Shown here piece after piece: positions 1 through 64,000 of a stretch of DNA of 64,000 bases. The notes beneath the pieces are model-generated. The model was given only the letters and a program-made list of their open reading frames with translations, made no database searches and was not told the origin of the DNA. This stretch comes from Actinoallomurus spadix (GTDB taxonomy: Bacteria > Actinomycetota > Actinomycetes > Streptosporangiales > Streptosporangiaceae), in NCBI RefSeq assembly GCF_024055725.1, contig NZ_JAMXMX010000007.1, forward strand, positions 1 to 64,000. The letters are read 5' to 3'. The position numbers and the translations under genes were made by a program. Numbering within the stretch: position 1 is the stretch's first letter; every line of letters begins with the position of its first letter.

Positions 1-131
1 CGACCTCCTGCCCGCCGCCCCGCCACAACTTCCGCGCCATCGCCAAGATCCGCTCTGACCGGCCGGCCGTCGACCTGCACTATCCGTTCCTCGGCCACGA
101 AGGCCAGGAGGAGGTCAAGGGGATCGAGTAG
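1..131 (+). CDS. C-terminal end of an unidentified protein (partial)
   Basis: An open frame enters from the left edge and ends at TAG 129-131. It gives about 42 residues, beginning [10 protein letters not shown] and ending EEVKGIE. I do not recognise the family. The stop abuts the stop of the cytochrome b gene on the other strand with no gap, so the two genes are convergent. Codon use is typical of the window (high GC at third positions). The function cannot be judged from this fragment. Confidence 0.55.
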
Positions 132-1721
132 TCACCGATCCTCCAGCTCCCGGCGCTCGTCCGGGGTGGGCATCTCGGCGGTGTAGTGCACGTAGGCGTG
201 GTTGAGGCGGGCGCGGACCTGCGCCAGGACCCGGCCCGGCGTCGGCAGCGGGATGACGTGGTCGGGGATCGGCCGTACGAGCTCGCCGGGGTGCACGGTC
301 CGCGTGACCAGGGCCTTCTCCGGTTGCGGGCGGTCGTGGACCTCGACGTACTCGCCGCTGGGCAGGCGCTTGAGAGTTCCGCTCTCGACGCCCTCGTGGA
401 GCGCTTCGGCGTCGGAACGCTGCAGCCACAGGCACAGCCGCCGCGTGACGACGAACGCGACCACGGGAAGGACGAAGAAGCCCACGCGGAAGAACCAGGT
501 CGTGTACTCCAGCCGGACCTTGAACACCTCCGCGATGACGTCGTTCCCGCCGGCCGCCCACAGGTTCCCGTACCAGACGATGGCCGCGACGCCGAGGGCC
601 GTACGGGTGGGGACGTTGCGCGGGCGGTCGCACAGGTGGTGGGGGCGGTCGTCCCCGGTCACCCACCGCTCGAAGAAGGGGTACAGCCCGATGAGGGTGA
701 AGAACACCAGCGGCAGGATCACCGCGGGCACCAGGACGTTCAGGGCGACGCTGTGCCCGGCGAAGCTGAACGCGAGCCGCGGCATGATCCGCAACGAGCC
801 CTCGAGGAAGCCGACGTACCAGTCTGGCTGGGAACCCGAGGAGACCACGTCGGGCCGGTACGGGCCGTACAGCCAGATCGGGTTGATCTGCGCCCACGCG
901 CCGAGGAGCGCCAGCGCGCCCAGGACGTACAGGAAGAACGCGAGCGTGTGCGTGAGGAACTGCGGGAAGGTCGGGGACCCGACGACGTTGCGCTCGGTCC
1001 TCTTCGGCCCCGGCCACTGGGTGTGCTTCTGGTGCCAGATGAGCATCAGGTGCGCGCCGATGAGCGCGATCAGGATGCCGGGGATCAGCAGGACGTGGAC
1101 GGTGAACAAGCGCGGGATGAACTGATCACCGGGGAACTCCCCGCCGAAGACGAAGAAGGTGAGGTACGTCCCCACCACCGGGATGGACAGCAGGATGCCC
1201 TCGAAGATGCGCAGACCGGTCCCGGACAGCAGGTCGTCCGGCAGCGAGTAGCCGCCGAACCCCTCCGCGACGGCCAGCGCGAACAGCGTCGTCCCGATCA
1301 CCCAGTTGATCTCCCGGGGCTTGCGGAAGGCGCCGGTGAAGAAGATCCGCATGAGGTGCACGCAGATCGCGGCGACGAACAGCAGCGCGGCCCAGTGGTG
1401 GATCTGCCGGACGAGCAGGCCGCCGCGGATGTCGAAGGACAGGTGCACCGTCGAGGCGTACGCCTCGCTCATCGAGGTCCCGCGCAGTTGCGGGTAGTTC
1501 CCGGTGTAGACGACCTCGTGCTCCGACGGCTTGAAGAACATCGTGAGGAAGACGCCAGTCAGGACGAGCGTGACGAACGAGTAGAGCGCGATCTCGCCGA
1601 GCAGGAACGACCACTGCTCGGGGAAGACCTTCCGGACGTTGCGCCGCAGGAACGACGAGCTGCCGACCCTTTCGTCGACGGCGCGTTCCGCCCGGAAGAT
1701 CAGAGTGCTCCTACCCGCCAC
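132..1721 (-). CDS. QcrB-like cytochrome b, hydrogenase-operon copy
   Basis: This 529-aa membrane protein resembles the actinobacterial cytochrome b of the quinol:cytochrome c reductase. It has a cytoplasmic N-terminus, about eight or nine hydrophobic segments, and haem-ligand histidine pairs near 108/122 and 209/224. A PDWY sequence at 299-302 stands at the quinol-site PEWY position. The start is GTG at 1721 with AGGAG nine bases upstream. No Rieske or cytochrome c gene lies beside it. It is the last gene of the hydrogenase operon. I infer that it links hydrogenase electrons to the menaquinone pool or bc1 complex rather than being the housekeeping QcrB. The extended C-terminal tail after the last helix is typical of actinobacterial QcrB. 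Confidence 0.9.
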   Translation of the reverse strand: MAGRSTLIFRAERAVDERVGSSSFLRRNVRKVFPEQWSFLLGEIALYSFVTLVLTGVFLTMFFKPSEHEVVYTGNYPQLRGTSMSEAYASTVHLSFDIRGGLLVRQIHHWAALLFVAAICVHLMRIFFTGAFRKPREINWVIGTTLFALAVAEGFGGYSLPDDLLSGTGLRIFEGILLSIPVVGTYLTFFVFGGEFPGDQFIPRLFTVHVLLIPGILIALIGAHLMLIWHQKHTQWPGPKRTERNVVGSPTFPQFLTHTLAFFLYVLGALALLGAWAQINPIWLYGPYRPDVVSSGSQPDWYVGFLEGSLRIMPRLAFSFAGHSVALNVLVPAVILPLVFFTLIGLYPFFERWVTGDDRPHHLCDRPRNVPTRTALGVAAIVWYGNLWAAGGNDVIAEVFKVRLEYTTWFFRVGFFVLPVVAFVVTRRLCLWLQRSDAEALHEGVESGTLKRLPSGEYVEVHDRPQPEKALVTRTVHPGELVRPIPDHVIPLPTPGRVLAQVRARLNHAYVHYTAEMPTPDERRELEDR

Positions 1722-1808
1722 GACGCGATGCTCCTACCCGGACCCGGTACGGAAAAACGCCGGTCAGCGGGGTATTGACGGAGTCTTGCCGCATCGGGGG
1801 CGGTACGG

Positions 1809-1913
1809 TCACATGCGCCAGATCTTGATCTCCCTTCGGAGCGCCGGGAGTTCCCGGACGACCACCGTCACGACACCGGCGACGGCCACGCCGATCAGCA
1901 CCTTCTTGGCCAT
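1809..1913 (-). CDS. 34-aa single-span small protein (DUF6893-like)
   Basis: This short gene encodes 34 residues. It starts MAKKVLIGVAVAG, continues with a hydrophobic valine-rich helix to about residue 19, and ends in a basic amphipathic tail (ELPALRREIKIWRM). The ribosome site GGAAGGAGAGGACAC before ATG is excellent. It lies between the cytochrome b and the 69-aa gene in the hydrogenase operon. It resembles tiny actinobacterial proteins annotated DUF6893; that match is from memory. A single membrane segment suggests a small accessory subunit of the membrane part of the hydrogenase system, which is inference. Confidence 0.75.
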   Translation of the reverse strand: MAKKVLIGVAVAGVVTVVVRELPALRREIKIWRM

Positions 1914-1932
1914 GTGTCCTCTCCTTCCCTCG

Positions 1933-2142
1933 TCAGCCCGGCGGCAGGTTCGGCATGATCTTGAGGATCGCGTCGTGCTTCTTCGGCCGGATCCCCGTCG
2001 AACGGCGGGCGTCGGCGGTGTGGTCCTTGTGGTGGCCGATCTGCCGGCTCATCGACCGCTTGGCGTTGCCCTCGCGGATGCCCCGTACGTGGGAGGGAGT
2101 GTCGATCTTCACGTGCGGCTTACCGACCCGGATGCGGCCCAT
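1933..2142 (-). CDS. 69-aa conserved hydrogenase-operon protein
   Basis: A small, basic, proline- and histidine-containing soluble protein of 69 residues, starting MGRIRVGKPHVK and ending KIMPNLPPG. ATG at 2142 has GAGGAGG at good spacing and overlaps the end of the DUF5947 gene by 23 bases, so translation is probably coupled. It has no cysteines or membrane segment. I recall similar short proteins beside group 1h hydrogenases, but no function is known to me. Its place between the DUF5947 and cytochrome b genes suggests an accessory or assembly role. Confidence 0.75.
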   Translation of the reverse strand: MGRIRVGKPHVKIDTPSHVRGIREGNAKRSMSRQIGHHKDHTADARRSTGIRPKKHDAILKIMPNLPPG

Positions 2143-2851
2143 GGCGCCTCCTCAGTTCGTCGAAGAATCGCTCGATCTCGGTCCACACGACCTCGCCGCC
2201 CGACATCCCGCGCCAGTGGCGGCAGACGATCGCGACGAGCCGGTGGCAGTCGTCGACGGGGACGAGCCACGCCTCCGAACGCCCCCGGGCGGTGTTGACG
2301 AGCAGCGCCTCCACCTCAGCCTTCAGGTCCGCCAGCCCGGCGGTGTCCCGTACGGCCGACTCCCACGCCGCCGGGTCGACCTCCCACCGGGTGGCGCCCG
2401 CCGGGCTCGGGTAGTGCGCGTCGACGCGTCCGTCCGACCGCCGTACGAAGAACGCCAGCCCGACGGGAACGCCCAGTGACGCCGGGGAGAACGCCGGGAG
2501 GCGGACCCGCCGGTCGGGGATCAGCCGGTAGCGCCCCTCCGCGGCCTCGTCGCGCTCGAACAGGACCGAGCAGGCGCGGCAGACGCACCGCGGCTCCCGC
2601 GTCCGCAGGTCCAGCAGGTGGCGGTGCTCCTGCGGGGCCGAGTGCGCGCACAGCTCGCACAGCGCCTGGGAACGCCCGTCCGCCGTCGCCCGGTGGATGA
2701 CGCGCCGCAGGGCGCCCGAGGCTCCCCGCGGTCTCTTCGCCTCCGGGCCCGTCACGTCGTCCGCCTCCGGGCCCGTCATGGCGTCCGCCTCCGGGCCCGT
2801 CATGGCGTCCGCCTCCGGGCCCGTCATGGCGTCCGCCTCCGGGCCCGTCAT
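2120..2851 (-). CDS. DUF5947 family protein with repeated N-terminus
   Basis: The protein has 243 residues. Residues 1-40 are five near-identical copies of an octapeptide (MTGPEADA-type). The rest matches the DUF5947 family found in actinobacterial hydrogenase clusters. A Cys pair near the start of the domain (CELCAH) and a second pair (CVCRAC) suggest a metal-binding site. ATG at 2851 overlaps the stop of the NifU-like gene (ATGA). Because each repeat carries its own in-frame ATG, four internal starts exist and the true N-terminus is uncertain. The function is unknown; operon context suggests hydrogenase assembly or electron transfer. Confidence 0.85.
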   Translation of the reverse strand: MTGPEADAMTGPEADAMTGPEADAMTGPEADDVTGPEAKRPRGASGALRRVIHRATADGRSQALCELCAHSAPQEHRHLLDLRTREPRCVCRACSVLFERDEAAEGRYRLIPDRRVRLPAFSPASLGVPVGLAFFVRRSDGRVDAHYPSPAGATRWEVDPAAWESAVRDTAGLADLKAEVEALLVNTARGRSEAWLVPVDDCHRLVAIVCRHWRGMSGGEVVWTEIERFFDELRRRHGPHPGR

Positions 2852-2858
2852 GGCGTCC
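2739..2858. repeat. Five tandem 24-bp repeats at a gene junction
   Basis: Five consecutive 24-base units occur at 2739, 2763, 2787, 2811 and 2835. Units 2-5 are identical and unit 1 differs by a few bases. Each of units 2-5 includes the string GTCATGGC, which on the minus strand is an ATG start. The last unit also contains the overlapping stop codon of the NifU-like gene. The unit is a multiple of three, so copy-number change would keep the frame and alter only the octapeptide count and number of starts. Confidence 0.97.
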
Positions 2859-3441
2859 GGCTCCCGGGGCGGGCGGACGCGGCCGGCCGGCGCAGCAGCG
2901 ACTCGACCGGGATCACCGCCGGGGCCGGCCGCGCGGCCGGGGCGGGGCTGACCTCGACCCGGCGCAGCTCGGGCGCCATCGTGAGCACCGACTCGGCGAG
3001 CGCGCGCTCGACCGAGGCGGCCGACGACGCGCAGCCACCGCCACCCGACCAGCGCAGGCGGGCGACGCCGTCCGCGATCCCGGTCAGCTCGACCGTCTCA
3101 CCGCGGGGCCGGAGCGCCTCCCGTACGTCGTCGAGGGCCCGCGCCACGCGCTCCTCGACCGGCTGCGGGTGCAGGCCGTGCAGGACGAGCAGGTGGTGCA
3201 GCAGTTCGTCCCGCGCCGGTGCCGTGGACAGCTCCGGCACCCCGCCGACCAGGGCCATCAGGCGGGCGAGGGCGGTGCCGTACACCTCGGTGAGGGCCTC
3301 GACCGCGTGGCGCGCGGTCTCGGCGTCGTCCCCGGTGGCCCGTTCGAGGCGTTCCAGGAGCACGTCGAGGCGCATGAGCCGGTCCTGGACCTCCTCCTCC
3401 GGCAGGCCGGCGGCGGGCCGGTCGGCCGGCCGGTCAGCCAT
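2848..3441 (-). CDS. NifU C-terminal-domain-like protein
   Basis: A 197-aa protein. An alpha-helical N-terminal part (about 1-95) is followed by a NifU C-terminal-like domain (about 100-165). NifU domains normally bind a cluster through CxxC; here the matching segment reads GGGGCASSAAS, so only one of the two cysteines is present. It overlaps the large-subunit gene by 8 bases and is followed by DUF5947. An Fe-S delivery or electron-transfer role for the hydrogenase is plausible, but the missing cysteine argues for a changed cluster mode or a scaffold-only role. Confidence 0.8.
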   Translation of the reverse strand: MADRPADRPAAGLPEEEVQDRLMRLDVLLERLERATGDDAETARHAVEALTEVYGTALARLMALVGGVPELSTAPARDELLHHLLVLHGLHPQPVEERVARALDDVREALRPRGETVELTGIADGVARLRWSGGGGCASSAASVERALAESVLTMAPELRRVEVSPAPAARPAPAVIPVESLLRRPAASARPGSRTP

Positions 3442-5230
3442 GGGACGCCCCGAACGTCGGCGAGTGCAGCTTCTTCAGCACGTTGCCCTTGCCGAGGTAC
3501 ATGTGGACCCCGCACGGCAGGCACGGGTCGAAGCTGCGGACCGCCCGCATGATGTCCACGCCCTTGAAGTCGTCCGGGCCGTTCTCCTCGAAGATCGGCA
3601 TGTCCTGGACGGCGTCCTCGTACGGGCCGGGGACGCCGTGGACGTCGCGGGGACTGGCGTTCCACGGCGTCGGCGGGTACGGATGGTAGTTCGCGATCTT
3701 CTTGTCCTTGATGACGAGGTGGTGGGACAGCACGCCGCGCACCGCCTCGTGGAACCCGCAGCCGATGCCCTCGTCCGGGACCTCGAAGTCCTGGAACACC
3801 TTCATGTCCCCGGCGCGCATCCGCCCCATCGCGCGTTCGAGGAAGTACAGCGACATCGCCGCGGAGTAGGCGATGAAGTACGCGCGGGCGCGGTCCCGTT
3901 CGATCGCGTTGGACCACTTCGGGATCCGCCACTCCAGCGTCGTCTCCGGGAGCTTCTCGCTGCGCGGCAGGCTTATCCGCACGCTCGACCCGGTCGCCTT
4001 GACGTACGGGGTGTCGACCAGCCCGGCGAGCGCCGTGGCGTACAGGCGGGCGAACGGCCCGCCACCGGTGTCGAGGGCCAGGAGCTCGCCGGTGCGCTTG
4101 TCGAACCAGCGAGGGCTCATCACCCAGCTGTACTTGTCCTCGAAGTCGCGTTTCTGCGGCACCGGGATCGTCGTCTGGTTCCACGGGTGCCGGATGTCGA
4201 CCGGGTTGCCCAGCGGGTCGTGGGTGACGAACGGCTCCTCGTTCACCCAGTCCTCGTAGTAGGAGCTGCCGAGCAGGATGCGGATACCGAGATTGATGTC
4301 GACGAGGTCCGTCGTGACCAGCTCACCGTCCACGACGACGCCCGGGGTGACGTGCATCGCGCGGCCCCAGCGGCTCATGTTCTCGTACCGGTAGTCGCAG
4401 ACGTCCGGGTTCTGCCAGGCGCCCCAGCAGCCGAGGAGGACACGCCTGCGCCCGACCTCCTCGTAGCCGGGCAGCGCCTCGTAGAAGAAGTCGAAGACGT
4501 CGTCGTTCATCGCGACGGCCTTCTTCACGAAGTCGAGGATCGAGACGAGCCGGCTCAGGTAGTCGGTGAACAGGGTCGGCTCGGGCATCGTCCCGACACC
4601 GCCCGGATACAGCGTCGAGGGGTGGACGTGCCGCCCCTCCATCTTGCAGAACATCTCCCGCGTGACCCGGCTGACCCGCAGGGCGTTCTTGTACACCTCG
4701 CCCTCGAACGGGTTGTACGCCTCCATGATGTCGGCGATCGTGCGGTACCCGTGGATCTCCGCGTGCGGCGCGTCGGTCCGCCGCGCCCGCTGCAGCACGC
4801 TCGGGTTCGTGGCCTTGACCATCGCCTCGCAGAAGTCGACGAAGCAGAGATTGTCCTGGTAGATCGTGTGGTCGAACATGTACTCGGCCGCCTCGCCGAG
4901 ATTGATGATGTCCTCACCGAGCGGCGGCGTCTTGATGCCGTACGCCATGTTCTGCGCGTACACCGAGCAGGTCGTGTGGTTGTCCCCGCAGATGCCGCAG
5001 ATCCGGCTCGTGATGAAGCCCGCGTCCCGCGGGTCCTTGCCCTTCATGAACACCGAGTAGCCGCGGAACAGCGACGACGTGGCATGGCACTCCGCCACCC
5101 GCCGGTTCGCGAAATCGATCTTCGTGTAGATGCCGAGATTGCCGATGATCCGCGTGATCGGATCCCAGGCCATCTCGACGAGCTGCTCACCGGCGCCGCG
5201 TTTCTCCCGCGTCCGTTCGGTCACTGCCAT
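3434..5230 (-). CDS. hhyL: Group 1h [NiFe]-hydrogenase large subunit
   Basis: This 598-aa catalytic subunit carries the active-site motifs RICGICGDNH (Cys78, Cys81) and DPCLPCGVH (Cys570, Cys573, His576). Twenty-two residues follow the final His, the usual peptide removed by the maturation protease. Sequence and motifs match the actinobacterial high-affinity group 1h (formerly group 5) type, which oxidises atmospheric H2. The open frame extends to 5623, but ATG 5230 has AAGGAG upstream and gives the normal N-terminus; the extra length runs over the small-subunit gene. There is no signal peptide. Confidence 0.97.
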   Translation of the reverse strand: MAVTERTREKRGAGEQLVEMAWDPITRIIGNLGIYTKIDFANRRVAECHATSSLFRGYSVFMKGKDPRDAGFITSRICGICGDNHTTCSVYAQNMAYGIKTPPLGEDIINLGEAAEYMFDHTIYQDNLCFVDFCEAMVKATNPSVLQRARRTDAPHAEIHGYRTIADIMEAYNPFEGEVYKNALRVSRVTREMFCKMEGRHVHPSTLYPGGVGTMPEPTLFTDYLSRLVSILDFVKKAVAMNDDVFDFFYEALPGYEEVGRRRVLLGCWGAWQNPDVCDYRYENMSRWGRAMHVTPGVVVDGELVTTDLVDINLGIRILLGSSYYEDWVNEEPFVTHDPLGNPVDIRHPWNQTTIPVPQKRDFEDKYSWVMSPRWFDKRTGELLALDTGGGPFARLYATALAGLVDTPYVKATGSSVRISLPRSEKLPETTLEWRIPKWSNAIERDRARAYFIAYSAAMSLYFLERAMGRMRAGDMKVFQDFEVPDEGIGCGFHEAVRGVLSHHLVIKDKKIANYHPYPPTPWNASPRDVHGVPGPYEDAVQDMPIFEENGPDDFKGVDIMRAVRSFDPCLPCGVHMYLGKGNVLKKLHSPTFGASHG

Positions 5231-5304
5231 GGTCGTCGGTCTCCTTCGAGGTCCGGGCCGGCGTAGGCCTCCGGGCCGGTGGGCCGGTCTGGGCCCGTCC
5301 GGGG

Positions 5305-6393
5305 TCAGGGACGCCAGCGCGGGTTGTAGCCGCTGGTCAGTTCGGGTCTGTTGTGGTGCCACTTCGGCTCGGTGTTGAGCGCCTGGTTCGTGAAGCCCCG
5401 CATCCGGCGGATGAACATCCCGTACGGCTTGGCCAGCGCCGACGACAGCGACCCGCCCGGTGGCTCGTCCATGAACGGCATGAACTTGTCCGGGAAGCCG
5501 GGCATCGTGCAGCCGATGCAGATGCCCCCGACGTTCGGGCAGCCGCCGACGCCGCCCATCCAGCCGCGCTTGGGCACGTCGCAGTTGACGACCGGCCCCC
5601 AGCAGCCGATCTTCACCTGGCACTTCGGCGAGTTGTAGTCCTTGGCGAAGTCCGCCTGCTCGTAGTACCCGGCCCGGTCACAGCCCTCATGGACGGTCTT
5701 GCCGAACAGCCACTGCGGGCGCAGCAGCTCGTCCAGCGGAGGCGGCGGCGCGCCCCCGGCGGCGTGGTACAGCACCCAGGTCAGCGTCTCCATGAAGTTG
5801 TCGGGCTGGATCGGGCAGCCGGGGACGTTCACGATCGGCAGCCCGGCGGTCGACCGGAAGTCCCAGCCGAGGTAGTCGGCCAGGCCCATGCAGCCCGTCG
5901 GGTTGCCGGCCATCGCGTGGATCCCGCCGTACGTCGCGCAGGTCCCCGCCGCGACCACCGCCCACGCCTTCGGCGCGAGACGGTCCAGCCACCAGTTCAG
6001 CGTCAGCGGCTCACCGGTCTCCGGGTCGTTGCCGAAGGACGTCCAGTACCCGTCGCCCTCGATGATGTTCTGGTTGGGGATGGAACCCTCGATCACGAGG
6101 ATGAAGGGCTCCAGCTCCCCGGCGGCCGCCGCGCGGAACGGCGCCAGGAACTGCTCGCCGCCCTGCGCGGGCGACAGCACCTTGTTGTGCAGGGTGACCC
6201 GCGGCAGCCCGGGAATGAGACCGAGCACCACATCCTCGATCGGCGGCTGCCCGGCGGCGGTCATCGCGACCGTGTCGCCGTCGCAGCTCATGCCCTCGGA
6301 GATCCACAGGATGTCGATGTGCTCGAAGCCCTTCCGCTCCTGACCGGTCGTGGGCTGCTCGGCGGCGTGCGGGAATCCGGTCTCGACGCTCAT
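5305..6393 (-). CDS. hhyS: Group 1h [NiFe]-hydrogenase small subunit
   Basis: This 362-aa Fe-S subunit passes electrons from the NiFe site. There is no twin-arginine signal, as in other group 1h enzymes. The first proximal-cluster motif reads SCDGD, with Cys37 and Asp40 where most hydrogenases have CxxC. This matches the three-Cys, one-Asp proximal cluster reported for actinobacterial-type hydrogenases. Further cysteines lie in GTCATYGG, PGCPIQ, EGCDRAG, KCQVKIGCWG and GGICIGCTMPG. ATG 6393 overlaps the upstream stop (ATGA) and has AGGAGG. It precedes hhyL by 74 bases. Confidence 0.97.
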   Translation of the reverse strand: MSVETGFPHAAEQPTTGQERKGFEHIDILWISEGMSCDGDTVAMTAAGQPPIEDVVLGLIPGLPRVTLHNKVLSPAQGGEQFLAPFRAAAAGELEPFILVIEGSIPNQNIIEGDGYWTSFGNDPETGEPLTLNWWLDRLAPKAWAVVAAGTCATYGGIHAMAGNPTGCMGLADYLGWDFRSTAGLPIVNVPGCPIQPDNFMETLTWVLYHAAGGAPPPPLDELLRPQWLFGKTVHEGCDRAGYYEQADFAKDYNSPKCQVKIGCWGPVVNCDVPKRGWMGGVGGCPNVGGICIGCTMPGFPDKFMPFMDEPPGGSLSSALAKPYGMFIRRMRGFTNQALNTEPKWHHNRPELTSGYNPRWRP

Positions 6394-6938
6394 GTGCGGG
6401 GCCTCCTCTGCAGCCGGTCGCGGACCCGGTCGTACACCGCGGCGACCGGTGCGGCCATCGCCAGCGCGGGCGGTTCGTTCGGCGCGTGCGGGTGCGGCCG
6501 GGTGGGCGCCGCGCGCTTGCCCTTCCTCAGCTGCTCGCCGAGGTCGCCGAGCGCCTCCGGGCCGAGGGCCTCCCGTAGCCGCGGGAAGAACTCGCCCTCC
6601 TCCTCCTGCACGTGGTGCTCGACCTCGCGCCGCAGCTCGGCGACCAGGTCGCCCTCCAGCCGGTCACCGGCCGACAGCCGGTCCAGACTCGCGAGGATCC
6701 TCTTCAGCCCCATGTGCTCGCTCAGGTGTTCGTCGACCTCGCCGGCCATCTCGGGGATCACCTTCTTGGCCAGCGGGTAGACGAGCAGCTCCTCCAGCGA
6801 CGCGTGCTTCGACAGCTCGCGGATGAGGATCTCCACGACCCCCCGCCGCTGTACGGCCGAGGCCGCCGTCTCGTAGTCGCGGAACATCTGCTCCACGATC
6901 CGGTGATCGTGCTCGAGCAGTTCGGTCCCGTCCATCAT
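6390..6938 (-). CDS. Hemerythrin-like (HHE) domain protein
   Basis: A 182-aa protein with a four-helix hemerythrin domain over about residues 1-130. It shows the expected His/Glu pattern (LLEHDHRIVEQMF, LSKHASLEELLVYP, VDEHLSEHMGL, EVEHHVQEEEGEFFP), which can bind a diiron site. The C-terminal 45 residues are basic and proline-rich. ATG 6938 overlaps the hypA stop and a second ATG follows at once. Its position directly before hhyS and its overlap with it suggest O2 sensing or scavenging, or metal handling, for the hydrogenase; this is inference. Confidence 0.88.
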   Translation of the reverse strand: MMDGTELLEHDHRIVEQMFRDYETAASAVQRRGVVEILIRELSKHASLEELLVYPLAKKVIPEMAGEVDEHLSEHMGLKRILASLDRLSAGDRLEGDLVAELRREVEHHVQEEEGEFFPRLREALGPEALGDLGEQLRKGKRAAPTRPHPHAPNEPPALAMAAPVAAVYDRVRDRLQRRPRT

Positions 6939-7294
6939 CACGAGCTCCCTTCCCGCGCCGTGTCGAACGCGATGGCCTCCAGCACGACCTCCTCGGCGCC
7001 GGTCGCGTCGACGTCGACGCCACCGCACCGCGGGCACGCGACCAGCAGGCGCGGGTCGGCGGCGTCGGAACGCGCGCCGCAGTCGCGGCACCGCACCGAC
7101 GGCGGCCGGGCGACCACCTCGACGTTCGCCCCCTCGACGACCGTCCCGGCCGCGGCCAGCCGCAGACCCTGGTCGATCACGCCCGCGTCGACCGGGTGCC
7201 CGGTGACCCGGACCCGCATACTCGTCACGCGATGCCCACCGGCGCGGCGTACGGCCGCCTCGACGATCGCGTCGCACAGTCCCATCTCATGCAT
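6938..7294 (-). CDS. hypA: Hydrogenase nickel insertion protein HypA
   Basis: A 118-aa protein close to the usual HypA length. It begins MHEMGL, whose His2 binds nickel. A zinc site is formed by CRDC and CPRC separated by 15 residues. HypA works with HypB to insert nickel into the large subunit. The start at 7294 is chosen because of MHE; longer frames add an unlikely basic extension. It overlaps the protease gene by 8 bases. HypB is not in this window. Confidence 0.93.
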   Translation of the reverse strand: MHEMGLCDAIVEAAVRRAGGHRVTSMRVRVTGHPVDAGVIDQGLRLAAAGTVVEGANVEVVARPPSVRCRDCGARSDAADPRLLVACPRCGGVDVDATGAEEVVLEAIAFDTAREGSS

Positions 7295-7805
7295 CGGCGG
7301 GCCGCCTCTCCGTCTGCCAGGTCTTCGCGGCCTCGTCACGGGCCAGCGTGGTCACCAGGGACACCGCGTCGTCCAGCGCGGCGCGCACCGGCCCGGACAG
7401 CTCCATCCGCTCGTCGACGACCGCCGGACGGCAGCCCACGACGAGGACACGGTCGATCCGCCCGCCGAGATTCCGGAGCAGCGCCAGTACGGCCTCCGGG
7501 TTCATGCCGTGCCCGTCGAGCGCCGGCGGGGCCGCCGGCTCCGGCCTCGGATCGACCTCCAGGACGGCGAGCGTTCCCGGGGGCCCGTCGAGCGGTACGG
7601 CATCGACCATGATCAAGGTCTCGTGGCGGCCGTCGAGCAGCTCGTACGCGAGGTGAACGCCCCGGATCCCGTAGTCGGCCACGTCCACCGTCGGCGGGAG
7701 CGCGGCCGGATCGACGCGGCGGACCACCTCGACACCGAAACCGTCATCGCCGAGGAAGACATTGCCGATGCCCGCCACGAGCACCCGGCGGCACGGCCCG
7801 CTCAC
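7287..7805 (-). CDS. Hydrogenase maturation endopeptidase (HyaD/HupD family)
   Basis: A 172-aa peptidase that removes the C-terminal peptide of the nickel-loaded large subunit. The N-terminal GIGNVFLGDDGFG motif is present, with Asp where HybD has the nickel-binding Glu. The second and third ligands are the Asp in MVDAVPLD and the His in DGHGMNPE. The start is GTG at 7805, overlapping the upstream stop (GTGA). Position between the 536-aa gene and hypA fits a dedicated protease for HhyL. Confidence 0.93.
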   Translation of the reverse strand: MSGPCRRVLVAGIGNVFLGDDGFGVEVVRRVDPAALPPTVDVADYGIRGVHLAYELLDGRHETLIMVDAVPLDGPPGTLAVLEVDPRPEPAAPPALDGHGMNPEAVLALLRNLGGRIDRVLVVGCRPAVVDERMELSGPVRAALDDAVSLVTTLARDEAAKTWQTERRPADA

Positions 7806-9412
7806 CGCCCCTCCCCGCCGTCCCCGGAGTTCCCAGGACCCCCGGGACCGCCGGGACCCTCGGGGCCGCCGGAGCCCCCGGAAGCCTCGGAACTCCCGGA
7901 AGCCCCGGAGACCCCGAAAGCTTCGGAGCCGCCGGGGTCCCCGGCGTTGTCGTCGAGCGGCTCGACCTCGGCGGGGGAGAAGTACCGGAACCGCCCGTAC
8001 CAGCGGTCGAGCCCCGCCCCGGGATCACCCTCCAGCGTGACGGCCAGGTGCTGGGAGCCGTCGACGTCCAGGAGTACGGCCTCCACCCGGCCGGTCCGGC
8101 CCGCCAGGAACATGTCCTGCGGGTCACCGCCCTCGCGCGGCAGCAGACGGACCCGCGAACCCTTGGCGACGCGGCGGCCGGCGACCGTGACGGCGTCGCT
8201 GCCGGGCGGCAGTTCCGCGTCGTCCGGCGGCGTCCACCGGGACGGCCGCGGGTCGCCCGCGACCGTCGCCGAAGGAAGTGGCTTGAGTGAGCGGATGGCG
8301 CCGTGCAGGCGGGACAGCACCTCCGGCGGCATCGCGTCGACCCGGTCGATGATGGCGGCGGCGCGGGGATCGGTCGCGCGGGCCTCCCGTTTTTCGGCGT
8401 CCGTGAGCGTGAGCGTCCGCAGCGAGAGGATCTCGTCGATCTCGGTGGCGTCGTTCAGGTCGCCGGGACTCTCCGGAGCGACCCGAGGGTGGTCGTAGAG
8501 GATGATCGGCGAGGACAGGAGCAGATCCCGGGTGCCGTGCGGACCCGCGAGCACGGGAAAGGTGCGCACGTTCGCGCACGCCTTCGCCTCCGCCTCGGCC
8601 CACTGCGGCGGGTCGAGCAGTGAGACGAACGACGCGTCCCGCCCCGCGTAGATCGTATGGACGGCGATCAGAGATCGCCGCAGCGCCTCGGCGCGGGGCA
8701 CGCCCACGGGGGTCGTACGGTCGGCGTTCTCGACGCGGACGCGCAGCCGGATGAGCCGGGACCGGCCGGGGCAGCGGGCGGCGGAGACCGTCACCGACGC
8801 CTCCACCGGCCAGAACCGGACCGTTACCCGCCCCACCGGACGTCCGTCCTCGTCCCGGAGCGTCTCGACGTCCGAGCCACCGGGCGCCCGGAACGCGAAC
8901 CGCCGTTCACCGGCCAGCGCCTCCCCGAGAACGAACCGCAGGTCGAACTCCCGAGGAATCGCCTGATCGAACCCGCTCCCGCTCCCGCTCTCGCCCCCGG
9001 TCCCGCTCTCGGAGCTGGTTCGGGAACGGTCCGCAGAGCCGATCCCGGAGCCGGTCGCCGAGCTGATCGTGTCGGCGGGGCGGCGGGCGTTGTCCGTGGC
9101 GCGTTCTTCGACGGACCGGCGCAGCAGCTGCAGGAACCGAAGGCGGCACTGCACGACGGACTCCTCGCCCGCCTGCAGCAGGCACACGGTCCGCTGCCAC
9201 CAGCCCTCGGCGGACCCGGCCAGGCCCTCGTCGTCCGCGCCGCGCGCCTCGGTCCAGGCCCGCGGCGTCAGCACGCCGAACTGCCAGCGGACCTGGTTCT
9301 TCGCCGACGAGCGGCGGTACGGGTACAGCAGATAGCCCTCGTAGAGGATCGCGTCGGCGACCGCCAGGGCCCGATCGAAGGCGGTGCCGGTGGTGACCGG
9401 CTCAGCTGCCAT
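7802..9412 (-). CDS. Conserved hydrogenase-operon protein, 536 aa, unknown function
   Basis: First gene of the operon, with AGGAGG before ATG 9412. The N-terminal part (LAVADAILYEGYLLYPYR, QVRWQFGVLTP) is of a type I associate with hhy clusters. A serine/glycine-rich low-complexity insert lies near residues 115-145. A beta-rich segment near 420-490 (GSRVRLLP, GRTGRVEAVLLD, RYFSPAEVEPLD) precedes a Gly/Ser/Pro-rich tail of about 45 residues encoded by repetitive DNA. There is no membrane segment and no obvious catalytic motif. The function is not known; a maturation or scaffold role is inferred from context only. Confidence 0.85.
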   Translation of the reverse strand: MAAEPVTTGTAFDRALAVADAILYEGYLLYPYRRSSAKNQVRWQFGVLTPRAWTEARGADDEGLAGSAEGWWQRTVCLLQAGEESVVQCRLRFLQLLRRSVEERATDNARRPADTISSATGSGIGSADRSRTSSESGTGGESGSGSGFDQAIPREFDLRFVLGEALAGERRFAFRAPGGSDVETLRDEDGRPVGRVTVRFWPVEASVTVSAARCPGRSRLIRLRVRVENADRTTPVGVPRAEALRRSLIAVHTIYAGRDASFVSLLDPPQWAEAEAKACANVRTFPVLAGPHGTRDLLLSSPIILYDHPRVAPESPGDLNDATEIDEILSLRTLTLTDAEKREARATDPRAAAIIDRVDAMPPEVLSRLHGAIRSLKPLPSATVAGDPRPSRWTPPDDAELPPGSDAVTVAGRRVAKGSRVRLLPREGGDPQDMFLAGRTGRVEAVLLDVDGSQHLAVTLEGDPGAGLDRWYGRFRYFSPAEVEPLDDNAGDPGGSEAFGVSGASGSSEASGGSGGPEGPGGPGGPGNSGDGGEGR

Positions 9413-9695
9413 GATCGCTATCCCTCCTGCGCCGGAGCGCGAGCCCGGACCTTCCCCGCCGGAAGGCGGGCCTTACCGGTATAGGCCACGATCGCCACGT
9501 TCGGTAAGTGACCGACTCCTCTAGGTGGCGTGGTCCGTTAGGGCTCGAGGTGACGATGCGCTGCCGCGTCAGGCCATAACGGCGGCGTCCTTCACCTGGG
9601 TCGATGGCGGCAGGGGTGCGGTGGTGATCGCATGGGTACACGAGGTGAGAGTGTGCGTCGTCACCTGCGGCGATGAGGGTGAGCGGAGGTGCGGC
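9413..9695. promoter_or_regulatory. Divergent control region between hydrogenase operon and PadR gene
   Basis: This 283-bp region separates the hydrogenase operon (minus) from the PadR gene (plus). It contains a near-palindrome at 9469-9487, GGCCT-TACCGGTA-T-AGGCC, about 60 bases upstream of the 536-aa gene, and a smaller CCTTCC/GGAAGG hairpin at 9450-9466. The palindrome is a candidate operator, possibly for the adjacent PadR protein. No clear -35/-10 pair could be assigned. Confidence 0.45.
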
Positions 9696-10139
9696 ATGGC
9701 GGTTTCACGGCCGGATCCCCTCGGTTCGCGGTCCGTCGGCGAGCCGCGTAACTTCCTGCAGTGCTGCCTGCTCCTGCTGCTGCGGGAACGGCCCGCGCAC
9801 GGCTATGAGCTGTTCGAGCGGCTGAAGCCCTTCGGTCTCGCGGAGGGCGACCCGGGGACCCTCTACCGCAGGCTGCGCGCCCTCGAACGCCAGGGGATGC
9901 TGTGTTCGCGCTGGGAGCCGTCGGAGGCGGGACCGCGGCGGCGTACGTACCACCTCACCGAGTGCGGGGAGGAGCTCCTCGGCGTCTGGGCCGGCGTGCT
10001 CGCCGAGACCCGCTCGCTCCTCGACTACTACCTGGGGCGGCACGCGGCGGTCTCGGGGGCGGTTGAGGCGGCGCCGGCCGAGGCGGGAAGGAACGCGGTG
10101 GGCTCGGTGCCGGCGGAGCACGGGCGGCGGGCGCGGTGA
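9696..10139 (+). CDS. PadR family transcriptional regulator
   Basis: A 147-aa regulator. Residues about 15-100 form the PadR winged helix: NFLQCCLLLLLRERPAHGYE, GTLYRRLRALERQGML, and the wing PRRRTYHLTECGEELL. The last 45 residues are a loose Ala/Gly-rich tail. ATG 9696 has GGAGG at good spacing; the longer open frame from 9525 is not used. It sits between the hydrogenase operon and the convergent hypE. It is likely to control hydrogenase expression, perhaps through the palindrome at 9469-9487; this is inference. Confidence 0.88.
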   Translation: MAVSRPDPLGSRSVGEPRNFLQCCLLLLLRERPAHGYELFERLKPFGLAEGDPGTLYRRLRALERQGMLCSRWEPSEAGPRRRTYHLTECGEELLGVWAGVLAETRSLLDYYLGRHAAVSGAVEAAPAEAGRNAVGSVPAEHGRRAR

Positions 10140-10163
10140 CGAGGCTTCGCGGGTAAGGGTGTC

Positions 10164-11246
10164 TCAGCAGATCCGGGGGAGTGGGTCGCCGACGAGGAGG
10201 TCGATGATCCGGGTGCCGCCGAACGCCGTGTTGAGCAGCACGAGGCCCTCGGGGTCCGCGGCGACCCTTCCGATCAGCGCCGCGCCGGCACCGAGGGGGT
10301 GAGCGCGCAGCGCCGCGAGTGCGGCGTCGGCGTCGGTGCCGTCCACGATCGCGACCATGCGTCCCTCGCAGGCGACGTACAGCGGGTCGATGCCGAGGAG
10401 CTCGCCCGCGCCGGCGACCTCCGGCCGGACCGGCAGGGCCGCCTCGTCGACGACGATGGCCACCTCGGACGCCGTGGCGATCTCGGCCAGTACCGTCGCG
10501 ACACCGCCGCGGGTCGCGTCCCGCATCACGCGGGTGCCGGGGGCCGCCTTCAGCAGGAGTGCGCAGAGTTCGTGCAGGGGGGCGGTGTCGGAGGCCAGGT
10601 CCGCGTCGATGTCGAGTTCGCCGCGGGCGAGCATCACGGTGATGCCGTGGTCACCGATCGGTCCGGACACCAGGACCGCGTCCCCGGGGCGTACGTTCTC
10701 TGGGGACAGCTCGACGTCGGCGGTGAGGACCCCGAGGCCGGCCGTGGTGATGTAGCAGCCGTCGGCTCGTCCCCGCTGCACGACCTTCGTGTCGCCGGCC
10801 ACCACCTGGACGCCGGCCCGGGCCGCGGCCCGGGCCATCGAGTCGACGACGCGGCGGAGGTCGTCGACGGGCATGCCCTCTTCCAGGACGAAGCCGGCGG
10901 ACAGGTACAGGGGCCGCGCGCCGCAGACCGCCAGGTCGTTCACCGTGCCGTTCACCGCGAGGTCGCCGATGTCGCCGCCGGGGAAGAAGAGCGGGGAGAC
11001 CACGAACGAGTCGGTGGTGAAGACCAGGCGGGCGCCGCCGGCGGTCACGGTCGCGCCGTCCGTCATGGCCTCGAGGAGCGGATTGCGGAACGCCTCCAGG
11101 AACACCGCGTCGACCAGCGTGTTCGTCGCCTTGCCGCCCGCGCCGTGCGCCAGTGTGACGCGTTCCTCCCGGAGCCGGGGCCTGCGCCGCCGTACCCGCT
11201 CGATGCGGTCCAGGACCTGTCGTTCCCTGCTCTCTTCGAGGCTCAT
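10164..11246 (-). CDS. hypE: Hydrogenase maturation factor HypE
   Basis: A 360-aa protein of the PurM/HypE family. It dehydrates the thiocarbamoyl group on its own C-terminal cysteine to make the cyanide ligands of the NiFe site. It ends PRIC, so Cys360 is present. N-terminal LAHGAGGKATN and DGATVTAGGARLVFTTDSFV match HypE. The related SelD (selenophosphate synthetase) has the same fold, but the C-terminal PRIC identifies HypE. It is the third gene of hypCDE. Confidence 0.96.
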   Translation of the reverse strand: MSLEESRERQVLDRIERVRRRRPRLREERVTLAHGAGGKATNTLVDAVFLEAFRNPLLEAMTDGATVTAGGARLVFTTDSFVVSPLFFPGGDIGDLAVNGTVNDLAVCGARPLYLSAGFVLEEGMPVDDLRRVVDSMARAAARAGVQVVAGDTKVVQRGRADGCYITTAGLGVLTADVELSPENVRPGDAVLVSGPIGDHGITVMLARGELDIDADLASDTAPLHELCALLLKAAPGTRVMRDATRGGVATVLAEIATASEVAIVVDEAALPVRPEVAGAGELLGIDPLYVACEGRMVAIVDGTDADAALAALRAHPLGAGAALIGRVAADPEGLVLLNTAFGGTRIIDLLVGDPLPRIC

Positions 11247-11274
11247 GGCCGGCTCGTCTCCCGTACGCGCTTCC

Positions 11275-12402
11275 TCACGTGCGGCTCGCCTCCCGTACGC
11301 GCTCCCGGCTGAACCGGCCGAAGGCGTAGTACGCCGCGCACGCGCCCTCGGAGGAGACCATGCAGGTGCCGATGGGGGTCTCCGGTGTGCAGGCGGTGCC
11401 GAACACCTTGCACTCCCATGGCCGCAGCACGCCCTTCAGCACCTCGCCGCACTGGCAGGCCTTCGGGTCGGCGACGCGGACGCCCGGCAGGTCGAAGATC
11501 CGTTCGGCGTCGAACCGGGCGTACGCCTCCTTTATCCGGAGCGCGGAGTGGGAGATGAACCCGAGGCCGCGCCACTCGAAGTACGGGCGGGGCTCCATCA
11601 CCTCGCCGATGACGCGCAGGGCCTTCGGGTTGCCGTCCCACGGCACGACCCGCGAGTACTGGTTCTCGACCTGCGCCCGGCCCTCGGCGAGCTGGCGCAG
11701 GAGCAGGTGGACCGACTGGAGGATGTCCAGCGGTTCGAACCCGGCGCACACGAGCGGCCTGCCGTGGTCGCGGGCGATGAACTCGTACGGCCGGCAGCCG
11801 ATCACCGCCGAGACGTGCCCGGGGCCGAGGAAGCCGTCGAGGCGCAGGTCGGGGGAGTCGAGGATCGCCTTGATCGCCGGGATGATCATGACGTGGTTGC
11901 AGAAGACCGCGAAGTTGTCCACGCCGTCCGCGGCGGCGCGCAGCACGGTCATCGCGGTGGACGGCGCGGTCGTCTCGAAGCCGATCGCCATGAACACCAC
12001 CCGCTTGCCGGGCTCCGCACGCGCGATCTTCAGGGCGTCGAGCGGGGAGTAGACCATCCGGATGTCCGCACCGGCCGCCTTCGCGTCGAAGAACGACCCC
12101 TGCCCGCCGGGGACGCGCATCATGTCACCGAACGACGTCATGATCACGTCGGGCTGCCGGGCGATCGCGATCGCGTCGTCGACCCGGCCCATCGGGATGA
12201 CGCAGACGGGGCAGCCCGGTCCGTGGACGAGCCGGACCGCCTCGGGCAGGAAGTCCTCGATGCCGTGCTTGTAGATCGTGTGGGTGTGACCGCCGCAGAC
12301 CTCCATGAAGCGGTACGACCGCCCGGGCTCGCACAGCGCGGCGATGCGGGCGGCCAGCGCCCGCGCCTTGCCCGCGTCGCGGAACTCATCGACGAAGCGC
12401 AT
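11275..12402 (-). CDS. hypD: Hydrogenase maturation factor HypD
   Basis: A 375-aa Fe-S protein that with HypC assembles the Fe(CN)2CO unit. It shows the conserved MEVCGGHTH, GPGCPVCVIP, GFETTAP and PGHVSA motifs, and C-terminal cysteines in KACQCGEVL, WECKVFG and TACTPETPIGTCMVS. Length matches the family. ATG 12402 has AGGAGG. It lies 10 bases after hypC and 28 bases before hypE. Confidence 0.97.
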   Translation of the reverse strand: MRFVDEFRDAGKARALAARIAALCEPGRSYRFMEVCGGHTHTIYKHGIEDFLPEAVRLVHGPGCPVCVIPMGRVDDAIAIARQPDVIMTSFGDMMRVPGGQGSFFDAKAAGADIRMVYSPLDALKIARAEPGKRVVFMAIGFETTAPSTAMTVLRAAADGVDNFAVFCNHVMIIPAIKAILDSPDLRLDGFLGPGHVSAVIGCRPYEFIARDHGRPLVCAGFEPLDILQSVHLLLRQLAEGRAQVENQYSRVVPWDGNPKALRVIGEVMEPRPYFEWRGLGFISHSALRIKEAYARFDAERIFDLPGVRVADPKACQCGEVLKGVLRPWECKVFGTACTPETPIGTCMVSSEGACAAYYAFGRFSRERVREASRT

Positions 12403-12412
12403 CGGATCCCTC

Positions 12413-12682
12413 CTACGGGCTCGACTCTCGGAAGGCGGCGATCTCGTCGTCGTACGCCTGCCCCATGTCCTCGAGGAACTGCAGGAGGGCCTGGGCCTCC
12501 GACTCGGAGATCTTGGAGAGCGCGAAGCCCACGTGGACGAGGACCCAGTCCCCGGGCCGCAGGTCCTCTCCTTCGAGCAGGCCGATGTTGATCCGCCGCC
12601 GGACTCCGCTCACGTCCACCGTCGCCAGGTCCGGAGGGTCGTCGCCGAACGCGACGAGTTCTCCAGGGATCCCCAGGCACAT
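12413..12682 (-). CDS. hypC: Hydrogenase maturation chaperone HypC
   Basis: An 89-aa chaperone beginning MCLGIPGEL, with the essential Cys2. The beta-barrel segment RPGDWVLVHVGFALSKI is typical. HypC carries the iron unit with HypD and passes it to the large subunit. ATG 12682 has GGGAG upstream. It is the first gene of hypCDE, transcribed away from the beta-propeller/thioredoxin gene across a 209-bp gap. Confidence 0.96.
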   Translation of the reverse strand: MCLGIPGELVAFGDDPPDLATVDVSGVRRRINIGLLEGEDLRPGDWVLVHVGFALSKISESEAQALLQFLEDMGQAYDDEIAAFRESSP

Positions 12683-12891
12683 CCGCGTACTCCCGCCTCA
12701 CCGTCCGGCCGGCCCGCCGGCTCCAGGCGTGACTCGGCTTCGTCGCGCTACGTACCCCGGGTCGTCTCTCGGGCCGTCATGCGGGCCGTCATCTCCGGGG
12801 AAAGGCGGCTCCGGCAGTGAACCGGTGATCATCCCCCTTCTTTGCGTACGGTCCCGTTTCCGCTGGTGATCGGGCGGCAAGGCGTAGCCCT

Positions 12892-14298
12892 ATGGGCCCG
12901 GTAGAGTCGGCGGCGGCGGAGGACGGGGCCGGCGGGCTCGATCGTGTCCACCGTGTCCTGGCGCAGCCACGCGTCGGCATGGGGCCCGAGGCGGTCGCGG
13001 TCGACGTGCGGCGCCGGCGGGCGTTCGTGGCGTGCTCACGCAGCGACGCCGTGACCGCCGTCGACCTCGTCCGGATGACGCCCGTCTGGCGGGCGGGCGT
13101 CGGGCGGGAGCCCATACCGATCGTCTTCGACGCCCCGACCGGGCGGTTGTTCACCGCGGACGCACGGTCCGACATCGTCAGCGTCCTGGACGCGGGCACG
13201 GGGGAACCGCTCGCGCGGATCGCCGTGGGTGCCTATCCGGCGGGCCTGGGGTACCACCCGCGGCTCCGGCGGATCTTCAGCGGTGACACGGCCGCGGCCA
13301 CGATCACCGTGGTCGACGCCGACCGCCTCGCACCGATCGGGGTCATTCCCGCCGGGCTCGGCGCCGGCAGCATCGCGATCGACCGGCGGCGCGACCGCGG
13401 GTACTGCGCGAACTTCATGGCCGCGTCCCTCACCGTCTTCGACCCGGTGACGCTGCGCCCGCTGGACCGGATTCCGGTGGGGCGCGGGCCGTGCAAGGTC
13501 GTCGCCGACCCGGTGGCCGACCGGCTGTACGTCGCGAACTCCCTGGAGAACACGGTCCTGTGGCTCTCGCTCGCCGACGGGCGGGTCGGCGGGTCGTTCC
13601 CGGTGGAACGTGCTCCGGTGGGCCTGGCGGTCTCCCGGGACGGCCGTCACGTGTACGTGTGCAACCGGGGGGCCGGCACCGTCAGTGTGCTCGACGTGCG
13701 CGCCGGCGCCGAGAGCCACCGGATCCGGGTCGGGTACGGACCGGGGGACTGTGTCATCGATCCCGCGACGGGCCGCCTGCTCGTGTCGAACGCGGGCAGC
13801 GGCACGCTCACGATCGTGGACCGGCCGTGGCTGCCCGGGCCGGAGGCGCCGGCGGGGCACCCGGCCGTCGGGCGGCTCCTGCCCGGCTTCGCGCTGCCGG
13901 ACCTGCGCACCGGGCGGATCCGCACGACCCGGGAGTGGGCGGAGAAGAAGTACGTGATCAATTTCTTCGCCAGCTGGTGAGGCCCCTGTAACGCGGAGGC
14001 GCCGGTCCTGGAGGCACTGCGCCGCCGTACCGCCCGGTCGGGGCTGGAGATCATATCGATCAACGTGTGGGAGAGCCGGGACGCCGCCCGTGAGGCCCGC
14101 CACTTCGCGGAGGTATGGGACGTCCGGGGGACGATCCTGCTCGACGAGACCGGCGCGTACGCCGCCCGGCTCGGCGTCCGCGGGGTCCCGACGAATGTGC
14201 TCGTCGACGAGCGCGGTGTCGTCCGCGCGGTGGGCGTCACCGCCCCGGCCGACCTCGACGCCGCCGTGGCCCGGCGCCTCGCCGGGCCACGGCGATGA
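12892..14298 (+). CDS. Beta-propeller/thioredoxin fusion with in-frame UGA (candidate selenoprotein)
   Basis: Residues about 20-330 are NHL/YVTN-type propeller repeats (for example RRRAFVACSRSDAVTAVDL, DRLYVANSLENTV, GTVSVLDV). From about 333 the protein enters a TlpA-like thioredoxin domain (GFALPDLRTGRI, KKYVINFFASW). TGA 13978-13980 is codon 363. The same frame continues as GPCNAEAPVLE with no further stop until 14296-14298. It includes the cis-proline RGVPTN (Pro433), 70 residues after codon 363. The active site would therefore be U-G-P-C in place of C-G-P-C, with Cys366 resolving. NHL-repeat genes are known beside group 1h hydrogenases. If TGA is read as stop, the product is 362 aa and ends just before its active site. 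I favour selenocysteine; a single TGC-to-TGA nonsense change is the alternative. No sel genes are in the window. Confidence 0.75.
13998..14023 (+). promoter_or_regulatory. Candidate bacterial SECIS hairpin after the UGA
   Basis: Just downstream of TGA 13978-13980 the RNA can fold as GGCGC (13998-14002), a bulged C (14003), GGU (14004-14006), a 9-base loop containing GG (14007-14015), ACU (14016-14018) and GCGCC (14019-14023). The loop starts 27 bases after the UGA, within the distance usual for bacterial SECIS elements. The first loop base is C rather than G. Hairpins are common in DNA this GC-rich, so this is suggestive only. Confidence 0.4.
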
Positions 14299-14656
14299 GC
14301 CGGGCCATGACGCGGGATGAGACCCGGCATGTCGTGGCTCATCGGAGACGGGACGCGGCTGGGCGCCGTGGCGGGTAAGGGCCGCGCTCATGTACGGGAT
14401 CGCGCTGTTCACGCTGCGCGTCGGCGAGAGGCGCACACTGGCCCAGTGGACGATCACCTGCCCGCGCCGGCGCCGACGAGGAGGGAGAGGGCCATGAGGC
14501 CCCACGGGGCCTCCCGGAGGGCCGTGAGCGCGCCACCCCGGCCCCGCTGGGCAAGGAGGAAGTCGTCCGATCCTCCGGCCCGGGGAAGTAGGTTAGCGTC
14601 AGACACTATTGCAATATGCAACGGTAATCGGAATGGTTCGTACGGTGAACCGGTGG
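14299..14656. other. Intergenic region, no convincing gene
   Basis: These 358 bases separate the propeller/thioredoxin gene from the convergent phosphatase gene. Open frames on both strands are arginine/proline-rich shadows without good ribosome sites. One feature stands out: a perfect inverted repeat TTGCA-ATA-TGCAA at 14609-14621 in an unusually AT-rich patch. Confidence 0.6.
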
Positions 14657-15775
14657 TCAGCGACGCCGGACCAGGAGCATCGCGGCGTCGTCGGCGATCG
14701 GCCCGCCCGTGTGGCGGACGAGGTCCGCCTCCAGATCCCGCAACGCCTGTTCGGCCTCGGAGCTTCGGAGAACGCCGGCGCGGTCGAGGAGCGGATAGAA
14801 CGTCCCGGCGTCATCGCGGGCCTCGATGACGCCGTCGGTGTAGAACAGCATCTGGTCGCCGGGGGAGAAGGGCACCTGGTACGGCCGCGGCGGCGCGTCG
14901 GCCAGATCGGTCATGCCGAGCGGCGGGGACGGCTCCTCCGGCTCGACGAGGCGGAGGTCGCCGTCGCGGCCGAGGATCAACGGCGGAGGGTGGCCGCAGT
15001 CGACGAGGGTCACGTGGTCGTCGCCGAACTGGGCGAGAGCGGCGGTGACGAACTTCTCGCCGGACAAGGTGCGGCTCAGCGACTTCTCCAGCCGGTTGAC
15101 GACACCCGGAAGGTCGGCCTCGTCGTACGCCGCCTCCCGGAAGGCGCCGAGCACGCCGGCGGCCGTCTCGACCGCCCCCAGCCCCTTGCCCTGGACGTCG
15201 CCGATCAGGATGCGGACTCCGAACGGGGTGATGACGACCTCGTACAGGTCGCCGCCGATCCGAGCCTCGGCGGCGGCCGAGGTGTAGTTGACGGCGATGA
15301 GCAGTGGCCCGGCCGACCGCGGGACCGGGCGCGGCAGCACCCGCTGGGCGACCTCCGCCACCGTGCGCACGGTGGCCAGCTCGCGCTCGCGCTGCTGCCG
15401 TCGTGCGCCGGCCAGCGCGCTGGCCGAGGTCACGCCGATGATCGAGGCGAGCGTGAGGTTGTCCTGTCGGTGCCCGAGGACATTGTCGTAGGCCGCCAGC
15501 ACGATGCAGAGGACGAACGCGATGAGGCCGATCAGGACGATCCGGCGTGCTCCGTAGTGCAGGGCCGCGAACGCCGGCCCCAGCGCGAGCAGGGGAAGGT
15601 AGCCGAACTCCGGGCCCGCGGCCAGGTCGACGATCGCGACCGCGCCCATCATCGCGAACGGCAGGCATCGCGCGATCGGGTCGGCTCTTCCGGTCCCGGC
15701 GTCCTCGGCGATGCGTCTCCACCTCCATGCTGGACCGGCGTGTCCGGCATCGGGCACACCGGATGACCATTGCAT
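14657..15775 (-). CDS. Membrane SpoIIE-type protein phosphatase
   Basis: A 372-aa PP2C-like serine phosphatase. An N-terminal membrane part (about 35-130, four hydrophobic stretches such as FAMMGAVAIVDLAAG and RIVLIGLIAFVLCIVL) is followed by the SpoIIE catalytic domain (about 155-370). Metal-binding motifs are GGDLYE, IGDVQGKG, DCGHPPP, FYTDGVIEARD and DDAAMLLV. Such enzymes dephosphorylate anti-sigma-factor antagonists (STAS proteins), two of which occur in this window. ATG 15775 lies just inside a palindromic upstream region. A close paralogue is at 18376-19497. Confidence 0.93.
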   Translation of the reverse strand: MQWSSGVPDAGHAGPAWRWRRIAEDAGTGRADPIARCLPFAMMGAVAIVDLAAGPEFGYLPLLALGPAFAALHYGARRIVLIGLIAFVLCIVLAAYDNVLGHRQDNLTLASIIGVTSASALAGARRQQRERELATVRTVAEVAQRVLPRPVPRSAGPLLIAVNYTSAAAEARIGGDLYEVVITPFGVRILIGDVQGKGLGAVETAAGVLGAFREAAYDEADLPGVVNRLEKSLSRTLSGEKFVTAALAQFGDDHVTLVDCGHPPPLILGRDGDLRLVEPEEPSPPLGMTDLADAPPRPYQVPFSPGDQMLFYTDGVIEARDDAGTFYPLLDRAGVLRSSEAEQALRDLEADLVRHTGGPIADDAAMLLVRRR

Positions 15776-15806
15776 TAGACAATGATCGATTCCAGTATAT
15801 CGATCA
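15768..15806. promoter_or_regulatory. Nested inverted repeats upstream of phosphatase gene
   Basis: Two inverted repeats overlap here. CATTG-N7-CAATG lies at 15768-15784, and TGATCGAT-N8-ATCGATCA (perfect 8-base arms) at 15783-15806. The patch is AT-rich against the local background and sits at the start of the phosphatase gene, so it is a good operator candidate. Confidence 0.5.
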
Positions 15807-16062
15807 GCCTCGTCGCCGTCCGTGGCCGGCGACGGCTCGAACCCACCCGCGTTCGCTCGGCGGCGCTCATCCGGAGCGGATCGGACAGATGGTGGTATCG
15901 CGGCTTCGATCGGGGGAAAGGGCCACTTAACGGGGCAGATTCGAGCGCTACCGCGGCGGGCCCGGCTGTGCGAGGCGCGCGCGGGCCGGCGAGGGGAAGA
16001 CCGGCCGTGGCGCGCGAGGCGGCCGTCGGCGGGGTGACGGCACGTTCCCTACAGGGGGCTCA

Positions 16063-16944
16063 ATGATCTTCATCATCGGGCTGGCCGCGGCCGGTCTTCT
16101 GGGGCTCGGCTTCGTGGCCCAGCAGCACGCGGCGTACCGAGAGCCGCTCGGCCGCATGCTGCACCCGTCCCTTCTGCTGGACCTCATCCACAAACCGCTC
16201 TGGCTCGCCGGCCTCGCCGCGATGGTGGGCGGCCAGATCCTCGGAGCGGTCGCACTGTCCGGAGCGGACGTGTCCAGGGTCGAGCCGCTGCTGGCGACCA
16301 ACCTCGTGTTCGCCCTCGTCATCGGGCGCGTCGTCTGCAAGGAGAACCTGCACTGGAACGAATGGCTCGGCGGCCTCATGGCATCGGGAGGTATCGCGCT
16401 GTTCCTGGTGCTCGGCAGCCCCCGGGGCGAGCACCCCACCGGCCCGGAGTCCGGCCGTTGGCTGGCCGCCGTTGGGATCGTGTTCGTCGTGCTGATCCTC
16501 GTATGGATCGGACGGCGCTCCCCGCTCCAGACCCGGGCGATGCTGCTGGCCGCCGCGGCCGGCATCCTCTTCGGCCTGCAGGACGCCGTGACCCGGGGAC
16601 TGCTGATCAGGATCGGTCACGGGCTCGGAGCGATCCTCGCGAGCTGGCAGCCGTACGCCCTGGTCGTCGTCGCGATCTGCGGCCTCCTGCTGGCCCAGTC
16701 CGCCTTCGACGCCGCGCCGCTCCGCGTCTCCCTGCCCGCGGCGACCGCGGCGGAGCCGATCACGGGGATCCTGCTCGGGGTCGTGGTGTTCACCGAGCGG
16801 CTGCGGCTGGGGGCCGGGCCGCTGGTCGGAGAGATCCTCGGGCTGGCCATGATGGTCGCCGGGATCATCATCCTCGGGCGCTCGCCGTACCTCGCCAAAC
16901 GGGAGGACGACGTCGCCGGGTGCGCGGAGGCGAGACTGCCGTGA
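16063..16944 (+). CDS. EamA/DMT-type transporter, first of a pair
   Basis: A 293-aa integral membrane protein with about nine or ten hydrophobic helices in two repeated halves, as in drug/metabolite transporters. It starts MIFIIGLAAAGLLGLGF. ATG 16063 follows a GGGGG-rich site. Its stop overlaps the GTG of the next gene (GTGA), so the two related proteins are co-translated and may form a heterodimer. The substrate is unknown. Confidence 0.85.
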   Translation: MIFIIGLAAAGLLGLGFVAQQHAAYREPLGRMLHPSLLLDLIHKPLWLAGLAAMVGGQILGAVALSGADVSRVEPLLATNLVFALVIGRVVCKENLHWNEWLGGLMASGGIALFLVLGSPRGEHPTGPESGRWLAAVGIVFVVLILVWIGRRSPLQTRAMLLAAAAGILFGLQDAVTRGLLIRIGHGLGAILASWQPYALVVVAICGLLLAQSAFDAAPLRVSLPAATAAEPITGILLGVVVFTERLRLGAGPLVGEILGLAMMVAGIIILGRSPYLAKREDDVAGCAEARLP

Positions 16945-17795
16945 TCGCCGTCGTGTGCGCACTGCTCGCCGCGGCGAGCAACGCCCTGGCGTCGGTACTG
17001 CAGCGCCGCGCCGCGCGCTCGGCCCCTGATGAGTTCGCCTTCCGCCCGGCCCTGCTGTGGGCGCTGATCCGCCGCCCGGTGTGGCTCGGCGGCATCGGGG
17101 CCCTCATCGCGGGATTCCTCCTGCAGGCCCTGGCACTGTCGAACGGCGGGCTGGCCCTCGTCCAGCCGCTCCTGGTCGCGGAGCTGCCGCTGACCATGAT
17201 CTTCCTCGCCTGTCTGTCACGGGTCCACCTCGACCGGCGCACCTGGCTCGCGGTCGGCGCGATGACGGCGGGTCTGGCCGCGTTCCTCGGCGCGGCGTCA
17301 CCGGCGCCGGGGCGGCGTTCCCCGAGCGTGCTGATCTGGGTGATCGCCGCGATCGTGACGGTCGGCACCATCGTCGGGATCGCCGTGCTGTCGAGGTCGA
17401 CCTCGGGCGCGGGCCGGGCGGCGCTGCTGGGCGTGACCGCCGGAATCGGGTTTGCCTTCACCGCGACGTTCATGAAGGCGACCACCAACCTGGCGGACAA
17501 GGGCATGCCCGTCCTGCTGACGTCCTGGGAGCCGTACGCGATGATCGCGGCCGGCTTCGGCAGCCTGTTCCTCCTGCAGAACGCCCTGCAGAGCGGCACT
17601 CTGGTCGCCGCCCAGCCGGCGCTGACGATCTCCGATCCGGTGGCCAGCGTCCTGTACGGGATCATGCTGTTCGGAGAGAGCGTCCGGTCGGGGGCCTGGG
17701 TGGTCGCCGAAGCGGCGGGTTTCGCGCTGATCTTCTACGGCACCCTCCGGCTCAGCCAGTCCCCCATCGTCCAGACGCAGGCGGAGACCGCCTGA
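16941..17795 (+). CDS. EamA/DMT-type transporter, second of a pair
   Basis: A 284-aa membrane protein similar in layout to its upstream neighbour, with paired halves, about nine helices, and SWEPYAMIAAG against SWQPYALVVVA in the partner. GTG 16941 overlaps the previous stop. The pairing of two unequal EamA proteins in one operon suggests a two-component exporter or a membrane sensor pair. Substrate not predictable. Confidence 0.85.
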   Translation: MIAVVCALLAAASNALASVLQRRAARSAPDEFAFRPALLWALIRRPVWLGGIGALIAGFLLQALALSNGGLALVQPLLVAELPLTMIFLACLSRVHLDRRTWLAVGAMTAGLAAFLGAASPAPGRRSPSVLIWVIAAIVTVGTIVGIAVLSRSTSGAGRAALLGVTAGIGFAFTATFMKATTNLADKGMPVLLTSWEPYAMIAAGFGSLFLLQNALQSGTLVAAQPALTISDPVASVLYGIMLFGESVRSGAWVVAEAAGFALIFYGTLRLSQSPIVQTQAETA

Positions 17796-17803
17796 GCCGG
17801 GAG

Positions 17804-18112
17804 TCAGTACCCGACGCGGGTGTACTGCCGGATCCGGCAGTGACGGTGCCGCTTGCAGATGGCGTTGTTCCTGCTGACCCGTGCCACCGTGTTGGCGTCC
17901 GCGACGATCTGCACACCGGAGATGTTGACGGGACTCCGGATCGATGTCGTGTTGACGTTCGTCCTGCCGTTGCCGACCCGGTTGTGGTCGTAGGCCGGGG
18001 ACTCCCGGAAGGTTGGCGCGGCCTGCGCTGGGGCGTCCAGCGACGACGCGATCACCCCGCAGACCGCGAGGCCGAAGACCGCGAAGAGGCGGCCGTGCCC
18101 GATTCGTCTCAT
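17804..18112 (-). CDS. Small secreted protein, unknown
   Basis: A 102-aa protein. Residues 1-32 form a signal peptide (MRRIGHGRLFAVFGLAVC, then cleavage near AQAAP). The mature part is short, polar, Asn-rich in the middle and basic, with two cysteines near the C-terminus (AICKRHRHCRI) that could form a disulfide. ATG 18112 has GAGAGGAG upstream; the longer frame to 18235 lacks this. No family recognised. It converges with the EamA pair. Confidence 0.7.
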   Translation of the reverse strand: MRRIGHGRLFAVFGLAVCGVIASSLDAPAQAAPTFRESPAYDHNRVGNGRTNVNTTSIRSPVNISGVQIVADANTVARVSRNNAICKRHRHCRIRQYTRVGY

Positions 18113-18289
18113 CCGAAGGCTCCTCTCTCGGAGGACCGCCGCGGCCTCCTCGGAGGACCGATACCCGGTGACCGCCCGCGGACCGCCCGTCTGCGCGGTA
18201 CTGGTGGAGATGATTACTCGCGCTTTGTCCCGCATCCGCGGTGCGAGCCGGTCCAGGCTCGTCCGGCGGGCGAAGCGAGTCCCGTACGG

Positions 18290-18384
18290 TCTCGTCCGGC
18301 GGCCCGGGGGTCACGGACGGGCTCGTCCGGCGGCCCGGGGGTCACGGACGGGCTCGTCCGGCGGCCCGGGGCGGGTCACGGAGG
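18290..18384. repeat. Three tandem 31-bp repeats at the phosphatase 3' end
   Basis: Units of 31 bases start at 18290, 18321 and 18352, each containing CTCGTCCGGCGGCCCGGGG. The third has a 2-base insertion. A degenerate earlier copy begins near 18256. The third unit includes the stop codon of the phosphatase gene (18376-18378). Since 31 is not a multiple of three, the extra copies lie outside the coding frame. Confidence 0.93.
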
Positions 18385-19497
18385 GGCGGGCAGCGGCGAA
18401 CGGGCGATCGCGATCATCGCCGCGTCGTCGCCCAGCCGGCCGCCGACGTGGTCGAACAGGTCCCGGCGCAGCCGCTCGATGAGCGTGTCGACGTCCTCTC
18501 CGGCCCGCCGGCTCAGGTGCGCCGGCAGGTCGAAGAACGCGCCGGTACGGTCCCGGGCCTCGATCACGCCGTCGGTGTACAGCAGGAGGACGTCACCGGG
18601 CTCGAAGGAGAAGGCCGCCGGCTGGGCCCCACCGGCGGCCGGCAGGCCCAGACCCAGCGGAGGCGCGATCTGGTCCGGCTGCAGGGCCAGTACCCGGTCC
18701 CCGCGCAGGAGGAGCGGCGGCGGATGCCCGCAGGAGGCCACCTCCGCCTTCGGCTCGGCGTCGGGAAGATCGAGGACGCACGCGGTGACGAAGCACTCCG
18801 ACGCGTCCGGGTCGGCCACGACGAACTCCTCGGCGTCCCGGCAGACGCCCTCCTCCAGCCGCGATACGAGTTCACGCAGGTCCATGGGGTGGTGTGACGC
18901 CTCACGGAAGGCGCAGAGCACCGCGGCGGCCTCACTGATCGACGCCAGCCCCTTCCCTCGCACGTCGCCGATGAGCAGACGGGTGCCGTCGGCCGTGCGG
19001 GTGGCCCCGTACAGGTCGCCGCCGATCCTCGCCTCCGCGGCGGCGGCGAGGTACATCGAGGCCATGCGCAGGGGGCCGGCCTCGCGGGGCAGGGGCCGGA
19101 GCAGGACCCGCTGGGTGATCTCGGACACCGAACGGACCCGATGCAGGACGGCCTTGTGCCGTTCCCGGACCGCGCAGAACACCACCACGAAGGCCGACAC
19201 GGTCAGAAGCGCGAGCACCTCGAGCCACTGCTCGGGGCGGGTCAGGTCGCGCTGTTCGAGCCCCTCCGCGACGCCGGCGAGCAGGGCCAGCGTCCCGATC
19301 GCCGCGGTCCAGCGCGGACCGGCGAACGAGGCCGTGAGCGCGGGGGCGACCACGAGGAGCGGCCTCAGATGGATGTTCGCGGGCGTCAGGACGTCGACGA
19401 CCGTGATGATCACGATGAGCGCGAGCGGGACGGCCACCAGGACGTGGCCCCGCTGGGCCTCCCGGCGGAGCTCCCCGAGGTGCGGCTGAATGCGCAC
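18376..19497 (-). CDS. Membrane SpoIIE-type protein phosphatase, paralogue
   Basis: Read from GTG 19497 (AGGA just upstream) the product is 373 aa, almost the length of the paralogue at 14657. The longer frame to 19788 is an Arg-rich artefact that crosses a terminator hairpin. The N-terminal membrane part (VPLALIVIITVVDVLT, LLAGVAEGLE, LALLTVSAFVVVFCAV) precedes a SpoIIE domain with GGDLYG, IGDVRGKG, SCGHPPP, LYTDGVIEARD and DDAAMIAI. It is probably a stress or sigma-factor pathway phosphatase. Confidence 0.92.
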   Translation of the reverse strand: MRIQPHLGELRREAQRGHVLVAVPLALIVIITVVDVLTPANIHLRPLLVVAPALTASFAGPRWTAAIGTLALLAGVAEGLEQRDLTRPEQWLEVLALLTVSAFVVVFCAVRERHKAVLHRVRSVSEITQRVLLRPLPREAGPLRMASMYLAAAAEARIGGDLYGATRTADGTRLLIGDVRGKGLASISEAAAVLCAFREASHHPMDLRELVSRLEEGVCRDAEEFVVADPDASECFVTACVLDLPDAEPKAEVASCGHPPPLLLRGDRVLALQPDQIAPPLGLGLPAAGGAQPAAFSFEPGDVLLLYTDGVIEARDRTGAFFDLPAHLSRRAGEDVDTLIERLRRDLFDHVGGRLGDDAAMIAIARSPLPAPP

Positions 19498-19582
19498 ATC
19501 TTCCTGGGTATCACGCGGCGGCCACCCCCCGGACGCGGGGTCGTGGCCCACGTGGCACGGCCGGCCACCGCGCGGGCGGCTC

Positions 19583-19619
19583 CCCGCGCGACGGCACCGC
19601 GTGTGGCGGTGCCGTCGCG
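19583..19619 (-). terminator. Strong hairpin terminator
   Basis: A perfect 16-base inverted repeat (19583-19598 and 19604-19619) with a 5-base loop. It lies 57 bases beyond the stop of the HD-GYP gene and before the phosphatase start. There is no T-run, as is usual in actinomycetes. Confidence 0.85.
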
Positions 19620-19675
19620 CGGCGGTGCCGGTGCGCGGGCGACCCCTCGTGTGGCGGCGCCGCATGCGGGCGGTC

Positions 19676-21013
19676 TCACTGGGCGCCGGCGACGCCGATC
19701 GGCATGGACGGGTCGTCGTGGTCCTGCTGGGTGGTCTCCACGTCCTCGCTCTCCGGCGGCGGGACCGGCTCGGCGTCCACCCAGCCATCGCGGCGCAGCG
19801 CGGTGATGAAGGCGTCGACCAGCACGGGGTCGAACTGCGTGCCGGCGTTGCGCCGGATCTCCTCGATGGCGGTCTCGGCGGGCAGGCCGGGACGGTAGGA
19901 CCGGGTGGAGGTCATCGCGTCGAAGGTGTCGGCGACCGCGATGATGCGGGCGAACTCGGGGATCTCCTCGCCGGCCAGGCCCATCGGGTAGCCCTTGCCG
20001 TCCAATCGCTCGTGGTGGTGCATGATGCCGCCGAGTGCCTCGTCGAGGAATTCGATGTCCCGCACGATCTCCTCACCGCGCATGGGGTGCAGTTGGATCG
20101 CGGCGAACTCCTCCTCGGTGGGGCGGCCGGGCTTCTGCAGGACCTTCGTCGGCACGCCGAGCTTGCCGACGTCGTGGAGCATTCCGGCGTAACGTATCCG
20201 GTTGATCCGGTCGGCGCGCATGCCGATCTGCCGGGCGATCATGACCGAGCCGTACGCGACGCGTTCGCTGTGGCCGCGGGTGTAGTAGTCCTTGGTCTCG
20301 ACGGCCTGGCACAGGGCGGCGACGGTGGCCGCGTGCGCGCGCTGCTGGGCGAGGATCTGGGTGAACGCCCAGCGGGCGATGAACACCGGCATCAGCACCA
20401 GCACGGCGGACAGGGGGCCGGCCGCCGGCCAGATGCCGGCGATGAGCAGCCCGATCATTCCGAAGCCGAGGCAGCCGGGGGCCACCAGGCGCCCGGTCGC
20501 CAGGACCTCTCGCCAGGTCGCCTGCCGGCTGACGAGCAGGACGGTGGCCATCAGCGCGAGGTTGACGGTGACGAAGGTGACGAGGGCGCCGACGAAGGGG
20601 CCGATGACGTGACCGGTCCAGTTGGCGTCGCCCCAGCGGTACGGGTGGCCGCCGAGCGCCTGGAAGACCGCGCCCGCGGCGTATCCGCTCAGGGCGTACT
20701 GCGCGGCGTTGAAGAGGCGTTTGATCAGGGCGAGGTCGCGCCGGCCGGTGAGGATCGCCGTCACGCCGATCAGGGTCGCCCCGACCGGGCCGGCGAGGAC
20801 GACGGCGGCGAGGCCGGCCGCGAAGCTCATGGACACCCGGGCGCGTTTGATCGTGAGGGTCGCCGCCGACGACTCGGTGACCACGAACAGGGCGGCGAGG
20901 ACGGCGAGTCTCGGCCAGCACAGGCCCGTTAACGAGGACGTCGCGATGACGCCGATGGCCAGTGCGATGACGCCGCCGGCGTAGGCCCGTGCGGCGAGAG
21001 GCAGTCCGCGCAT
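19676..21013 (-). CDS. Membrane HD-GYP domain protein
   Basis: A 445-aa protein. Residues about 1-215 form six or more membrane helices of MASE type. An HD-GYP domain (about 235-400) follows, with the metal pair in HDVGK, then LHPMRGEEI, MHHHERLDGKGYP and VADTFDAMTSTRSYR. Such domains hydrolyse cyclic di-nucleotides such as c-di-GMP. The DGKGYP loop matches the GYP motif. The acidic C-terminal tail is low complexity. ATG 21013 has GGGAG upstream. Confidence 0.93.
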   Translation of the reverse strand: MRGLPLAARAYAGGVIALAIGVIATSSLTGLCWPRLAVLAALFVVTESSAATLTIKRARVSMSFAAGLAAVVLAGPVGATLIGVTAILTGRRDLALIKRLFNAAQYALSGYAAGAVFQALGGHPYRWGDANWTGHVIGPFVGALVTFVTVNLALMATVLLVSRQATWREVLATGRLVAPGCLGFGMIGLLIAGIWPAAGPLSAVLVLMPVFIARWAFTQILAQQRAHAATVAALCQAVETKDYYTRGHSERVAYGSVMIARQIGMRADRINRIRYAGMLHDVGKLGVPTKVLQKPGRPTEEEFAAIQLHPMRGEEIVRDIEFLDEALGGIMHHHERLDGKGYPMGLAGEEIPEFARIIAVADTFDAMTSTRSYRPGLPAETAIEEIRRNAGTQFDPVLVDAFITALRRDGWVDAEPVPPPESEDVETTQQDHDDPSMPIGVAGAQ

Positions 21014-21178
21014 GCGCTCTCCCTGGGGGAACGATGAACGTAGTCACTCTGTCACAGATCGTGATCGTTGGCGAGAGTCGCGCGGTCAGGATCTCCTATA
21101 CCTCCGGCCACAGGGGTATTAAGGGGTACGACCCCCGCCGGCGCCGCCGGCCTGCACAATCCCCCTGGAGGTCAGGTC

Positions 21179-22570
21179 TTGTCCCCCCTCACCCCCCTCG
21201 CAGACGCGCCGCCACCGCCGATCACCGCGGCGGGACACGCGCATCTGCTGATCGCCGTCCTGGTGGGCATCGCGGTGATCGTCGTGCTCATCACGGTGTT
21301 CAAGCTGCACGCCTTCCTCTCCCTGACCCTCGGCTCGCTGGCCCTCGGCGCGGTCGCGGGGGCTCCTCTGGACAAGGTGGTCGACAGCTTCACGAAGGGT
21401 CTCGGCAGCACCGTCGCCGGCGTCGGCGTGCTCATCGCCCTCGGCTCCATCCTCGGCAAGATGCTGGCCGACTCGGGCGGCGCCGACCAGATCGTCGACA
21501 CCATCCTGGCCAGGGCGAGCGGCCGGGCCATGCCGTGGGCGATGGTCCTGATCGCGGGCGTCGTCGGGCTGCCGCTGTTCTTCGAGGTCGGCATCGTTCT
21601 GCTGATCCCGGTGGTGCTGCTCGTCGCCAAGCGCGGGAACCACTCGCTGATGCGCATCGGGATCCCGGCCCTCGCGGGCCTGTCGGTCATGCACGGTCTG
21701 GTCCCGCCGCATCCCGGGCCGCTCGCCGCGATCGGCGCGGTCCACGCCGACCTGGGCGTCACGCTCGCGCTCGGCCTCCTCGTCGCGGTCCCCACAGTGA
21801 TCATCGCGGGCCCGGTCTTCTCCCGGTACGCGGCGCGGTGGGTCGACGTTCCCGCTCCCGACCGGATGGTGCCGCAGTCCAGCGCCGAGGAGATCGAGCG
21901 GCGCCCCGGTTTCGGCGCGACGATGGTCACGGTGCTGCTGCCGGTCGTGCTCATGCTGATCAAGGCGCTGGTCGACATCGTGATCGACGACCCGAAGGAC
22001 ATGACGCAGCGGGTCGCCGACGTGATCGGCACGCCGATGATCGCGCTGCTGGCCGCCGTCATCCTGGGGCTGTTCACGCTGGGCCGTCCCGCCGGATTCA
22101 CGCGGGAGCGCCTCTCGTCCGTCGTGGAGGGTTCGCTCGCGCCGATCGCGGGCGTGTTCCTGATCGTCGGCGCGGGCGGTGGTTTCAAGCAGACGCTGAT
22201 CGACGTCGGTGTGGGGCAGATGATCGTCGATCTCTCGAAGCACTGGTCGATCCCGGCGCTGGTCCTCGGGTGGTTGATCGCGGTGGCCATCCGGCTCGCC
22301 ACCGGTTCGGCGACCGTCGCCACGGTGTCGGCGGCCGGCCTGGTCGCCCCGCTGACGGCCGGGATGTCGGGCTCGCACGTCGCGCTGCTGGTGCTGGCGA
22401 TCGGCGCGGGCTCGCTGTTCTTCAGTCATGTCAACGACGCCGGCTTCTGGCTGGTCAAGGAGTACTTCGGGCTGAAGGTCGGCCAGACCGTCGCGACCTG
22501 GTCGCTGATGGAGACGATCATCTCCGTCATCGCCTTCGCCTTCGTCCTCCTGCTTTCGCTCGTCGTGTGA
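21179..22570 (+). CDS. GntP family gluconate/organic acid permease
   Basis: A 463-aa transporter with about 12-14 helices, including LITVFKLHAFLSLTLGSLA, GLPLFFEVGIVLLIPVVLLV, HGLVPPHPGPLA and GSLFFSHVNDAGFWLVKEY, all hallmarks of GntP. The start is TTG 21179, seven bases after GGAGG; the frame upstream to 21068 has no ribosome site. Substrates are gluconate or related sugar acids. No catabolic gene is adjacent. Confidence 0.92.
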   Translation: MSPLTPLADAPPPPITAAGHAHLLIAVLVGIAVIVVLITVFKLHAFLSLTLGSLALGAVAGAPLDKVVDSFTKGLGSTVAGVGVLIALGSILGKMLADSGGADQIVDTILARASGRAMPWAMVLIAGVVGLPLFFEVGIVLLIPVVLLVAKRGNHSLMRIGIPALAGLSVMHGLVPPHPGPLAAIGAVHADLGVTLALGLLVAVPTVIIAGPVFSRYAARWVDVPAPDRMVPQSSAEEIERRPGFGATMVTVLLPVVLMLIKALVDIVIDDPKDMTQRVADVIGTPMIALLAAVILGLFTLGRPAGFTRERLSSVVEGSLAPIAGVFLIVGAGGGFKQTLIDVGVGQMIVDLSKHWSIPALVLGWLIAVAIRLATGSATVATVSAAGLVAPLTAGMSGSHVALLVLAIGAGSLFFSHVNDAGFWLVKEYFGLKVGQTVATWSLMETIISVIAFAFVLLLSLVV

Positions 22571-22573
22571 CCC

Positions 22574-22616
22574 CTGGCGCCGCCGCCCCGCGCGCTTCGC
22601 GGGGCGGCGGCGCCAG
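22574..22616 (+). terminator. Hairpin terminator after GntP gene
   Basis: Perfect 19-base arms (22574-22592, 22598-22616) around a 5-base loop, starting three bases after the permease stop. No T-run. Confidence 0.9.
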
Positions 22617-22716
22617 GCGGTACCAATCGGTATGAAATTCGTCGCTTGTGACGAATGCTGTCGTACGCTCCGCTATGGTCTGCCCGGTACCGGGATCCCC
22701 CCGACGCGGAGGAAAT

Positions 22717-23517
22717 GTGCGCCGTTCCCTGTTGGTCACCGGTCTGACGATCCTGGCGATCACCGCCTCGGCCTGCGGAGGCAAGTCCGGTGACGCGAAG
22801 AAGAACACGGCGGCGGTCGCGCCGCGCGACGCGGCGGTGCGCCCGACGGCGACACCGGTCAAGGTGGTGGTCCTCGTCGACCGCAAGAAGCGCGCCGAGA
22901 CGATGACGACGGCGCCGACCGTCCGCGACGTGCTCACCCAGGTGGGCATTCAACTGGGCAGGTACGACCTGGTCACGCCGGCGGCGGACGCCGCTCCGGC
23001 GGCGACGATCAAGGTGCTGCGGCTGCTGTCCGCGCCTAAGACGACCAAGGTCGTGATCCCGCCGCCGACGATCGAGAAGAAGGACCGCAAGCTGCCCGCC
23101 TTCAGCCGGAAGGTGACCCGCGCGGGCCGCTCCGGCTACAAGATGGTCACGACCGCGTACGTCCGGCGGCACGGTAAGAAGGTCAAGGCCGTCCTCGACC
23201 AGGAGGTCAAGCGCAAGCCGGTGTCGCGGATCATCGCCCTCGGCCCGCAGCCGGGCGGTGTCGGCTCGGCCGCCCGCCTCAACTGGGCGGCGCTGGCCAA
23301 GTGCGAGTCGGGCGGCAACCCGCGGGCGGTGAACCCGGCGGGCTACTACGGGCTGTACCAGTTCAACCGGCAGTCCTGGGCGACGGTCGGCGGATCGGGG
23401 CTGCCGAGCGCGGCGTCGCCGGCCGAGCAGACCTACCGCGCGCAGCTTCTCTACAACCGGGTGAACGGCCGCTGGCAGGGTCAGTGGCCGAACTGCGGCC
23501 ACTACCTGTTCAGCTGA
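22717..23517 (+). CDS. Rpf-like lipoprotein (DUF348/G5/transglycosylase-like)
   Basis: A 266-aa exported protein. The signal ends in a lipobox-like ITASAC with Cys20. A DUF348-like segment (about 48-105) and a short G5-like segment (about 130-175) follow. The C-terminal resuscitation-promoting-factor domain (about 187-266) has the catalytic Glu197 in KCESGG and the YYGLYQFNRQSWATVGG signature. The order matches RpfB-type cell-wall lytic factors that act in growth from dormancy. GTG 22717 has GGAGGA just upstream. Confidence 0.93.
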   Translation: MRRSLLVTGLTILAITASACGGKSGDAKKNTAAVAPRDAAVRPTATPVKVVVLVDRKKRAETMTTAPTVRDVLTQVGIQLGRYDLVTPAADAAPAATIKVLRLLSAPKTTKVVIPPPTIEKKDRKLPAFSRKVTRAGRSGYKMVTTAYVRRHGKKVKAVLDQEVKRKPVSRIIALGPQPGGVGSAARLNWAALAKCESGGNPRAVNPAGYYGLYQFNRQSWATVGGSGLPSAASPAEQTYRAQLLYNRVNGRWQGQWPNCGHYLFS

Positions 23518-23526
23518 GAGGTGGCA

Positions 23527-23560
23527 TACGGGCGGGGTGCGGGGGAGCACCCCGCCCGTA
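23527..23560 (+). terminator. Hairpin terminator after rpf-like gene
   Basis: Perfect 14-base arms (23527-23540, 23547-23560) with a 6-base loop, 10 bases after the stop codon. Confidence 0.9.
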
Positions 23561-23727
23561 AAGGGGGAAGGGGACAGGCGCGGGCCGCGACCGTGCCGGG
23601 CACGGACCCGGTCCGGATCTGGAAGATCCCTCTACGTTCGCGGGTGGGCGTCAGGCGGGCGGCCGACGGATTCCGCCGGTTTCTTCCCTTGACGCATGAA
23701 CGACGCTATGCGGGGTATAACTGGACG

Positions 23728-24177
23728 TCAACACGGATCTGTCGACATTGTCGAACAAGATCCCCTGGACCGGCGAGGTGACGGAACCGCGGTCGCGGAC
23801 AGCAGCCGGTCGAGGCCGACCAGCCTGATGAGGCGGTAAACCTGGCGACCCGGGCGGACCAGTGTCAACCGCCCGCCCGCTTGGTCGGCTTCGTTGGCGC
23901 ACCGCACGAGGGCGCCGAGTCCCCGCGCGTCGCAGAACACCAACCCGGACGCGTCGATCACCACGTCGGGCCCATGGCGGAACAGCACCTCGAGGACCAG
24001 GTCCCCGAAGGCGTCCGCGCCCGCGATGTCGAGTTCGCCGCGTAGCGACACGATCGGCACCGTTCCCCGGCGCACCCGTGTGCTCGCCTCCAGGATTGGT
24101 CCGAGACTCTCCCGGACCTCCCGTACCGGTGCGTTCCGTTTTGGAATGGACGTACTCGTGAGCAGCCTGCCCGCCAT
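23728..24177 (-). CDS. STAS-domain anti-sigma antagonist-like protein lacking the phospho-serine
   Basis: A 149-aa protein. The STAS domain covers about 38-130 (SLRGELDIAGADAF, DVVIDASGLVFCDARGLGAL, RLTLVRPGRQVYRLI). In SpoIIAA-type antagonists the motif is DSSG or DSTG, with the first Ser phosphorylated. Here it is D83-A84-R85-G86, so the switch residue is Ala. The protein may be constitutively active or bind a different partner. ATG 24177 follows a GGGGGAAA site. Two SpoIIE phosphatases nearby could belong to the same signalling class. Confidence 0.88.
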   Translation of the reverse strand: MAGRLLTSTSIPKRNAPVREVRESLGPILEASTRVRRGTVPIVSLRGELDIAGADAFGDLVLEVLFRHGPDVVIDASGLVFCDARGLGALVRCANEADQAGGRLTLVRPGRQVYRLIRLVGLDRLLSATAVPSPRRSRGSCSTMSTDPC

Positions 24178-24352
24178 GGATTTCCCCCGCCTGCGAAATC
24201 GGCGGAGTGTGGCGCGCCCCGCCTCCCCCGGGCGGGCGCCGAACGGCCGTCTCACGGCTCGATCTCCGCCGGACTAAGAGCATGCTCGCCGAGCGGAGAC
24301 CGGGTCACTAGGGCCGAAAGTCCCACGAAGTGCGATCGGCGGAGCATGTCCC

Positions 24353-24365
24353 TACGCTGACCGTT
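24353..24365 (+). promoter_or_regulatory. -10 box of a leaderless promoter
   Basis: TACGCT at 24353-24358 followed by seven bases, then GTG 24366. There is no ribosome site before the GTG, which suits a leaderless transcript. Confidence 0.55.
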
Positions 24366-26417
24366 GTGCCGGAAGTGATCGATTACGGGCGGTTCGCCGA
24401 GCGGCTGCGGCGGGTGATGCCGCGGTGGGACGACCGCGGCCGCATGTCGCCCGCCGAGTTCGCCGAACACCTGGCGGACACGGGACCGCGCTGGGAACTG
24501 CTGCGCGCCTTCCAGGAGGAGTGGGGATACGAACCGCCCGGGGGCGAACCCCGCTGGCCGCGCTGGTCGGAGTCCGAGCATCGCGCGTACGTCCGCCGCC
24601 TCGAGGCCGAGTGGACCGGGGAAGAGGACGACGAGTTCGCCGGTGTCGACCCGGCACTGCCCATCCCGGCGGCCCTGGACGAATGGTGGGACCTGCCGTT
24701 CAACTCCTTCACCTACCGGCCCCGCCTTTACTGGACCAATCCCGAGTGGCCGCCGACGGTGCGCCCGGACCCCACCGGATACGGCTCCTCGAGAGGGCTG
24801 CCGCCGGGCAACCCGTTCGTCGGGCCGGACGACGACCACCGGGTCTGCGTGTTCAAGGCGGAGTACCAGTACTGCAACGAGTGGGGTTACCTCGCCGCCG
24901 AGGCCGCGCTGCCCGACCCGAAAGTGCTGGTCAGTGTCGATGACGGCTGGGTCGTGCAGGCGCGATCGATCTCGGAGTTCTTCCTGCAGCTGGCCGTGGA
25001 TCGGCTGCCCGCCCACTTCGGCTGGAGCATACGGCTGTACGACCCGGCGCCCGGCCTGGTGGACCGGATCCGGCGCGAGTTCCCCGAGCTCGGCCTGCTG
25101 CCCTGGCGCGAACTCAGCGCGAACACCGTCACCTACGGCGCACCCGACGCGATCATCTACCTCGACGACGGGGGCGTCGTCGACTTCCCCCTCGTGGTGC
25201 ACGCCCGGACCCGTACCGCCATCGAGGACCTGGCCCGTACGCTCGGCGTCGACTGGGCCGACGAGATCCAGCCCCCGTCGGCCGACCGGCCGGACCCGGA
25301 GGACGCGGCGGAGCCGGCGGATCCCGAGCCGCTGTCCCTGCGGGCCGGCCAGGCGGACTCCGGCGGGCGGTGGATCGTCGAGGCCGTCTCCGACCGGCCG
25401 CTCTCCCCGCCGGATCCCGAGCCTCCGGCGCTGCCGGCCGGCGCGGACCGGCCGGCCGGTCTCACGGTCTGGGCCACCGACCCGGAGATCGGCGTCGTCG
25501 CCGGCGATCAGGTCGGCGGCCTGCACGTGTGGCCTCCCGCCCCAGCGGGCGCGGACGCGCCGGTGGCTCCGCTCAGCCGTACGGCGCACGACGCGCCGGT
25601 GACCGCGATCGCCTGCCGGGACTTCGGCGAAGCGGGCGGCGCGGTGCTGAGCGGGGACTCGGCCGGGCAGGTGAACGTGTGGACGCCCGGCGGCGGTGAC
25701 CCGGTGCCGCTCGGGCTCGGCCGGTGCGGCACGGTGGTCGCGCTCGGCCTCGAGTATCTGGAGACGGGGCCGGCGATGGTCGCCGCCTGGAGCACGGGGT
25801 CCGTCTGGCTGTGGGACCACGGGTCGGGCCTCGACGCGATCATCGACCTCGGCCCGGGCATCGAGGCGTTCCTCCTGGACCCGGAGGGCGTCCTGACCGT
25901 CGGCGGCCCGACGGGGACCGCCACCGTACGCCTCGACCTCGACCGCCTCTGGCCGAAGCGGGAGCTGCACCGCTCCCTGAACCGGTTCGACTGGGACAGG
26001 CTCGAGGGGGCGGGCGGCCCGGTCGGCGGGTTCCCCGACCGGATCCTCACGGCGGCGTCCGACGACGCCGAGGCCGCCGAGGAGGCGCTGACCGACCTGC
26101 GGGCGGTCCTGATCGACGGGGAGAGGGTCTTCCCGGCGACCGTGCCGGCCGTTCCCTTCCTCATCATGCTGGCCGCCGATCCGGACACCCGCGTCCGGCG
26201 TTCCGCGCTGGCCCTGGCGGCGGACCTCGTACGGCCGGCCCCCGGGCCCGCGGCCGAGGGGGAGCCGCCCGAGCCGTGGGCCGGGCACGTCCGTTCGGCG
26301 GCCGAGGGGTGCGTGACCCACGTGGCCGAGCTGCTGGACGACCCCGACCCGGGCGTGCGCGAGGCGGCCGAACGGTTCCTGTCCCGCTTCCCCGGCCGAA
26401 CCGCCGAGGACGAGTGA
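24366..26417 (+). CDS. Large WD40-like protein with SMI1/KNR4-like N-terminus
   Basis: A 683-aa soluble protein (GTG 24366; a GTG at 24330 would add 12 residues). Residues about 1-290 resemble SMI1/KNR4 (SUKH)-type domains, rich in Trp and acidic residues (DEWWDLPFNSFTYRPRLYW). The middle (about 370-520) has WD40-like repeats such as GLHVWPP, GQVNVWTPGG and GSVWLWDHG. The last 120 residues look like HEAT repeats (DPDTRVRRSALALAADL, DPDPGVREAAERFL). SUKH proteins often act as toxin immunity proteins, but no toxin is adjacent. The domain assignments are by eye and tentative. Confidence 0.7.
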   Translation: MPEVIDYGRFAERLRRVMPRWDDRGRMSPAEFAEHLADTGPRWELLRAFQEEWGYEPPGGEPRWPRWSESEHRAYVRRLEAEWTGEEDDEFAGVDPALPIPAALDEWWDLPFNSFTYRPRLYWTNPEWPPTVRPDPTGYGSSRGLPPGNPFVGPDDDHRVCVFKAEYQYCNEWGYLAAEAALPDPKVLVSVDDGWVVQARSISEFFLQLAVDRLPAHFGWSIRLYDPAPGLVDRIRREFPELGLLPWRELSANTVTYGAPDAIIYLDDGGVVDFPLVVHARTRTAIEDLARTLGVDWADEIQPPSADRPDPEDAAEPADPEPLSLRAGQADSGGRWIVEAVSDRPLSPPDPEPPALPAGADRPAGLTVWATDPEIGVVAGDQVGGLHVWPPAPAGADAPVAPLSRTAHDAPVTAIACRDFGEAGGAVLSGDSAGQVNVWTPGGGDPVPLGLGRCGTVVALGLEYLETGPAMVAAWSTGSVWLWDHGSGLDAIIDLGPGIEAFLLDPEGVLTVGGPTGTATVRLDLDRLWPKRELHRSLNRFDWDRLEGAGGPVGGFPDRILTAASDDAEAAEEALTDLRAVLIDGERVFPATVPAVPFLIMLAADPDTRVRRSALALAADLVRPAPGPAAEGEPPEPWAGHVRSAAEGCVTHVAELLDDPDPGVREAAERFLSRFPGRTAEDE

Positions 26418-26451
26418 GGACGGGCCCGGGACACATGTCCCGGGCCCGTCC
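26418..26451. terminator. Bidirectional hairpin terminator
   Basis: Perfect 16-base arms (26418-26433, 26436-26451) between two convergent genes. It begins right after the stop of the WD40-like gene and ends 5 bases before the MarR stop, so it can serve both. Confidence 0.9.
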
Positions 26452-26456
26452 GGCGT

Positions 26457-26888
26457 TCAGTGGTCGGCCAGCCGGGCGAGGAGGGCGACCGCGCGGACCA
26501 GGTCGCGCCGTTCCCTGGGGTCGAGCTCGCTCGCTATCGCCTCGGCCAGCCAGCCGGCCCGCCGGGTCCGCTGGCTCCGCAGCTCGGCGCGGCCCGCGTC
26601 GGTGACGGTGAGCAGGGTCTTGCGGGCGTCGCTCGGGTGCGGCCCGGCGGTGATCAGGCCGAGATCGGTGAGCCGCCCGACCGTACGGGCCATCGACTGG
26701 TGTCGCACGTGCTGCCGCTCGGCCAGCTCGGCGGTGGTCATCGGGCCCTCCCGGTCGAGGTGGCCGAGCACGGCGGCCTGGGGGGTGGGCAGGTCCTCCG
26801 GGCGGCGGGCCCGGCGCACCAGCCGCCCGACGACCAGCCGCAGCTCATGGGCGACCTCGTTGACGTCCACCTCGTCCACCTCGTCCAT
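26457..26888 (-). CDS. MarR family transcriptional regulator
   Basis: A 143-aa winged-helix regulator. HTH region: PQAAVLGHLDREGPMTTAEL, then AERQHVRHQSMARTVGRLTDLG. Wing: GPHPSDARKTLLTVTDAG. The start is ATG 26888, preceded by TAGAGT and seven bases (leaderless). It is divergent from the metallo-hydrolase and faces a large palindromic operator at 26900-26944. It very likely represses both genes. Confidence 0.93.
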   Translation of the reverse strand: MDEVDEVDVNEVAHELRLVVGRLVRRARRPEDLPTPQAAVLGHLDREGPMTTAELAERQHVRHQSMARTVGRLTDLGLITAGPHPSDARKTLLTVTDAGRAELRSQRTRRAGWLAEAIASELDPRERRDLVRAVALLARLADH

Positions 26889-26901
26889 GCGGGAAACTCT
26901 A
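26889..26901 (-). promoter_or_regulatory. -10 box of leaderless marR promoter
   Basis: On the minus strand TAGAGT (26901-26896) is followed by seven bases and ATG 26888. The box touches the left operator half, consistent with autorepression. Confidence 0.55.
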
Positions 26902-26944
26902 CAGCCATGCTGTATATTCGCCATCGATATACAGCATGGCTGTA
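26900..26944. promoter_or_regulatory. Double MarR operator (paired palindromes)
   Basis: Two 17-base arms (26900-26916 and 26928-26944) are exact inverted copies around an 11-base spacer. Each arm is itself a palindrome, ACAGC-N3-GCTGT, so there are two full dimer sites, centred at 26907 and 26937. Placement between divergent marR and hydrolase genes fits repression of both. Confidence 0.85.
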
Positions 26945-26973
26945 TGAATTCGGAGATGAAGGGACGTCGGCCC

Positions 26974-27612
26974 ATGCGACTGACCAAGTTGGGACACGCC
27001 TGCGTCAGGATCGAGAAGGACGGCACGACGCTGGTCGTCGACCCCGGGGGACTGACCCCGCCGGGAGCGCTGGACGGCGCCGACGCGGTGTTCGTCACCC
27101 ACGAGCACTTCGACCACTTCGACGAGGGCGCGCTGCGCGCCGCGCTCGACGCGTCGCCGGCGCTGCGGGTCTGGACCAACGGCGCCACCGCCGCCAAGCT
27201 CGAGGGCCTGGGCTCCCGGGTCACGGTCGTCGGCCACGGCGACACCTTCGACGTGAACGGCATCGGCGTGGAGGTCCACGGCGAGTGGCACGCGGTCATC
27301 CACCCGGACATCCCCCGCGTCGGCAACGTCGGCTTCCTCATCGACGGGAGCGTCTTCCACCCGGGCGACGCCTTCACCGTGCCGGAGCGGCCGGTCGACA
27401 CCCTCATGGTGCCGATCAGCGGCCCCTGGCAGAAGCTCGCCGAGGTCATCGACTACGTCCGGGAGGTCAAGCCGGCCCGCGCCTACTCCGTGCACGACGA
27501 GGTCCTCAGCGACATCGGCAAGACGGTCGTGAGCGGCATGCTCGGCGCCAACGGCCCGGGCACCGGCACCGCGTACGAGCGGTTCTCGCCGGGCGACGCC
27601 GTCGAGCTGTAG
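26974..27612 (+). CDS. MBL-fold metallo-hydrolase
   Basis: A 212-aa protein of the metallo-beta-lactamase fold (UlaG-like subgroup). It starts MRLTKLGHACVRIE. The metal motif is THEHFDHFD; later metal ligands are in EWHAVIHPDI, HPGDAF and SVHDEVL. ATG 26974 has AAGGGA ten bases upstream; in-frame ATGs at 26944 and 26956 are alternatives. It is probably induced when MarR releases the shared operator. The substrate is unknown. Confidence 0.9.
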   Translation: MRLTKLGHACVRIEKDGTTLVVDPGGLTPPGALDGADAVFVTHEHFDHFDEGALRAALDASPALRVWTNGATAAKLEGLGSRVTVVGHGDTFDVNGIGVEVHGEWHAVIHPDIPRVGNVGFLIDGSVFHPGDAFTVPERPVDTLMVPISGPWQKLAEVIDYVREVKPARAYSVHDEVLSDIGKTVVSGMLGANGPGTGTAYERFSPGDAVEL

Positions 27613-28006
27613 CCCGGACCGTCACGGCGACGGCGCCCGCCAGGCCGATCAGGCCGAGGACGACCGCGAGGTGGGCGCCGTACGCCTGGGGGAGCCGTGA
27701 GGAGTCCCCGGCCCGGCGGCCGAGCCCGAGGACCATCGGCAGCGCCACGGCCGAGACCGACGCCGCGAGCACCAGCGACACCCGCACCGGACCGCGGTAC
27801 GGCGCCGGCAGCCGCCCGGTGAGCAGCGCCACGCCGAGCACGGCCGGGACGAGCAGCAGGTCGTGCACGAGCGCCGCGCCCGCGAACCAGACCAGCCAGC
27901 CCGCCGGGTCGGTCTCGGCGGCGTCGCGCAGCAGCCCGGCGCCGCCGACGCCGATCAGCGCCGCGCCGAGACCGTACGCGACGAGGCGACCCCGCAGCAC
28001 CCTCAT
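27506..28006 (-). CDS. Small membrane protein, last gene of operon
   Basis: A 166-aa protein with four hydrophobic stretches (LVAYGLGAALIGVGGAGLL, VHDLLLVPAVLGVALL, VSLVLAASVSAVALPMVL, VVLGLIGLAGAVAV). ATG 28006 overlaps the oxidoreductase stop (ATGA). The last 30 residues are Arg-rich and run antisense through the end of the metallo-hydrolase gene for 107 bases. That tail looks like non-selected coding, so the natural stop may have been lost. Function unknown. Confidence 0.7.
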   Translation of the reverse strand: MRVLRGRLVAYGLGAALIGVGGAGLLRDAAETDPAGWLVWFAGAALVHDLLLVPAVLGVALLTGRLPAPYRGPVRVSLVLAASVSAVALPMVLGLGRRAGDSSRLPQAYGAHLAVVLGLIGLAGAVAVTVRATARRRRPARTARTRCRCPGRWRRACRSRPSCRCR

Positions 28007-29157
28007 GAACCCCGCACCACCAGCCGGGCGATCCACTTGGTCTGCAGCACGCCGGGACGGTCCGGGGCGATCAGCCGGCACGGGTACCCGTGGTCGGGCG
28101 ACAGCGGCTCGCCGTTCAGGTCCAGGGCGAGGAGCGTGAGCCCGTCGTGCCAGTGCGGCGGGTCGACCTCCGAGGCGCGGTACCGCCCGCCCGCCTCCAG
28201 CGACTCCACGCGGACCCGCGCGCCCGCGCCGGCGCCCGCCGCGTGGAGGACGTCGCGGAGGCGTACCCCGGCCCAGGTCGCCTCGGCGCTCCAGCCCTCG
28301 ACGCACGCGATCGGCAGCCGTACGACGTGACGCGGCATGGCCCGCAGGTCGGCCAGGGGCAGGGACAGCTCACGCGCCACGTCGCCGGTGACGGCGAGCC
28401 GCCAGGCCGGATCGGGGCGGACGCCGGCGGCGGCCGCGGTCTTGTTCACCGGCAGCCGCTGCGGCCCGACACCGGGCCGGCGCGGGGCCAGCAGCGCGAG
28501 CCCGCCGAGCGGCGTGAACGTCTCCCCGACGGTCGTCAGCCCGACCAGCCCGCACGCCCCCGCGACGGTGGCGAGGAACCCCCGGCGCGAGGGCCCGGCC
28601 GGACGCGCGCCCGCACCCGCCCGCCGCGGGCGCAGGCCGCGGACCTTGGCCCACTCGTTCGCGACGTGGACGACCAGCGCGCCGTACACGATGTACGCCG
28701 TCCAGTAGTGCGCCGTCGTGAAGAAGAACGGGAACGGATAGAAGTAGGCGATGTTGAACAGCCCGGTGACGAGCTGGAACAACGCCCCACCGACGAGCGG
28801 GAACACCAGCGCCCGTTCGAGCGCGTGCCCCGCCGACCGCACCGGCGGCCACCGCCACAGCCTCGGATAGACCGTCCACAGTTTGGCCAGCAGCAGCGGG
28901 ATCGTGGCCAGGCCCCCGATCACGTGGACGCCCTGCGTGAGCCGATAGAGGCCGGCCGGCCGCGACGGCCAGACCGCCCATCCCGGCGGATGCTGCATGA
29001 AGTGGCTGATCAGCCCGGTCGTGAACGCGACCGTGAAACTCACGCCGAGCGCCACGCCCAGCCACGCGGCGGTCCGCTCGTCCCGCTCGTCGCGCTCCCG
29101 TGAGGAGAACCGCCCGATCGCCGTGATCAGCCGAGCGGGGTCAGGTCGGCGAAGCAT
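28003..29157 (-). CDS. Membrane cytochrome-b-like/molybdopterin oxidoreductase fusion
   Basis: A 384-aa protein. Residues 30-170 form four helices of a cytochrome b561-like domain, with His in SHFMQH, QGVHVIGG, FTTAHYW and LVVHVANEW. A perfect twin-arginine motif SRRGFLA (190-196) and a fifth helix come next. The last 165 residues are a sulfite-oxidase-type molybdopterin domain with Cys285 in IACVEGWS. The internal Tat motif suggests dual Sec/Tat insertion, with the molybdenum domain outside. It overlaps the methyltransferase gene by 31 bases. Confidence 0.9.
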   Translation of the reverse strand: MLRRPDPARLITAIGRFSSRERDERDERTAAWLGVALGVSFTVAFTTGLISHFMQHPPGWAVWPSRPAGLYRLTQGVHVIGGLATIPLLLAKLWTVYPRLWRWPPVRSAGHALERALVFPLVGGALFQLVTGLFNIAYFYPFPFFFTTAHYWTAYIVYGALVVHVANEWAKVRGLRPRRAGAGARPAGPSRRGFLATVAGACGLVGLTTVGETFTPLGGLALLAPRRPGVGPQRLPVNKTAAAAGVRPDPAWRLAVTGDVARELSLPLADLRAMPRHVVRLPIACVEGWSAEATWAGVRLRDVLHAAGAGAGARVRVESLEAGGRYRASEVDPPHWHDGLTLLALDLNGEPLSPDHGYPCRLIAPDRPGVLQTKWIARLVVRGS

Positions 29158-29741
29158 CGCCCGGCCTCCGTCCAGATCTCGGCCACCCGCAGGCTGGCCT
29201 CCTCCGCGTACCCGCCGATCGCGTCACGGGCGACGTGCGACCAGCGGAACCAGCCGCTCACCTGCCGCTCGTCGCGGAGCCGCACCCACTCCGTACGCGT
29301 CACGGCGCCGAGCTCGGCGATCGCCCGCCCCCGCCGGTGCAGCAGCGCCTCGACGCGCCGCAGCAGCGCGGCGGGGTCGCCGCCGATGCCGATGTTGCCG
29401 TCGGCCAGCAGCACCGTCTCCCACCGCCCGGCGCCCGGGACGTGGCCGAACACGTCCCGGAGCAGGGCCAGCCCGCCCGCCGCGCGCGTCATCTCGACGG
29501 CGTACGGCGTGACGTCGATGCCGAGCGCGGGCAGCCCGCGCTCGGCGAGCGCGACCGTGAGCCGCCCCGGGCCGGAGCCGACGTCGAGCGTCGGCCCGGC
29601 GCAGCGGTCCACCAGCGCGTCGTCGCCGGGCCGCCCGTCGCACCACTGGTCGACCGGGAGGCCCTCCCGCCGCCCGTCGGCGTGCTCGATCTCCACCGAC
29701 CCGAGCCCGGCCAGCGACCCCTCGTACAGCCCGCCGATCAC
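29127..29741 (-). CDS. Class I SAM-dependent methyltransferase
   Basis: A 204-aa enzyme with the SAM-binding motif TLDVGSGPGRL and the acidic loop GIDVTPYAVEM. The DGNIGIGGDP segment follows. GTG 29741 overlaps the upstream stop (GTGA). It lies in a five-gene overlapping operon with GT2, DUF2064 and molybdopterin proteins, so the substrate is probably a lipid or sugar-linked compound made there; this is inference. Confidence 0.85.
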   Translation of the reverse strand: MIGGLYEGSLAGLGSVEIEHADGRREGLPVDQWCDGRPGDDALVDRCAGPTLDVGSGPGRLTVALAERGLPALGIDVTPYAVEMTRAAGGLALLRDVFGHVPGAGRWETVLLADGNIGIGGDPAALLRRVEALLHRRGRAIAELGAVTRTEWVRLRDERQVSGWFRWSHVARDAIGGYAEEASLRVAEIWTEAGRCFADLTPLG

Positions 29742-30412
29742 CGCGCGCCTCCCCGTACGGGGACGGGCGCGGGATCCCCGGGCCGGCCCATCGCCGCGAG
29801 CGCGGCGGCGAACCGGGTCCCGGGCGCCTGGCCCGCCACCCGTACGGCGTCGGCGGCGGTGTCCACGTCGGTCAGCGTGCCGAGGGTGGTGACCCGCAGC
29901 CCGCACAGCCGGGCCCGCTGACACGCCCCGGTGTCCGGACGTGACATCGGCACCCCGAGCAGCAGCCGGGGATCGGGCCGCCGCAGGCCGAGGAGCCAGA
30001 ACCCTCCGTCGGCGGCCGGGCCGAACACCGCGTCCCCCTCGCCGAGGCTTCGCGCCGCCCGCGTGAGCCGCGCCGGGGTGACCTGGGGCGTGTCCATGCC
30101 CACGAGGACGGCGGGCCCGCCCGCGTCGGCGACGGCGTTCGCGAGCCGTTCGTCCAGCCCGCCGCCGCGCTGCGGGACCACCTCGAACCCCTCCGGCAGC
30201 CACCGGCCCGGCCGCCCGGCGAGGACGAGCACCCGCCGCGCCGCCGGGGTCGCCGCGACGGCGGCGAGAGTGTCGGCCAGCGCCGCCTCCGCGAGCGCCG
30301 CCGCCTGGACGGGCGTGAACGGCGGGGTCAGCCGGGTCTTGACCCGGCCCGGCACCGGCTCCTTGGCGATCACGAGCAGCGTCACCGGACCGCCCGGGGC
30401 GGGCGCGGTCAC
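29738..30412 (-). CDS. DUF2064/TIGR04282-type glycosyltransferase-like protein
   Basis: A 224-aa nucleotidyl/glycosyltransferase-fold protein with LLVIAKEPVPGRVKTRLTP, LVGMDTPQVTP and GPAADGGFWLLGL, all typical of this family. GTG 30412 overlaps the GT2 stop. The family usually accompanies a GT2 enzyme, as here. Its biochemical role is unclear. Confidence 0.9.
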   Translation of the reverse strand: MTAPAPGGPVTLLVIAKEPVPGRVKTRLTPPFTPVQAAALAEAALADTLAAVAATPAARRVLVLAGRPGRWLPEGFEVVPQRGGGLDERLANAVADAGGPAVLVGMDTPQVTPARLTRAARSLGEGDAVFGPAADGGFWLLGLRRPDPRLLLGVPMSRPDTGACQRARLCGLRVTTLGTLTDVDTAADAVRVAGQAPGTRFAAALAAMGRPGDPAPVPVRGGAR

Positions 30413-31101
30413 ACCGTCTCCAGGACGCGCCGCATGTCGCGGACGGCCCGGAGTGTGCCCCGCACGGTCCCGGTGACCTTGGACCGCCCGGTACGCGGGT
30501 GGTAGGCGACGTCCGTCTCGGCGATCCGCCAGCCCTGGGCGCGGGCGCGCAGCACCATCTCCAGGGGGTACCCCGACCGCCGGTCGGTCAGGTCGAGGCC
30601 GAGCAGCCGGGTCCGCCGGGCGGCCCGCATCGGGCCGAGGTCGCCCAGACCCGCACGGCGCGCGACGACGGCGTTGCCGAGCCGGGCGTGCGGCGGCCAG
30701 GCGCGGAACGACACCGGCCGCCGCCGCCCCAGCACCAGGTCCGCGCCCGTCCCGTCCACGAGGGCCCGGTCCGCGACGGCTCCGTCCGCGCGGCTCGGTT
30801 CCGGGGCGGCGTCCGCCAGGAGGCGGACGACCTTGGGCAGATCGGCCGGGTCGAGGGAGGCGTCGGCGTCCATGAAGCAGACGATGTCGGCGGTCGCGGC
30901 CAGCAGCCCGGCGTGGCAGGCGGCACCGAAGCCGCGGCGCGGCTCGCGCACGACGAGCGCCCCATGGGCCTCGGCGACCTCCGCCGATCCGTCCGTGGAG
31001 CCGTTGTCGACGACGATCGGGCGATGGCCCTCGGGCATCCGCGTCAGCACCCACGGCAGGGCGGCCGACTCGTCGAGGCAGGGCAGTACAACGTCGATCA
31101 T
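30409..31101 (-). CDS. Family 2 glycosyltransferase
   Basis: A 230-aa GT-A enzyme of the dolichol-phosphate-mannose-synthase-like group. MIDVVLPCLDESAALPWVL opens the fold; VDNGSTDGSAEV and the DADASLDP metal motif follow. ATG 31101 is preceded by TAGCGT and seven bases, so the mRNA is probably leaderless. First gene of the five-gene operon running to 27506. Confidence 0.9.
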   Translation of the reverse strand: MIDVVLPCLDESAALPWVLTRMPEGHRPIVVDNGSTDGSAEVAEAHGALVVREPRRGFGAACHAGLLAATADIVCFMDADASLDPADLPKVVRLLADAAPEPSRADGAVADRALVDGTGADLVLGRRRPVSFRAWPPHARLGNAVVARRAGLGDLGPMRAARRTRLLGLDLTDRRSGYPLEMVLRARAQGWRIAETDVAYHPRTGRSKVTGTVRGTLRAVRDMRRVLETV

Positions 31102-31114
31102 GTCGGCGACGCTA
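31102..31114 (-). promoter_or_regulatory. -10 box of leaderless GT2-operon promoter
   Basis: Minus-strand TAGCGT (31114-31109), seven bases, then ATG 31101. Confidence 0.6.
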
Positions 31115-31182
31115 CGCCGGGACCCCCGCCGGCAACCCTTACGGAGTGATGACGTGTACGGCGCATCCCGCCTGGTCAGTCC

Positions 31183-31195
31183 TAGTGTGTGGAGC
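31183..31195 (+). promoter_or_regulatory. -10 box of leaderless promoter
   Basis: TAGTGT at 31183-31188, seven bases, then GTG 31196. Divergent from the GT2-operon promoter 70 bases away. Confidence 0.6.
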
Positions 31196-32707
31196 GTGAT
31201 CAGCTTCAGTGCGCCGGTGAGGTCGCCCGGCCGGAGGAGGCGGCCGGCCGGCCCGCCCGCCGAACCGGACCCGGCCGCCGGGCGGCTCGGCGAGGATGCG
31301 GGACGGCACACCCGGACGGCCCTCGCGGCGTGGATCGGGATCATCCTGGCCGGGTTCGCGGTGGGTGCGGTCCTCCGCTCCGCCGGGCACCTGCCGGTGG
31401 ACCGGTTCCCGCCGTTGCACGCGGCGCCCCGGCTGCTGCTCGGCCCGCTGCTGCCCGCGGCGGCCCTGGCGCTCGCGGCGGTCGCGGTCCTGCCGGTCGC
31501 GGCGCGGCGGCTGCCCTGGGCGGTGTTGCTCATCGTCGCGTGGCTCGGCTCGGTGCTGTGGGCGGTGGTGCTGCAACTGCCGGACGGCCTGGCCCGCCCC
31601 CTCACCGCGCCGACCGAGTACCTGGCCGGCCTGCCCGCCGTCGGTGACGACCCGCTGCGCTGGCTGCGTGGCTTCGCGCGGAACATGCAGGCGTACCCCA
31701 CGCATGTGAAGGGCCACCCGCCGCTGCCGACCCTGATCCTGTGGGCGCTCCGGTACGCGGGCCTGCGCGACGCGGGCTGGGCGGCGGCCCTGGTGATCGG
31801 GGTGGGCGGCTCCGCCTCGGCCGCGATCGCGGTCACCGTCCGGAGGCTGGCCGGTGCCGAGGCGGCCCGCCGCGCGGTCCCGTTCCTCGTTCTCGCGCCC
31901 ACGGCCCTGTGGGTCGCCACGAGCGTGGACGCCCTGTTCCTCGGCGTCGCGGCCTGGGCCGTGGCGCTCATCACGATGGCCGCGACGCGGCCCGCCGAGC
32001 AGCCCGCCACGCGGTTCGCCGGGCCGTCCGTCACGGGGCCCGCCGAGCGGCCCGGCGCGCGGCCCGCCGGGTGGTTCCGGGCGGTGGGCGGCGCGTTCGC
32101 GGGCGGGCTGCTGCTGGGGGCGCTGCCGTACCTGAGTTACGGGCTGCTTCCGGTGTTCGCGCTGCCGCTCGCCGTCCTCGTCCTGACGCGACCGCGCCGT
32201 GCCGTCCTGGGCGCGCTGGCCGGGGGGCTCGTGGTCGTTCCGGCCGCCTTCACGCTCGCGGGGTTCGACTGGTTCGCGGGCGTGGCGGGGACGCATGCCG
32301 CCTGGGCGGCGGGTGGGGGAGCCCGCGCGCGGCCGTACGCCTACTTCCTGCTCGGGGACCTGTCCGTGCTCGCGCTGCTGATCGGCCCCGCGACCGCGAT
32401 GGCCCTTCCCACGGTGCTCGGGCGGGCGGTTCCCCTCGCTCGCGCGATGGTCCGCCGGGCGGCTCCGGCCGGTGGTGGGCGACTCGGTGGTGGGCGGCTC
32501 GGCGTGCTCGTCGCCGCCGCGCTGATCGGGATGGTCGCGCTCGACGTGTCCGGCGTCACCCGCGGGGAGGTCGAGCGGATCTGGATCCCGTACGCGGCCT
32601 GGGCGGCGGTCGCGTGCGCCGTGCACCGGCCGCCCGCCCGTACGCTGCTCCTCGCGCAGGCCGTGACCGCGCTGACGATCGAGGCGCTGGTGAGGTCGCC
32701 GTGGTGA
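31196..32707 (+). CDS. Polytopic membrane protein, possible glycosyltransferase
   Basis: A 503-aa protein with about ten hydrophobic segments after a 45-residue basic Pro/Ala-rich N-terminus. The loop with MQAYPTHVKGHPPLPTLI resembles the lumenal loops of lipid-linked-sugar GT-C transferases, but no clear DxD site is seen. It is divergent from the GT2 operon and overlaps the following response regulator (GTGA). A cell-envelope sugar role is inferred. Confidence 0.75.
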   Translation: MISFSAPVRSPGRRRRPAGPPAEPDPAAGRLGEDAGRHTRTALAAWIGIILAGFAVGAVLRSAGHLPVDRFPPLHAAPRLLLGPLLPAAALALAAVAVLPVAARRLPWAVLLIVAWLGSVLWAVVLQLPDGLARPLTAPTEYLAGLPAVGDDPLRWLRGFARNMQAYPTHVKGHPPLPTLILWALRYAGLRDAGWAAALVIGVGGSASAAIAVTVRRLAGAEAARRAVPFLVLAPTALWVATSVDALFLGVAAWAVALITMAATRPAEQPATRFAGPSVTGPAERPGARPAGWFRAVGGAFAGGLLLGALPYLSYGLLPVFALPLAVLVLTRPRRAVLGALAGGLVVVPAAFTLAGFDWFAGVAGTHAAWAAGGGARARPYAYFLLGDLSVLALLIGPATAMALPTVLGRAVPLARAMVRRAAPAGGGRLGGGRLGVLVAAALIGMVALDVSGVTRGEVERIWIPYAAWAAVACAVHRPPARTLLLAQAVTALTIEALVRSPW

Positions 32708-33399
32708 GGTCCGAGACCGGGCGCGTGCTCGTGGTCGACGACGACCCGACCGTCGCCGATGTCGTGTCCCGCTACCTTCTCCGCGACGGGCACGAGGTCG
32801 TCTGCGTCGCCGACGGGCACGCCGCGCTGCGCGCCGCCGAGGAGCGTCCTCCGGACCTAGTCGTCCTGGACCTCATGCTGCCCGGCATCGACGGTCTGGA
32901 GGTGTGCCGGCGGCTCCGCGAACGCTGGCCGGTGCCGATCGTCATGCTCACGGCGCTGGGCGAGGAGACCGACCGGCTCATCGGGCTGGAGACGGGCGCG
33001 GACGACTACGTCACGAAGCCGTTCAGCCCGCGTGAGCTGGCGCTGCGCGTCAAGTCCGTGCTGCGCCGGGCGCGTGGCGCGCTCGCACCGACCGGCGAGA
33101 CGATCACCGACGGCGACCTGACGGTGGACGCGGCCGCGCACGAGGTGCGGCTCGACGGCGCCGAGATCTCGCTGACGGCGCGGGAGTTCGACCTGCTGGC
33201 GTTCCTGATGCGCCATCCCCGGCAGGCGTTCACCCGCGCGGACCTGCTGCAGCGGGTCTGGGGCTGGGAGTTCGGCGACTCGTCGACGGTGACCGTCCAC
33301 GTCCGCCGGTTGCGGGAGAAGATCGAACAAGACCCCACGGCGCCCCGGCGGATCCTCACCGTCTGGGGTGTCGGCTACCGATTCGAGCCACTCACATGA
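32704..33399 (+). CDS. OmpR-type response regulator
   Basis: A 231-aa regulator. Receiver: VLVVDDDPTVADVV, phospho-Asp in VVLDLMLPG, Lys in YVTKPFSP. C-terminal winged helix (about 130-230): LTAREFDLLAFLMRHP, VTVHVRRLREKIE, WGVGYRFEP. GTG 32704 overlaps the upstream stop; GTG 32701 is an alternative. It is partner of the kinase that follows, with ATGA overlap. Confidence 0.95.
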   Translation: MRSETGRVLVVDDDPTVADVVSRYLLRDGHEVVCVADGHAALRAAEERPPDLVVLDLMLPGIDGLEVCRRLRERWPVPIVMLTALGEETDRLIGLETGADDYVTKPFSPRELALRVKSVLRRARGALAPTGETITDGDLTVDAAAHEVRLDGAEISLTAREFDLLAFLMRHPRQAFTRADLLQRVWGWEFGDSSTVTVHVRRLREKIEQDPTAPRRILTVWGVGYRFEPLT

Positions 33400-34523
33400 T
33401 TCCTTTCACCGCGTTCGCCGAGGTGGTGGCGTACGCCGCCGGTGCCGCGCTGCTCGTGGGCGCGGCCGGCGTCGCGGCGCTGTACGCGCTGCGCGGGCGG
33501 TCCATCACCGTACTGCTCGCCGTGGTCTCGGCCGCGACCGTCCTCGCCACCGTGGCGGGCATCGCGGCGATCACGCTGAAGATGCTGATCAGCGACCACG
33601 ACCGGTCCGTCGCGCTGACCGTGACCGCGATCGGCGGGCTCGTCGGCCTCGGAGTGTCGCTGCTGCTCGGCCACCGGCTCATCGGCGGCACCCGGTCGCT
33701 GCTGACGTCGGTCCGGGCGGCGGGGGAGACCGGCCGGTTCGGCCCGCCGGAGCGCCGGCTGCCCGCCGAGCTCACCGAGCTCGGCGCGGAGCTGTCCGCC
33801 GCGTACGAGCGGCTCGACGCGGCCCGCGCACGTGAACGCGCCCTGGAGACCAGCCGCCGTGAGCTCGTCGCCTGGGTCAGCCACGACCTGCGCACGCCGC
33901 TGGCCGGGCTGCGGGCGATGGCGGAGGCGCTGGAGGACGAGGTCGTGGCCGACGAGGTCACCGTGCGGCAGTACCACGCGCAGATCCGGGCGGAGACCGA
34001 CCGGCTGACCGCGATGGTGGACGATCTGTTCGAGCTGTCCCGGATCCACGCCGGAGCGCTGCGGCTGTCCCGGCAGCGGGTCGGGCTCAGTGACCTGGTG
34101 TCGGAGACGGTCGCCGGGACGGAGCCGCTGGCCCGGGCGAAGGGCGTACGGCTGCGCGGGGAGGCAGACGGCGTTCTGCCCGTCGAGGTGGACGCCGCCG
34201 AACTCGGCCGTGCCCTGCGCAACCTCGTCGTCAACGCGATCCGGCACACCCCGGAGGACGGTGGCGTGGAGATCGTGGCGGGGGCCGAGGAGGGCATGGC
34301 GTACGTCGCGGTGTCGGACGCCTGCGGCGGGATCCCGGACGAGGATCTGCCGCGCCTGTTCGACGTGGCGTTCCGTGGTGAGGCCGCGCGCACGCCCGGC
34401 GGCGGGGCCGGTCTCGGCCTGGCCATCGCCCGCGGGATCGTCGAGGCGCACGCGGGTGAGATCGGCGTCTCGAACGCGGGCGCCGGCTGCCGCTTCGTGG
34501 TCCGGCTCCCGCTCGGCGTCTGA
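33396..34523 (+). CDS. Sensor histidine kinase
   Basis: A 375-aa kinase with an N-terminal pair of membrane spans (about 8-95), short linker, HisKA box ELVAWVSHDLRTPLAGL and HATPase_c domain (NLVVNAIRHTPEDG, VSDACGGIP, GAGLGLAIARGIVEAH). The N-box and G-boxes are intact; the G1 box reads DACGG rather than DNGPG. It is co-translated with the response regulator. There is little extracytoplasmic sequence, so it probably senses the membrane. Confidence 0.94.
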   Translation: MIPFTAFAEVVAYAAGAALLVGAAGVAALYALRGRSITVLLAVVSAATVLATVAGIAAITLKMLISDHDRSVALTVTAIGGLVGLGVSLLLGHRLIGGTRSLLTSVRAAGETGRFGPPERRLPAELTELGAELSAAYERLDAARARERALETSRRELVAWVSHDLRTPLAGLRAMAEALEDEVVADEVTVRQYHAQIRAETDRLTAMVDDLFELSRIHAGALRLSRQRVGLSDLVSETVAGTEPLARAKGVRLRGEADGVLPVEVDAAELGRALRNLVVNAIRHTPEDGGVEIVAGAEEGMAYVAVSDACGGIPDEDLPRLFDVAFRGEAARTPGGGAGLGLAIARGIVEAHAGEIGVSNAGAGCRFVVRLPLGV

Positions 34524-34571
34524 CCCGCGTCTGACCTGCGCGGTCCGCGCTCTGCGACGACGGGCGACCTC

Positions 34572-34599
34572 TGTACCTACTGGTATGTACAATCACCGC
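34572..34599 (+). promoter_or_regulatory. 20-bp palindromic operator over a leaderless -10 box
   Basis: The sequence 34572-34591 is a near-perfect palindrome of the form TGTAC-N-TAC-NN-GTA-N-GTACA. It overlaps TACAAT (34588-34593), which is followed by six bases and ATG 34600. The shape is that of a TetR-type operator. No TetR gene is adjacent. Confidence 0.65.
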
Positions 34600-34965
34600 A
34601 TGACCGACCATGACATGACCGCGGAAGACGTCCCGCCGGTGACCCGCTCGACCGTGCTCGATCAGCCCCTGCCGGCGCCGCTGGCCACGAGCCGGGTCGA
34701 GGTCCGGCGCATCACCATCGCCCCCGGCCACGCGGCGGGGCTGCACGTGCACAACGGCCCGGTGTTCGGCAGCGTCGAGACCGGGTCGGTGATCTATCAG
34801 ATCGACGGCGAGGCGGCATCCGTGCTCGGCCCGGGCGACGTGTTCTACGAGCCCGAGGGCGCCCGGATCGCCCGTTTCGACGCCCGCGACGAGGGCGTGA
34901 CGTTCCTCGGGTACTTCCTTCTGACCGCCGGCCAGACGGCCGAGATCGAGTTTCCCGTGAGCTGA
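34600..34965 (+). CDS. Cupin-domain protein
   Basis: A 121-aa single-cupin protein with metal-binding motif 1 as GHAAGLHVHNGPVFGSVETG and motif 2 around PGDVFYEPEG. It is cytoplasmic, with no signal. ATG 34600 is chosen because of the leaderless promoter; ATG 34585 lies inside the operator. It is probably an isomerase-like or binding cupin controlled by an unlinked TetR regulator. Confidence 0.88.
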   Translation: MTDHDMTAEDVPPVTRSTVLDQPLPAPLATSRVEVRRITIAPGHAAGLHVHNGPVFGSVETGSVIYQIDGEAASVLGPGDVFYEPEGARIARFDARDEGVTFLGYFLLTAGQTAEIEFPVS

Positions 34966-34973
34966 GACCGGCC

Positions 34974-35960
34974 TCAGACGCGGGCGGCGAACTCGGCCAT
35001 GCCGTCCTGGAAGGGGACCGTGGCCTGGAAGCCGAGCTCCGTACGGGCCCGGTCCGGGGAGGCGACGACGTGGCGCACGTCGCCGAGCCGGTACTGGCCG
35101 GTGACGACCGGATCGGGCCCGCCGTACACCGCGGCCAGCGCGCCCGCCATCTCCCCGACCGTACGCGGCTCGCCGCTGGCGATGTTGTACGCCCGCAACC
35201 CGCCGGGGCGCGGCGCGGCCGTCTCGAGCGCCAGGAGGTTCGCGCGGGCGACGTCGCGCACGTGGACGAAGTCGCGGCGCTGCCCGCCGTCCTCGAACAC
35301 GCGCGGTGCCTCTCCGCGCTCGAGGGCCGAGCGGAAGATCGCGGCGACACCGGCGTACGGGGTGTCGCGCGGCATCCGCGGCCCGTACACGTTGTGGTAC
35401 CGCAGCGCCAGCACGACCCCGCCCGTCGCCCGGGCCCACGACGCCGCCAGGTGCTCCTGGGCGAGCTTGGAGTCGGCGTAGGCGTTCCGGGGATCGACGG
35501 GCGCGTCCTCGCCGACGGTGCCCGGCGTCAGGACCTCCGCGCACAGCGGGCAGCGCGGTTCGAACCACCCGGCCGCCAGGTCTTCCTCGGCGCGCGGGCC
35601 GGGCCGTACCCGGCCGTGCTCCGGGCAGTCGTAGGCGCCCTCGCCGTACACGACCATCGAGGACGCGAGCACGAGCCGCCGTACACCGGCCCCCGCCATC
35701 CCGGCGAGCAGGACGGCCGTGCCCAGGACGTTCGTCGCGGCGTAGGCGGGCAGGTCGGACACGTCGACGCCCAGCCCCACCTTGGCGGCCTGGTGGCAGA
35801 CCGCGTCCACGCCGATGAGGCACCGCGCGACCGTGGCGGCGTCGCGGACGTCCTCGCCCGACCGCAGGTCGAGCAGGCTGACCTCGTGGCCGTGCTCCCG
35901 GAACAACTCGACGATGTGAGATCCGATGAACCCGGCCGAGCCGGTCACGAGTACGCGCAT
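34974..35960 (-). CDS. NAD-dependent epimerase/dehydratase with Cys insert
   Basis: A 328-aa extended SDR. Nucleotide motif TGSAGFIGSH; catalytic SSMVVYG and NAYADSK (Tyr-x3-Lys); sugar-nucleotide region RYHNVYGPRMP. An insert around 115-145 contains CPEH and CPLC, suggesting a bound zinc ion, unusual for this fold but known in some actinobacterial homologues. Probably a UDP-sugar epimerase. ATG 35960 follows TAGCGT and six bases. Confidence 0.9.
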   Translation of the reverse strand: MRVLVTGSAGFIGSHIVELFREHGHEVSLLDLRSGEDVRDAATVARCLIGVDAVCHQAAKVGLGVDVSDLPAYAATNVLGTAVLLAGMAGAGVRRLVLASSMVVYGEGAYDCPEHGRVRPGPRAEEDLAAGWFEPRCPLCAEVLTPGTVGEDAPVDPRNAYADSKLAQEHLAASWARATGGVVLALRYHNVYGPRMPRDTPYAGVAAIFRSALERGEAPRVFEDGGQRRDFVHVRDVARANLLALETAAPRPGGLRAYNIASGEPRTVGEMAGALAAVYGGPDPVVTGQYRLGDVRHVVASPDRARTELGFQATVPFQDGMAEFAARV

Positions 35961-35972
35961 GCCCGCACGCTA
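35961..35972 (-). promoter_or_regulatory. -10 box of leaderless epimerase promoter
   Basis: Minus-strand TAGCGT (35972-35967), six bases, then ATG 35960. Confidence 0.6.
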
Positions 35973-36124
35973 ACCGCGGCCGGGCGGATCGGGCCGGGAC
36001 GGCGGCGGGCCGTCCGCATTCCGTAAGAACCGCGATGTCCGGCCGTCCGGCCATTGCTCCGGGCGGCGACTGGACGCCCGCGGCCGGAGCCGAAGTGGGC
36101 CTGGACCATCCCGATTCCGGCCCG

Positions 36125-36136
36125 TACGGTCGCGAT
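36125..36136 (+). promoter_or_regulatory. -10 box of leaderless phosphoesterase promoter
   Basis: TACGGT (36125-36130), six bases, then GTG 36137. No ribosome site. Confidence 0.55.
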
Positions 36137-36940
36137 GTGATCGTTTTCGCCCATCTCAGCGACACGCACCTGGACGGCGGTCCGCGCGCCGCCGCGCGAA
36201 CGCGCGCCGTCCTCGCCCATCTCGACCGGCTGCCGTACGACCTGGACGCCGTGCTGGTCACCGGGGACATCACCGACCACGGGCTGCCCGCCGAGTACGA
36301 GGAGGCGCGGGAACTCCTGGCCTCCCGTCACCCGGTGTTCGTCTGCCCGGGCAACCACGACGTACGCGCGCCGTTCCGTACGGTGCTGCTCGGCGAGGCG
36401 GGCGGCGACGGGCCGGTCAACCGGGTGCACCGCACACCGGGCGCCGTGTTCGCGCTGTGCGACTCCTCGATCCCGGGCCGGGGCGACGGCCGGCTCGACG
36501 AGGAGACCCTGGCCTGGCTGGAGGGCGTGCTCGCCGAGACGCCGCCCACCACGCCGGTCCTGGTCGCCTTCCACCACCCGCCCGTCGTGCTGCACAGCCC
36601 GTACGTCGACGGGATCCGGCAGTTCGGTGAGGACCGGCTCGCGGGAATCGTCGCCCGCCACCCGAACATCGCCGCCCTCGTCTGCGGCCACGCCCACACC
36701 GCCGCGGCGACGACGTTCGCGGGCCGGCCGCTGCTCGTCGCGCCGGGAGTCGTCTCGACGATCCGGCTGCCCTGGGAGACGGGCACGGACGGCACGGACG
36801 GCCTCGTCGATCACGAGATCCCGCCGGCGTTCGCCTTCCACGTCCTGGATGACGAGGGACGCCTGACGACGCACTACCGCGTCGTCGTCGACGCCCCCGG
36901 CGAGGAGGCCGGGGACGCCCGCCCGGGCCTCACGAGCTGA
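36137..36940 (+). CDS. Calcineurin-like phosphoesterase (CpdA-type)
   Basis: A 267-aa metallophosphoesterase with all five metal motifs: HLSDTHL, VTGDITDHG, CPGNHDVR, FHHPP, and GHAHTAA. The layout matches class III cyclic-nucleotide phosphodiesterases such as CpdA. GTG 36137 is preferred to the 36035 start because of the leaderless promoter. Its last 11 bases overlap the convergent DUF1232 gene. Confidence 0.93.
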   Translation: MIVFAHLSDTHLDGGPRAAARTRAVLAHLDRLPYDLDAVLVTGDITDHGLPAEYEEARELLASRHPVFVCPGNHDVRAPFRTVLLGEAGGDGPVNRVHRTPGAVFALCDSSIPGRGDGRLDEETLAWLEGVLAETPPTTPVLVAFHHPPVVLHSPYVDGIRQFGEDRLAGIVARHPNIAALVCGHAHTAAATTFAGRPLLVAPGVVSTIRLPWETGTDGTDGLVDHEIPPAFAFHVLDDEGRLTTHYRVVVDAPGEEAGDARPGLTS

Positions 36941-37352
36941 GGGTGCTCCGGCGCTTGCGGGAGACCTCCTGGCCGATCGCGAACAGCAGCCAGGTGAACG
37001 CCGTCGCGTCGTCGATGATGCCGACCGGCAGGAGCACGTCCGGGACCAGGTCGACGGGGGAGAGGATGTAGACGACGACGGCGACCATCGCGACGATCTT
37101 GCCCTTGCTCGTCCGGTACACCCGGTCCTGCACCCGCGCCTGCACGCCGCCCCGGACGACGCGGGCGGGCGTGCTCCGCCCGGCGGCCCGGGGACGGCGG
37201 CGGAGCCGCAGGATCCCGGCGATGAGCAGGACACCACCGACGATCATCCCGGCGACGCCGAGCGTACGGATGTCGAGGGCCCCGATGTCACCGCCGACGG
37301 CGAAGGTCAGAATCGCGCCGGCGAACAGGATGAGGGCGCCGAGCCAGGCCAT
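36930..37352 (-). CDS. DUF1232 (YkvA-like) membrane protein
   Basis: A 140-aa protein. Two helices at 3-50 resemble actinobacterial DUF6458 (LGALILFAGAILTFAVGG). After a basic linker comes the DUF1232 motif YILSPVDLVPD, continuing LLPVGIIDDATAFTWLLF. The function of DUF1232 is not established. ATG 37352 has CCTCGGAGGA upstream. Confidence 0.9.
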   Translation of the reverse strand: MAWLGALILFAGAILTFAVGGDIGALDIRTLGVAGMIVGGVLLIAGILRLRRRPRAAGRSTPARVVRGGVQARVQDRVYRTSKGKIVAMVAVVVYILSPVDLVPDVLLPVGIIDDATAFTWLLFAIGQEVSRKRRSTLSS

Positions 37353-37469
37353 TTCTCCTCCGAGGGATCGGGGACACCAGCGAGTATCTCCCGCTTTCGC
37401 CCGCCTATTCGGGCCGCGGGCACGTGATGCTCGGCGGGTGTCGTACGGGAGTAAGACGTCGTACGGGCC

Positions 37470-38102
37470 TCAGCGGACCCCTCGCGGACGGAACTGGATG
37501 CTGATGCGCGGGCCACAGGGCCGGGCGGTCTTGGGCACGGCGTGCTCCCAGGTCCGCTGGCAACTGCCGCCCATCACGATCAGGTCGCCGTGACCGAGCT
37601 CGAACCGCAGGGTCCGGCCCCCGCCGCCGCGCGGCCGCAGCGTCAGCGCGCGCGGCGCGCCGACCGAGACGATCGCCACCATCGTGTCCTGCGTGCTGCC
37701 CCGCCCGATGGTGTCGCCGTGCCAGGCGACGCTGTCACGGCCGTCGCGGTAGAAGCACAGCCCGGCCGTGCGGAACGGCTCCCCGAGCTCGGCGGCGTAG
37801 TGCGCGTCGAGCACCCGCCTCGCCGTGTCGAGCGCCGGATCGGGCAGCGTCTCGCCCTCGTCATAGAACTTCAGCAGCCGGGGCACGTCGACCACCCGGT
37901 CGTACATGTGCCGTCGCTCGGCATGCCACGGGACGGTGTCCCGGAGCCGTTCGAAGAGCGTGTCGGCTCCGGTGACCCAGCCGCGGCGCAGGTCGATCCA
38001 GGCACCGTGGTCGAGCGGCGTCCGGCGCACCGACGGGCCGAGCGGGCGCAGCTCGATCTCGTCGTCGGAGTCGAGCAGCGACGCCTGGAAAGCGCTGGTC
38101 AT
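37470..38102 (-). CDS. AlkB-like 2-oxoglutarate/Fe(II) dioxygenase
   Basis: A 210-aa enzyme likely to repair alkylated bases. Iron ligands are His and Asp in VAWHGDT and the distal His in TWEHAVPK; the 2-oxoglutarate-binding Arg is in PRISIQFRPR. The substrate lid contains PRLLKFYDEGE. ATG 38102 follows TACACT and six bases, so the start at 38144 is not used. Confidence 0.93.
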   Translation of the reverse strand: MTSAFQASLLDSDDEIELRPLGPSVRRTPLDHGAWIDLRRGWVTGADTLFERLRDTVPWHAERRHMYDRVVDVPRLLKFYDEGETLPDPALDTARRVLDAHYAAELGEPFRTAGLCFYRDGRDSVAWHGDTIGRGSTQDTMVAIVSVGAPRALTLRPRGGGGRTLRFELGHGDLIVMGGSCQRTWEHAVPKTARPCGPRISIQFRPRGVR

Positions 38103-38114
38103 ATCCGCAGTGTA
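38103..38114 (-). promoter_or_regulatory. -10 box of leaderless alkB-like promoter
   Basis: Minus-strand TACACT (38114-38109), six bases, then ATG 38102. Confidence 0.6.
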
Positions 38115-38167
38115 CGCATCGCCTTCAAACGCATGTTCGATCATGTGCCCGGCCGGGATCGCCGGGC

Positions 38168-38680
38168 TCAGAGCTCCAGCCGCCAGTCGTTGCAGCGCAT
38201 CGGACGCCCCGGCGGGTACTCGAAGTCACACGCCCCCAGCAGTGTGAAGCCGAGCCTGCGGCAGATCGCGTTGGACGCGGGGTGGTCGACGGACGGGTAC
38301 GCGTGCAGGAACCGATGCCGCCGCTGCGCGCGGGCCCGCTCGATGACGAGCCGGCCCGCGGCGGTCGCCAGCCCCCGGCCGCCGAACTCCGGCAGGATGC
38401 TCCACCCCGTCTCGTACACGGTCTCGCCGCGCCACTCGCGCTCCCAGTAGCCGATGGTGCCGACCGCCTCCCCCTCGGGCAGTGCGACGACGCGGAACAT
38501 CGCCCCGGAGCCGGGCTCGTCGAGGGCGAGGTAGCGCCGGTGCCGGTCGAGCACCTTCTCCTCGCTCTCCGGCCCGCCGAGGTGCTCCGTCATCTCCGGC
38601 GCGTTGACGCGCCGGAGCAGGTCGAGGTCCCCCTCGCCCCACGGCTCGATCACGACCTGCGATGCGGTGCTGTGCGCCAT
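38168..38680 (-). CDS. GNAT family N-acetyltransferase
   Basis: A 170-aa acetyltransferase of the RimJ-like group. Acetyl-CoA motif A: ILPEFGGRGLATAAGRLVIE; motif B region: SVDHPASNAICRRLGFTLLG. ATG 38680 with GGGAGGGGAAGG upstream is preferred to 38770. It ends 65 bases before the AlkB start on the same strand. Substrate unknown. Confidence 0.92.
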   Translation of the reverse strand: MAHSTASQVVIEPWGEGDLDLLRRVNAPEMTEHLGGPESEEKVLDRHRRYLALDEPGSGAMFRVVALPEGEAVGTIGYWEREWRGETVYETGWSILPEFGGRGLATAAGRLVIERARAQRRHRFLHAYPSVDHPASNAICRRLGFTLLGACDFEYPPGRPMRCNDWRLEL

Positions 38681-38789
38681 GCCTTCCCCTCCCGGTGACC
38701 GCCGCTCACCGTAACGGCGGCCACCGACGAAATCGCGGCCGACGGGTCCGGCGGCCGTCCGGCGTGACACCCGCGCCAGGCAGGGGAGG

Positions 38790-39647
38790 TCAGGCGTCGA
38801 AGTCGGTGCCGCGCGAGACCGGCTCCCACTCCTGGAGCTCCCGCCGGACGGCGTCGGCGTGCGCGACGAGCGCGTCCACGGCGTCGTTGCCCAGCGGCAG
38901 CCGCAGCGGGGTGTTCTCCGCGTCCAGCGCCGTCAGGATGGCGGCGGCGGCCTTGGCCGGGTCACCGGGCTGATTACCGTTGGCCCCTTCCGCCATGGTG
39001 CGGGTCGGGCCCACCGTCTCGGCGTAGGCGTCCATCGCGGCCGACCGGTACAGCGCGCCGCCGAACAGGCTCGTACGGAACGCGCCCGGCTCGACGATCA
39101 GCACCTTGACGCCGTACGGGGCGACCTCCTCGGCCAGGGCCTCGGACATGCCCTCCAGTGCGAACTTCGTCGCCGAGTACGCGCCGAAGCCGGCGAACGA
39201 CAACTGCCCGCCCATCGAGCTCATCTGCACGATCGCGCCGGAACGCCGCTCCCGCATGTGCGGCAGCACCGCGCGGACCAGCGCCGCCGGCCCGAAGAAA
39301 TGCACCTCCATCAGGTCACGGAACTCCCGGTCGGTCGTCTCCTCGACCGCACCGATCTGACTGCGCCCGGCGTTGTTCACCAGGACGTCGATCCGGCCGT
39401 ACCAGAGCATCACCTCGGCGACCACGGCGGCGATGCGCCCCGTGTCGGTGACGTCCAGCCGGACGGCGCTCACCCGGTCCGGATGCGCCGCGACCAGGTC
39501 GTCGAGCGACTCCGGCTTACGGGCCGCGGCCACCACGGTGTCACCGGCGGCCAGTGCCGCCTCCGCGATCGCCCGGCCGAACCCGGAGGACGCCCCCGTG
39601 ATCAGCCACACCCGGCCGCTCGCCGTACGCGTGCTCTCAACGCTCAT
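38790..39647 (-). CDS. Short-chain dehydrogenase/reductase
   Basis: A 285-aa classical SDR: cofactor motif TGASSGFGRA, NNAG, active-site Ser in MSSMGG and YSATKFALEG (Tyr-x3-Lys). ATG 39647 has AGGAG; the 39680 frame adds 11 residues. Divergent from the LysR regulator, which may control it. Confidence 0.94.
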   Translation of the reverse strand: MSVESTRTASGRVWLITGASSGFGRAIAEAALAAGDTVVAAARKPESLDDLVAAHPDRVSAVRLDVTDTGRIAAVVAEVMLWYGRIDVLVNNAGRSQIGAVEETTDREFRDLMEVHFFGPAALVRAVLPHMRERRSGAIVQMSSMGGQLSFAGFGAYSATKFALEGMSEALAEEVAPYGVKVLIVEPGAFRTSLFGGALYRSAAMDAYAETVGPTRTMAEGANGNQPGDPAKAAAAILTALDAENTPLRLPLGNDAVDALVAHADAVRRELQEWEPVSRGTDFDA

Positions 39648-39741
39648 CTCACGAACTCCTGTCGAAAGGGAATGCCTCATTCATGCAGCGGGTGCGGTGC
39701 GGCGTCCAAGACAGAAGATCACTCAAGCGATAAAGACGGCT

Positions 39742-39753
39742 TATGATCGCAGC
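39742..39753 (+). promoter_or_regulatory. -10 box of leaderless lysR promoter
   Basis: TATGAT (39742-39747), six bases, then GTG 39754. It lies in the 106-bp region shared with the divergent SDR gene. Confidence 0.6.
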
Positions 39754-40644
39754 GTGGAGCTGCGGCAGTTGCGGTACCTGATCGCGATCGACGACGAGGG
39801 CAACCTCGGCCGGGCCGCCGAGCGGCTGTACGTCAGCCAGCCCGCGCTCTCGTACGCCCTCAAAAATCTGGAGGCGGAGTTCGGTGTGCGGCTGTTCGAC
39901 CGGCACGCCGGAGGCGTCACGGCGACCGCCGCCGGACGCGACGTCCTCGCCGAGGCCCGGCGTACGCTCCAGCAGGCCGACCGCGTCACCGCCGCCGCCG
40001 AACGCCACCGCCGCAACGCCACGGGCGTGCTGCGGGTCGGATTCGAGGCCAGCGGCGCGGGTGAGCTGACCACGCGCGCCCGCGCCGAGTTCGCCCGCCG
40101 TCACCCGGGCGTACGGGTCGAGCCGAAGCGGTTCGACTGGGGCGAGGAGGCGGCCGCCGTGCGCGACGGCCGGGTCGACGTCGCCTTCGTGTGGCTGCCC
40201 GCCGACCTGACGGGAATGCGCAGCGAACTCGTGCACACCGAGCCGAGGCTCGTCGGCCTGCCCGCGGCCCACCCGCTCGCCGACCGCGCGGACCTGTCGA
40301 TCCTCGACGTCAAGGACGAGCCTCTCATGTGGACCGAACGCGCACCCCGCGCGTGGGTCGACTGGTGGGCGGTCAATCCGCGGCCGGACGGCTCGGCCCC
40401 CCGCTGGGGCCCGACCAACGACAACGTCGAGGAGATGCTGGAACAGGTCGCCGAGGGCGCGGCGATCTGCTTCGCGCCCACGAGCATGACGCGGTACTAC
40501 GCGCGCCCCGACCTGGCCTGGGTGCCGCTCAGCGACGTGGAACCGCTCCGCGTCGCGCTGGCCTGGCCGGACCGAGCGGACGACCCCCTGACTCTCGGCT
40601 TCGTCGACGTCGTCCGCGAACTCACCGCGCCGGATTTGCGTTAG
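39754..40644 (+). CDS. LysR family transcriptional regulator
   Basis: A 296-aa regulator. The N-terminal HTH is ELRQLRYLIAIDDEGNLGRA with SQPALSYALKNLE; the effector-binding domain runs from about 90. GTG 39754 has a leaderless promoter. Its position suggests that it regulates the divergent SDR gene and perhaps the downstream carboxymuconolactone decarboxylase. Confidence 0.94.
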   Translation: MELRQLRYLIAIDDEGNLGRAAERLYVSQPALSYALKNLEAEFGVRLFDRHAGGVTATAAGRDVLAEARRTLQQADRVTAAAERHRRNATGVLRVGFEASGAGELTTRARAEFARRHPGVRVEPKRFDWGEEAAAVRDGRVDVAFVWLPADLTGMRSELVHTEPRLVGLPAAHPLADRADLSILDVKDEPLMWTERAPRAWVDWWAVNPRPDGSAPRWGPTNDNVEEMLEQVAEGAAICFAPTSMTRYYARPDLAWVPLSDVEPLRVALAWPDRADDPLTLGFVDVVRELTAPDLR

Positions 40645-40720
40645 AGCGCGCTCGAACGCCTACCGTCCTGGACATGCCGGGCGGAACCGGCCGCCCGCGA
40701 CGAAGGACCAGGGAGTCCCC

Positions 40721-41116
40721 ATGACCCGCGAAGAGAAGTACGAGCACGGCCTGGACGTCCTGCGGCAGGTCGACGGCGAGGCCGGGCAGAGGGTCGTCGA
40801 CTCCCTGGCCGACATCTCGCCCGAACTCGCCCACCAGATCGTCGCCTGGGGATTCGGCGAGATCTACGCCCGCCCCGGCCTGGCCCCGCGCGACCGGCAA
40901 CTGGTGACGCTCGGCATGCTGACCGCCCTCGGAGGAGCGGAACCCCAGCTCGAGGTGCACATCAACGCCGCGCTCAACGTCGGCCTGACCCCGCAGGAGA
41001 TCGTCGAGGCCCTGCTCCACTCGGCCGGCTACTGCGGCTTCCCGCGCGCCCTGAACGCGACGTTCGTCGCGAAGAAGGTCTTCGCCGAACGCGACCTGCT
41101 CCCCGTCGAGATGTGA
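40721..41116 (+). CDS. Carboxymuconolactone decarboxylase family protein
   Basis: A 131-aa all-helical protein with the CMD core (LAPRDRQLVTLGMLTALGG and EVHINAALNVGLTPQEIVE). In place of the AhpD CxxC it has a lone Cys in GYCGFPRA, so it is of the decarboxylase-like rather than the peroxidase-like type. ATG 40721 follows AGGGAG. It may form an operon with lysR. Confidence 0.92.
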   Translation: MTREEKYEHGLDVLRQVDGEAGQRVVDSLADISPELAHQIVAWGFGEIYARPGLAPRDRQLVTLGMLTALGGAEPQLEVHINAALNVGLTPQEIVEALLHSAGYCGFPRALNATFVAKKVFAERDLLPVEM

Positions 41117-41136
41117 GGCCGTGCCGGCCCGCCGGG

Positions 41137-41334
41137 TCAGCGGCGGTGCAGCCACTGGGCGGGGTGGACCGCTGGTCGCATGCCCACGCGGTGTGAGCCC
41201 GTCACGGCGGCCTTCGCCGCGGAGGCGGGCGTCGGCCGCGCGGGGGCGAACGCGGTCGCGATGGCCACGGCGACGCCCACAACGCCCATCGCTGCGATCA
41301 GCATCGGCAACCTGCGGCGGTTCTTGGTCCTCAC
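41137..41334 (-). CDS. Small secreted protein, possible remnant
   Basis: A 65-aa product made up mostly of a signal peptide (RRRLPMLIAAMGVVGVAVA, cleavage near ASAA) with about 25 residues after it. GTG 41334 follows GGGGAGAGAGCCG, nearly the same leader as the 202-aa secreted gene at 42280 (GGGGAGAGACCG). The signal regions also align. It looks like a truncated paralogue of that gene, though a real short secreted peptide is possible. Confidence 0.5.
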   Translation of the reverse strand: MRTKNRRRLPMLIAAMGVVGVAVAIATAFAPARPTPASAAKAAVTGSHRVGMRPAVHPAQWLHRR

Positions 41335-41671
41335 CGGCTCTCTCCCCGAATACGAAGCGCACCGAGCGCTCTTGATCGTTCGCTTGACAGTGATGATGCT
41401 CGAAGAGTCACCGAAGTTCTCAGGAACGCCGATTTTTACGGTTTCATAACCGGGTGCGGCAGCGTCCCGGCACGGCTATGGCCCTACCTCGGCGACAGGA
41501 AACGGGCGAATGCGGCAGAACGCCTCTCGGGGTGGCCTGCTGTCTTCGAGGGGTCTCTACAGAGGAAAGAAGATTCTCGTGTAGGTAGACGGGCCTGGAA
41601 GCGACGCCCCGCCCCCTGTGGGCGGGCCATGCCCGAGCGTGACAGGGCCGTCCGGGCGGTGGGCGGCGGCC
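41335..41671. other. Intergenic region with leader of the small secreted gene
   Basis: These 337 bases carry the upstream region of the 65-aa gene, more AT-rich than usual near 41395-41460, with CTTCGAGCA on the minus strand. The same string occurs upstream of the 202-aa gene. No other gene is convincing here. Confidence 0.5.
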
Positions 41672-42280
41672 TCAGTACCGGACGCTGGGGACCGGGCTGT
41701 TGAAACTGAACCGACTCCCCGCCCAGCCGGCTTCCGCCTCGATCCGCCCGTGGGCGAGTGCGGGCACCGCCTTCGTGGGCAGAACACCGCCGGCAACGGC
41801 GTCCACCTCGTTCTCGGCCACCTTCCAGTGGTCGGTGGGCGTGTCGGCATAGGTGGCGACCCAGACGGTGGTCCCGTACGCCCCCTGGTACCTGCCCTCC
41901 TTCTGTACCTCGGCCCAGGCGGTGCCGCACGCGGCGGACCGGCTGATGACGAGGGTGCCCCCTCGTTCGCCCTTCGGCGCCCCCATGTCACCGGCGACGG
42001 GGAACCTCCCCAGCACCGTGCCGTGGTACTTCCCGTGCTCCGCGGCGCAGCGCCGCGCGTCAGCGGCGGACGGCCGCGGCGCAGCGGTCGCCGGGAATGG
42101 GGATGGCGTGGGGACGCCGGCGGTGGTCGACGCGTTCGCGGTCACCCGGGCGGCGGCGTCGACCGTGGCGGCCGGCGCCGAACTGGATGGCGCGAGTGCG
42201 GCCCCGATGGCGACGGCACCTCCTACGCAGCCCACCGCGACGATCCGCACCCGCGACTTTCGTCGGCTCTTGCTCTGCAT
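41672..42280 (-). CDS. Secreted protein, possibly DUF2690-like
   Basis: A 202-aa exported protein. Signal peptide: MQSKSRRKSRVRIVAVGCVG to about residue 40. A Pro/Thr/Ala-rich linker follows to about 75. The folded part has two cysteines (RRCAAEHG and AACGTAWAEV); the VISRSAACGTAWAEV stretch resembles DUF2690 proteins of actinomycetes. ATG 42280 has GGGGAGAG upstream. Function unknown. Confidence 0.75.
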   Translation of the reverse strand: MQSKSRRKSRVRIVAVGCVGGAVAIGAALAPSSSAPAATVDAAARVTANASTTAGVPTPSPFPATAAPRPSAADARRCAAEHGKYHGTVLGRFPVAGDMGAPKGERGGTLVISRSAACGTAWAEVQKEGRYQGAYGTTVWVATYADTPTDHWKVAENEVDAVAGGVLPTKAVPALAHGRIEAEAGWAGSRFSFNSPVPSVRY

Positions 42281-42794
42281 CGGTCTCTCCCCGGGTTCGA
42301 CTGCGTGCGGTGAAAACCCATGATCATGAGAGGAGATGCTCGCCAGGCCAACGAAGTTGCTCGAAGCGGCGAATTCTGATGATTCGCGCTCCACCCACCG
42401 GCGTTCGCCGCGGGCGCTTCGCCGCCCCTGTTGCCACATTGCCGTCGGCTTTGACGGTCGGGTGTCCGGAAAGCCGGGTTCGCCGCGGCAACAACGACGG
42501 CGAGGTTCGGTGCCGATCGGCTCGGATGTCGCCCTTCGTCCCGCTGGGCGGGTCAGTCCCACCACAGGACGACGGCCAGGCCCAGCTCGGCCGCGTTTCG
42601 GTAGAAGCCGAGCAGGGCGGTGAGGTGCGGCTCGAGGTAGCGGCGGGGACGGACAAGGAGGTCGGCCGATGAAGACTCCACCCCCGGCTGTGGAAAGGTA
42701 CGGCCGGCCGCTCGCTCGTCCCCGCCCGCTCCCAGGAACCCGAGACAGCGGCCGATACGTCACCCCAATCCCGTGAAGGTTCGCGGGTATCGCG
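42281..42794. other. Intergenic region with one possible small ORF
   Basis: A 514-bp stretch between the DUF397 gene and the secreted-protein gene. Apart from the leader of the latter and the candidate 42-aa ORF at 42553-42681, I see no feature. Longer frames here are Arg/Pro-rich shadows. Confidence 0.5.
42553..42681 (-). CDS. Candidate 42-aa ORF downstream of DUF397
   Basis: GTG 42681 opens 42 residues with a protein-like composition: an amphipathic stretch RRYLEPHLTALLGFYRNAAE and a hydrophobic end LGLAVVLWWD. The frame is open upstream to 42761 without a better start. It could be a real short gene of the DUF397 operon or the tail of a decayed gene. The ribosome site is poor. Confidence 0.3.
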   Translation of the reverse strand: MESSSADLLVRPRRYLEPHLTALLGFYRNAAELGLAVVLWWD

Positions 42795-42977
42795 CTAAGC
42801 CCGGTCGACGCGGGTCGCGTCTCCGGCGGCCACCGGCAGCACGGCGACCTCGACGCAGTTACCGCCGTTGTCGGCGCTGCGGCTCGCCTTGCGCCAGATG
42901 GCGGCCTGGACGCAGTTACCGCCGTTGTCGCCGCTGCGGGTGGACGTGCGCCATTCGGGGGTGGTGGTCAGCTCCAT
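42795..42977 (-). CDS. DUF397 protein with duplicated core
   Basis: A 60-aa DUF397 protein. The core motif occurs twice: WRTSTRSGDNGGNCVQAA and WRKASRSADNGGNCVEVA, so it has two tandem copies where the family usually has one. It overlaps the DUF5753 regulator by 10 bases. DUF397 proteins are partners of such regulators in actinomycete development and antibiotic control (WhiJ-like systems). Confidence 0.92.
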   Translation of the reverse strand: MELTTTPEWRTSTRSGDNGGNCVQAAIWRKASRSADNGGNCVEVAVLPVAAGDATRVDRA

Positions 42978-43768
42978 CGTTCCTTCACCGTCCTCGTGAT
43001 CAGGTCGAGGGACTGGTCGACCGGCAGCGCCCGCGACCGGATCGACTCGAACCGCTCGGTCAGCTCCGCCAGGTCCGCCGGCTCGCCCGTCGTGATCCCG
43101 CGCGCCGCCGTTTCAACGTACGCCACGTCCCGCCGGTCGTCGACGGTCGCGAGCACGAACGATCCGGCGACGCCGCGGTGCGCCCCGCAGGGGAGGATCT
43201 GCACGCTGATCCTCTCGGAGACGACCGCGACCAGGTGCTGGAGCTGCTCGCGCATCACCTCCGGGCCGCCGACGTCACGCCAGAGCACGGCCTCGTCTAG
43301 CACGCAGGCGAGGTAGGGCGGATCCGGCTCGGCGCGGCGGAGGACCTCCTGGCGCGCCAGCCGGGCGCGGACCTTCTGCTCGTCGCCGTGCAGCAGCGTT
43401 CGCGCGTACGCCTCGGTCTGGAGGAGGCCGTACACCACGGCCAGCTCAAAGCTGCGCAGCAGGCCGGCGGCGGACTCGTGGACGGGCCAGTCGAACCAGG
43501 GTGGGTGGACGCTGCGCTTGAGGAGGCCGTCCCAGAGGCGGAGCAGGACGCCGCCGCCGTCGAGGACGTCGTCCATCCGCTCGGCGAAATTCCGGAGTGG
43601 CATGTCCTCGGCGCGCTCGACCGCGCCGATGTGGGTGCCGCTGTAGTTGGCCTTCGTCCCGGCCTGGTCCTGGGTCAGGCCGGCGCGCTCGCGCAGGAGG
43701 CGCAGCTCCGCGCCGAAGAGGGCGAGCGGGGACGAGGACGGGTCGAGGGGATTCGGGCGGCGCGGCAT
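42968..43768 (-). CDS. XRE-family regulator with DUF5753 (WhiJ-like)
   Basis: A 266-aa protein. Residues about 15-75 form the helix-turn-helix (ELRLLRERAGLTQDQAG, YSGTHIGAVERAED). DUF5753 fills 90-260 (FDWPVHESAAGLLRSFE, VYGLLQTEAYARTLL). ATG 43768 has GGAGG. With DUF397 and a divergent HATPase protein it makes the three-part set often found in streptomycetes. Confidence 0.94.
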   Translation of the reverse strand: MPRRPNPLDPSSSPLALFGAELRLLRERAGLTQDQAGTKANYSGTHIGAVERAEDMPLRNFAERMDDVLDGGGVLLRLWDGLLKRSVHPPWFDWPVHESAAGLLRSFELAVVYGLLQTEAYARTLLHGDEQKVRARLARQEVLRRAEPDPPYLACVLDEAVLWRDVGGPEVMREQLQHLVAVVSERISVQILPCGAHRGVAGSFVLATVDDRRDVAYVETAARGITTGEPADLAELTERFESIRSRALPVDQSLDLITRTVKERWS

Positions 43769-43916
43769 CGGGGGCTACCTCCGTTGGCTGGTGTTCGCAA
43801 CCGGCGAGGGCCGGTTGGCCGAGATGTAACGGAGTGTAGAGCGAGTCCTTACTCAAAGTGAGGTCCGTTGGCGAGGCTGTGGAAAGGAATTTCGGCAGGC
43901 GGACGGCGAGGTGAGC

Positions 43917-44714
43917 ATGGTGACAGCGATCGGCGGCATCGATCCGAAGGTCGTCCCGGCCGGCGGGTGCGCGGCCTGGCCCCTTCCTCCGGGCCCGACA
44001 GGGGCCCGCTTCGCGCGGGGTGTGCTGAGGGCGGTGTTCGGTGAGCTGCGGATGCCCGCCGTCGTCGCGTACGACGCGGCCGTCGCGCTCTCCGAGCTGG
44101 CGACCAACGTCCACGTGCACGCGTACGGCGGGGTGGTCCCGGCGTGCCCGCCGATCGCCGGGCTGCCGGAGCTGTGGGCGTACGTGCGGTGGCGGGTACG
44201 GCCGGAGGTGGTCTTCGCCGTCTACGACTCGGCGCCGTGGCACGGGCCGGTGCCGGACGGGCGGCTGCGGCCGCCGCCGTACGCCGAGGGCGGGCGCGGC
44301 TTCGAGGTGGTGGACGCGCTGACCGCGGAATACGGCGGCGAGTGGGGCATGTACCGGACGCGGTCGCGGCTGGGCGCCGGGCCGGTTCCGGGGAAGGCGG
44401 TGTACTTCACCGTGCCCGTACCGGCCGGGCTGGTCACGCCGTGCGCGTGCACGGCGCGGCGGGCGGCGGAGGAGATCCACGCCCTGCTCGCCGCGCGGGG
44501 ACTCGGCCCGCTGCAATTGGCCATCGGCTACGGCATGGCCGTGATCTGCGTTCGCGCGGGGATGCACGTCTGGGTGCGCGAAGGGTCGATCTCCTACCGC
44601 GCGCCCGGTCTCGGCGTCGTGCGCCACTCGCCGTACGACCGCGTCGAGGTGGTGGAGCGGATCGTCCGTCACTGCGCCGACCTCGACGCCGTACCGGAGG
44701 ACGGCCGCCGGTAG
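43917..44714 (+). CDS. HATPase (anti-sigma-like) protein with C-terminal extension
   Basis: A 265-aa protein. The first 150 residues match the RsbW-like ATPase fold found in actinomycetes (DAAVALSELATNVHVHAYGG N-box; GGRGFEVVDALTAEYG G-box). The remainder is a second small domain of unknown role. ATG 43917 with GAGGTG upstream is preferred to GTG 43911. It is divergent from the DUF5753/DUF397 pair and functionally linked to it by context. Confidence 0.85.
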   Translation: MVTAIGGIDPKVVPAGGCAAWPLPPGPTGARFARGVLRAVFGELRMPAVVAYDAAVALSELATNVHVHAYGGVVPACPPIAGLPELWAYVRWRVRPEVVFAVYDSAPWHGPVPDGRLRPPPYAEGGRGFEVVDALTAEYGGEWGMYRTRSRLGAGPVPGKAVYFTVPVPAGLVTPCACTARRAAEEIHALLAARGLGPLQLAIGYGMAVICVRAGMHVWVREGSISYRAPGLGVVRHSPYDRVEVVERIVRHCADLDAVPEDGRR

Positions 44715-44718
44715 CGCC

Positions 44719-45192
44719 TCAGGGGGCCGGGGGAGGGTCGTCGAGGCGGTCGAGGACGGGGTTGCGGACCTGCTGGAAGATCACCGAGGTACGGAATCCG
44801 GCGACCTCCCGGCGCTTGCTCAGCCGGTCGATGAGGAACGCGTGCAGGCGGTCCAGGTCCTGCACCGCCACGTGCAGGAGGAAGTCGTCGTCGCCGGAGA
44901 TGACGAACACGCTCAGCACCTCGGGCAGCCGGGACGCGAACTCCTGGAAGGCGTCGATGAAGGGTCGGCTGGACACACGCAGCTTCACGGACACGTGGGC
45001 CTGTACGCCCCGGTTGAGCGCGGCCAGGCTGATGTCGGCGTGGTAGCCGCGGATGACCCCGCGGCGGGTCAGCGCGCGTACCCGCTCCAGGCAGGTCGAG
45101 GGGGCGATGCCGAGCCGGCGGGCCAGTTCGCGGTTGGACTGCCGCGCATCCGTTTGGAGGAGGCGCACGATTTCAACGTCCAGTTCGTCCAT
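44719..45192 (-). CDS. Lrp/AsnC family regulator
   Basis: A 157-aa regulator with N-terminal HTH (LDVEIVRLLQTDARQSNREL, RRLGIAPSTCLERVRAL) and C-terminal RAM domain for amino-acid binding (GDDDFLLHVAVQDLDRLHAF). Divergent from the amino-acid transporter gene, which it probably controls through the palindrome at 45220-45229. AAGATT six bases before ATG may be a leaderless -10. Confidence 0.94.
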   Translation of the reverse strand: MDELDVEIVRLLQTDARQSNRELARRLGIAPSTCLERVRALTRRGVIRGYHADISLAALNRGVQAHVSVKLRVSSRPFIDAFQEFASRLPEVLSVFVISGDDDFLLHVAVQDLDRLHAFLIDRLSKRREVAGFRTSVIFQQVRNPVLDRLDDPPPAP

Positions 45193-45219
45193 GACCGCAA
45201 TCTTGGCCCTGATTCCAAA

Positions 45220-45229
45220 CGAACGTTCG
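45220..45229. promoter_or_regulatory. Palindrome in lrp/transporter divergent region
   Basis: CGAACGTTCG, a perfect 10-base palindrome set in AAA/GTT flanks, in the 106-bp gap between the Lrp-type gene and the permease. Candidate Lrp operator. Confidence 0.5.
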
Positions 45230-45298
45230 GTTGACCCCCGTTTATGCCGGTCGAATGGCTAGCGTCGAGGCGGTTCGTTCGATCAAGGGGGAGAAGGC

Positions 45299-46576
45299 GT
45301 GACGCTGTCGACACGGGACGCGCCGGCGGGGCCGATCGCCCCGGCACGCGAGCACCGGCTGGGCACCGCCCAGGGCACGGCGCTGTTCGTCGGGGCGGTG
45401 CTGGGGCCCGGCGTGCTGGCGCTGCCGCACCTGGCCGCGGCGGCGGCCGGGCCCGCCTCGATCCTGGCCTGGGCTGCCCTGCTCGCCCTGAGCGCGCCGG
45501 TGGCGCTGACGTTCGCGGCGCTCGGCGCCCGGTATCCCGACGGAGGCGGGGTCGCGACGTTCGCCGGGCGGGCGTTCGGGCCGCGGGCCGCGGCGATCGT
45601 CGGCTGGTGGTTCTACGGCATCGTTCCGGTGGGCACGCTGGCCGGGGCGCTCATCGGCGGGGACTACGTGACGTCCGCCGTCGGTCTCGATCACGCCTGG
45701 GCGGTGGTGGTGGCGGTCGGGCTGCTGGCGGCCGCGTTCGCGACCAACCACGGTGGGCTGCGCATGTCCGGCCGGGTGCAGCTGGTCCTGGTGTGCGGGC
45801 TGGCCGTCCTGCTGGCCACCGCCATCGTCACGGCCGGACCGCGAGTGTCGTCGGCGAACTTCACGCCGTTCGCCCCGCACGGCGCGCTCGGCGTGGTGCA
45901 CGCGGCCGGGGTGCTGTTCTTCGCGTTCGCGGGCTGGGAGGCGGCCAGCCACCTGTCCGGGGAGTTCGCCGACCCGCGCCGGTCGATGCTCCGCGCGACC
46001 ACGCTGACCCTGCTCATCGTGGGCGTGCTGTACCTCGGGCTCGTGGTCACCGTGCTCGGTGTCCTCGGCGGACGGGCCGCCACCTCACCGGTCCCGCTCG
46101 CCCTGCTCCTGCAGGAGGGCATCGGGAGCGGGGCGCGGGCGGCCACCGGGGTCGCCGCCGTCATCCTCAGCTTCATCGCCGTCAACACCTACATCGCCGG
46201 CGGGGCCAGGCTCGGCGCCGCCCTCGCCCGTGACGGGGCCCTGCCCGCAGCCCTCGCCAAAGGGGAGGGGCCGGGGCGGGTGCCGCACCGCAGCCTGGGA
46301 CTGCTGGCGGTGCTCACCGGCCTGGTCACCGCGGTCGCCGTTCCGTACGGGCTGGGGCTGGACACCCTGATGCGGGCCACCTCCGCCTGCCTGGCCGCCG
46401 TCACGGTCGTCGGCATGGCCGCGGCCTTCCGACTCCTGCCCCGCGCGGACCGCCGTGGCCGGACGCTCGCCGCGGTGGCCACCGCCTTCACCGGCCTGGT
46501 GCTGCTGTCGTGCGGCGCCTACCTGCTCCTGCCCGTCGTGCTGGCGGCGGGCGCCCTGGCCGCCCGCCGCCGATGA
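45299..46576 (+). CDS. APC family amino-acid transporter
   Basis: A 425-aa permease with about 12 helices, starting with the APC signature GTALFVGAVLGPGVLALPH and later AGWEAASHLSGEFADPRRSM. It resembles exporters of the YjeH type more than uptake permeases. GTG 45299 has GGGGGAGAAGG. Divergent lrp suggests induction by amino acids. Confidence 0.9.
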   Translation: MTLSTRDAPAGPIAPAREHRLGTAQGTALFVGAVLGPGVLALPHLAAAAAGPASILAWAALLALSAPVALTFAALGARYPDGGGVATFAGRAFGPRAAAIVGWWFYGIVPVGTLAGALIGGDYVTSAVGLDHAWAVVVAVGLLAAAFATNHGGLRMSGRVQLVLVCGLAVLLATAIVTAGPRVSSANFTPFAPHGALGVVHAAGVLFFAFAGWEAASHLSGEFADPRRSMLRATTLTLLIVGVLYLGLVVTVLGVLGGRAATSPVPLALLLQEGIGSGARAATGVAAVILSFIAVNTYIAGGARLGAALARDGALPAALAKGEGPGRVPHRSLGLLAVLTGLVTAVAVPYGLGLDTLMRATSACLAAVTVVGMAAAFRLLPRADRRGRTLAAVATAFTGLVLLSCGAYLLLPVVLAAGALAARRR

Positions 46577-46583
46577 ACGCACA

Positions 46584-46613
46584 GCGCCCCTGCCGGAAAT
46601 CCGGCAGGGGCGC
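46584..46613 (+). terminator. Hairpin terminator after amino-acid transporter
   Basis: Perfect 14-base arms (46584-46597, 46600-46613), 8 bases after the stop. The rest of the gap to 46888 (312 bases in all) contains only a possible -10 box, TATCAT at 46850-46855. Confidence 0.9.
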
Positions 46614-46888
46614 CCAAGCATGTGTACCGATGTGCGGGTCGCCTCTCGGCGAAAAGCACAACGCGGCTCCAGCCGAACGGTATTCCGCGAAGGCGATAGA
46701 TGAGGCCCGGGGACACCAGGCACATCGGCCACGGTGGGTGTAACGGGGTACGCGGCGTCCTTGTTCCCGGTCCCCGAGATTTCTGTGGCGGGTCCCGTCG
46801 GCCGCGGCCGTCAGAGTGTAGGGCGGCCCCTCAGGGGAAGCCCCTGGCCTATCATCGGCAGGAACATCGCCCAGGGAAGAGGTGCCGG

Positions 46889-47272
46889 ATGGTGAAGGAT
46901 CTGGACGTCGAGGTCACCGACGTCAGCGGGCCCATCGCCGTCGTCACCGTGACGGGCGAGCTGAACCTCTACACCAGCGGTGGCTTCCGCACCGCCGTGC
47001 GCGGCGCGTGCGGCGACGGTCATCCGCACCTGATCCTGGACCTGGCCGGGGTCCCCTTCTGCGACTCCAGCGGGCTCAGCGCCCTGATCATGCTGCACCG
47101 CTGGGCGGGTGAGGCCGGCGGGTCGCTCACGCTGGCGGCGGTGCCTGACCGCATAGCGCGGCTCCTGCAGATGTCGGGCGTCGACCAGACCATCCCGATC
47201 AAGCCGACGGTCCGCGACGCGCTCGAGCAGCACCCGCACGGCGGCGACCGTACGTCCACGTCGCAGGAGTGA
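46889..47272 (+). CDS. Anti-sigma factor antagonist (STAS)
   Basis: A 127-aa SpoIIAA-like protein, with VTGELNLYTSGGFRTAV and LILDLAGVPFCDSSGLSAL. The phosphorylatable Ser60 is present in DSSG, in contrast to the STAS protein at 23728. ATG 46889 follows GGAAGAGG. It is probably regulated by an RsbW-like kinase and SpoIIE phosphatase. Confidence 0.94.
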   Translation: MVKDLDVEVTDVSGPIAVVTVTGELNLYTSGGFRTAVRGACGDGHPHLILDLAGVPFCDSSGLSALIMLHRWAGEAGGSLTLAAVPDRIARLLQMSGVDQTIPIKPTVRDALEQHPHGGDRTSTSQE

Positions 47273-47289
47273 CCCGGTCCGGGCGGGCG

Positions 47290-48015
47290 TCACTCCCGTG
47301 GGACGTTGGCGTCGTCGGAAGAGACCGCGACGACGCCCTCGATCTCTGAGAGCAGGGCGGCCAGTTCGTTGACCGGCCCGGTGCCGTGCACCGACAGCCA
47401 GACCGAGACGACGCGGGGATCGTCGTGGTCGCCCCGGTCCTCGACCGAGAGCTCGCTGACGGTGAAGCCGCGGCTGGTGCACCGGGCGAGGGCCTCACGC
47501 AGCGCGCCGCGCCCGCTGCGGTAGGCGAGGCGCAGGCGCGACGGCGCGTACTTCGACCGCGGCAGCCGGGCGGCCAGCGGCGTCAGCCCGAACACCACGA
47601 GGAAGTGGCCCGCGGTGACCAGGACGGCGAGCAGCCAGAGCCCCGCGCCCGCCGCCATGCCCACGGCGGCGGTCAGCCAGACGATCGCGGCGGTGGTCAG
47701 CCCGCGGACCATGTCGCGCCGCACGAAGATCAGGCCGCCGCCGATGAAGCCGATGCCGGAGACGATCCCGGCGGCGACCCGGGAGGGGTCCAGCCTGACG
47801 TGCGGCCCCAGGACGTCGCCGAAGCCGTACTTCGACACGAGGATGATCAAGGCGGCGGCGAAGCCGACCAGGGTATGGGTGCGCAGTCCGGCGCTCTTGT
47901 GCCGGATCTCGCGTTCGAGCCCGATCGCGGCCGACAGCACCAGGGCGAGCGCCAGTTCGCCGATCTGCGCCCATCCCTGGCCGGCCGGCAGGCCGGAGAC
48001 GAAGCCCGGAGGCAC
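47290..48015 (-). CDS. MgtC/SapB family membrane protein
   Basis: A 241-aa protein. MgtC domain (15-140): GLEREIRHKSAGLRTHTLVG and GFIGGGLIFVRRD. The soluble C-terminal part (160-240) is ACT-like. MgtC proteins affect magnesium homeostasis and ATP synthase. GTG 48015 follows TACCCT and six bases (leaderless). Confidence 0.93.
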   Translation of the reverse strand: MPPGFVSGLPAGQGWAQIGELALALVLSAAIGLEREIRHKSAGLRTHTLVGFAAALIILVSKYGFGDVLGPHVRLDPSRVAAGIVSGIGFIGGGLIFVRRDMVRGLTTAAIVWLTAAVGMAAGAGLWLLAVLVTAGHFLVVFGLTPLAARLPRSKYAPSRLRLAYRSGRGALREALARCTSRGFTVSELSVEDRGDHDDPRVVSVWLSVHGTGPVNELAALLSEIEGVVAVSSDDANVPRE

Positions 48016-48027
48016 CGTTCCAGGGTA
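48016..48027 (-). promoter_or_regulatory. -10 box of leaderless mgtC-like promoter
   Basis: Minus-strand TACCCT (48027-48022), six bases, then GTG 48015. Confidence 0.55.
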
Positions 48028-48038
48028 GTTCGCGCGGC

Positions 48039-49076
48039 TCAGGAGAGGCCGTCGTCCTTGATGTTCTGGGTGTCGCGCAGCTCGACGTACGGTTCCTCGC
48101 TCGCGGGATGCCCGGCCTTGATGGCCCGGCTGCGTTCGAGTTCGGCGTTGAACTCCGCGCCGAGCAGGATGGCGAGATTGGAGATCCACAGCCAGATCAG
48201 CGCCACGACCACGCCCGCCAGGCTGCCGTACGTCTTGTTGTACGACCCGAAGTTCGCGACGTAGAGGGCGAACCCGACCGAGACGATCAGCCAGAGGAAC
48301 ACGGCGAGGAGGCCGCCGGGGCTGACCCACCGGAAGCCCTGCTTGGCGTTGGGGGAGGCCCAGTACAGCAGCGCGAACATGAAGCTCACAACCAGCAGCA
48401 GCACGGGCCACTTGGCGATGTCCCAGACGGTGACGGCCACGGACTGGGCGCCGATCAGGTCGCCGGCGCGGCGCGCGATGCCGCCGGTGACCACCACGGT
48501 CACCGCCGTGACGGTCAGGCAGACGAGCATCACGATCGTGATGCCGAGGCGGATCGGCAGGGTCTTCCACAGCGGCCTGCCCTCGGGCACGTCGTAGACG
48601 ACGTTCGAGGCCCGCATGAAGGCGGCGACGTACCCGGAGGACGACCAGAGTGCCACCAGGAGGCCGAGCAGCCCGGCGACCCCGGCGATGCCGGCGCCGT
48701 GCTGCAGTTCGGTGAGCGCGTTGATCGCCAGCTGGCGGACGGGCCCGGGGGCGGCCTTGCCGAGCTCGTTGATGAGCTGCTGCAACGTGTCCTTGCCGGC
48801 CAGGCCGAGCAGCGAGATCAGCACGAGCAGCGCCGGGAACACCGACAGGACGCCGTAATAGGTCAGGGACGCCGCCCGGTCGACGAGCTCGTCGCGCTGC
48901 ACCTCGCCGACGGTCCGGCGCAGCGCCGCCCACCACCAGCGGATGCCGAGGTCGGTGGGCTCGGGCGCCTCCTTCTCGGGGGCTTCGTTATCGGGGGTTT
49001 CGGTCTCGGGGGTGTCGGTCTCGGGGGTGTCGGTCTCGCGGGTGCCGGCGGCCGATTTACGGGAACCACTCATCAC
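48039..49076 (-). CDS. YihY/BrkB family membrane protein
   Basis: A 345-aa protein. The first 40 residues are acidic and repetitive (TDTPETDTPETETPD), encoded by short DNA repeats. Six helices of the YihY (UPF0761) family follow: ASLTYYGVLSVFPALLVLIS, LWSSSGYVAAFMRA, GSYNKTYGSLAGVVVALIW. The function of the family is uncertain; older RNase BN names are wrong. GTG 49076 or ATG 49073 may be the start. Confidence 0.93.
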   Translation of the reverse strand: MMSGSRKSAAGTRETDTPETDTPETETPDNEAPEKEAPEPTDLGIRWWWAALRRTVGEVQRDELVDRAASLTYYGVLSVFPALLVLISLLGLAGKDTLQQLINELGKAAPGPVRQLAINALTELQHGAGIAGVAGLLGLLVALWSSSGYVAAFMRASNVVYDVPEGRPLWKTLPIRLGITIVMLVCLTVTAVTVVVTGGIARRAGDLIGAQSVAVTVWDIAKWPVLLLVVSFMFALLYWASPNAKQGFRWVSPGGLLAVFLWLIVSVGFALYVANFGSYNKTYGSLAGVVVALIWLWISNLAILLGAEFNAELERSRAIKAGHPASEEPYVELRDTQNIKDDGLS

Positions 49077-49119
49077 GGACCGGTGTATTCCCGCCTGACG
49101 TGAGCTATGCGCGCACGGG

Positions 49120-50526
49120 TCAGTGCTTCGCGGTCACCGCCGCGGTCCCGCCGGTCTCGGCGGCACCGGTCTCGGCGGCACGAGACCGGCCGTGGCGGAT
49201 GAACGCGGCGATGAGGACGACGGCGGCGACCACCACCGACCACAGCACCTGCGGCCGGCCGCTGTCGTCGAACAGCATCGTCACGAGGATCGCGGCGATC
49301 CCGGCGATCGTCGCGATGGTGAGGTACGGGAACAGCCACATGCGGACCAGCAGGCGGTCGGGCGCCTCCCGCTCCAGGCGGCGGCGCATCCGCAGCTGGG
49401 ACACGGCGATCACGCTCCACACGAACAGCGCGACCGCGCCGGAGCCGTTCAGCAGGAACAGGAAGACGGTGTCGGGGCTGGTGTAGTTGAAGATGACCGC
49501 GACGAACCCGAAGGCCACCGACACCCAGATCGCCACGTGCGGGACACCGCGGGCGGTGGTGGCCCCGAACACCTTGGGCGCGTCGCCGCGCTCGGCCAGC
49601 GAGAAGGCCATGCGCGAGGCCGTGTAGAGACCGGAGTTCAGGCAGGACAGCACGGCGGTGAGGACGATGACGTCCATGATCGTGCCGGCGCCGGAGATGC
49701 CGATCCGGTCGAGGACCGCGACGTAGGGGCTCTTGGCGACGTTGCTCGCGTTCCAGGGCAGCAGGGTGATGACGACGGCGATGGAGCCGAGGTAGAAGAC
49801 CAGGATCCGCCAGATCACGCTGTTCACGGCGCGGGTCACGGCGCGGCCCGGGTCCTGGGACTCGCCCGCCGCGATCGTGACGATCTCACTGCCCATGAAC
49901 GCGAAGACGACGGTGAGCAGGCCGGTGATGACCGCGCCGTACCCGTGCGGGAAGAAGCCGCCGTGCCCGGTCAGGTTGCTCATGCCGACGGCGTGCGTGC
50001 CGGGGAGCAGCCCGAAGACGGCGAGGACGCCGAGCACGATGAACACCGCGATCGCGACGACCTTGATGCAGCTGAACCAGAACTCGAACTCGCCGTACGA
50101 GCCGACCGAGAACAGGTTGGTGGCGGTGAGCAGGGCCATCAGGATGAGGGCCAGGAGCCACTGGGGCAGGGACGGGATCCAGCCGTGCACGATCTTGGCG
50201 CCGGCCGTCGCCTCGACGGCCAGGACGACCGCCCAGAACCACCAGTACAACCAGCCGATCGTGAAGCCGGCCCAGCGGCCGATCGCGCGGTCGGCGTAGG
50301 CCGAGAAGGAGCCGGTGTCGGGGGAGGCGGCGGACATCTCGCCGAGCATCCGCATGACGAGGACGACGAGCAGACCGGCGATGGCGTACGACACGAGGAT
50401 CGCCGGCCCGGTGGTATGGATGCCGGCTCCCGACCCGACGAACAGTCCCGCCCCGATGACGCCACCGATGGCGATCATGCCGACGTGACGATTCTTCAGC
50501 CCCTTCTGGAGGCTCTTGTCCGCCAT
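49120..50526 (-). CDS. APC-type amino-acid permease (GabP/AnsP-like)
   Basis: A 468-aa permease with 12 helices: KNRHVGMIAIGGVIGAGLFV, SYAIAGLLVVLVMRMLGEM, GSEIVTIAAGESQDPGRAV and SGLYTASRMAFSLAERGDAP. These place it in the amino acid transporter family for GABA, asparagine and the like. ATG 50526 has AGGAGG. The C-terminal tail has a repeat (AAETGAAETGG). Confidence 0.93.
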   Translation of the reverse strand: MADKSLQKGLKNRHVGMIAIGGVIGAGLFVGSGAGIHTTGPAILVSYAIAGLLVVLVMRMLGEMSAASPDTGSFSAYADRAIGRWAGFTIGWLYWWFWAVVLAVEATAGAKIVHGWIPSLPQWLLALILMALLTATNLFSVGSYGEFEFWFSCIKVVAIAVFIVLGVLAVFGLLPGTHAVGMSNLTGHGGFFPHGYGAVITGLLTVVFAFMGSEIVTIAAGESQDPGRAVTRAVNSVIWRILVFYLGSIAVVITLLPWNASNVAKSPYVAVLDRIGISGAGTIMDVIVLTAVLSCLNSGLYTASRMAFSLAERGDAPKVFGATTARGVPHVAIWVSVAFGFVAVIFNYTSPDTVFLFLLNGSGAVALFVWSVIAVSQLRMRRRLEREAPDRLLVRMWLFPYLTIATIAGIAAILVTMLFDDSGRPQVLWSVVVAAVVLIAAFIRHGRSRAAETGAAETGGTAAVTAKH

Positions 50527-50630
50527 CTACCCCTCCTGTCGCTAACGCGCCTGGACCGTTCCACCACAGGCTCAGAGGAGCTTATGAGGTGATTACCGGT
50601 GATTGTCCAGCTCCGACGGGTTGAAACGTG

Positions 50631-52058
50631 TCAGGTCTCGGGCTGCTCGGTGAGCGGCAGGAACACCTGGAAGCGGGTGTCGCCCGGTTCCGACGTGACC
50701 CGCAGGTCACCGTGATGCCGGTTCACGACGATCCGCCACGAGATGTCCAGCCCCAGCCCGGTGCCCTCGCCGACCGGCTTGGTCGTGAAGAACGGCTCGA
50801 AGATCCGCTCCCGCAGGTCGGCCGGTACGCCCGGCCCGGTGTCGCAGATCTCCACCAGCACCCGGTCGTTGTCCCGGCGGGTGCGGATCGTCAGCGTGCC
50901 CTGGCCGCCCATCGCGCCGAGGGCGTTCTCGATCAGGTTGGTCCAGACCTGGTTGAGCTCACCGGCGTACGCCGGGATCTCCGGAAGCGCCCCGTCGAAC
51001 TCCTTGACGACCCGGACGCCGGTCCCGATCCGCCCGGACAGCATGACCAGCGTGGACGTCAGGCCGTCGTGCACGTCGATCCACTGGAACGGCGCCCGGT
51101 CCATCTGGGAATACTGCTTGGCCTTGCCGACGAGGGCGGAGATCCGGGTCGTGGCGTCCTCGATCTCGCCCATCAGCGCCTCGGTCTCCACGGCGTAGCC
51201 GAGCCAGCGCAGCGCGGTGGCCAGGTCATCGGAGCCGACGGCGGCGCGCACCTCCTCCAGGCGCTCGACCGTGATGCCCGCCGGCACGAACACCGCGGCG
51301 AGGTTCCAGCCGTCCGCGACGTCGTGCTCGTCGAACCAGTCGGCCAGCTCGTCCTCGCGGTCCGCGGTCTGCATCGCGGACAGCCGTGGCGCGTCACCGA
51401 CCTGCTTGACCAGGAGCTCCTGGATGTCGATGAGGCGTTCGAGCAGGTCGGGGTCGATGTCGTTGCGGGCCAGCAGCGCCAGCTTCTGCCGCATCCCGGC
51501 GACGCGCTCACGCAGCGCGGACGTCGCCCGCACCGCGGCGGCGGCCGGGTTGTTCAGCTCGTGGGTCAGCCCGGCCGACAGCTGGCCGAGCGCGACCAGC
51601 CGCTCGCGGCGGCCCACGATCGCGTCGGTGTTGCGCCGGCCGAGGAACATCCCCTCCAGCAGGTGCGCGGCCATGGGGAACCACGCGACGAAGCGCTCAC
51701 CCAGCTCCGCCGCCGGCAGAGTGAGGAGGCTCAGGTCGGTGACGGCGTACACCGACGCGGAGTAGCGCTGGTCGCCCCGCCGGCCCACGAGGAACTCGGT
51801 CGCGCCGCAGTACACGCCGCGCTGCTCGGTGCGGATCAGCTCCACCTCGTCGCCGTGCACCATACGGCACATGCGCAGCGTGCCGGACAGCAGCACGTAG
51901 AAGCAGGTGGCGGGGTCGCCCTCGGCGATGACCCGTTCCTGCGCGGGGTGGTGCTCGACGCCGGCGTGCTCGGCCACCCAGGCGAGCTGCTCGCCGGAGA
52001 GTCCCTCGAACAGGAACAGGGTGCGGAGTTCGTCGGGGGTGAGGGTTTCGGTGCTCAA
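50631..52058 (-). CDS. Cyclic-nucleotide-domain sensor histidine kinase
   Basis: A 475-aa soluble kinase. N-terminal cNMP-binding domain (about 10-140): LFLFEGLSGEQLAWVAEHAG, VLLSGTLRM. A HisKA-like helix has the phospho-His in SAGLTHELNNPAAAA. HATPase_c (about 360-470): NLIENALGAMGGQG, CDTGPGVP, GTGLGLDISW. It overlaps the response-regulator/FAD fusion (ATGA), so the two proteins make a signalling pair. Confidence 0.95.
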   Translation of the reverse strand: MSTETLTPDELRTLFLFEGLSGEQLAWVAEHAGVEHHPAQERVIAEGDPATCFYVLLSGTLRMCRMVHGDEVELIRTEQRGVYCGATEFLVGRRGDQRYSASVYAVTDLSLLTLPAAELGERFVAWFPMAAHLLEGMFLGRRNTDAIVGRRERLVALGQLSAGLTHELNNPAAAAVRATSALRERVAGMRQKLALLARNDIDPDLLERLIDIQELLVKQVGDAPRLSAMQTADREDELADWFDEHDVADGWNLAAVFVPAGITVERLEEVRAAVGSDDLATALRWLGYAVETEALMGEIEDATTRISALVGKAKQYSQMDRAPFQWIDVHDGLTSTLVMLSGRIGTGVRVVKEFDGALPEIPAYAGELNQVWTNLIENALGAMGGQGTLTIRTRRDNDRVLVEICDTGPGVPADLRERIFEPFFTTKPVGEGTGLGLDISWRIVVNRHHGDLRVTSEPGDTRFQVFLPLTEQPET

Positions 52059-53725
52059 CGCTCCTCCAGGTACCGGTGGACGAGCGCGACCGCCATCGCG
52101 CCCTCGCCGACGGCCGAGGCGACCCGCTTGACCGACTGCGAGCGTACGTCACCGGCGACGAAGACCCCCGGAACGGACGACTCGAGGTACAGCGGATCGC
52201 GATCGAGGGTCCAGCCCGCCGGGCGGCGTCCCTCGCTCAGCAGGTCGGGGCCGGTGCACACGAAGCCGTGCGCGTCCCGGGCGATCGTCTCCCCGAGCCA
52301 CTCCGTACGCGGCGCCGCACCGATGAACACGAACAGGTGGTTCGTCGCCATCGTCTCCGTCCGCCCGGTGTCGGCGTCGCGGAGCGTCACCCGCTCCAGG
52401 TGCTCGTCACCGTCGACCGCCTCGACGGTCGTGCGCACCCGGACGCGGACGTTGGGGAGGTCCCGCAGCTGCTCGATCAGGTAGTGCGACATCGAGCGCT
52501 CCAGGTTCGGCCCGCGTACGAGAAGGGTGACCGAACGGGCGTGGTGGGAGAAGAACACCGCCGCCTGGCCCGCGGAGTTCGCGCCGCCGACGATGTAGAC
52601 GTCCTTGTCCTGACAGGCCGGGGCCTCGGTGGACGCCGAGCCGTAGTAGACGCCCCGCCCGGTGAGTCGCTCCGCGCCCTCGGCGTCCAGGGCGCGGTAG
52701 TAGACCCCGGTGGCCAGCACGACCGCGCGCGCGGCGATCTCCGTGCCGTCGCCGAACGTGATCACCCGGGCCGGGCCGCGGGCGGTCAGCCCCACGACGT
52801 CCCGTGTGGTGAGCACCTCGGCGCCGAACTTCGCGGCCTGGCGGCGCGCCCGGTCGGTGAGCTGCGCGCCGGAGACGCCGTCGGGGAAGCCGAGGTAGTT
52901 CTCGATCCGGGAGCTCTGCCCGGCCTGGCCGCCGGTGGCCTTCTTCTCCACCAGGACGGTGTGCAGGCCCTCCGACGCGCCGTACACCGCGGCGCCGAGC
53001 CCCGCCGGCCCGCCGCCGATCACGACGAGGTCGTAGAACGCGGCGGCCGGCTCGGTCGACAACCCGACCGCGGAGGCGATCTCCGAGCCGGTCGGCGTCC
53101 GCAGCGCCTTGCCGTCCGGGGTGATGAGCACCGGGATCTCGTCCGGGGTCGCGCCCGCCGCCTCCAGCAGGCGGGCGGCCTCGGGCTCGTCCACGGAGTA
53201 CCAGCGGTACGGCACCGAGTTGCGGGCCAGGAACTGACGGAGTTCGAACGACGGGCGTGACCAGCGGTGCCCGATGAGCCTGGTCTCCTCGACCGGCCGG
53301 TCGCCGACGGCGCGCCAGGTCTCGACCAGCGCGTCCACCACCGGATAGAGCTTCTCCTCCGGCGGGTCCCAGGGCTTGAGCAGGTAGTGGTCGACGTCGA
53401 CCACGTTGATCGCCTGGATCGCGGCGTCCGTGTCGGCGTACGCGGTCAGCAGCGCGCGCCGGGCGTGCGGGAACAGGTCCATCGCCTGCTCGAGGAAGGC
53501 GATGCCGTTCATGTTCGGCATCCGGTAGTCGGCCAGGATCGCGGCGACCGCGTCACCGCGCAGCTTGATCTCGCGCAGCGCGTCGAGGGCGTCGGCGCCT
53601 GAGTCGGCCCGCACGACGCGGTAGTCGTTGCCGTACCGCCGCCGCAGGTCGCGGGCGACGGCGCGGGACACCGACGGGTCGTCGTCGACCGTCATCAGGA
53701 TCGGCATGCTCATGGGGCGAATCAT
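52055..53725 (-). CDS. Response regulator fused to thioredoxin-reductase-like FAD protein
   Basis: A 556-aa fusion. Receiver domain 1-140: phospho-Asp66 in ILADYRMPN, Lys in LLKPWD. A glutaredoxin-fold region (about 155-225) lacks CxxC. A two-domain NAD(P)/FAD module (230-555) has VVIGGGPAGLGAAV and VYIVGGANSAGQAAV. The redox CxxC of thioredoxin reductase is replaced by SAST (363-366), so it cannot reduce thioredoxin in the usual way. The start may be ATG 53725, 53713 or 53707. The output may be redox sensing or signalling controlled by the upstream kinase. Confidence 0.93.
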   Translation of the reverse strand: MIRPMSMPILMTVDDDPSVSRAVARDLRRRYGNDYRVVRADSGADALDALREIKLRGDAVAAILADYRMPNMNGIAFLEQAMDLFPHARRALLTAYADTDAAIQAINVVDVDHYLLKPWDPPEEKLYPVVDALVETWRAVGDRPVEETRLIGHRWSRPSFELRQFLARNSVPYRWYSVDEPEAARLLEAAGATPDEIPVLITPDGKALRTPTGSEIASAVGLSTEPAAAFYDLVVIGGGPAGLGAAVYGASEGLHTVLVEKKATGGQAGQSSRIENYLGFPDGVSGAQLTDRARRQAAKFGAEVLTTRDVVGLTARGPARVITFGDGTEIAARAVVLATGVYYRALDAEGAERLTGRGVYYGSASTEAPACQDKDVYIVGGANSAGQAAVFFSHHARSVTLLVRGPNLERSMSHYLIEQLRDLPNVRVRVRTTVEAVDGDEHLERVTLRDADTGRTETMATNHLFVFIGAAPRTEWLGETIARDAHGFVCTGPDLLSEGRRPAGWTLDRDPLYLESSVPGVFVAGDVRSQSVKRVASAVGEGAMAVALVHRYLEER

Positions 53726-54049
53726 TCCAGCCCGCGCCGGCCTGGGGGAGGGGCGGTGGCCGCGCCGGGCACGCCCGCCGCCGGGCGGCCCGTACGGCGC
53801 GTGGCGGATACCGCGCCGGGAACGAGGATTCCGGGTCGGCCCGCCGGGGGTGAGGCTTTTGTCACCGTACGGTGACGGTGCCGATATCCAGCGTTATCTC
53901 TGCACGTCGGCATCTGTTGTCAACTGAACTCCCAGAGTGACTGACACGGCCATGGTTACCTGTGGTAATTATGTGGCTTCCCTCCGAGATCACGGTCTCG
54001 CGAGATGCTCGCTCGCCTCCCCCCTGAAACACGATCTTCGGGAGTATTC
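53726..54049. other. Divergent control region with perfect 16-bp palindrome
   Basis: A 324-bp gap between the FAD fusion (minus) and L,D-transpeptidase (plus). It contains GTCACCGTACGGTGAC, a perfect palindrome at 53861-53876, and an AT-rich patch at 53935-53975, which may hold the promoter of the L,D-transpeptidase. Confidence 0.6.
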
Positions 54050-54889
54050 GTGACCGATCGTTCCAACCGCGTTGGTCGTGGCCGTGCGGCGACGGCGCAC
54101 GCGCCGGTGCGCACGCGCAGTCTGACGGCGTTCGCCGCGGCCGCGGTGGCCATCGCACTGCCGGTGACCGGCTGCGGCGGCAAGAGCCATGCGCCGGCCC
54201 CGGCGCCCGGCGGCACGTCCGCGACGTCCACCGGGAAGCTGCCGCAGGCCACGACGTACACGACGCTGAAGGGCCTCGGGCAGGACGCCTCCGACGCGAT
54301 GGCCGACGGCACGGTCGTGCACCCGAAGGCGGCCGTGCCCGTCTCCGCCACGGCCGGGGGACCCGCGGTGGCCGTGCTGCCCAGCACCCAGCTCGGCAGC
54401 CCGACCTGGGTGCCGGTCGTGGAGATGAAGCCGGGGTGGGACCGCGTCCTGCTGCCCAGCCGGCCGAACCGCTCGGCCGGCTGGATCCCCACGGGCAAGA
54501 CCGGCCTCGACACCGCCCGCAGTCCGTACCAGATCGCGGTGGACACCTCGGCGCGCAGGCTCACGCTCACCAGGTCCGGCCACAAGCTCGGCACCTGGAC
54601 GGTCGCGGTCGGGGCGGCGAAGACGCCGACCCCCGTCGGGCGGACCTTCCTGCTGGCCTCCCTGGCTCCGGCCAAGAAGACCTACAGCCCGCTCATCCTG
54701 CCGGTGGGCGCGCACTCCGAGACGCTCGACACGTTCGGCGGCGGTCCCGGCACGGTCGCGTTCCACGGCTGGCCGAGCGCGTCGGTCTTCGGCAAGGCGG
54801 TCACGCACGGCTGCGTCCGTGTGCCCGCCGACGCGCTGAAGAAGCTGTCCGAAGTGCCGCTCGGCACCCCGGTCGTCGTCACGGCCTGA
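54050..54889 (+). CDS. L,D-transpeptidase lipoprotein (YkuD)
   Basis: A 279-aa lipoprotein with lipobox ALPVTGC (Cys42). After a Pro/Thr-rich linker comes an SH3-like segment (about 95-155), then the YkuD domain (160-279) with the active site HGWPSASVFGKAVTHGCVRV (Cys255). It forms 3-3 cross-links in peptidoglycan. GTG 54050 follows GGGAG. The next gene is also exported. Confidence 0.94.
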   Translation: MTDRSNRVGRGRAATAHAPVRTRSLTAFAAAAVAIALPVTGCGGKSHAPAPAPGGTSATSTGKLPQATTYTTLKGLGQDASDAMADGTVVHPKAAVPVSATAGGPAVAVLPSTQLGSPTWVPVVEMKPGWDRVLLPSRPNRSAGWIPTGKTGLDTARSPYQIAVDTSARRLTLTRSGHKLGTWTVAVGAAKTPTPVGRTFLLASLAPAKKTYSPLILPVGAHSETLDTFGGGPGTVAFHGWPSASVFGKAVTHGCVRVPADALKKLSEVPLGTPVVVTA

Positions 54890-54953
54890 GGCGAGCACTC
54901 CCCGGCTCCCCGTGGGAGCCGTCCATGTCTTCATCCACTTTCTAGGAGTCGCA

Positions 54954-55625
54954 ATGCGTTCGATACGCCTGACCGTCTGCACGGCGGCCGCCGCCGCGCT
55001 GGCCGCGCCCCTCGCCCTGGCCGGTACGGCCTCGGCCACCACCGGGACCGGGTCGGCCTACGGCCTGGCCGCCGGCGGCCTGGTCGCCATCCCCGCCACC
55101 CCGGCCGTCGCCGGCACCGCCGACAAGAGCCTGCTGCACCTGCCGGCCAACCCCCTCATCGACGTCAAGGTCCTGCACGTCACCACCAAACCCGCCTTCG
55201 CCCGGGCCAGCGTCACCGACCTGCGCGTCGCCAAGGCCGCCCTCACCGCCCACCTGGTCACCGCCACCTGCGACAACGGGACGGCCAGATCCCACCTCGT
55301 CAAGGCGAGCCTCGCCGGGCACCGCCTCGCCGCCGACGCCGCGCCCAACAGCGCCCTCAGCATCCCCGTCCAGGGACTCGGCACCGCGTCCGTCGTCCTC
55401 AACAAACAGACCCGCAACGCCGACGGCTCCCTCACCGTCACCGCCATCCAGGTCACCCTCCCCCTCGGAGCCGGCCGGACCCAGACCCTCAGCGTCTCCT
55501 CCGCCACCTGCTCCACCACCGGCGAAAAGCCGCCCACCCAGCCGCCCACGCAGCCGCCCACGCAGCCGCCCGGCCAGGCGCCGAAGCCCGAGCCGGTGCC
55601 CAGCGACCTGCCCGTGACCGGCTGA
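54954..55625 (+). CDS. Secreted 'choice-of-anchor'-type protein ending in LPVTG
   Basis: A 223-aa protein with signal peptide (MRSIRLTVCTAAAAALAAPL to about 28) and a Thr/Ala-rich beta domain with two cysteines (TATCDNG and SATCSTT). A PPTQ repeat follows (three copies, DNA repeats near 55530-55571). The protein ends DLPVTG at the stop codon. LPVTG is a sortase motif but the usual membrane helix and positive tail are absent. A terminator follows, so no truncated coding tail is evident. ATG 54954 has AGGAG. Confidence 0.85.
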   Translation: MRSIRLTVCTAAAAALAAPLALAGTASATTGTGSAYGLAAGGLVAIPATPAVAGTADKSLLHLPANPLIDVKVLHVTTKPAFARASVTDLRVAKAALTAHLVTATCDNGTARSHLVKASLAGHRLAADAAPNSALSIPVQGLGTASVVLNKQTRNADGSLTVTAIQVTLPLGAGRTQTLSVSSATCSTTGEKPPTQPPTQPPTQPPGQAPKPEPVPSDLPVTG

Positions 55626-55640
55626 CGAAGGCCACGACAC

Positions 55641-55673
55641 GACGGCCCCCGGGCATGCCGCCCGGGGGCCGTC
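55641..55673 (+). terminator. Hairpin terminator after LPVTG-protein gene
   Basis: Perfect 14-base arms (55641-55654, 55660-55673) with a 5-base loop, 15 bases after the stop codon. Confidence 0.9.
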
Positions 55674-55731
55674 GCGCTGTTCGGAGACGACGCGAAGAGG
55701 AGTCGAATTCCTCGTACGCACGGGGGATTCG

Positions 55732-55760
55732 GAGGAGGCCGCCGGTTCGGCGGCCTCCTC
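55732..55760. terminator. Second hairpin, possible terminator
   Basis: Perfect 13-base arms (55732-55744, 55748-55760) with a 3-base loop, 60 bases after the first terminator. It may be a second terminator or the end of an antisense transcript. Confidence 0.6.
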
Positions 55761-56124
55761 GCCGTGAACGGCAAAAGCGACAAACCGTTCCGTGGCAACT
55801 ACCGAACCACTACTATTTCCGTCCCATACGCGGCCTGGTTCCTGTCGGGGCCAGGGTGGACATCTCGGCTGAGGCGAGGGATCGAGATAGAGACGTACGA
55901 TCGCGCGGATCGGTGGAGGCGAATCCCAGTCACTTCCTGCCGTTCTTCGTGGTCCGTCCTGCGGCTTTGGGTCGGGAACCCCGCCGCCCACCGCGCCGAG
56001 TGTCCCCCGCACACCGACTTATCGGCCATTCCCCCCGCGCGGCGCGCGCCCCTCGCGTGACGGCCCGCCCACGGCTCCGGACGACTCCGTTCTTCTGCTC
56101 CCACCGCCGACGAGGACCTGATTG
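55761..56124. other. Upstream region of the conservon
   Basis: A 364-bp stretch, relatively AT-rich at 55775-55830, leading to cvnA. Frames on both strands (plus 55764, minus 56143) lack ribosome sites and typical codon use. It probably holds the conservon promoter. Confidence 0.5.
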
Positions 56125-57684
56125 ATGTCAGCACACGTTCCAACCCACCAGCGGGCCGAGCGCCCGCCGATGGACCGGGCCCTGCTCGTCCTGCTGGTCG
56201 CGGTGGTCGTCACCGGCGGCGTCTGCCTGGTGGTGACGGCCGCGGTCCCCGCCGCGGACCGCGGGCTGGTCGCCGCCTGCACTGGAATCGCGGCGCTCGC
56301 CCTGTGCGCCGCACTGTCGTTCGCGGCGTACGGGTTCCAGACCGCGCGCGTCATGCGCGACCGTCTCGCGACGATGGAGTCGGAACTCGCCCGGCTCGCC
56401 GACGAGACCCTGCCGGCCGTCGTGAAACGGCTCCGCGACGGCGCGTCCGGCGCCACGGCCATGTCCTCCATCGAACAGCCCGCCGCCGCCGCGCACCGGC
56501 GGATCCTGCGCACCATCGTCGACGAGGTCGCCCGGGGAGAGCGCATGCGCGCCGCCGCGATGTCGGTCTGCGCGAACGCCGCCGGCCGCGTCCAGGCCCT
56601 CGCCACCAGCATGCTCGCCGACCTGCGCGAGATGGAGAACCGCCACGACGAGGCGGTCCTCGGCGACCTGCTCAAGCTCGACCACACGACGGCGCAGGCC
56701 GGCCGCCTCGCCGACAGCATCGCCGTGCTCACCGGCGCCCGGTCCGGACGGCGCTGGACGAAACCGATCGTGATGGAGAGCATCCTGCGCGGCGCGGTGG
56801 GCCGGATCAGCGCCTACCAGCGCGTCCGGGTGCACTCCACCAGCACCGTCGCGGTCGCGGGCTACGCCGCCGAAGGCGTCATGCACGCCCTGGCCGAGCT
56901 GATGGACAACGCGACGAGCTTCTCCCCGCCCTCGGAAGAGGTGCACGTCTACGTCGAAGAGGTGCACGCGGGCGTCGTGGTCACGATCGAGGACGGCGGC
57001 CTCGCCATGAGCGCCGCCGCGCTGGAGCGAGCGGAACGCGCCGTCTCGTCCGAGACGCTGGACCTGACCACGCTCTCCGGAACCCGGCTGGGTCTCGCGG
57101 TGGTGGGCTGCCTCGCCCGCAAACACGGCCTCACCGTCTCCTTCCGGCCCTCCTCGCGCGGCGGCACCGGAGTCGTGGTCCTGATCCCGAGGTCGCTGAT
57201 CACGCAGCCCGCGCCGGGCACCGAGCCCAGCGCGTCCCGCGTCGTGGGTCTCGGCGCCCGCCGTGCCGAGGACGCCCGGGCCGGGGTGGCGATCGGAGCC
57301 GCCGCCACGCCCGTCACGCCGCTCGAGCGGCGCGTTCCCGCCGCGTCGGCGGACGCCACGACCGCGACGCCCGCCGACGAGGCGGTCACCGGCGAACCCG
57401 CCACCGGGGGACCCGGCGACCCGCCCACCGGGCCACTGGAGATCCCCGAGACCGCGGACGAGACCATCCCCGACACCGGCGACACGATCGCCGGGCTGCC
57501 CCGGCGCCGCAGGGGCCAGACACTCGCGGCGGCCGCCGCGTCGGCCAAGGCGGCCGATGCGCCGAAACCCCGCGTCGACAAGCCGACGACCGACCCCGGC
57601 GCGAGGTTCAGCGCCTTCCGTGAGGCCGGCCGCCGCAGGCGCAAGAACGGCGACACGCCTCCACCAGAGACGGATCAGAGCTGA
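56125..57684 (+). CDS. cvnA: Conservon sensor kinase-like protein CvnA
   Basis: A 519-aa membrane protein. Two helices lie near 20-72, then a helical region, then an HATPase_c-like domain (about 245-345) with LMDNATSFSPP, IEDGGLAMS and GTRLGLAVVGCLARKHG. There is no canonical phospho-His box, as in other conservon kinases. The last 170 residues are Pro/Thr-rich and disordered. ATG 56125 with GAGGA is preferred to TTG 56122. It is the first gene of cvnABCD. Confidence 0.92.
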   Translation: MSAHVPTHQRAERPPMDRALLVLLVAVVVTGGVCLVVTAAVPAADRGLVAACTGIAALALCAALSFAAYGFQTARVMRDRLATMESELARLADETLPAVVKRLRDGASGATAMSSIEQPAAAAHRRILRTIVDEVARGERMRAAAMSVCANAAGRVQALATSMLADLREMENRHDEAVLGDLLKLDHTTAQAGRLADSIAVLTGARSGRRWTKPIVMESILRGAVGRISAYQRVRVHSTSTVAVAGYAAEGVMHALAELMDNATSFSPPSEEVHVYVEEVHAGVVVTIEDGGLAMSAAALERAERAVSSETLDLTTLSGTRLGLAVVGCLARKHGLTVSFRPSSRGGTGVVVLIPRSLITQPAPGTEPSASRVVGLGARRAEDARAGVAIGAAATPVTPLERRVPAASADATTATPADEAVTGEPATGGPGDPPTGPLEIPETADETIPDTGDTIAGLPRRRRGQTLAAAAASAKAADAPKPRVDKPTTDPGARFSAFREAGRRRRKNGDTPPPETDQS

Positions 57685-57784
57685 CCGCTCGGCTCACCCT
57701 GCCAGGCCCGAACGACAAGACAGAGATTGGAGGCAGGGGACGAGTCTCCGGTGCCCACGCCCGGATCACCGCCCCGCACCACCC

Positions 57785-58204
57785 ATGAAGACCACAGACC
57801 GCGACCTCGACTGGCTGCTGGAGAACCTCCTCGAGCGGACCCCCGAGAGCCGGCACGCCATCGTCCTCTCCAAGGACGGGCTGAAGCTCTGCCACACGTA
57901 CGGACTGAGCACCGACCAGGCCGACCAGCTCGCCGCCATCGCCTCGGGCATCCAGAGCCTGTCCTACGGCGCCTCGGCGGAGTTCGGCGACGGTACCGGC
58001 GGCCTCCGCCAGTCCATGACCGAGTTCCACGGCGGGCTGCTGTTCATCGTCGAGGCCGGAGAGGGCGCCCACCTGGCCCTCATCGCCGGCGAGGAGGCCG
58101 ACGTGGGCGTGATCGGGCACAACATGCACGAGCTGGTCGAACAACTCGGCGAGTACCTGGTCGCCCAGCCGCGACGGCCGCAGCAGGGCAGCGCGACCCG
58201 ATGA
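57785..58204 (+). CDS. cvnB: Roadblock/LC7 protein CvnB
   Basis: A 139-aa roadblock-fold protein with LDWLLENLLERTPESRHAIV and LSKDGLKLCHTYGLSTDQAD, probably a GTPase-activating partner of CvnD (as MglB is for MglA). It overlaps cvnC by 4 bases (ATGA). Confidence 0.94.
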   Translation: MKTTDRDLDWLLENLLERTPESRHAIVLSKDGLKLCHTYGLSTDQADQLAAIASGIQSLSYGASAEFGDGTGGLRQSMTEFHGGLLFIVEAGEGAHLALIAGEEADVGVIGHNMHELVEQLGEYLVAQPRRPQQGSATR

Positions 58205-58560
58205 CGTCCCGGTCAGTCGACAGAGAGGACCCGGACCGGCTGTACATCGTCACCGGCGGCCGTAGCCGGGTGGACGAGGACTCGATCGACATCGTCTCTC
58301 TGATCGTCAGCGAGTGCGATCCCACGCCGGGCATGCAGTCCGAGCACGTGAAGATCCTGCGCATGTGCACGAACCCGATGGCGGTCGTGGAGATCGCCGC
58401 AGAGCTCGGGCTACCGGTCAGCGTGGTGAAGATCCTCCTGTGCGACCTGCTCGACACGGGCCGGATCACCGCGCGTCATCCGACGATGGCACCCGCCAAG
58501 ACCAAACTCCCCGAACCCGACATCCTGAAGCAGGTGCTCCTTGGACTTGAAAACCTCTGA
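58201..58560 (+). CDS. cvnC: DUF742 protein CvnC
   Basis: A 119-aa winged-helix-like DUF742 protein: DPDRLYIVTGGRSR, ILRMCTNPMAVVEIAAELGL, VVKILLCDLLDTGRI. Typical third member of conservons. It overlaps cvnD by 20 bases. Confidence 0.94.
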   Translation: MTSRSVDREDPDRLYIVTGGRSRVDEDSIDIVSLIVSECDPTPGMQSEHVKILRMCTNPMAVVEIAAELGLPVSVVKILLCDLLDTGRITARHPTMAPAKTKLPEPDILKQVLLGLENL

Positions 58561-59146
58561 CCGGGTCACCGCGCCGCTGCGGAGCACCGCCAGCAACGGA
58601 TTGAAGATCGTCATCGTCGGCGGCTTCGGCGTCGGCAAGACGACCATGGTCCGGTCGGTCAGCGAGATCCGCCCGCTCAGCACCGAAGAGGTCATGACCC
58701 GGGCGGGCGTCGGCATCGACGAGACGGCCGGCGTACGGGACAAGACGACCACGACGGTGGCGTTCGACTTCGGGCGGATCAGCCTGAACGACCAGATGGT
58801 GCTGTACCTGTTCGGCGCCCCGGGCCAGCAGCGCTTCTGGTTCCTGTGGGACCGGCTGTTCTCCGGCACGCTCGGGGCGGTCGTGCTGGTCGACACCCGG
58901 CGCGTCGAGGATTCCTGGTACGCCATCGACCGTCTCGAACACCACGGCATGCCCTTCATCGTCGCCCGCAACGACTTCGGCGGCCCCGCCTACCGGCTCG
59001 AGGACATCCGGAAGGCGCTGGACCTCTCCGACGACGTGCCCCTGATCGACTGCGACGCCCGCGAGCGCGAGTCGTCCAAGAAGGTGCTGATCACTCTCGT
59101 CAACCACCTGTACGCCCTGTCCACCGCCCAGGAAAGCGCGCGGTGA
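58541..59146 (+). CDS. cvnD: Small GTPase-like protein CvnD
   Basis: A 201-aa P-loop GTPase with GGFGVGKTTMV (G1), LYLFGAPGQQRF (G3 region) and VARNDFGG (G4-like, NxDx position changed from NKxD). The start is TTG 58541, inside the end of cvnC. Works as a membrane-linked switch with CvnA-C. Confidence 0.93.
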   Translation: MDLKTSDRVTAPLRSTASNGLKIVIVGGFGVGKTTMVRSVSEIRPLSTEEVMTRAGVGIDETAGVRDKTTTTVAFDFGRISLNDQMVLYLFGAPGQQRFWFLWDRLFSGTLGAVVLVDTRRVEDSWYAIDRLEHHGMPFIVARNDFGGPAYRLEDIRKALDLSDDVPLIDCDARERESSKKVLITLVNHLYALSTAQESAR

Positions 59147-59337
59147 CCGGGCGGCCGACGGGCGATCCGGACCCGGCGGCCCGCGCAGGGGGAACACGGA
59201 CGACCCCCGTGAAGTCGTCCCCGGCGCATGCCGCTGCCGGGGTCTGATCGCCGCGCGCGATCAGGAGCTCAACACCGCACCGGAGACGAGCCCCACCGGA
59301 CGCGGTCGACCGTCAACCGCCTCGCAGGAAGAGGAAC

Positions 59338-60603
59338 ATGACCGAGCCCGAGCCGACGATCCGGCCCCTCGGCCCACCGTCGCCGATCCCGCCCGACTCC
59401 GTGCCCCTGTACGGTCCGCGCTACGACAAGGAGAATCCAGCCCGGCTGTACGGGGAACTGAGGAACCGGCACGGGGCGGTGCTGCCCGTCCTGCTGGAAG
59501 GGGACGTGCCGGCCTGGCTGACCCTCGGCTACCGCGAGGTCCACCAGGTGCTCAGCGACTCGACGCTGTTCGCCCGGGACTCGCGCCGCTGGAACCAGTG
59601 GGAGAACATCCCCCCGGACTGGCCCCTCATGGCGCTCGTCGGATACCAGCCCGGATCGATCCTCTTCAGCGAGGGCGCCGCCCACCAGCGGCGGGCCCAG
59701 GCGATGACCGACGCCATGGAGCAGGTCGACCGGTTCGAGCTGAGGGCCCGATGCGAGCGGGTCGCCGACGAGCTCATCGACGAGTTCTGCGGCAGCGACG
59801 GGGCCGAGCTCATGGTCCAATACGCCAACCGGATCCCGGCGCTGGCACTCGCCGAGATGTTCGGCCTGCCCGACTCCGAGGCGTGGAGCATCGCGGAGGA
59901 CGTGATGGCCGTCCTGGACGGCGGCGAGGGCGCGCTCGAGGCGTACCAGCGGTTCGCGGGCGCGATGGGGCGCCTGCTGGAGGCCAAGCGCGCCGAGCCG
60001 GGCCCGGACGTCGCCTCCCGGATGCTGCACCACCCCGCGGAGCTCACGGCCGAGGAGCTCACCCAGGACCTCCTCATCATGATGATCGCCGGACAGGACC
60101 CGACGGCCAACTGGATCGGCAACACGCTGCGGCTGATGCTGATCGACGACCGGTTCTCCCTGACCCTCGCGGGCGGGCGGCGCAGCGTCGGGCAGGCGAT
60201 GAACGAGGTGCTCTGGGAGGAGTCGCCCGCCCAGAACACCTTCCGCTGGGCCACCCGCGACACCCGGCTGGGCGGACGGCACATCCGGGCCGGCGACGCC
60301 GTCGTCATCTGCCTCGCCGGCGCGAACTCCGATCCGCTGGTCCGGGCGGTGCCCGACGCCGGGTCGCGGGGCAACCACGCCCACTTCTCCTTCGGCCACG
60401 GCGACCACGGCTGCCCCTTCCCGGCCCCGGAGCTCGGCGAGGTCATCGCGGAGACCGCCGTCGAGGTGCTCCTGGACCGCCTGCCGGACGTACGGCTGGC
60501 CGTGCCGCCGAACGAGCTCGAATGGCGGCCGGCGTTCCGAGTGCGCGCGTTGAACGCGCTGCCGGTGAAGTTCTCCCCGGCCCCGGCGAGGACGCCGATG
60601 TGA
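59338..60603 (+). CDS. Conservon-associated cytochrome P450 lacking ExxR (CYP157-like)
   Basis: A 421-aa P450. I-helix motif AGQDPT (251-256); haem-binding loop FSFGHGDHGCPFPAPE with Cys359. The normally invariant ExxR reads E290-V-L-W293, without Arg. The streptomycete CYP157 family, also found beside conservons, is known for this loss. ATG 59338 has AGGAAGAGG. It follows cvnD in the same direction, 191 bases on. Confidence 0.93.
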   Translation: MTEPEPTIRPLGPPSPIPPDSVPLYGPRYDKENPARLYGELRNRHGAVLPVLLEGDVPAWLTLGYREVHQVLSDSTLFARDSRRWNQWENIPPDWPLMALVGYQPGSILFSEGAAHQRRAQAMTDAMEQVDRFELRARCERVADELIDEFCGSDGAELMVQYANRIPALALAEMFGLPDSEAWSIAEDVMAVLDGGEGALEAYQRFAGAMGRLLEAKRAEPGPDVASRMLHHPAELTAEELTQDLLIMMIAGQDPTANWIGNTLRLMLIDDRFSLTLAGGRRSVGQAMNEVLWEESPAQNTFRWATRDTRLGGRHIRAGDAVVICLAGANSDPLVRAVPDAGSRGNHAHFSFGHGDHGCPFPAPELGEVIAETAVEVLLDRLPDVRLAVPPNELEWRPAFRVRALNALPVKFSPAPARTPM

Positions 60604-60609
60604 ACCGGC

Positions 60610-60632
60610 GGCCGCCCCCTCGCGGGGCGGCC
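60610..60632 (+). terminator. Hairpin after P450 gene
   Basis: Nine-base perfect arms (60610-60618, 60624-60632) right after the P450 stop. Confidence 0.7.
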
Positions 60633-60696
60633 CGTCGTTCGCCGCACCGGACCGGGTGACAGGTTCCCGTTCCCGCCGAGCGCGCCGAGACCCGGC

Positions 60697-60781
60697 CCCG
60701 CCGGTCTTCGGCGGGCGTCTCGGCGGCCCTGCCGGTCAGGAGCGGGCGTCCTGAGGTGCGGCCCCGCCGATCTTCGGCGGG
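60697..60781. repeat. Duplicated hairpin unit
   Basis: Two copies of the hairpin CCCGCCG-N5-CGGCGGG (60697-60715 and 60763-60781), with related sequences GCGTCCTG between and after them. They lie between the convergent P450 and ADP-ribosylglycohydrolase genes and may serve as terminators. Confidence 0.7.
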
Positions 60782-60805
60782 CGTCCTGGGGTGCGGCCCC
60801 GCCGG

Positions 60806-61960
60806 TCAGGAGCGGGTGTGCCAGCTCATCGGCACGTCGCCCGTCTCTGGATCGGCCGGCGGGTTCGGGCCGAACTCCAGGGCGGCGTCGGCGGCGAGCT
60901 GGACGATGACGCGCCGCAGTTCGACGGCCGCCAGCCAGTGGCCGGGCAGCGCCGCCGTGCCGTACCGCGCGCCCAGCAGGTTGCCGCAGATCGAGCCGGT
61001 GGAGTCGCTGTCCCCGGAGTGGTTCACCGCGAGCCGCAACGCCCGCCGCATGACGTCGGCGGGCGCGCCGTCCCGTACCGCCAGCGCGGCGCACACCCCG
61101 ATGGCCAGGGCCTCCTCGCCGGTCCAGCCGCCGCCGAGCGTCTCCAGCCGCTCGGGCGTGAGCGCGTCGCCCTCCCGGGCCAGCGCCACCGCCGCGTCGA
61201 GCGACGCGGAGGTCTCCTCATGGCCGGAGTACGACTCCAGCACCGTACGGGCGGCGTCGAGCGCGTCGGACAGGTCCGCGCCGCGCAGCAGACCCCAGAC
61301 CGTCGCGGCCAGCACCCCGGCCGACAGGTACCCGCTCGGGTGGCCGTGGGTCAGGGCGGCGGACGTGGCCCCCATCGCGAACGCCGCGCGACGGCAGTCG
61401 GCGGCGCCCTCCGGGACGCGCGGAGAGAAGGGGAACCCCGCCGGGGCGGCCCGCATGACCCCGCCGCAGCCCTTCGAGTCGTTGATGGGCTCCTCGATGG
61501 TCCCCAGCGGGACGTATGGGCGCCGCCGCGCGGCGACGGCGTGCAGGGCGCTCAGGCAGGTCCGGCCGGGACCGCGCCGCTCGTGCATCTCCGGCCGGCC
61601 GAACAGCCAGCCGCCGCCGATGTCCTGTTCGGGGAACTCCTCGCCCTGCGTGCGCAGCCACTGCAGGTACGCGGCCTGCAGCAGGCCGGGCGCGGCTCCG
61701 CCGATGCCCTTGCCCCGCTCGCGGATGGACGCCTGGATCAGCGCATCGGCGGTGAACAGCGTCATCTGGGTGTCGTCGGTGACGGCGCCCACCCGCACCC
61801 GCGCGTCGCTGTACTCGGTGAGCCCCGCCGGGCCGTGCTTCTCCCGGATCTCCGCGATCGGCCGGCCCTCGATCGGCGCGCCGAGCGCGTCACCGATGGC
61901 GCCGCCCAGTAGACAGCCCAGCATGCGGTCAGGATCGGGATAAGTCATGCGATCGCCCAC
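60806..61960 (-). CDS. ADP-ribosylglycohydrolase family protein
   Basis: A 384-aa enzyme of the DraG type. Metal-binding motifs: LGGAIGDALGAPIE, GAVTDDTQMTLFTADAL and NHSGDSDSTGSICGNLLGA. It removes ADP-ribose from proteins or small molecules. The start may be GTG 61960 or ATG 61948. No partner ADP-ribosyltransferase is seen. Confidence 0.94.
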   Translation of the reverse strand: MGDRMTYPDPDRMLGCLLGGAIGDALGAPIEGRPIAEIREKHGPAGLTEYSDARVRVGAVTDDTQMTLFTADALIQASIRERGKGIGGAAPGLLQAAYLQWLRTQGEEFPEQDIGGGWLFGRPEMHERRGPGRTCLSALHAVAARRRPYVPLGTIEEPINDSKGCGGVMRAAPAGFPFSPRVPEGAADCRRAAFAMGATSAALTHGHPSGYLSAGVLAATVWGLLRGADLSDALDAARTVLESYSGHEETSASLDAAVALAREGDALTPERLETLGGGWTGEEALAIGVCAALAVRDGAPADVMRRALRLAVNHSGDSDSTGSICGNLLGARYGTAALPGHWLAAVELRRVIVQLAADAALEFGPNPPADPETGDVPMSWHTRS

Positions 61961-62043
61961 GCCGGTAAGTCTGCCAGGGGCCGGAACCGGACTCGGAGAC
62001 CACGTGTCGCTCGGTTCCGACTACTCGGAGCGCTCCTTGTCGC

Positions 62044-62055
62044 TACTCTGCTCCC
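62044..62055 (+). promoter_or_regulatory. -10 box of leaderless promoter
   Basis: TACTCT (62044-62049), six bases, then GTG 62056. Confidence 0.6.
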
Positions 62056-62544
62056 GTGAATGGCCTATTTGAGGACGCAACGGACAAGCCGCGCGTTACC
62101 GTGGCGAGCCGCCTGCTGGGCTGGTTCGAGCTGTTGCCGTTCCGTCGCGGTGTGACGCTCCTCGCCGTCCTCATCATCGTGCCGGCCTTCCTCATCGGGG
62201 GGCTGTTCGCCGTCCGCGGCGGCGGGCACGGCGACCCCTCGCGGTCCCAGGCGGCCGCCGCGACGCCGTCCGCACGGGACCACGACGACTCGGCAACGGC
62301 CGCACGGACCGAGCGGGCCATCGGCGAGATCGTCGCCTCCCGCAGCGTCCGCCCCGCGCCGAAGTCTCCCGGGACGTCCTCCGCGTCGTCCATGGGGACC
62401 CCCACCCCGACCCGACGCTCCCGGCCGACCCGCACCACGCGCCCGTCCCCCTCTCTCAGCACCAAATGCCCGGCGGAGCTGAAGAAGTGGCCGTGGATGT
62501 GGGAGCTGTGCCAACGCCGCCGCGGCGGCCACCCGAACCGATGA
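62056..62544 (+). CDS. Single-span membrane protein, unknown
   Basis: A 162-aa protein with one helix (GVTLLAVLIIVPAFLIGGLF, about 32-52), then a long Ser/Thr/Pro-rich, probably outside, region and a short end with two cysteines (STKCPAELKKWPWMWELCQ). No family recognised. The cysteine pair suggests an exported fold with a disulfide. Confidence 0.65.
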   Translation: MNGLFEDATDKPRVTVASRLLGWFELLPFRRGVTLLAVLIIVPAFLIGGLFAVRGGGHGDPSRSQAAAATPSARDHDDSATAARTERAIGEIVASRSVRPAPKSPGTSSASSMGTPTPTRRSRPTRTTRPSPSLSTKCPAELKKWPWMWELCQRRRGGHPNR

Positions 62545-62631
62545 GGTCACGGACAGAGCACGAACCACAGTGTCACCTGTAGTACCGTCAACCCGCCGCA
62601 CATCTTCGCCAGTCCCCCGGAGGATCTCCGC

Positions 62632-63690
62632 GTGCCAAGCACTCGGTCAGCGGCGCTGATCGCGGCGATCACGGCGGTCGTGCTCCTGCTGACGTCCAGC
62701 GCCGAGAATGAGTCGCCCGCCGCCGCGTCGCCGTCGGCCGACAGCGTCAAGACCCTTCGCAAGCAGGCCGACAAGGCCAAGAACGAGCTGTCTCAGGCCA
62801 CCAAGGCCTGGGAGGCGCGCAAGAAGCAGCTCACCGCCTCCGAGGACAAGCTCAAGTCCACCCTCGCCGACCTCGGCACGGCCAACGCCGAGCTCACCAA
62901 GATCCGCGAGCCGCTGGCCCAGCTGGCCGCCAGCGCGTACAAGGAGCCGGGGGCCATGGGCATCCCGGCCCTGATCGGGGACAGTGACCCCGGCCGGGCG
63001 CTGGCCGCCGCCACCGACCTGACGATGCTGACCAACGACCAGAAGGCCCTCATCGACAGGGCCGACCGCCTGCAGCGGCAACGCGAGCAGCTGGCCGCGT
63101 CGGCGCAGGAGCTGCAGTCGAACAACGCGGTCGAGGAGGCGAAGCTGAAGCAGGAGATGAGCGCGCTGAAAGAACGCGCGTCCCGTCTCACCGCGCAGCT
63201 GACGGCCGCCCTGAAGAAGCTCGACCCGAACACCCGGTTGCAGCTCACCTGCCAGAAGAGCCTGGTCACCGAGGCGCGGAAGTTCCCCAACGGGCTCATC
63301 CCCGCCCGCTATCTCTGCCCGCTGCCGCAGCCCGGTCGGCAGCTCCGCGCCGACGCGGCCCTGGCCTTCTACAAGCTGAACGCCGCCTACAAGGCGCACT
63401 TCGGCGTCCAGATGTGCCTCACCGACTCCTACCGGCCCCTCGCCGAGCAGCAGCGGATCTACGCCGACCGGCCCGGCATGGCGGCCGTGCCAGGGCACAG
63501 CAACCACGGATGGGGCACCGCCGTCGACCTGTGCGGCGGAGTCCAGAGCCAGGGCTCGGCGCAGTTCAACTGGCTGCAGGCGAATTCGAAGAGGTACGAG
63601 TTCTTCCACCCGGCGTGGGCCTACAGCAGCCCCTTCGAGCCGTGGCACTGGGAGTACACCAAGGAGAACACCCCGGACGCCAGCGACTGA
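62632..63690 (+). CDS. Exported VanY-type D,D-carboxypeptidase with coiled coil
   Basis: A 352-aa protein. Signal region 1-32 (STRSAALIAAITAVVLLL), coiled coil about 38-205, VanY domain 230-345. Zinc motifs: TDSYRPLAEQQ, PGHSNHGWGTAVDL (His and Asp) and PWHWEY. It trims the D-Ala end of peptidoglycan stems. GTG 62632 follows GGAGGA. The coiled coil resembles NlpC/P60-type hydrolase regulators. Confidence 0.94.
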   Translation: MPSTRSAALIAAITAVVLLLTSSAENESPAAASPSADSVKTLRKQADKAKNELSQATKAWEARKKQLTASEDKLKSTLADLGTANAELTKIREPLAQLAASAYKEPGAMGIPALIGDSDPGRALAAATDLTMLTNDQKALIDRADRLQRQREQLAASAQELQSNNAVEEAKLKQEMSALKERASRLTAQLTAALKKLDPNTRLQLTCQKSLVTEARKFPNGLIPARYLCPLPQPGRQLRADAALAFYKLNAAYKAHFGVQMCLTDSYRPLAEQQRIYADRPGMAAVPGHSNHGWGTAVDLCGGVQSQGSAQFNWLQANSKRYEFFHPAWAYSSPFEPWHWEYTKENTPDASD

Positions 63691-63733
63691 CCCACGCCCC
63701 TCGGCGCAACGGACGGGGACGTTGAGACAGGGC

Positions 63734-64000
63734 CTAACCGACGATCGCGACCGACAGGCGGGAGTCGACGGCGGCGCGGGCGATGGCCGCCGCCTGGGCG
63801 CGGTCCGTGCGCAGCACGACGAGCGCTCCATCGCCGGTGCCGGTGCCAGGGCCGGGCCGGGGCACCGCGAGGACCGGCACCGCGGCCGCGACCGTGCGCG
63901 CCGGCAGGGGGCCCTCGGCGCGGGCGGCCAGGAGATCGACACGGTCGCCGGCGTGCAGGAGCCGCACGACGGCGGCGTCGGCGAGGCGCACCGGCGTCGC
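63734..64000 (-). CDS. SAF/CpaB-like protein, C-terminal part (partial)
   Basis: The reading frame enters from the right edge and ends at 63734. The visible 88 residues (LLHAGDRVDLLAARAEG, ARTVAAAVPVLAVPRPG, GALVVLRTDRAQAAAIARAA) match the C-terminal part of the SAF/RcpC domain of CpaB-type Flp pilus proteins. The N-terminal membrane anchor lies outside the window. Confidence 0.75.
   Translation of the reverse strand, partial: ATPVRLADAAVVRLLHAGDRVDLLAARAEGPLPARTVAAAVPVLAVPRPGPGTGTGDGALVVLRTDRAQAAAIARAAVDSRLSVAIVG

Follow-up and report, generated by a model that had tools for sequence, protein, structure and literature searches.

An in-frame TGA at the redox site of a propeller–thioredoxin gene of Actinoallomurus spadix, read as a probable selenocysteine codon

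The window, the whole 64,000-nucleotide stretch of Actinoallomurus spadix DNA that was analysed, contains a gene at 12892–14298 on the forward strand in which a beta-propeller is followed by a thioredoxin domain whose first active-site cysteine position is occupied by an in-frame TGA. Insertion of selenocysteine (Sec) at this codon, number 363, is nearly certain, judging from the conservation of the codon and the presence of the Sec apparatus, and, as its family affiliation suggests, the protein most likely acts in the cytoplasm as a selenol-dependent disulfide reductase that the propeller directs to its target. The explanation as a whole, namely a true selenoprotein gene decoded by means of an mRNA hairpin and SelB, with a product that is likely a cytoplasmic selenol-based reductase docking through its propeller, is considered highly probable.

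Reading frame and domain architecture

The frame starts with ATG at 12892 and continues for 362 sense codons to the TGA at 13978–13980, after which 105 more sense codons lead to a terminal TGA at 14296–14298. The succession described in the initial annotation, from a propeller frame through FASW, the TGA and GPCNAEAPVLE to a thioredoxin domain and a stop at 14298, was found to be correct on re-reading. Its placement of the TGA at exactly the first Cys position of WCGPC, with codon 363 flanked as FASW-(TGA)-GPCNAEAPVLE, was borne out by the frame and by a Pfam Redoxin/AhpC-TSA/thioredoxin match that spans the codon (residues 326–451, 57 bits against a cut-off of 26.6, with C entered for Sec). 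The following features were assigned to the gene.

12892..14298, forward strand: putative selenoprotein gene of 468 residues including Sec363, consisting of propeller, linker and thioredoxin (frame; TGA in 20/20 distinct full-length homologues)
12949..13827, forward strand: seven-bladed YVTN/YncE-type beta-propeller, approximately residues 20–312 (PF21783, TIGR02276, AlphaFold2 with pLDDT mostly >90, Foldseek)
13033..13035, forward strand: Cys48 of the propeller, invariant in 18/18 aligned sequences
13492..13494, forward strand: Cys201 of the propeller, invariant in 18/18
13864..14286, forward strand: TlpA/ResA-type thioredoxin, approximately residues 325–465 (Pfam Redoxin, AhpC-TSA and Thioredoxin; PDB 3gl3, 3hdc and ResA; model)
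13978..13980, forward strand: TGA read as Sec363, first residue of the UGPC redox motif (18/18 aligned sequences plus L062 and L077)
14188..14190, forward strand: Pro433 of GVPTN at the thioredoxin cis-proline position, invariant in 18/18

Upstream of the TGA, the Pfam YNCE-like propeller model scored 46.6 (cut-off 27.1) and the NCBIfam model of YVTN repeats, TIGR02276, 97.5 bits (cut-off 27.85), while NHL reached 22 bits against 20 with no single stretch passing. The "NHL propeller" of the initial annotation is thus retained as a propeller and reassigned to the YVTN/YncE type, the NHL match being marginal. A structure was predicted with AlphaFold2 from the 18-row alignment, with Cys substituted at position 363 (pLDDT 87.1, pTM 0.86), and the blade count of seven was read from the strands of this model and from structural matches. 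The best PDB matches returned by Foldseek were the YVTN propeller 1l0q, hydrazine synthase beta (5c2v) and YncE, and many other propellers matched too. In addition to the two invariant cysteines, Cys257 and Cys287 of the propeller co-occur in the same 13 of 18 sequences. Pro433 is presumably cis, as in thioredoxins generally. When the N-terminus was read by eye, no signal peptide or anchor was visible.

According to a crude composition script, TGA terminates 47 of the 52 frames of the window, the 12892–14298 frame included among the 47, and a general reassignment of the code is therefore absent. No ATG, GTG or TTG was found between the TGA at 13978–13980 and codon 392, although CTG codons occur; codon 392, the earliest of these starts, lies beyond the redox active site, which makes a separate thioredoxin gene with its own active site unlikely. 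In the AlphaFold2 model the first thioredoxin strand, together with FASW, is encoded upstream of the TGA.

Conservation of codon 363, the downstream hairpin and the selenocysteine apparatus

Homologues were sought with a pattern scan of the contigs of one genome per species (84,980 species), using an alignment of four sequences as the query and the patterns EWAEKKY and RDR[GA]YCAN; relatives without either peptide would escape it. Both patterns lie outside the TGA codon, so the scan did not select for TGA. Of the 18 loci obtained, 17 were full-length, and all 17 carry TGG-TGA-GGN at the site; the remaining locus (L060) contains a thioredoxin end only, with a TlpA-like match to residues 303–459, and was dropped before the counts. 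Three genome samples were also searched at E 1e-20 or 1e-30, and from each genome a handful of top candidates was scored. In the host's family (297 genomes) matches were found in 16 genomes, comprising four full-length homologues already counted and 12 others that were mostly propeller only; G166, G138 and G038 were regarded as the genomes of L043, L044 and L045 and entered the counts once. The class sample (394 genomes) gave matches in 15, namely the host, a new full-length homologue in G395 (L062) and 13 propeller-only matches, and the phylum sample (396 genomes) gave matches in nine, namely the host, a new full-length homologue in G958 (L077) and seven propeller-only matches. Both new homologues carry TGA.

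Codon 363 was inspected across these homologues, as had been suggested in the initial annotation: TGA stands at the same codon in 20/20 distinct full-length sequences, the window counted, and the Cys codon in relatives that would point to a mutation or sequencing error was encountered neither in the pattern scan nor among the best few candidates of the 297, 394 and 396 genomes. The 17 aligned relatives are 46–88% identical to the window protein and derive from Actinoallomurus, Microtetraspora, Planosporangium, Streptomyces and several uncultured lineages. The domain matches of the thioredoxin part are to Cys-type thioredoxin families. Two further candidates were set aside: one in G121 (L030), whose propeller match extends to residue 342 and a TGA, lacks a FASW-like thioredoxin motif, and a putative second TGA thioredoxin on contig C70 of the host genome proved to be an ordinary ResA-like gene with WCAPC, its own stop being TGA.

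The dN/dS ratio after the TGA ranged from 0.08 to 0.39 in 13/13 pairs and was lower after than before the TGA in 10 and higher after it in three, the pairs being non-independent. Low values beyond the TGA make translation of the thioredoxin domain very probable.

A bSECIS element was sought downstream of the TGA, another check proposed initially, and two features were recorded there.

13981..14046, forward strand: codons 364–385, the strongest excess of synonymous codon conservation in the gene (codon identity against expectation)
13993..14028, forward strand: probable bSECIS hairpin, its stem formed by alignment columns 22–36 with 43–57 (RNAalifold, pair counts, synonymous recoding)

Codon identity over codons 364–386 was 0.78 against 0.49 expected (21 informative codons), compared with 0.59 against 0.54 in the rest of the gene (264 codons; Mann-Whitney p 4.8e-6), and the eight top 12-codon sliding windows, from 285 informative codons, all fell within codons 366–385. 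The RNAalifold hairpin has the stem GCGG.GGCGC/GCGCC.CCGU. In a first pair count based on 18 sequences (16 distinct) and 14 pairs, 87.5% of cells paired; the covariation score was reached by 5/500 shuffles and the other measures by 64/500. A second count, extended by L062 and L077 to 18 distinct rows, was based on 13 pairs, pair 34–45 being left out as unpaired in 12/16; here 91.9% of cells paired, against 33–62% when the pairing was slid, and shuffles reached every measure in 5/500. Pair 26–53 was unpaired in 13/18 rows, and two-sided changes occurred in 3/13 pairs, in one sequence each, so covariation is little.

Nine core pairs had a mean probability of 0.81–1.00 in 18/18 sequences, compared with averages of 0.03–0.35 in synonymous recodings, and the real core value was matched by 0–14 of 300 recodings across the 18 sequences (14 for L046). 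Because the core had been derived from these same 18 sequences, the two left-out sequences were tested; L062 and L077 each gave a core probability of 0.89, matched by 1/300 and 21/300 recodings, respectively. Free energy alone was rejected as a test for bSECIS, since in most of the sequences it is ordinary for such GC-rich DNA and only the particular fold is unusual: the window hairpin had a z of 0.66, the eight sequences tested spanned 0.66 to −4.12, and 259/300 synonymous recodings of the window hairpin were at least as stable. Published constraints on loop, stem, spacing and a G in the loop, as given in the part of PMC13188914 used here, were applied without a control set; the best structure meets them in 9/18 sequences and a structure within 4 kcal in 17/18, L057 failing altogether. 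The hairpin at 13993–14028, with its core in 18/18 and in the two left-out sequences, is on this evidence a probable bSECIS.

A search of the host genome for selA, selB, selC and selD recovered all four; the absence of every sel gene, which the initial annotation had named as a refutation, is thereby excluded. Contig C3 contains tRNA-Sec (76 bits against a gathering score of 47; anticodon tca according to ARAGORN), SelD (388.2 bits, cut-off 125), SelA (340 bits with Pfam, 420.3 with TIGR00474), SelB (291.9 bits, cut-off 242.25) and a TGA-interrupted formate dehydrogenase, FdhA, whose part after the TGA matches NF041513 with 1606.8 bits. These genes (selA, selB, selD, tRNA-Sec and the TGA-containing fdhA) are clustered within about 28 kb, at approximately 124600–152046 of C3 (L018, L014, L015), and a gene beside the cluster reads by eye as fdhD. 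Sel matches under the cut-off were set aside. As to a fusion of propeller and thioredoxin with Sec replacing the first active-site Cys, the initial proposal is accordingly supported, both by TGA in 20/20 homologues and by the sel genes.

In the genomes of the relatives, SelA was found in 18/19 (16/17 plus 2/2 new ones) and tRNA-Sec in the same 18/19. SelA by itself says little, since it occurs in 177/297 genomes of the host's family. A SelB family search in the relatives (17/17 matching, 7/17 above the cut-off) was discarded, all 14 control genomes matching too; other elongation factors score high in this search, and SelA and tRNA-Sec were used instead. The L045 genome (G299, Microtetraspora malaysiensis) contains two SelA and two tRNA-Sec genes. 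In the genome of Streptomyces mexicanus Marseille-Q0842 (L049), which carries the TGA gene, neither SelA nor tRNA-Sec was found, reflecting either loss or an assembly gap. The L049 frame is open on both sides of the TGA. Before the TGA, three pairs of L049 with other Streptomyces gave dN/dS of 0.33–0.37 and three pairs among the others 0.26–0.31; after it the corresponding values were 0.17–0.26 and 0.19–0.24. Any decay of the L049 gene is therefore slight; the gene is a possible natural example of a stranded selenoprotein gene.

Other readings of the TGA were weighed against Sec insertion. In bacteria tRNA-Trp is known to read through UGA, and readthrough that inserted Cys instead of Sec would restore WCGPC. 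Plain readthrough with Cys or Trp is nevertheless very improbable, as tRNA-Sec, SelA, SelB and SelD are all present, a conserved hairpin would be unexpected, and UxxC is a usual Sec site in the consulted portion of the PMC13188914 table. A real stop, with the propeller made alone and the rest either a separate gene or a relic that is not translated, would correspond to the default reading of TGA, which ends 47/52 window frames; it is given only a very small probability, considering that the starts available before codon 392, past the active site, are CTG only, that the first thioredoxin strand and FASW precede the TGA, and that the frame is kept in 20/20 with selection persisting after the codon. 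A pseudogene, in which a nonsense mutation or sequencing error had altered a normal WCGPC gene, would require the change of one base from TGC or TGT, and S. mexicanus carries the gene with no SelA or tRNA-Sec found there; against it stand TGA in 20/20 distinct full-length homologues with no Cys form found, and purifying selection on both halves. For the window gene this reading is accorded next to no probability, and for the family as a whole the sequences compared already refute it.

Genomic neighbourhood

A hydrogenase cluster occupies 132–12682 on the reverse strand of the window and comprises genes for QcrB-like, DUF5947 and NifU proteins, the large and small subunits, a protease, HypE, HypD and HypC; hypC starts 209 bp from the selenoprotein gene, on the opposite strand. 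The two subunits match hydrogenase models below curated cut-offs, "group 1h" being the label of the earlier reading. Within this cluster, 7802–9412 (reverse strand) encodes a 536-residue protein to which no model of Pfam or NCBIfam matched at E 0.001, and whose match in L043 falls in two separate pieces; a PadR-family regulator lies inside the cluster on the opposite strand (9525–10139, forward), and the QcrB-type cytochrome b gene (132–1721, reverse) forms its edge. In the Streptomyces loci L048, L049, L053 and L058, similar genes start approximately 3.5–4.5 kb downstream of the selenoprotein gene. In these same four loci the hopanoid C-3 methylase HpnR (867 bits in L049) is encoded approximately 6–10 kb downstream, in a block common to all four that also holds an apparent cytochrome oxidase subunit I gene, identified by eye. 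The HpnR/QcrB/cytochrome oxidase block was rejected as a linked partner and read as shared Streptomyces synteny.

Transporter genes were also noted near the selenoprotein gene, two of them in the window.

16063..16944, forward strand: DMT-family transporter gene, a recurrent neighbour (NF038012, 116.6 bits, cut-off 50)
16995..17771, forward strand: second DMT-family match, tandem to the first, with coordinates giving the extent of the match (tblastn, 44% identity to the L051 DMT protein)

DMT-family genes occur near 11 of the 18 loci, in varied arrangements, and the DMT proteins tested pass NF038012 in 3/3 cases; the loci without one are L044, L045 and all five scan loci from uncultured lineages, three of which are on contigs <10 kb. 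An MFS gene is near five of the 18 loci, with a fragment in L050, and immediately precedes the selenoprotein gene, in the same orientation, in L043, L051 and L052; no NCBIfam cut-off was reached by the MFS proteins. Nine neighbour queries compared with 98 kb of other host DNA, a small control, gave no match. The contig is shorter than 10 kb for four of the 18 loci, and synteny is partly shared among the eight from Streptomyces.

Two partnerships were considered in light of these neighbours. The initial annotation had linked the protein to hydrogen oxidation, and a protein dedicated to the [NiFe]-hydrogenase (group 1h), serving in maturation or H2 electron transfer, would agree with the adjacent hypC and cluster, with a similar hydrogenase cluster near the gene in L043 (an MFS gene lying between), and with HhyS 5 kb away in Streptomyces NRRL S-340 (L048); an NHL-repeat gene is moreover described in the extended hyp-operon of Nostoc in the part of PMC2408588 used here. 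The link did not extend beyond these loci: hydrogenase genes were within about 10 kb in only 3/18, of which L043 is close kin of the window (88% identical), and none was found at eleven loci with approximately 5–10 kb of flank on each side (L044–L047, L049–L051, L053, L055, L056 and L058). The hydrogenase link is thus local, and a dedicated partnership is improbable. Action together with the DMT and MFS transporters on a metabolite needing selenol-based reduction, for example a disulfide-linked or selenium compound, is a tentative possibility that falls short of an even chance. The recurrence of DMT genes in differing arrangements, the upstream same-strand MFS genes and the lack of matches to the neighbour queries in other host DNA speak for it, whereas the loci without DMT, the partly shared synteny of the eight Streptomyces loci, the small size of the control and the MFS scores under every NCBIfam cut-off speak against it.

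Relation to known families and proposed mechanism

By sequence, the thioredoxin domain resembles TlpA/ResA/DsbE proteins (ResA 1st9; 3gl3, 3hdc) and shares a CxxC-type motif with them. TlpA/ResA-type thioredoxins typically have an export signal or membrane anchor, whereas the window protein has no visible signal or anchor, and it further differs in its Sec for Cys and its N-terminal propeller. The propeller is like YVTN/YncE propellers (archaeal surface layer protein 1l0q, YncE 3vgz, hydrazine synthase beta 5c2v) in fold and YVTN-type repeats, and differs from these structures, which are not known to include a thioredoxin, in being joined to one and in its invariant Cys48 and Cys201. Proteins of the NHLRC2 type also join a thioredoxin-like domain to a propeller, but with the thioredoxin-like domain first, the NHL propeller after it and Cys at the active site; the window protein has the reversed order, and Sec. 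The ResA-like WAxxUGC selenoprotein NF041054 is alike in being ResA-like with Sec, but the motif here is UGPC, not UGC, and its score of 53.1 bits is below the cut-off of 300. None of the NCBIfam selenoprotein models reaches its cut-off on the window protein.

Sec thioredoxin-fold proteins with UxxC (thioredoxin, thiol:disulfide interchange protein and Redoxin family protein) are listed in the 2026 review PMC13188914 and are alike in having Sec for the first Cys of CxxC; in the portion of the review drawn upon, these entries are listed by thioredoxin-type domains, none with a propeller. The propeller fusion is not named in its catalogue of 119 selenoprotein families, the table of which cites families from Haft and Tolstoy 2025, and its main text makes no mention of propeller, NHL, YncE, Streptomyces or Actinobacteria. 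The earlier remark that no described selenoprotein with this domain order was known agrees with the absence from the catalogue. No matching family appeared in the titles and abstracts from literature searches, which in part covered incomplete listings, and novelty was also set against the available parts of deep-Sep (PMC12013277), PMC2398784, PMC5330540, PMC5029168 and PMC2408588. The homologues apparently constitute a new, widespread selenoprotein family of soil actinobacteria, to which the "Redoxin family protein" of the catalogue (PF08534, UxxC, HEU0032618.1) might be related.

The following mechanism is proposed. The mRNA hairpin past UGA363 would bring in SelB and Sec-tRNA-Sec, so that the UGA is decoded as Sec and the thioredoxin domain is completed, giving a product that is probably cytoplasmic in view of the N-terminus. 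As in related thioredoxins, Sec363 of Sec363-Gly-Pro-Cys366 would attack an oxidised S or Se bond of a partner, Cys366 would resolve the Sec-partner bond, and a cellular thiol system would re-reduce the pair. The propeller is a likely docking platform that would give the enzyme one specific client, and the invariant Cys48 and Cys201 may sit at the client site or in an internal relay. Under selenium shortage, translation would be expected to stop at the UGA and yield the 362-residue propeller alone. A more elaborate account, of an obligate Sec family without a Cys form in which propeller cysteines and the Sec thioredoxin make up an internal relay, working with DMT/MFS transporters on an undescribed substrate, and in which selenium switches between full enzyme and bare propeller, is regarded as rather unlikely in its entirety.

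A Streptomyces with selABCD and a Sec formate dehydrogenase has already been published (PMC4498112, in the part used here). According to the section of PMC13188914 consulted, a bacterium often has no selenoprotein other than formate dehydrogenase, which is the other Sec gene of the host seen here. For Streptomyces and its relatives, having a second Sec family that is conserved would be an added reason to retain the Sec apparatus. If the TGA were annotated as a stop, the catalytic domain would be missed. The apparent absence of a Cys form would make the family a good test, in cultured strains, of what Sec can do beyond Cys.
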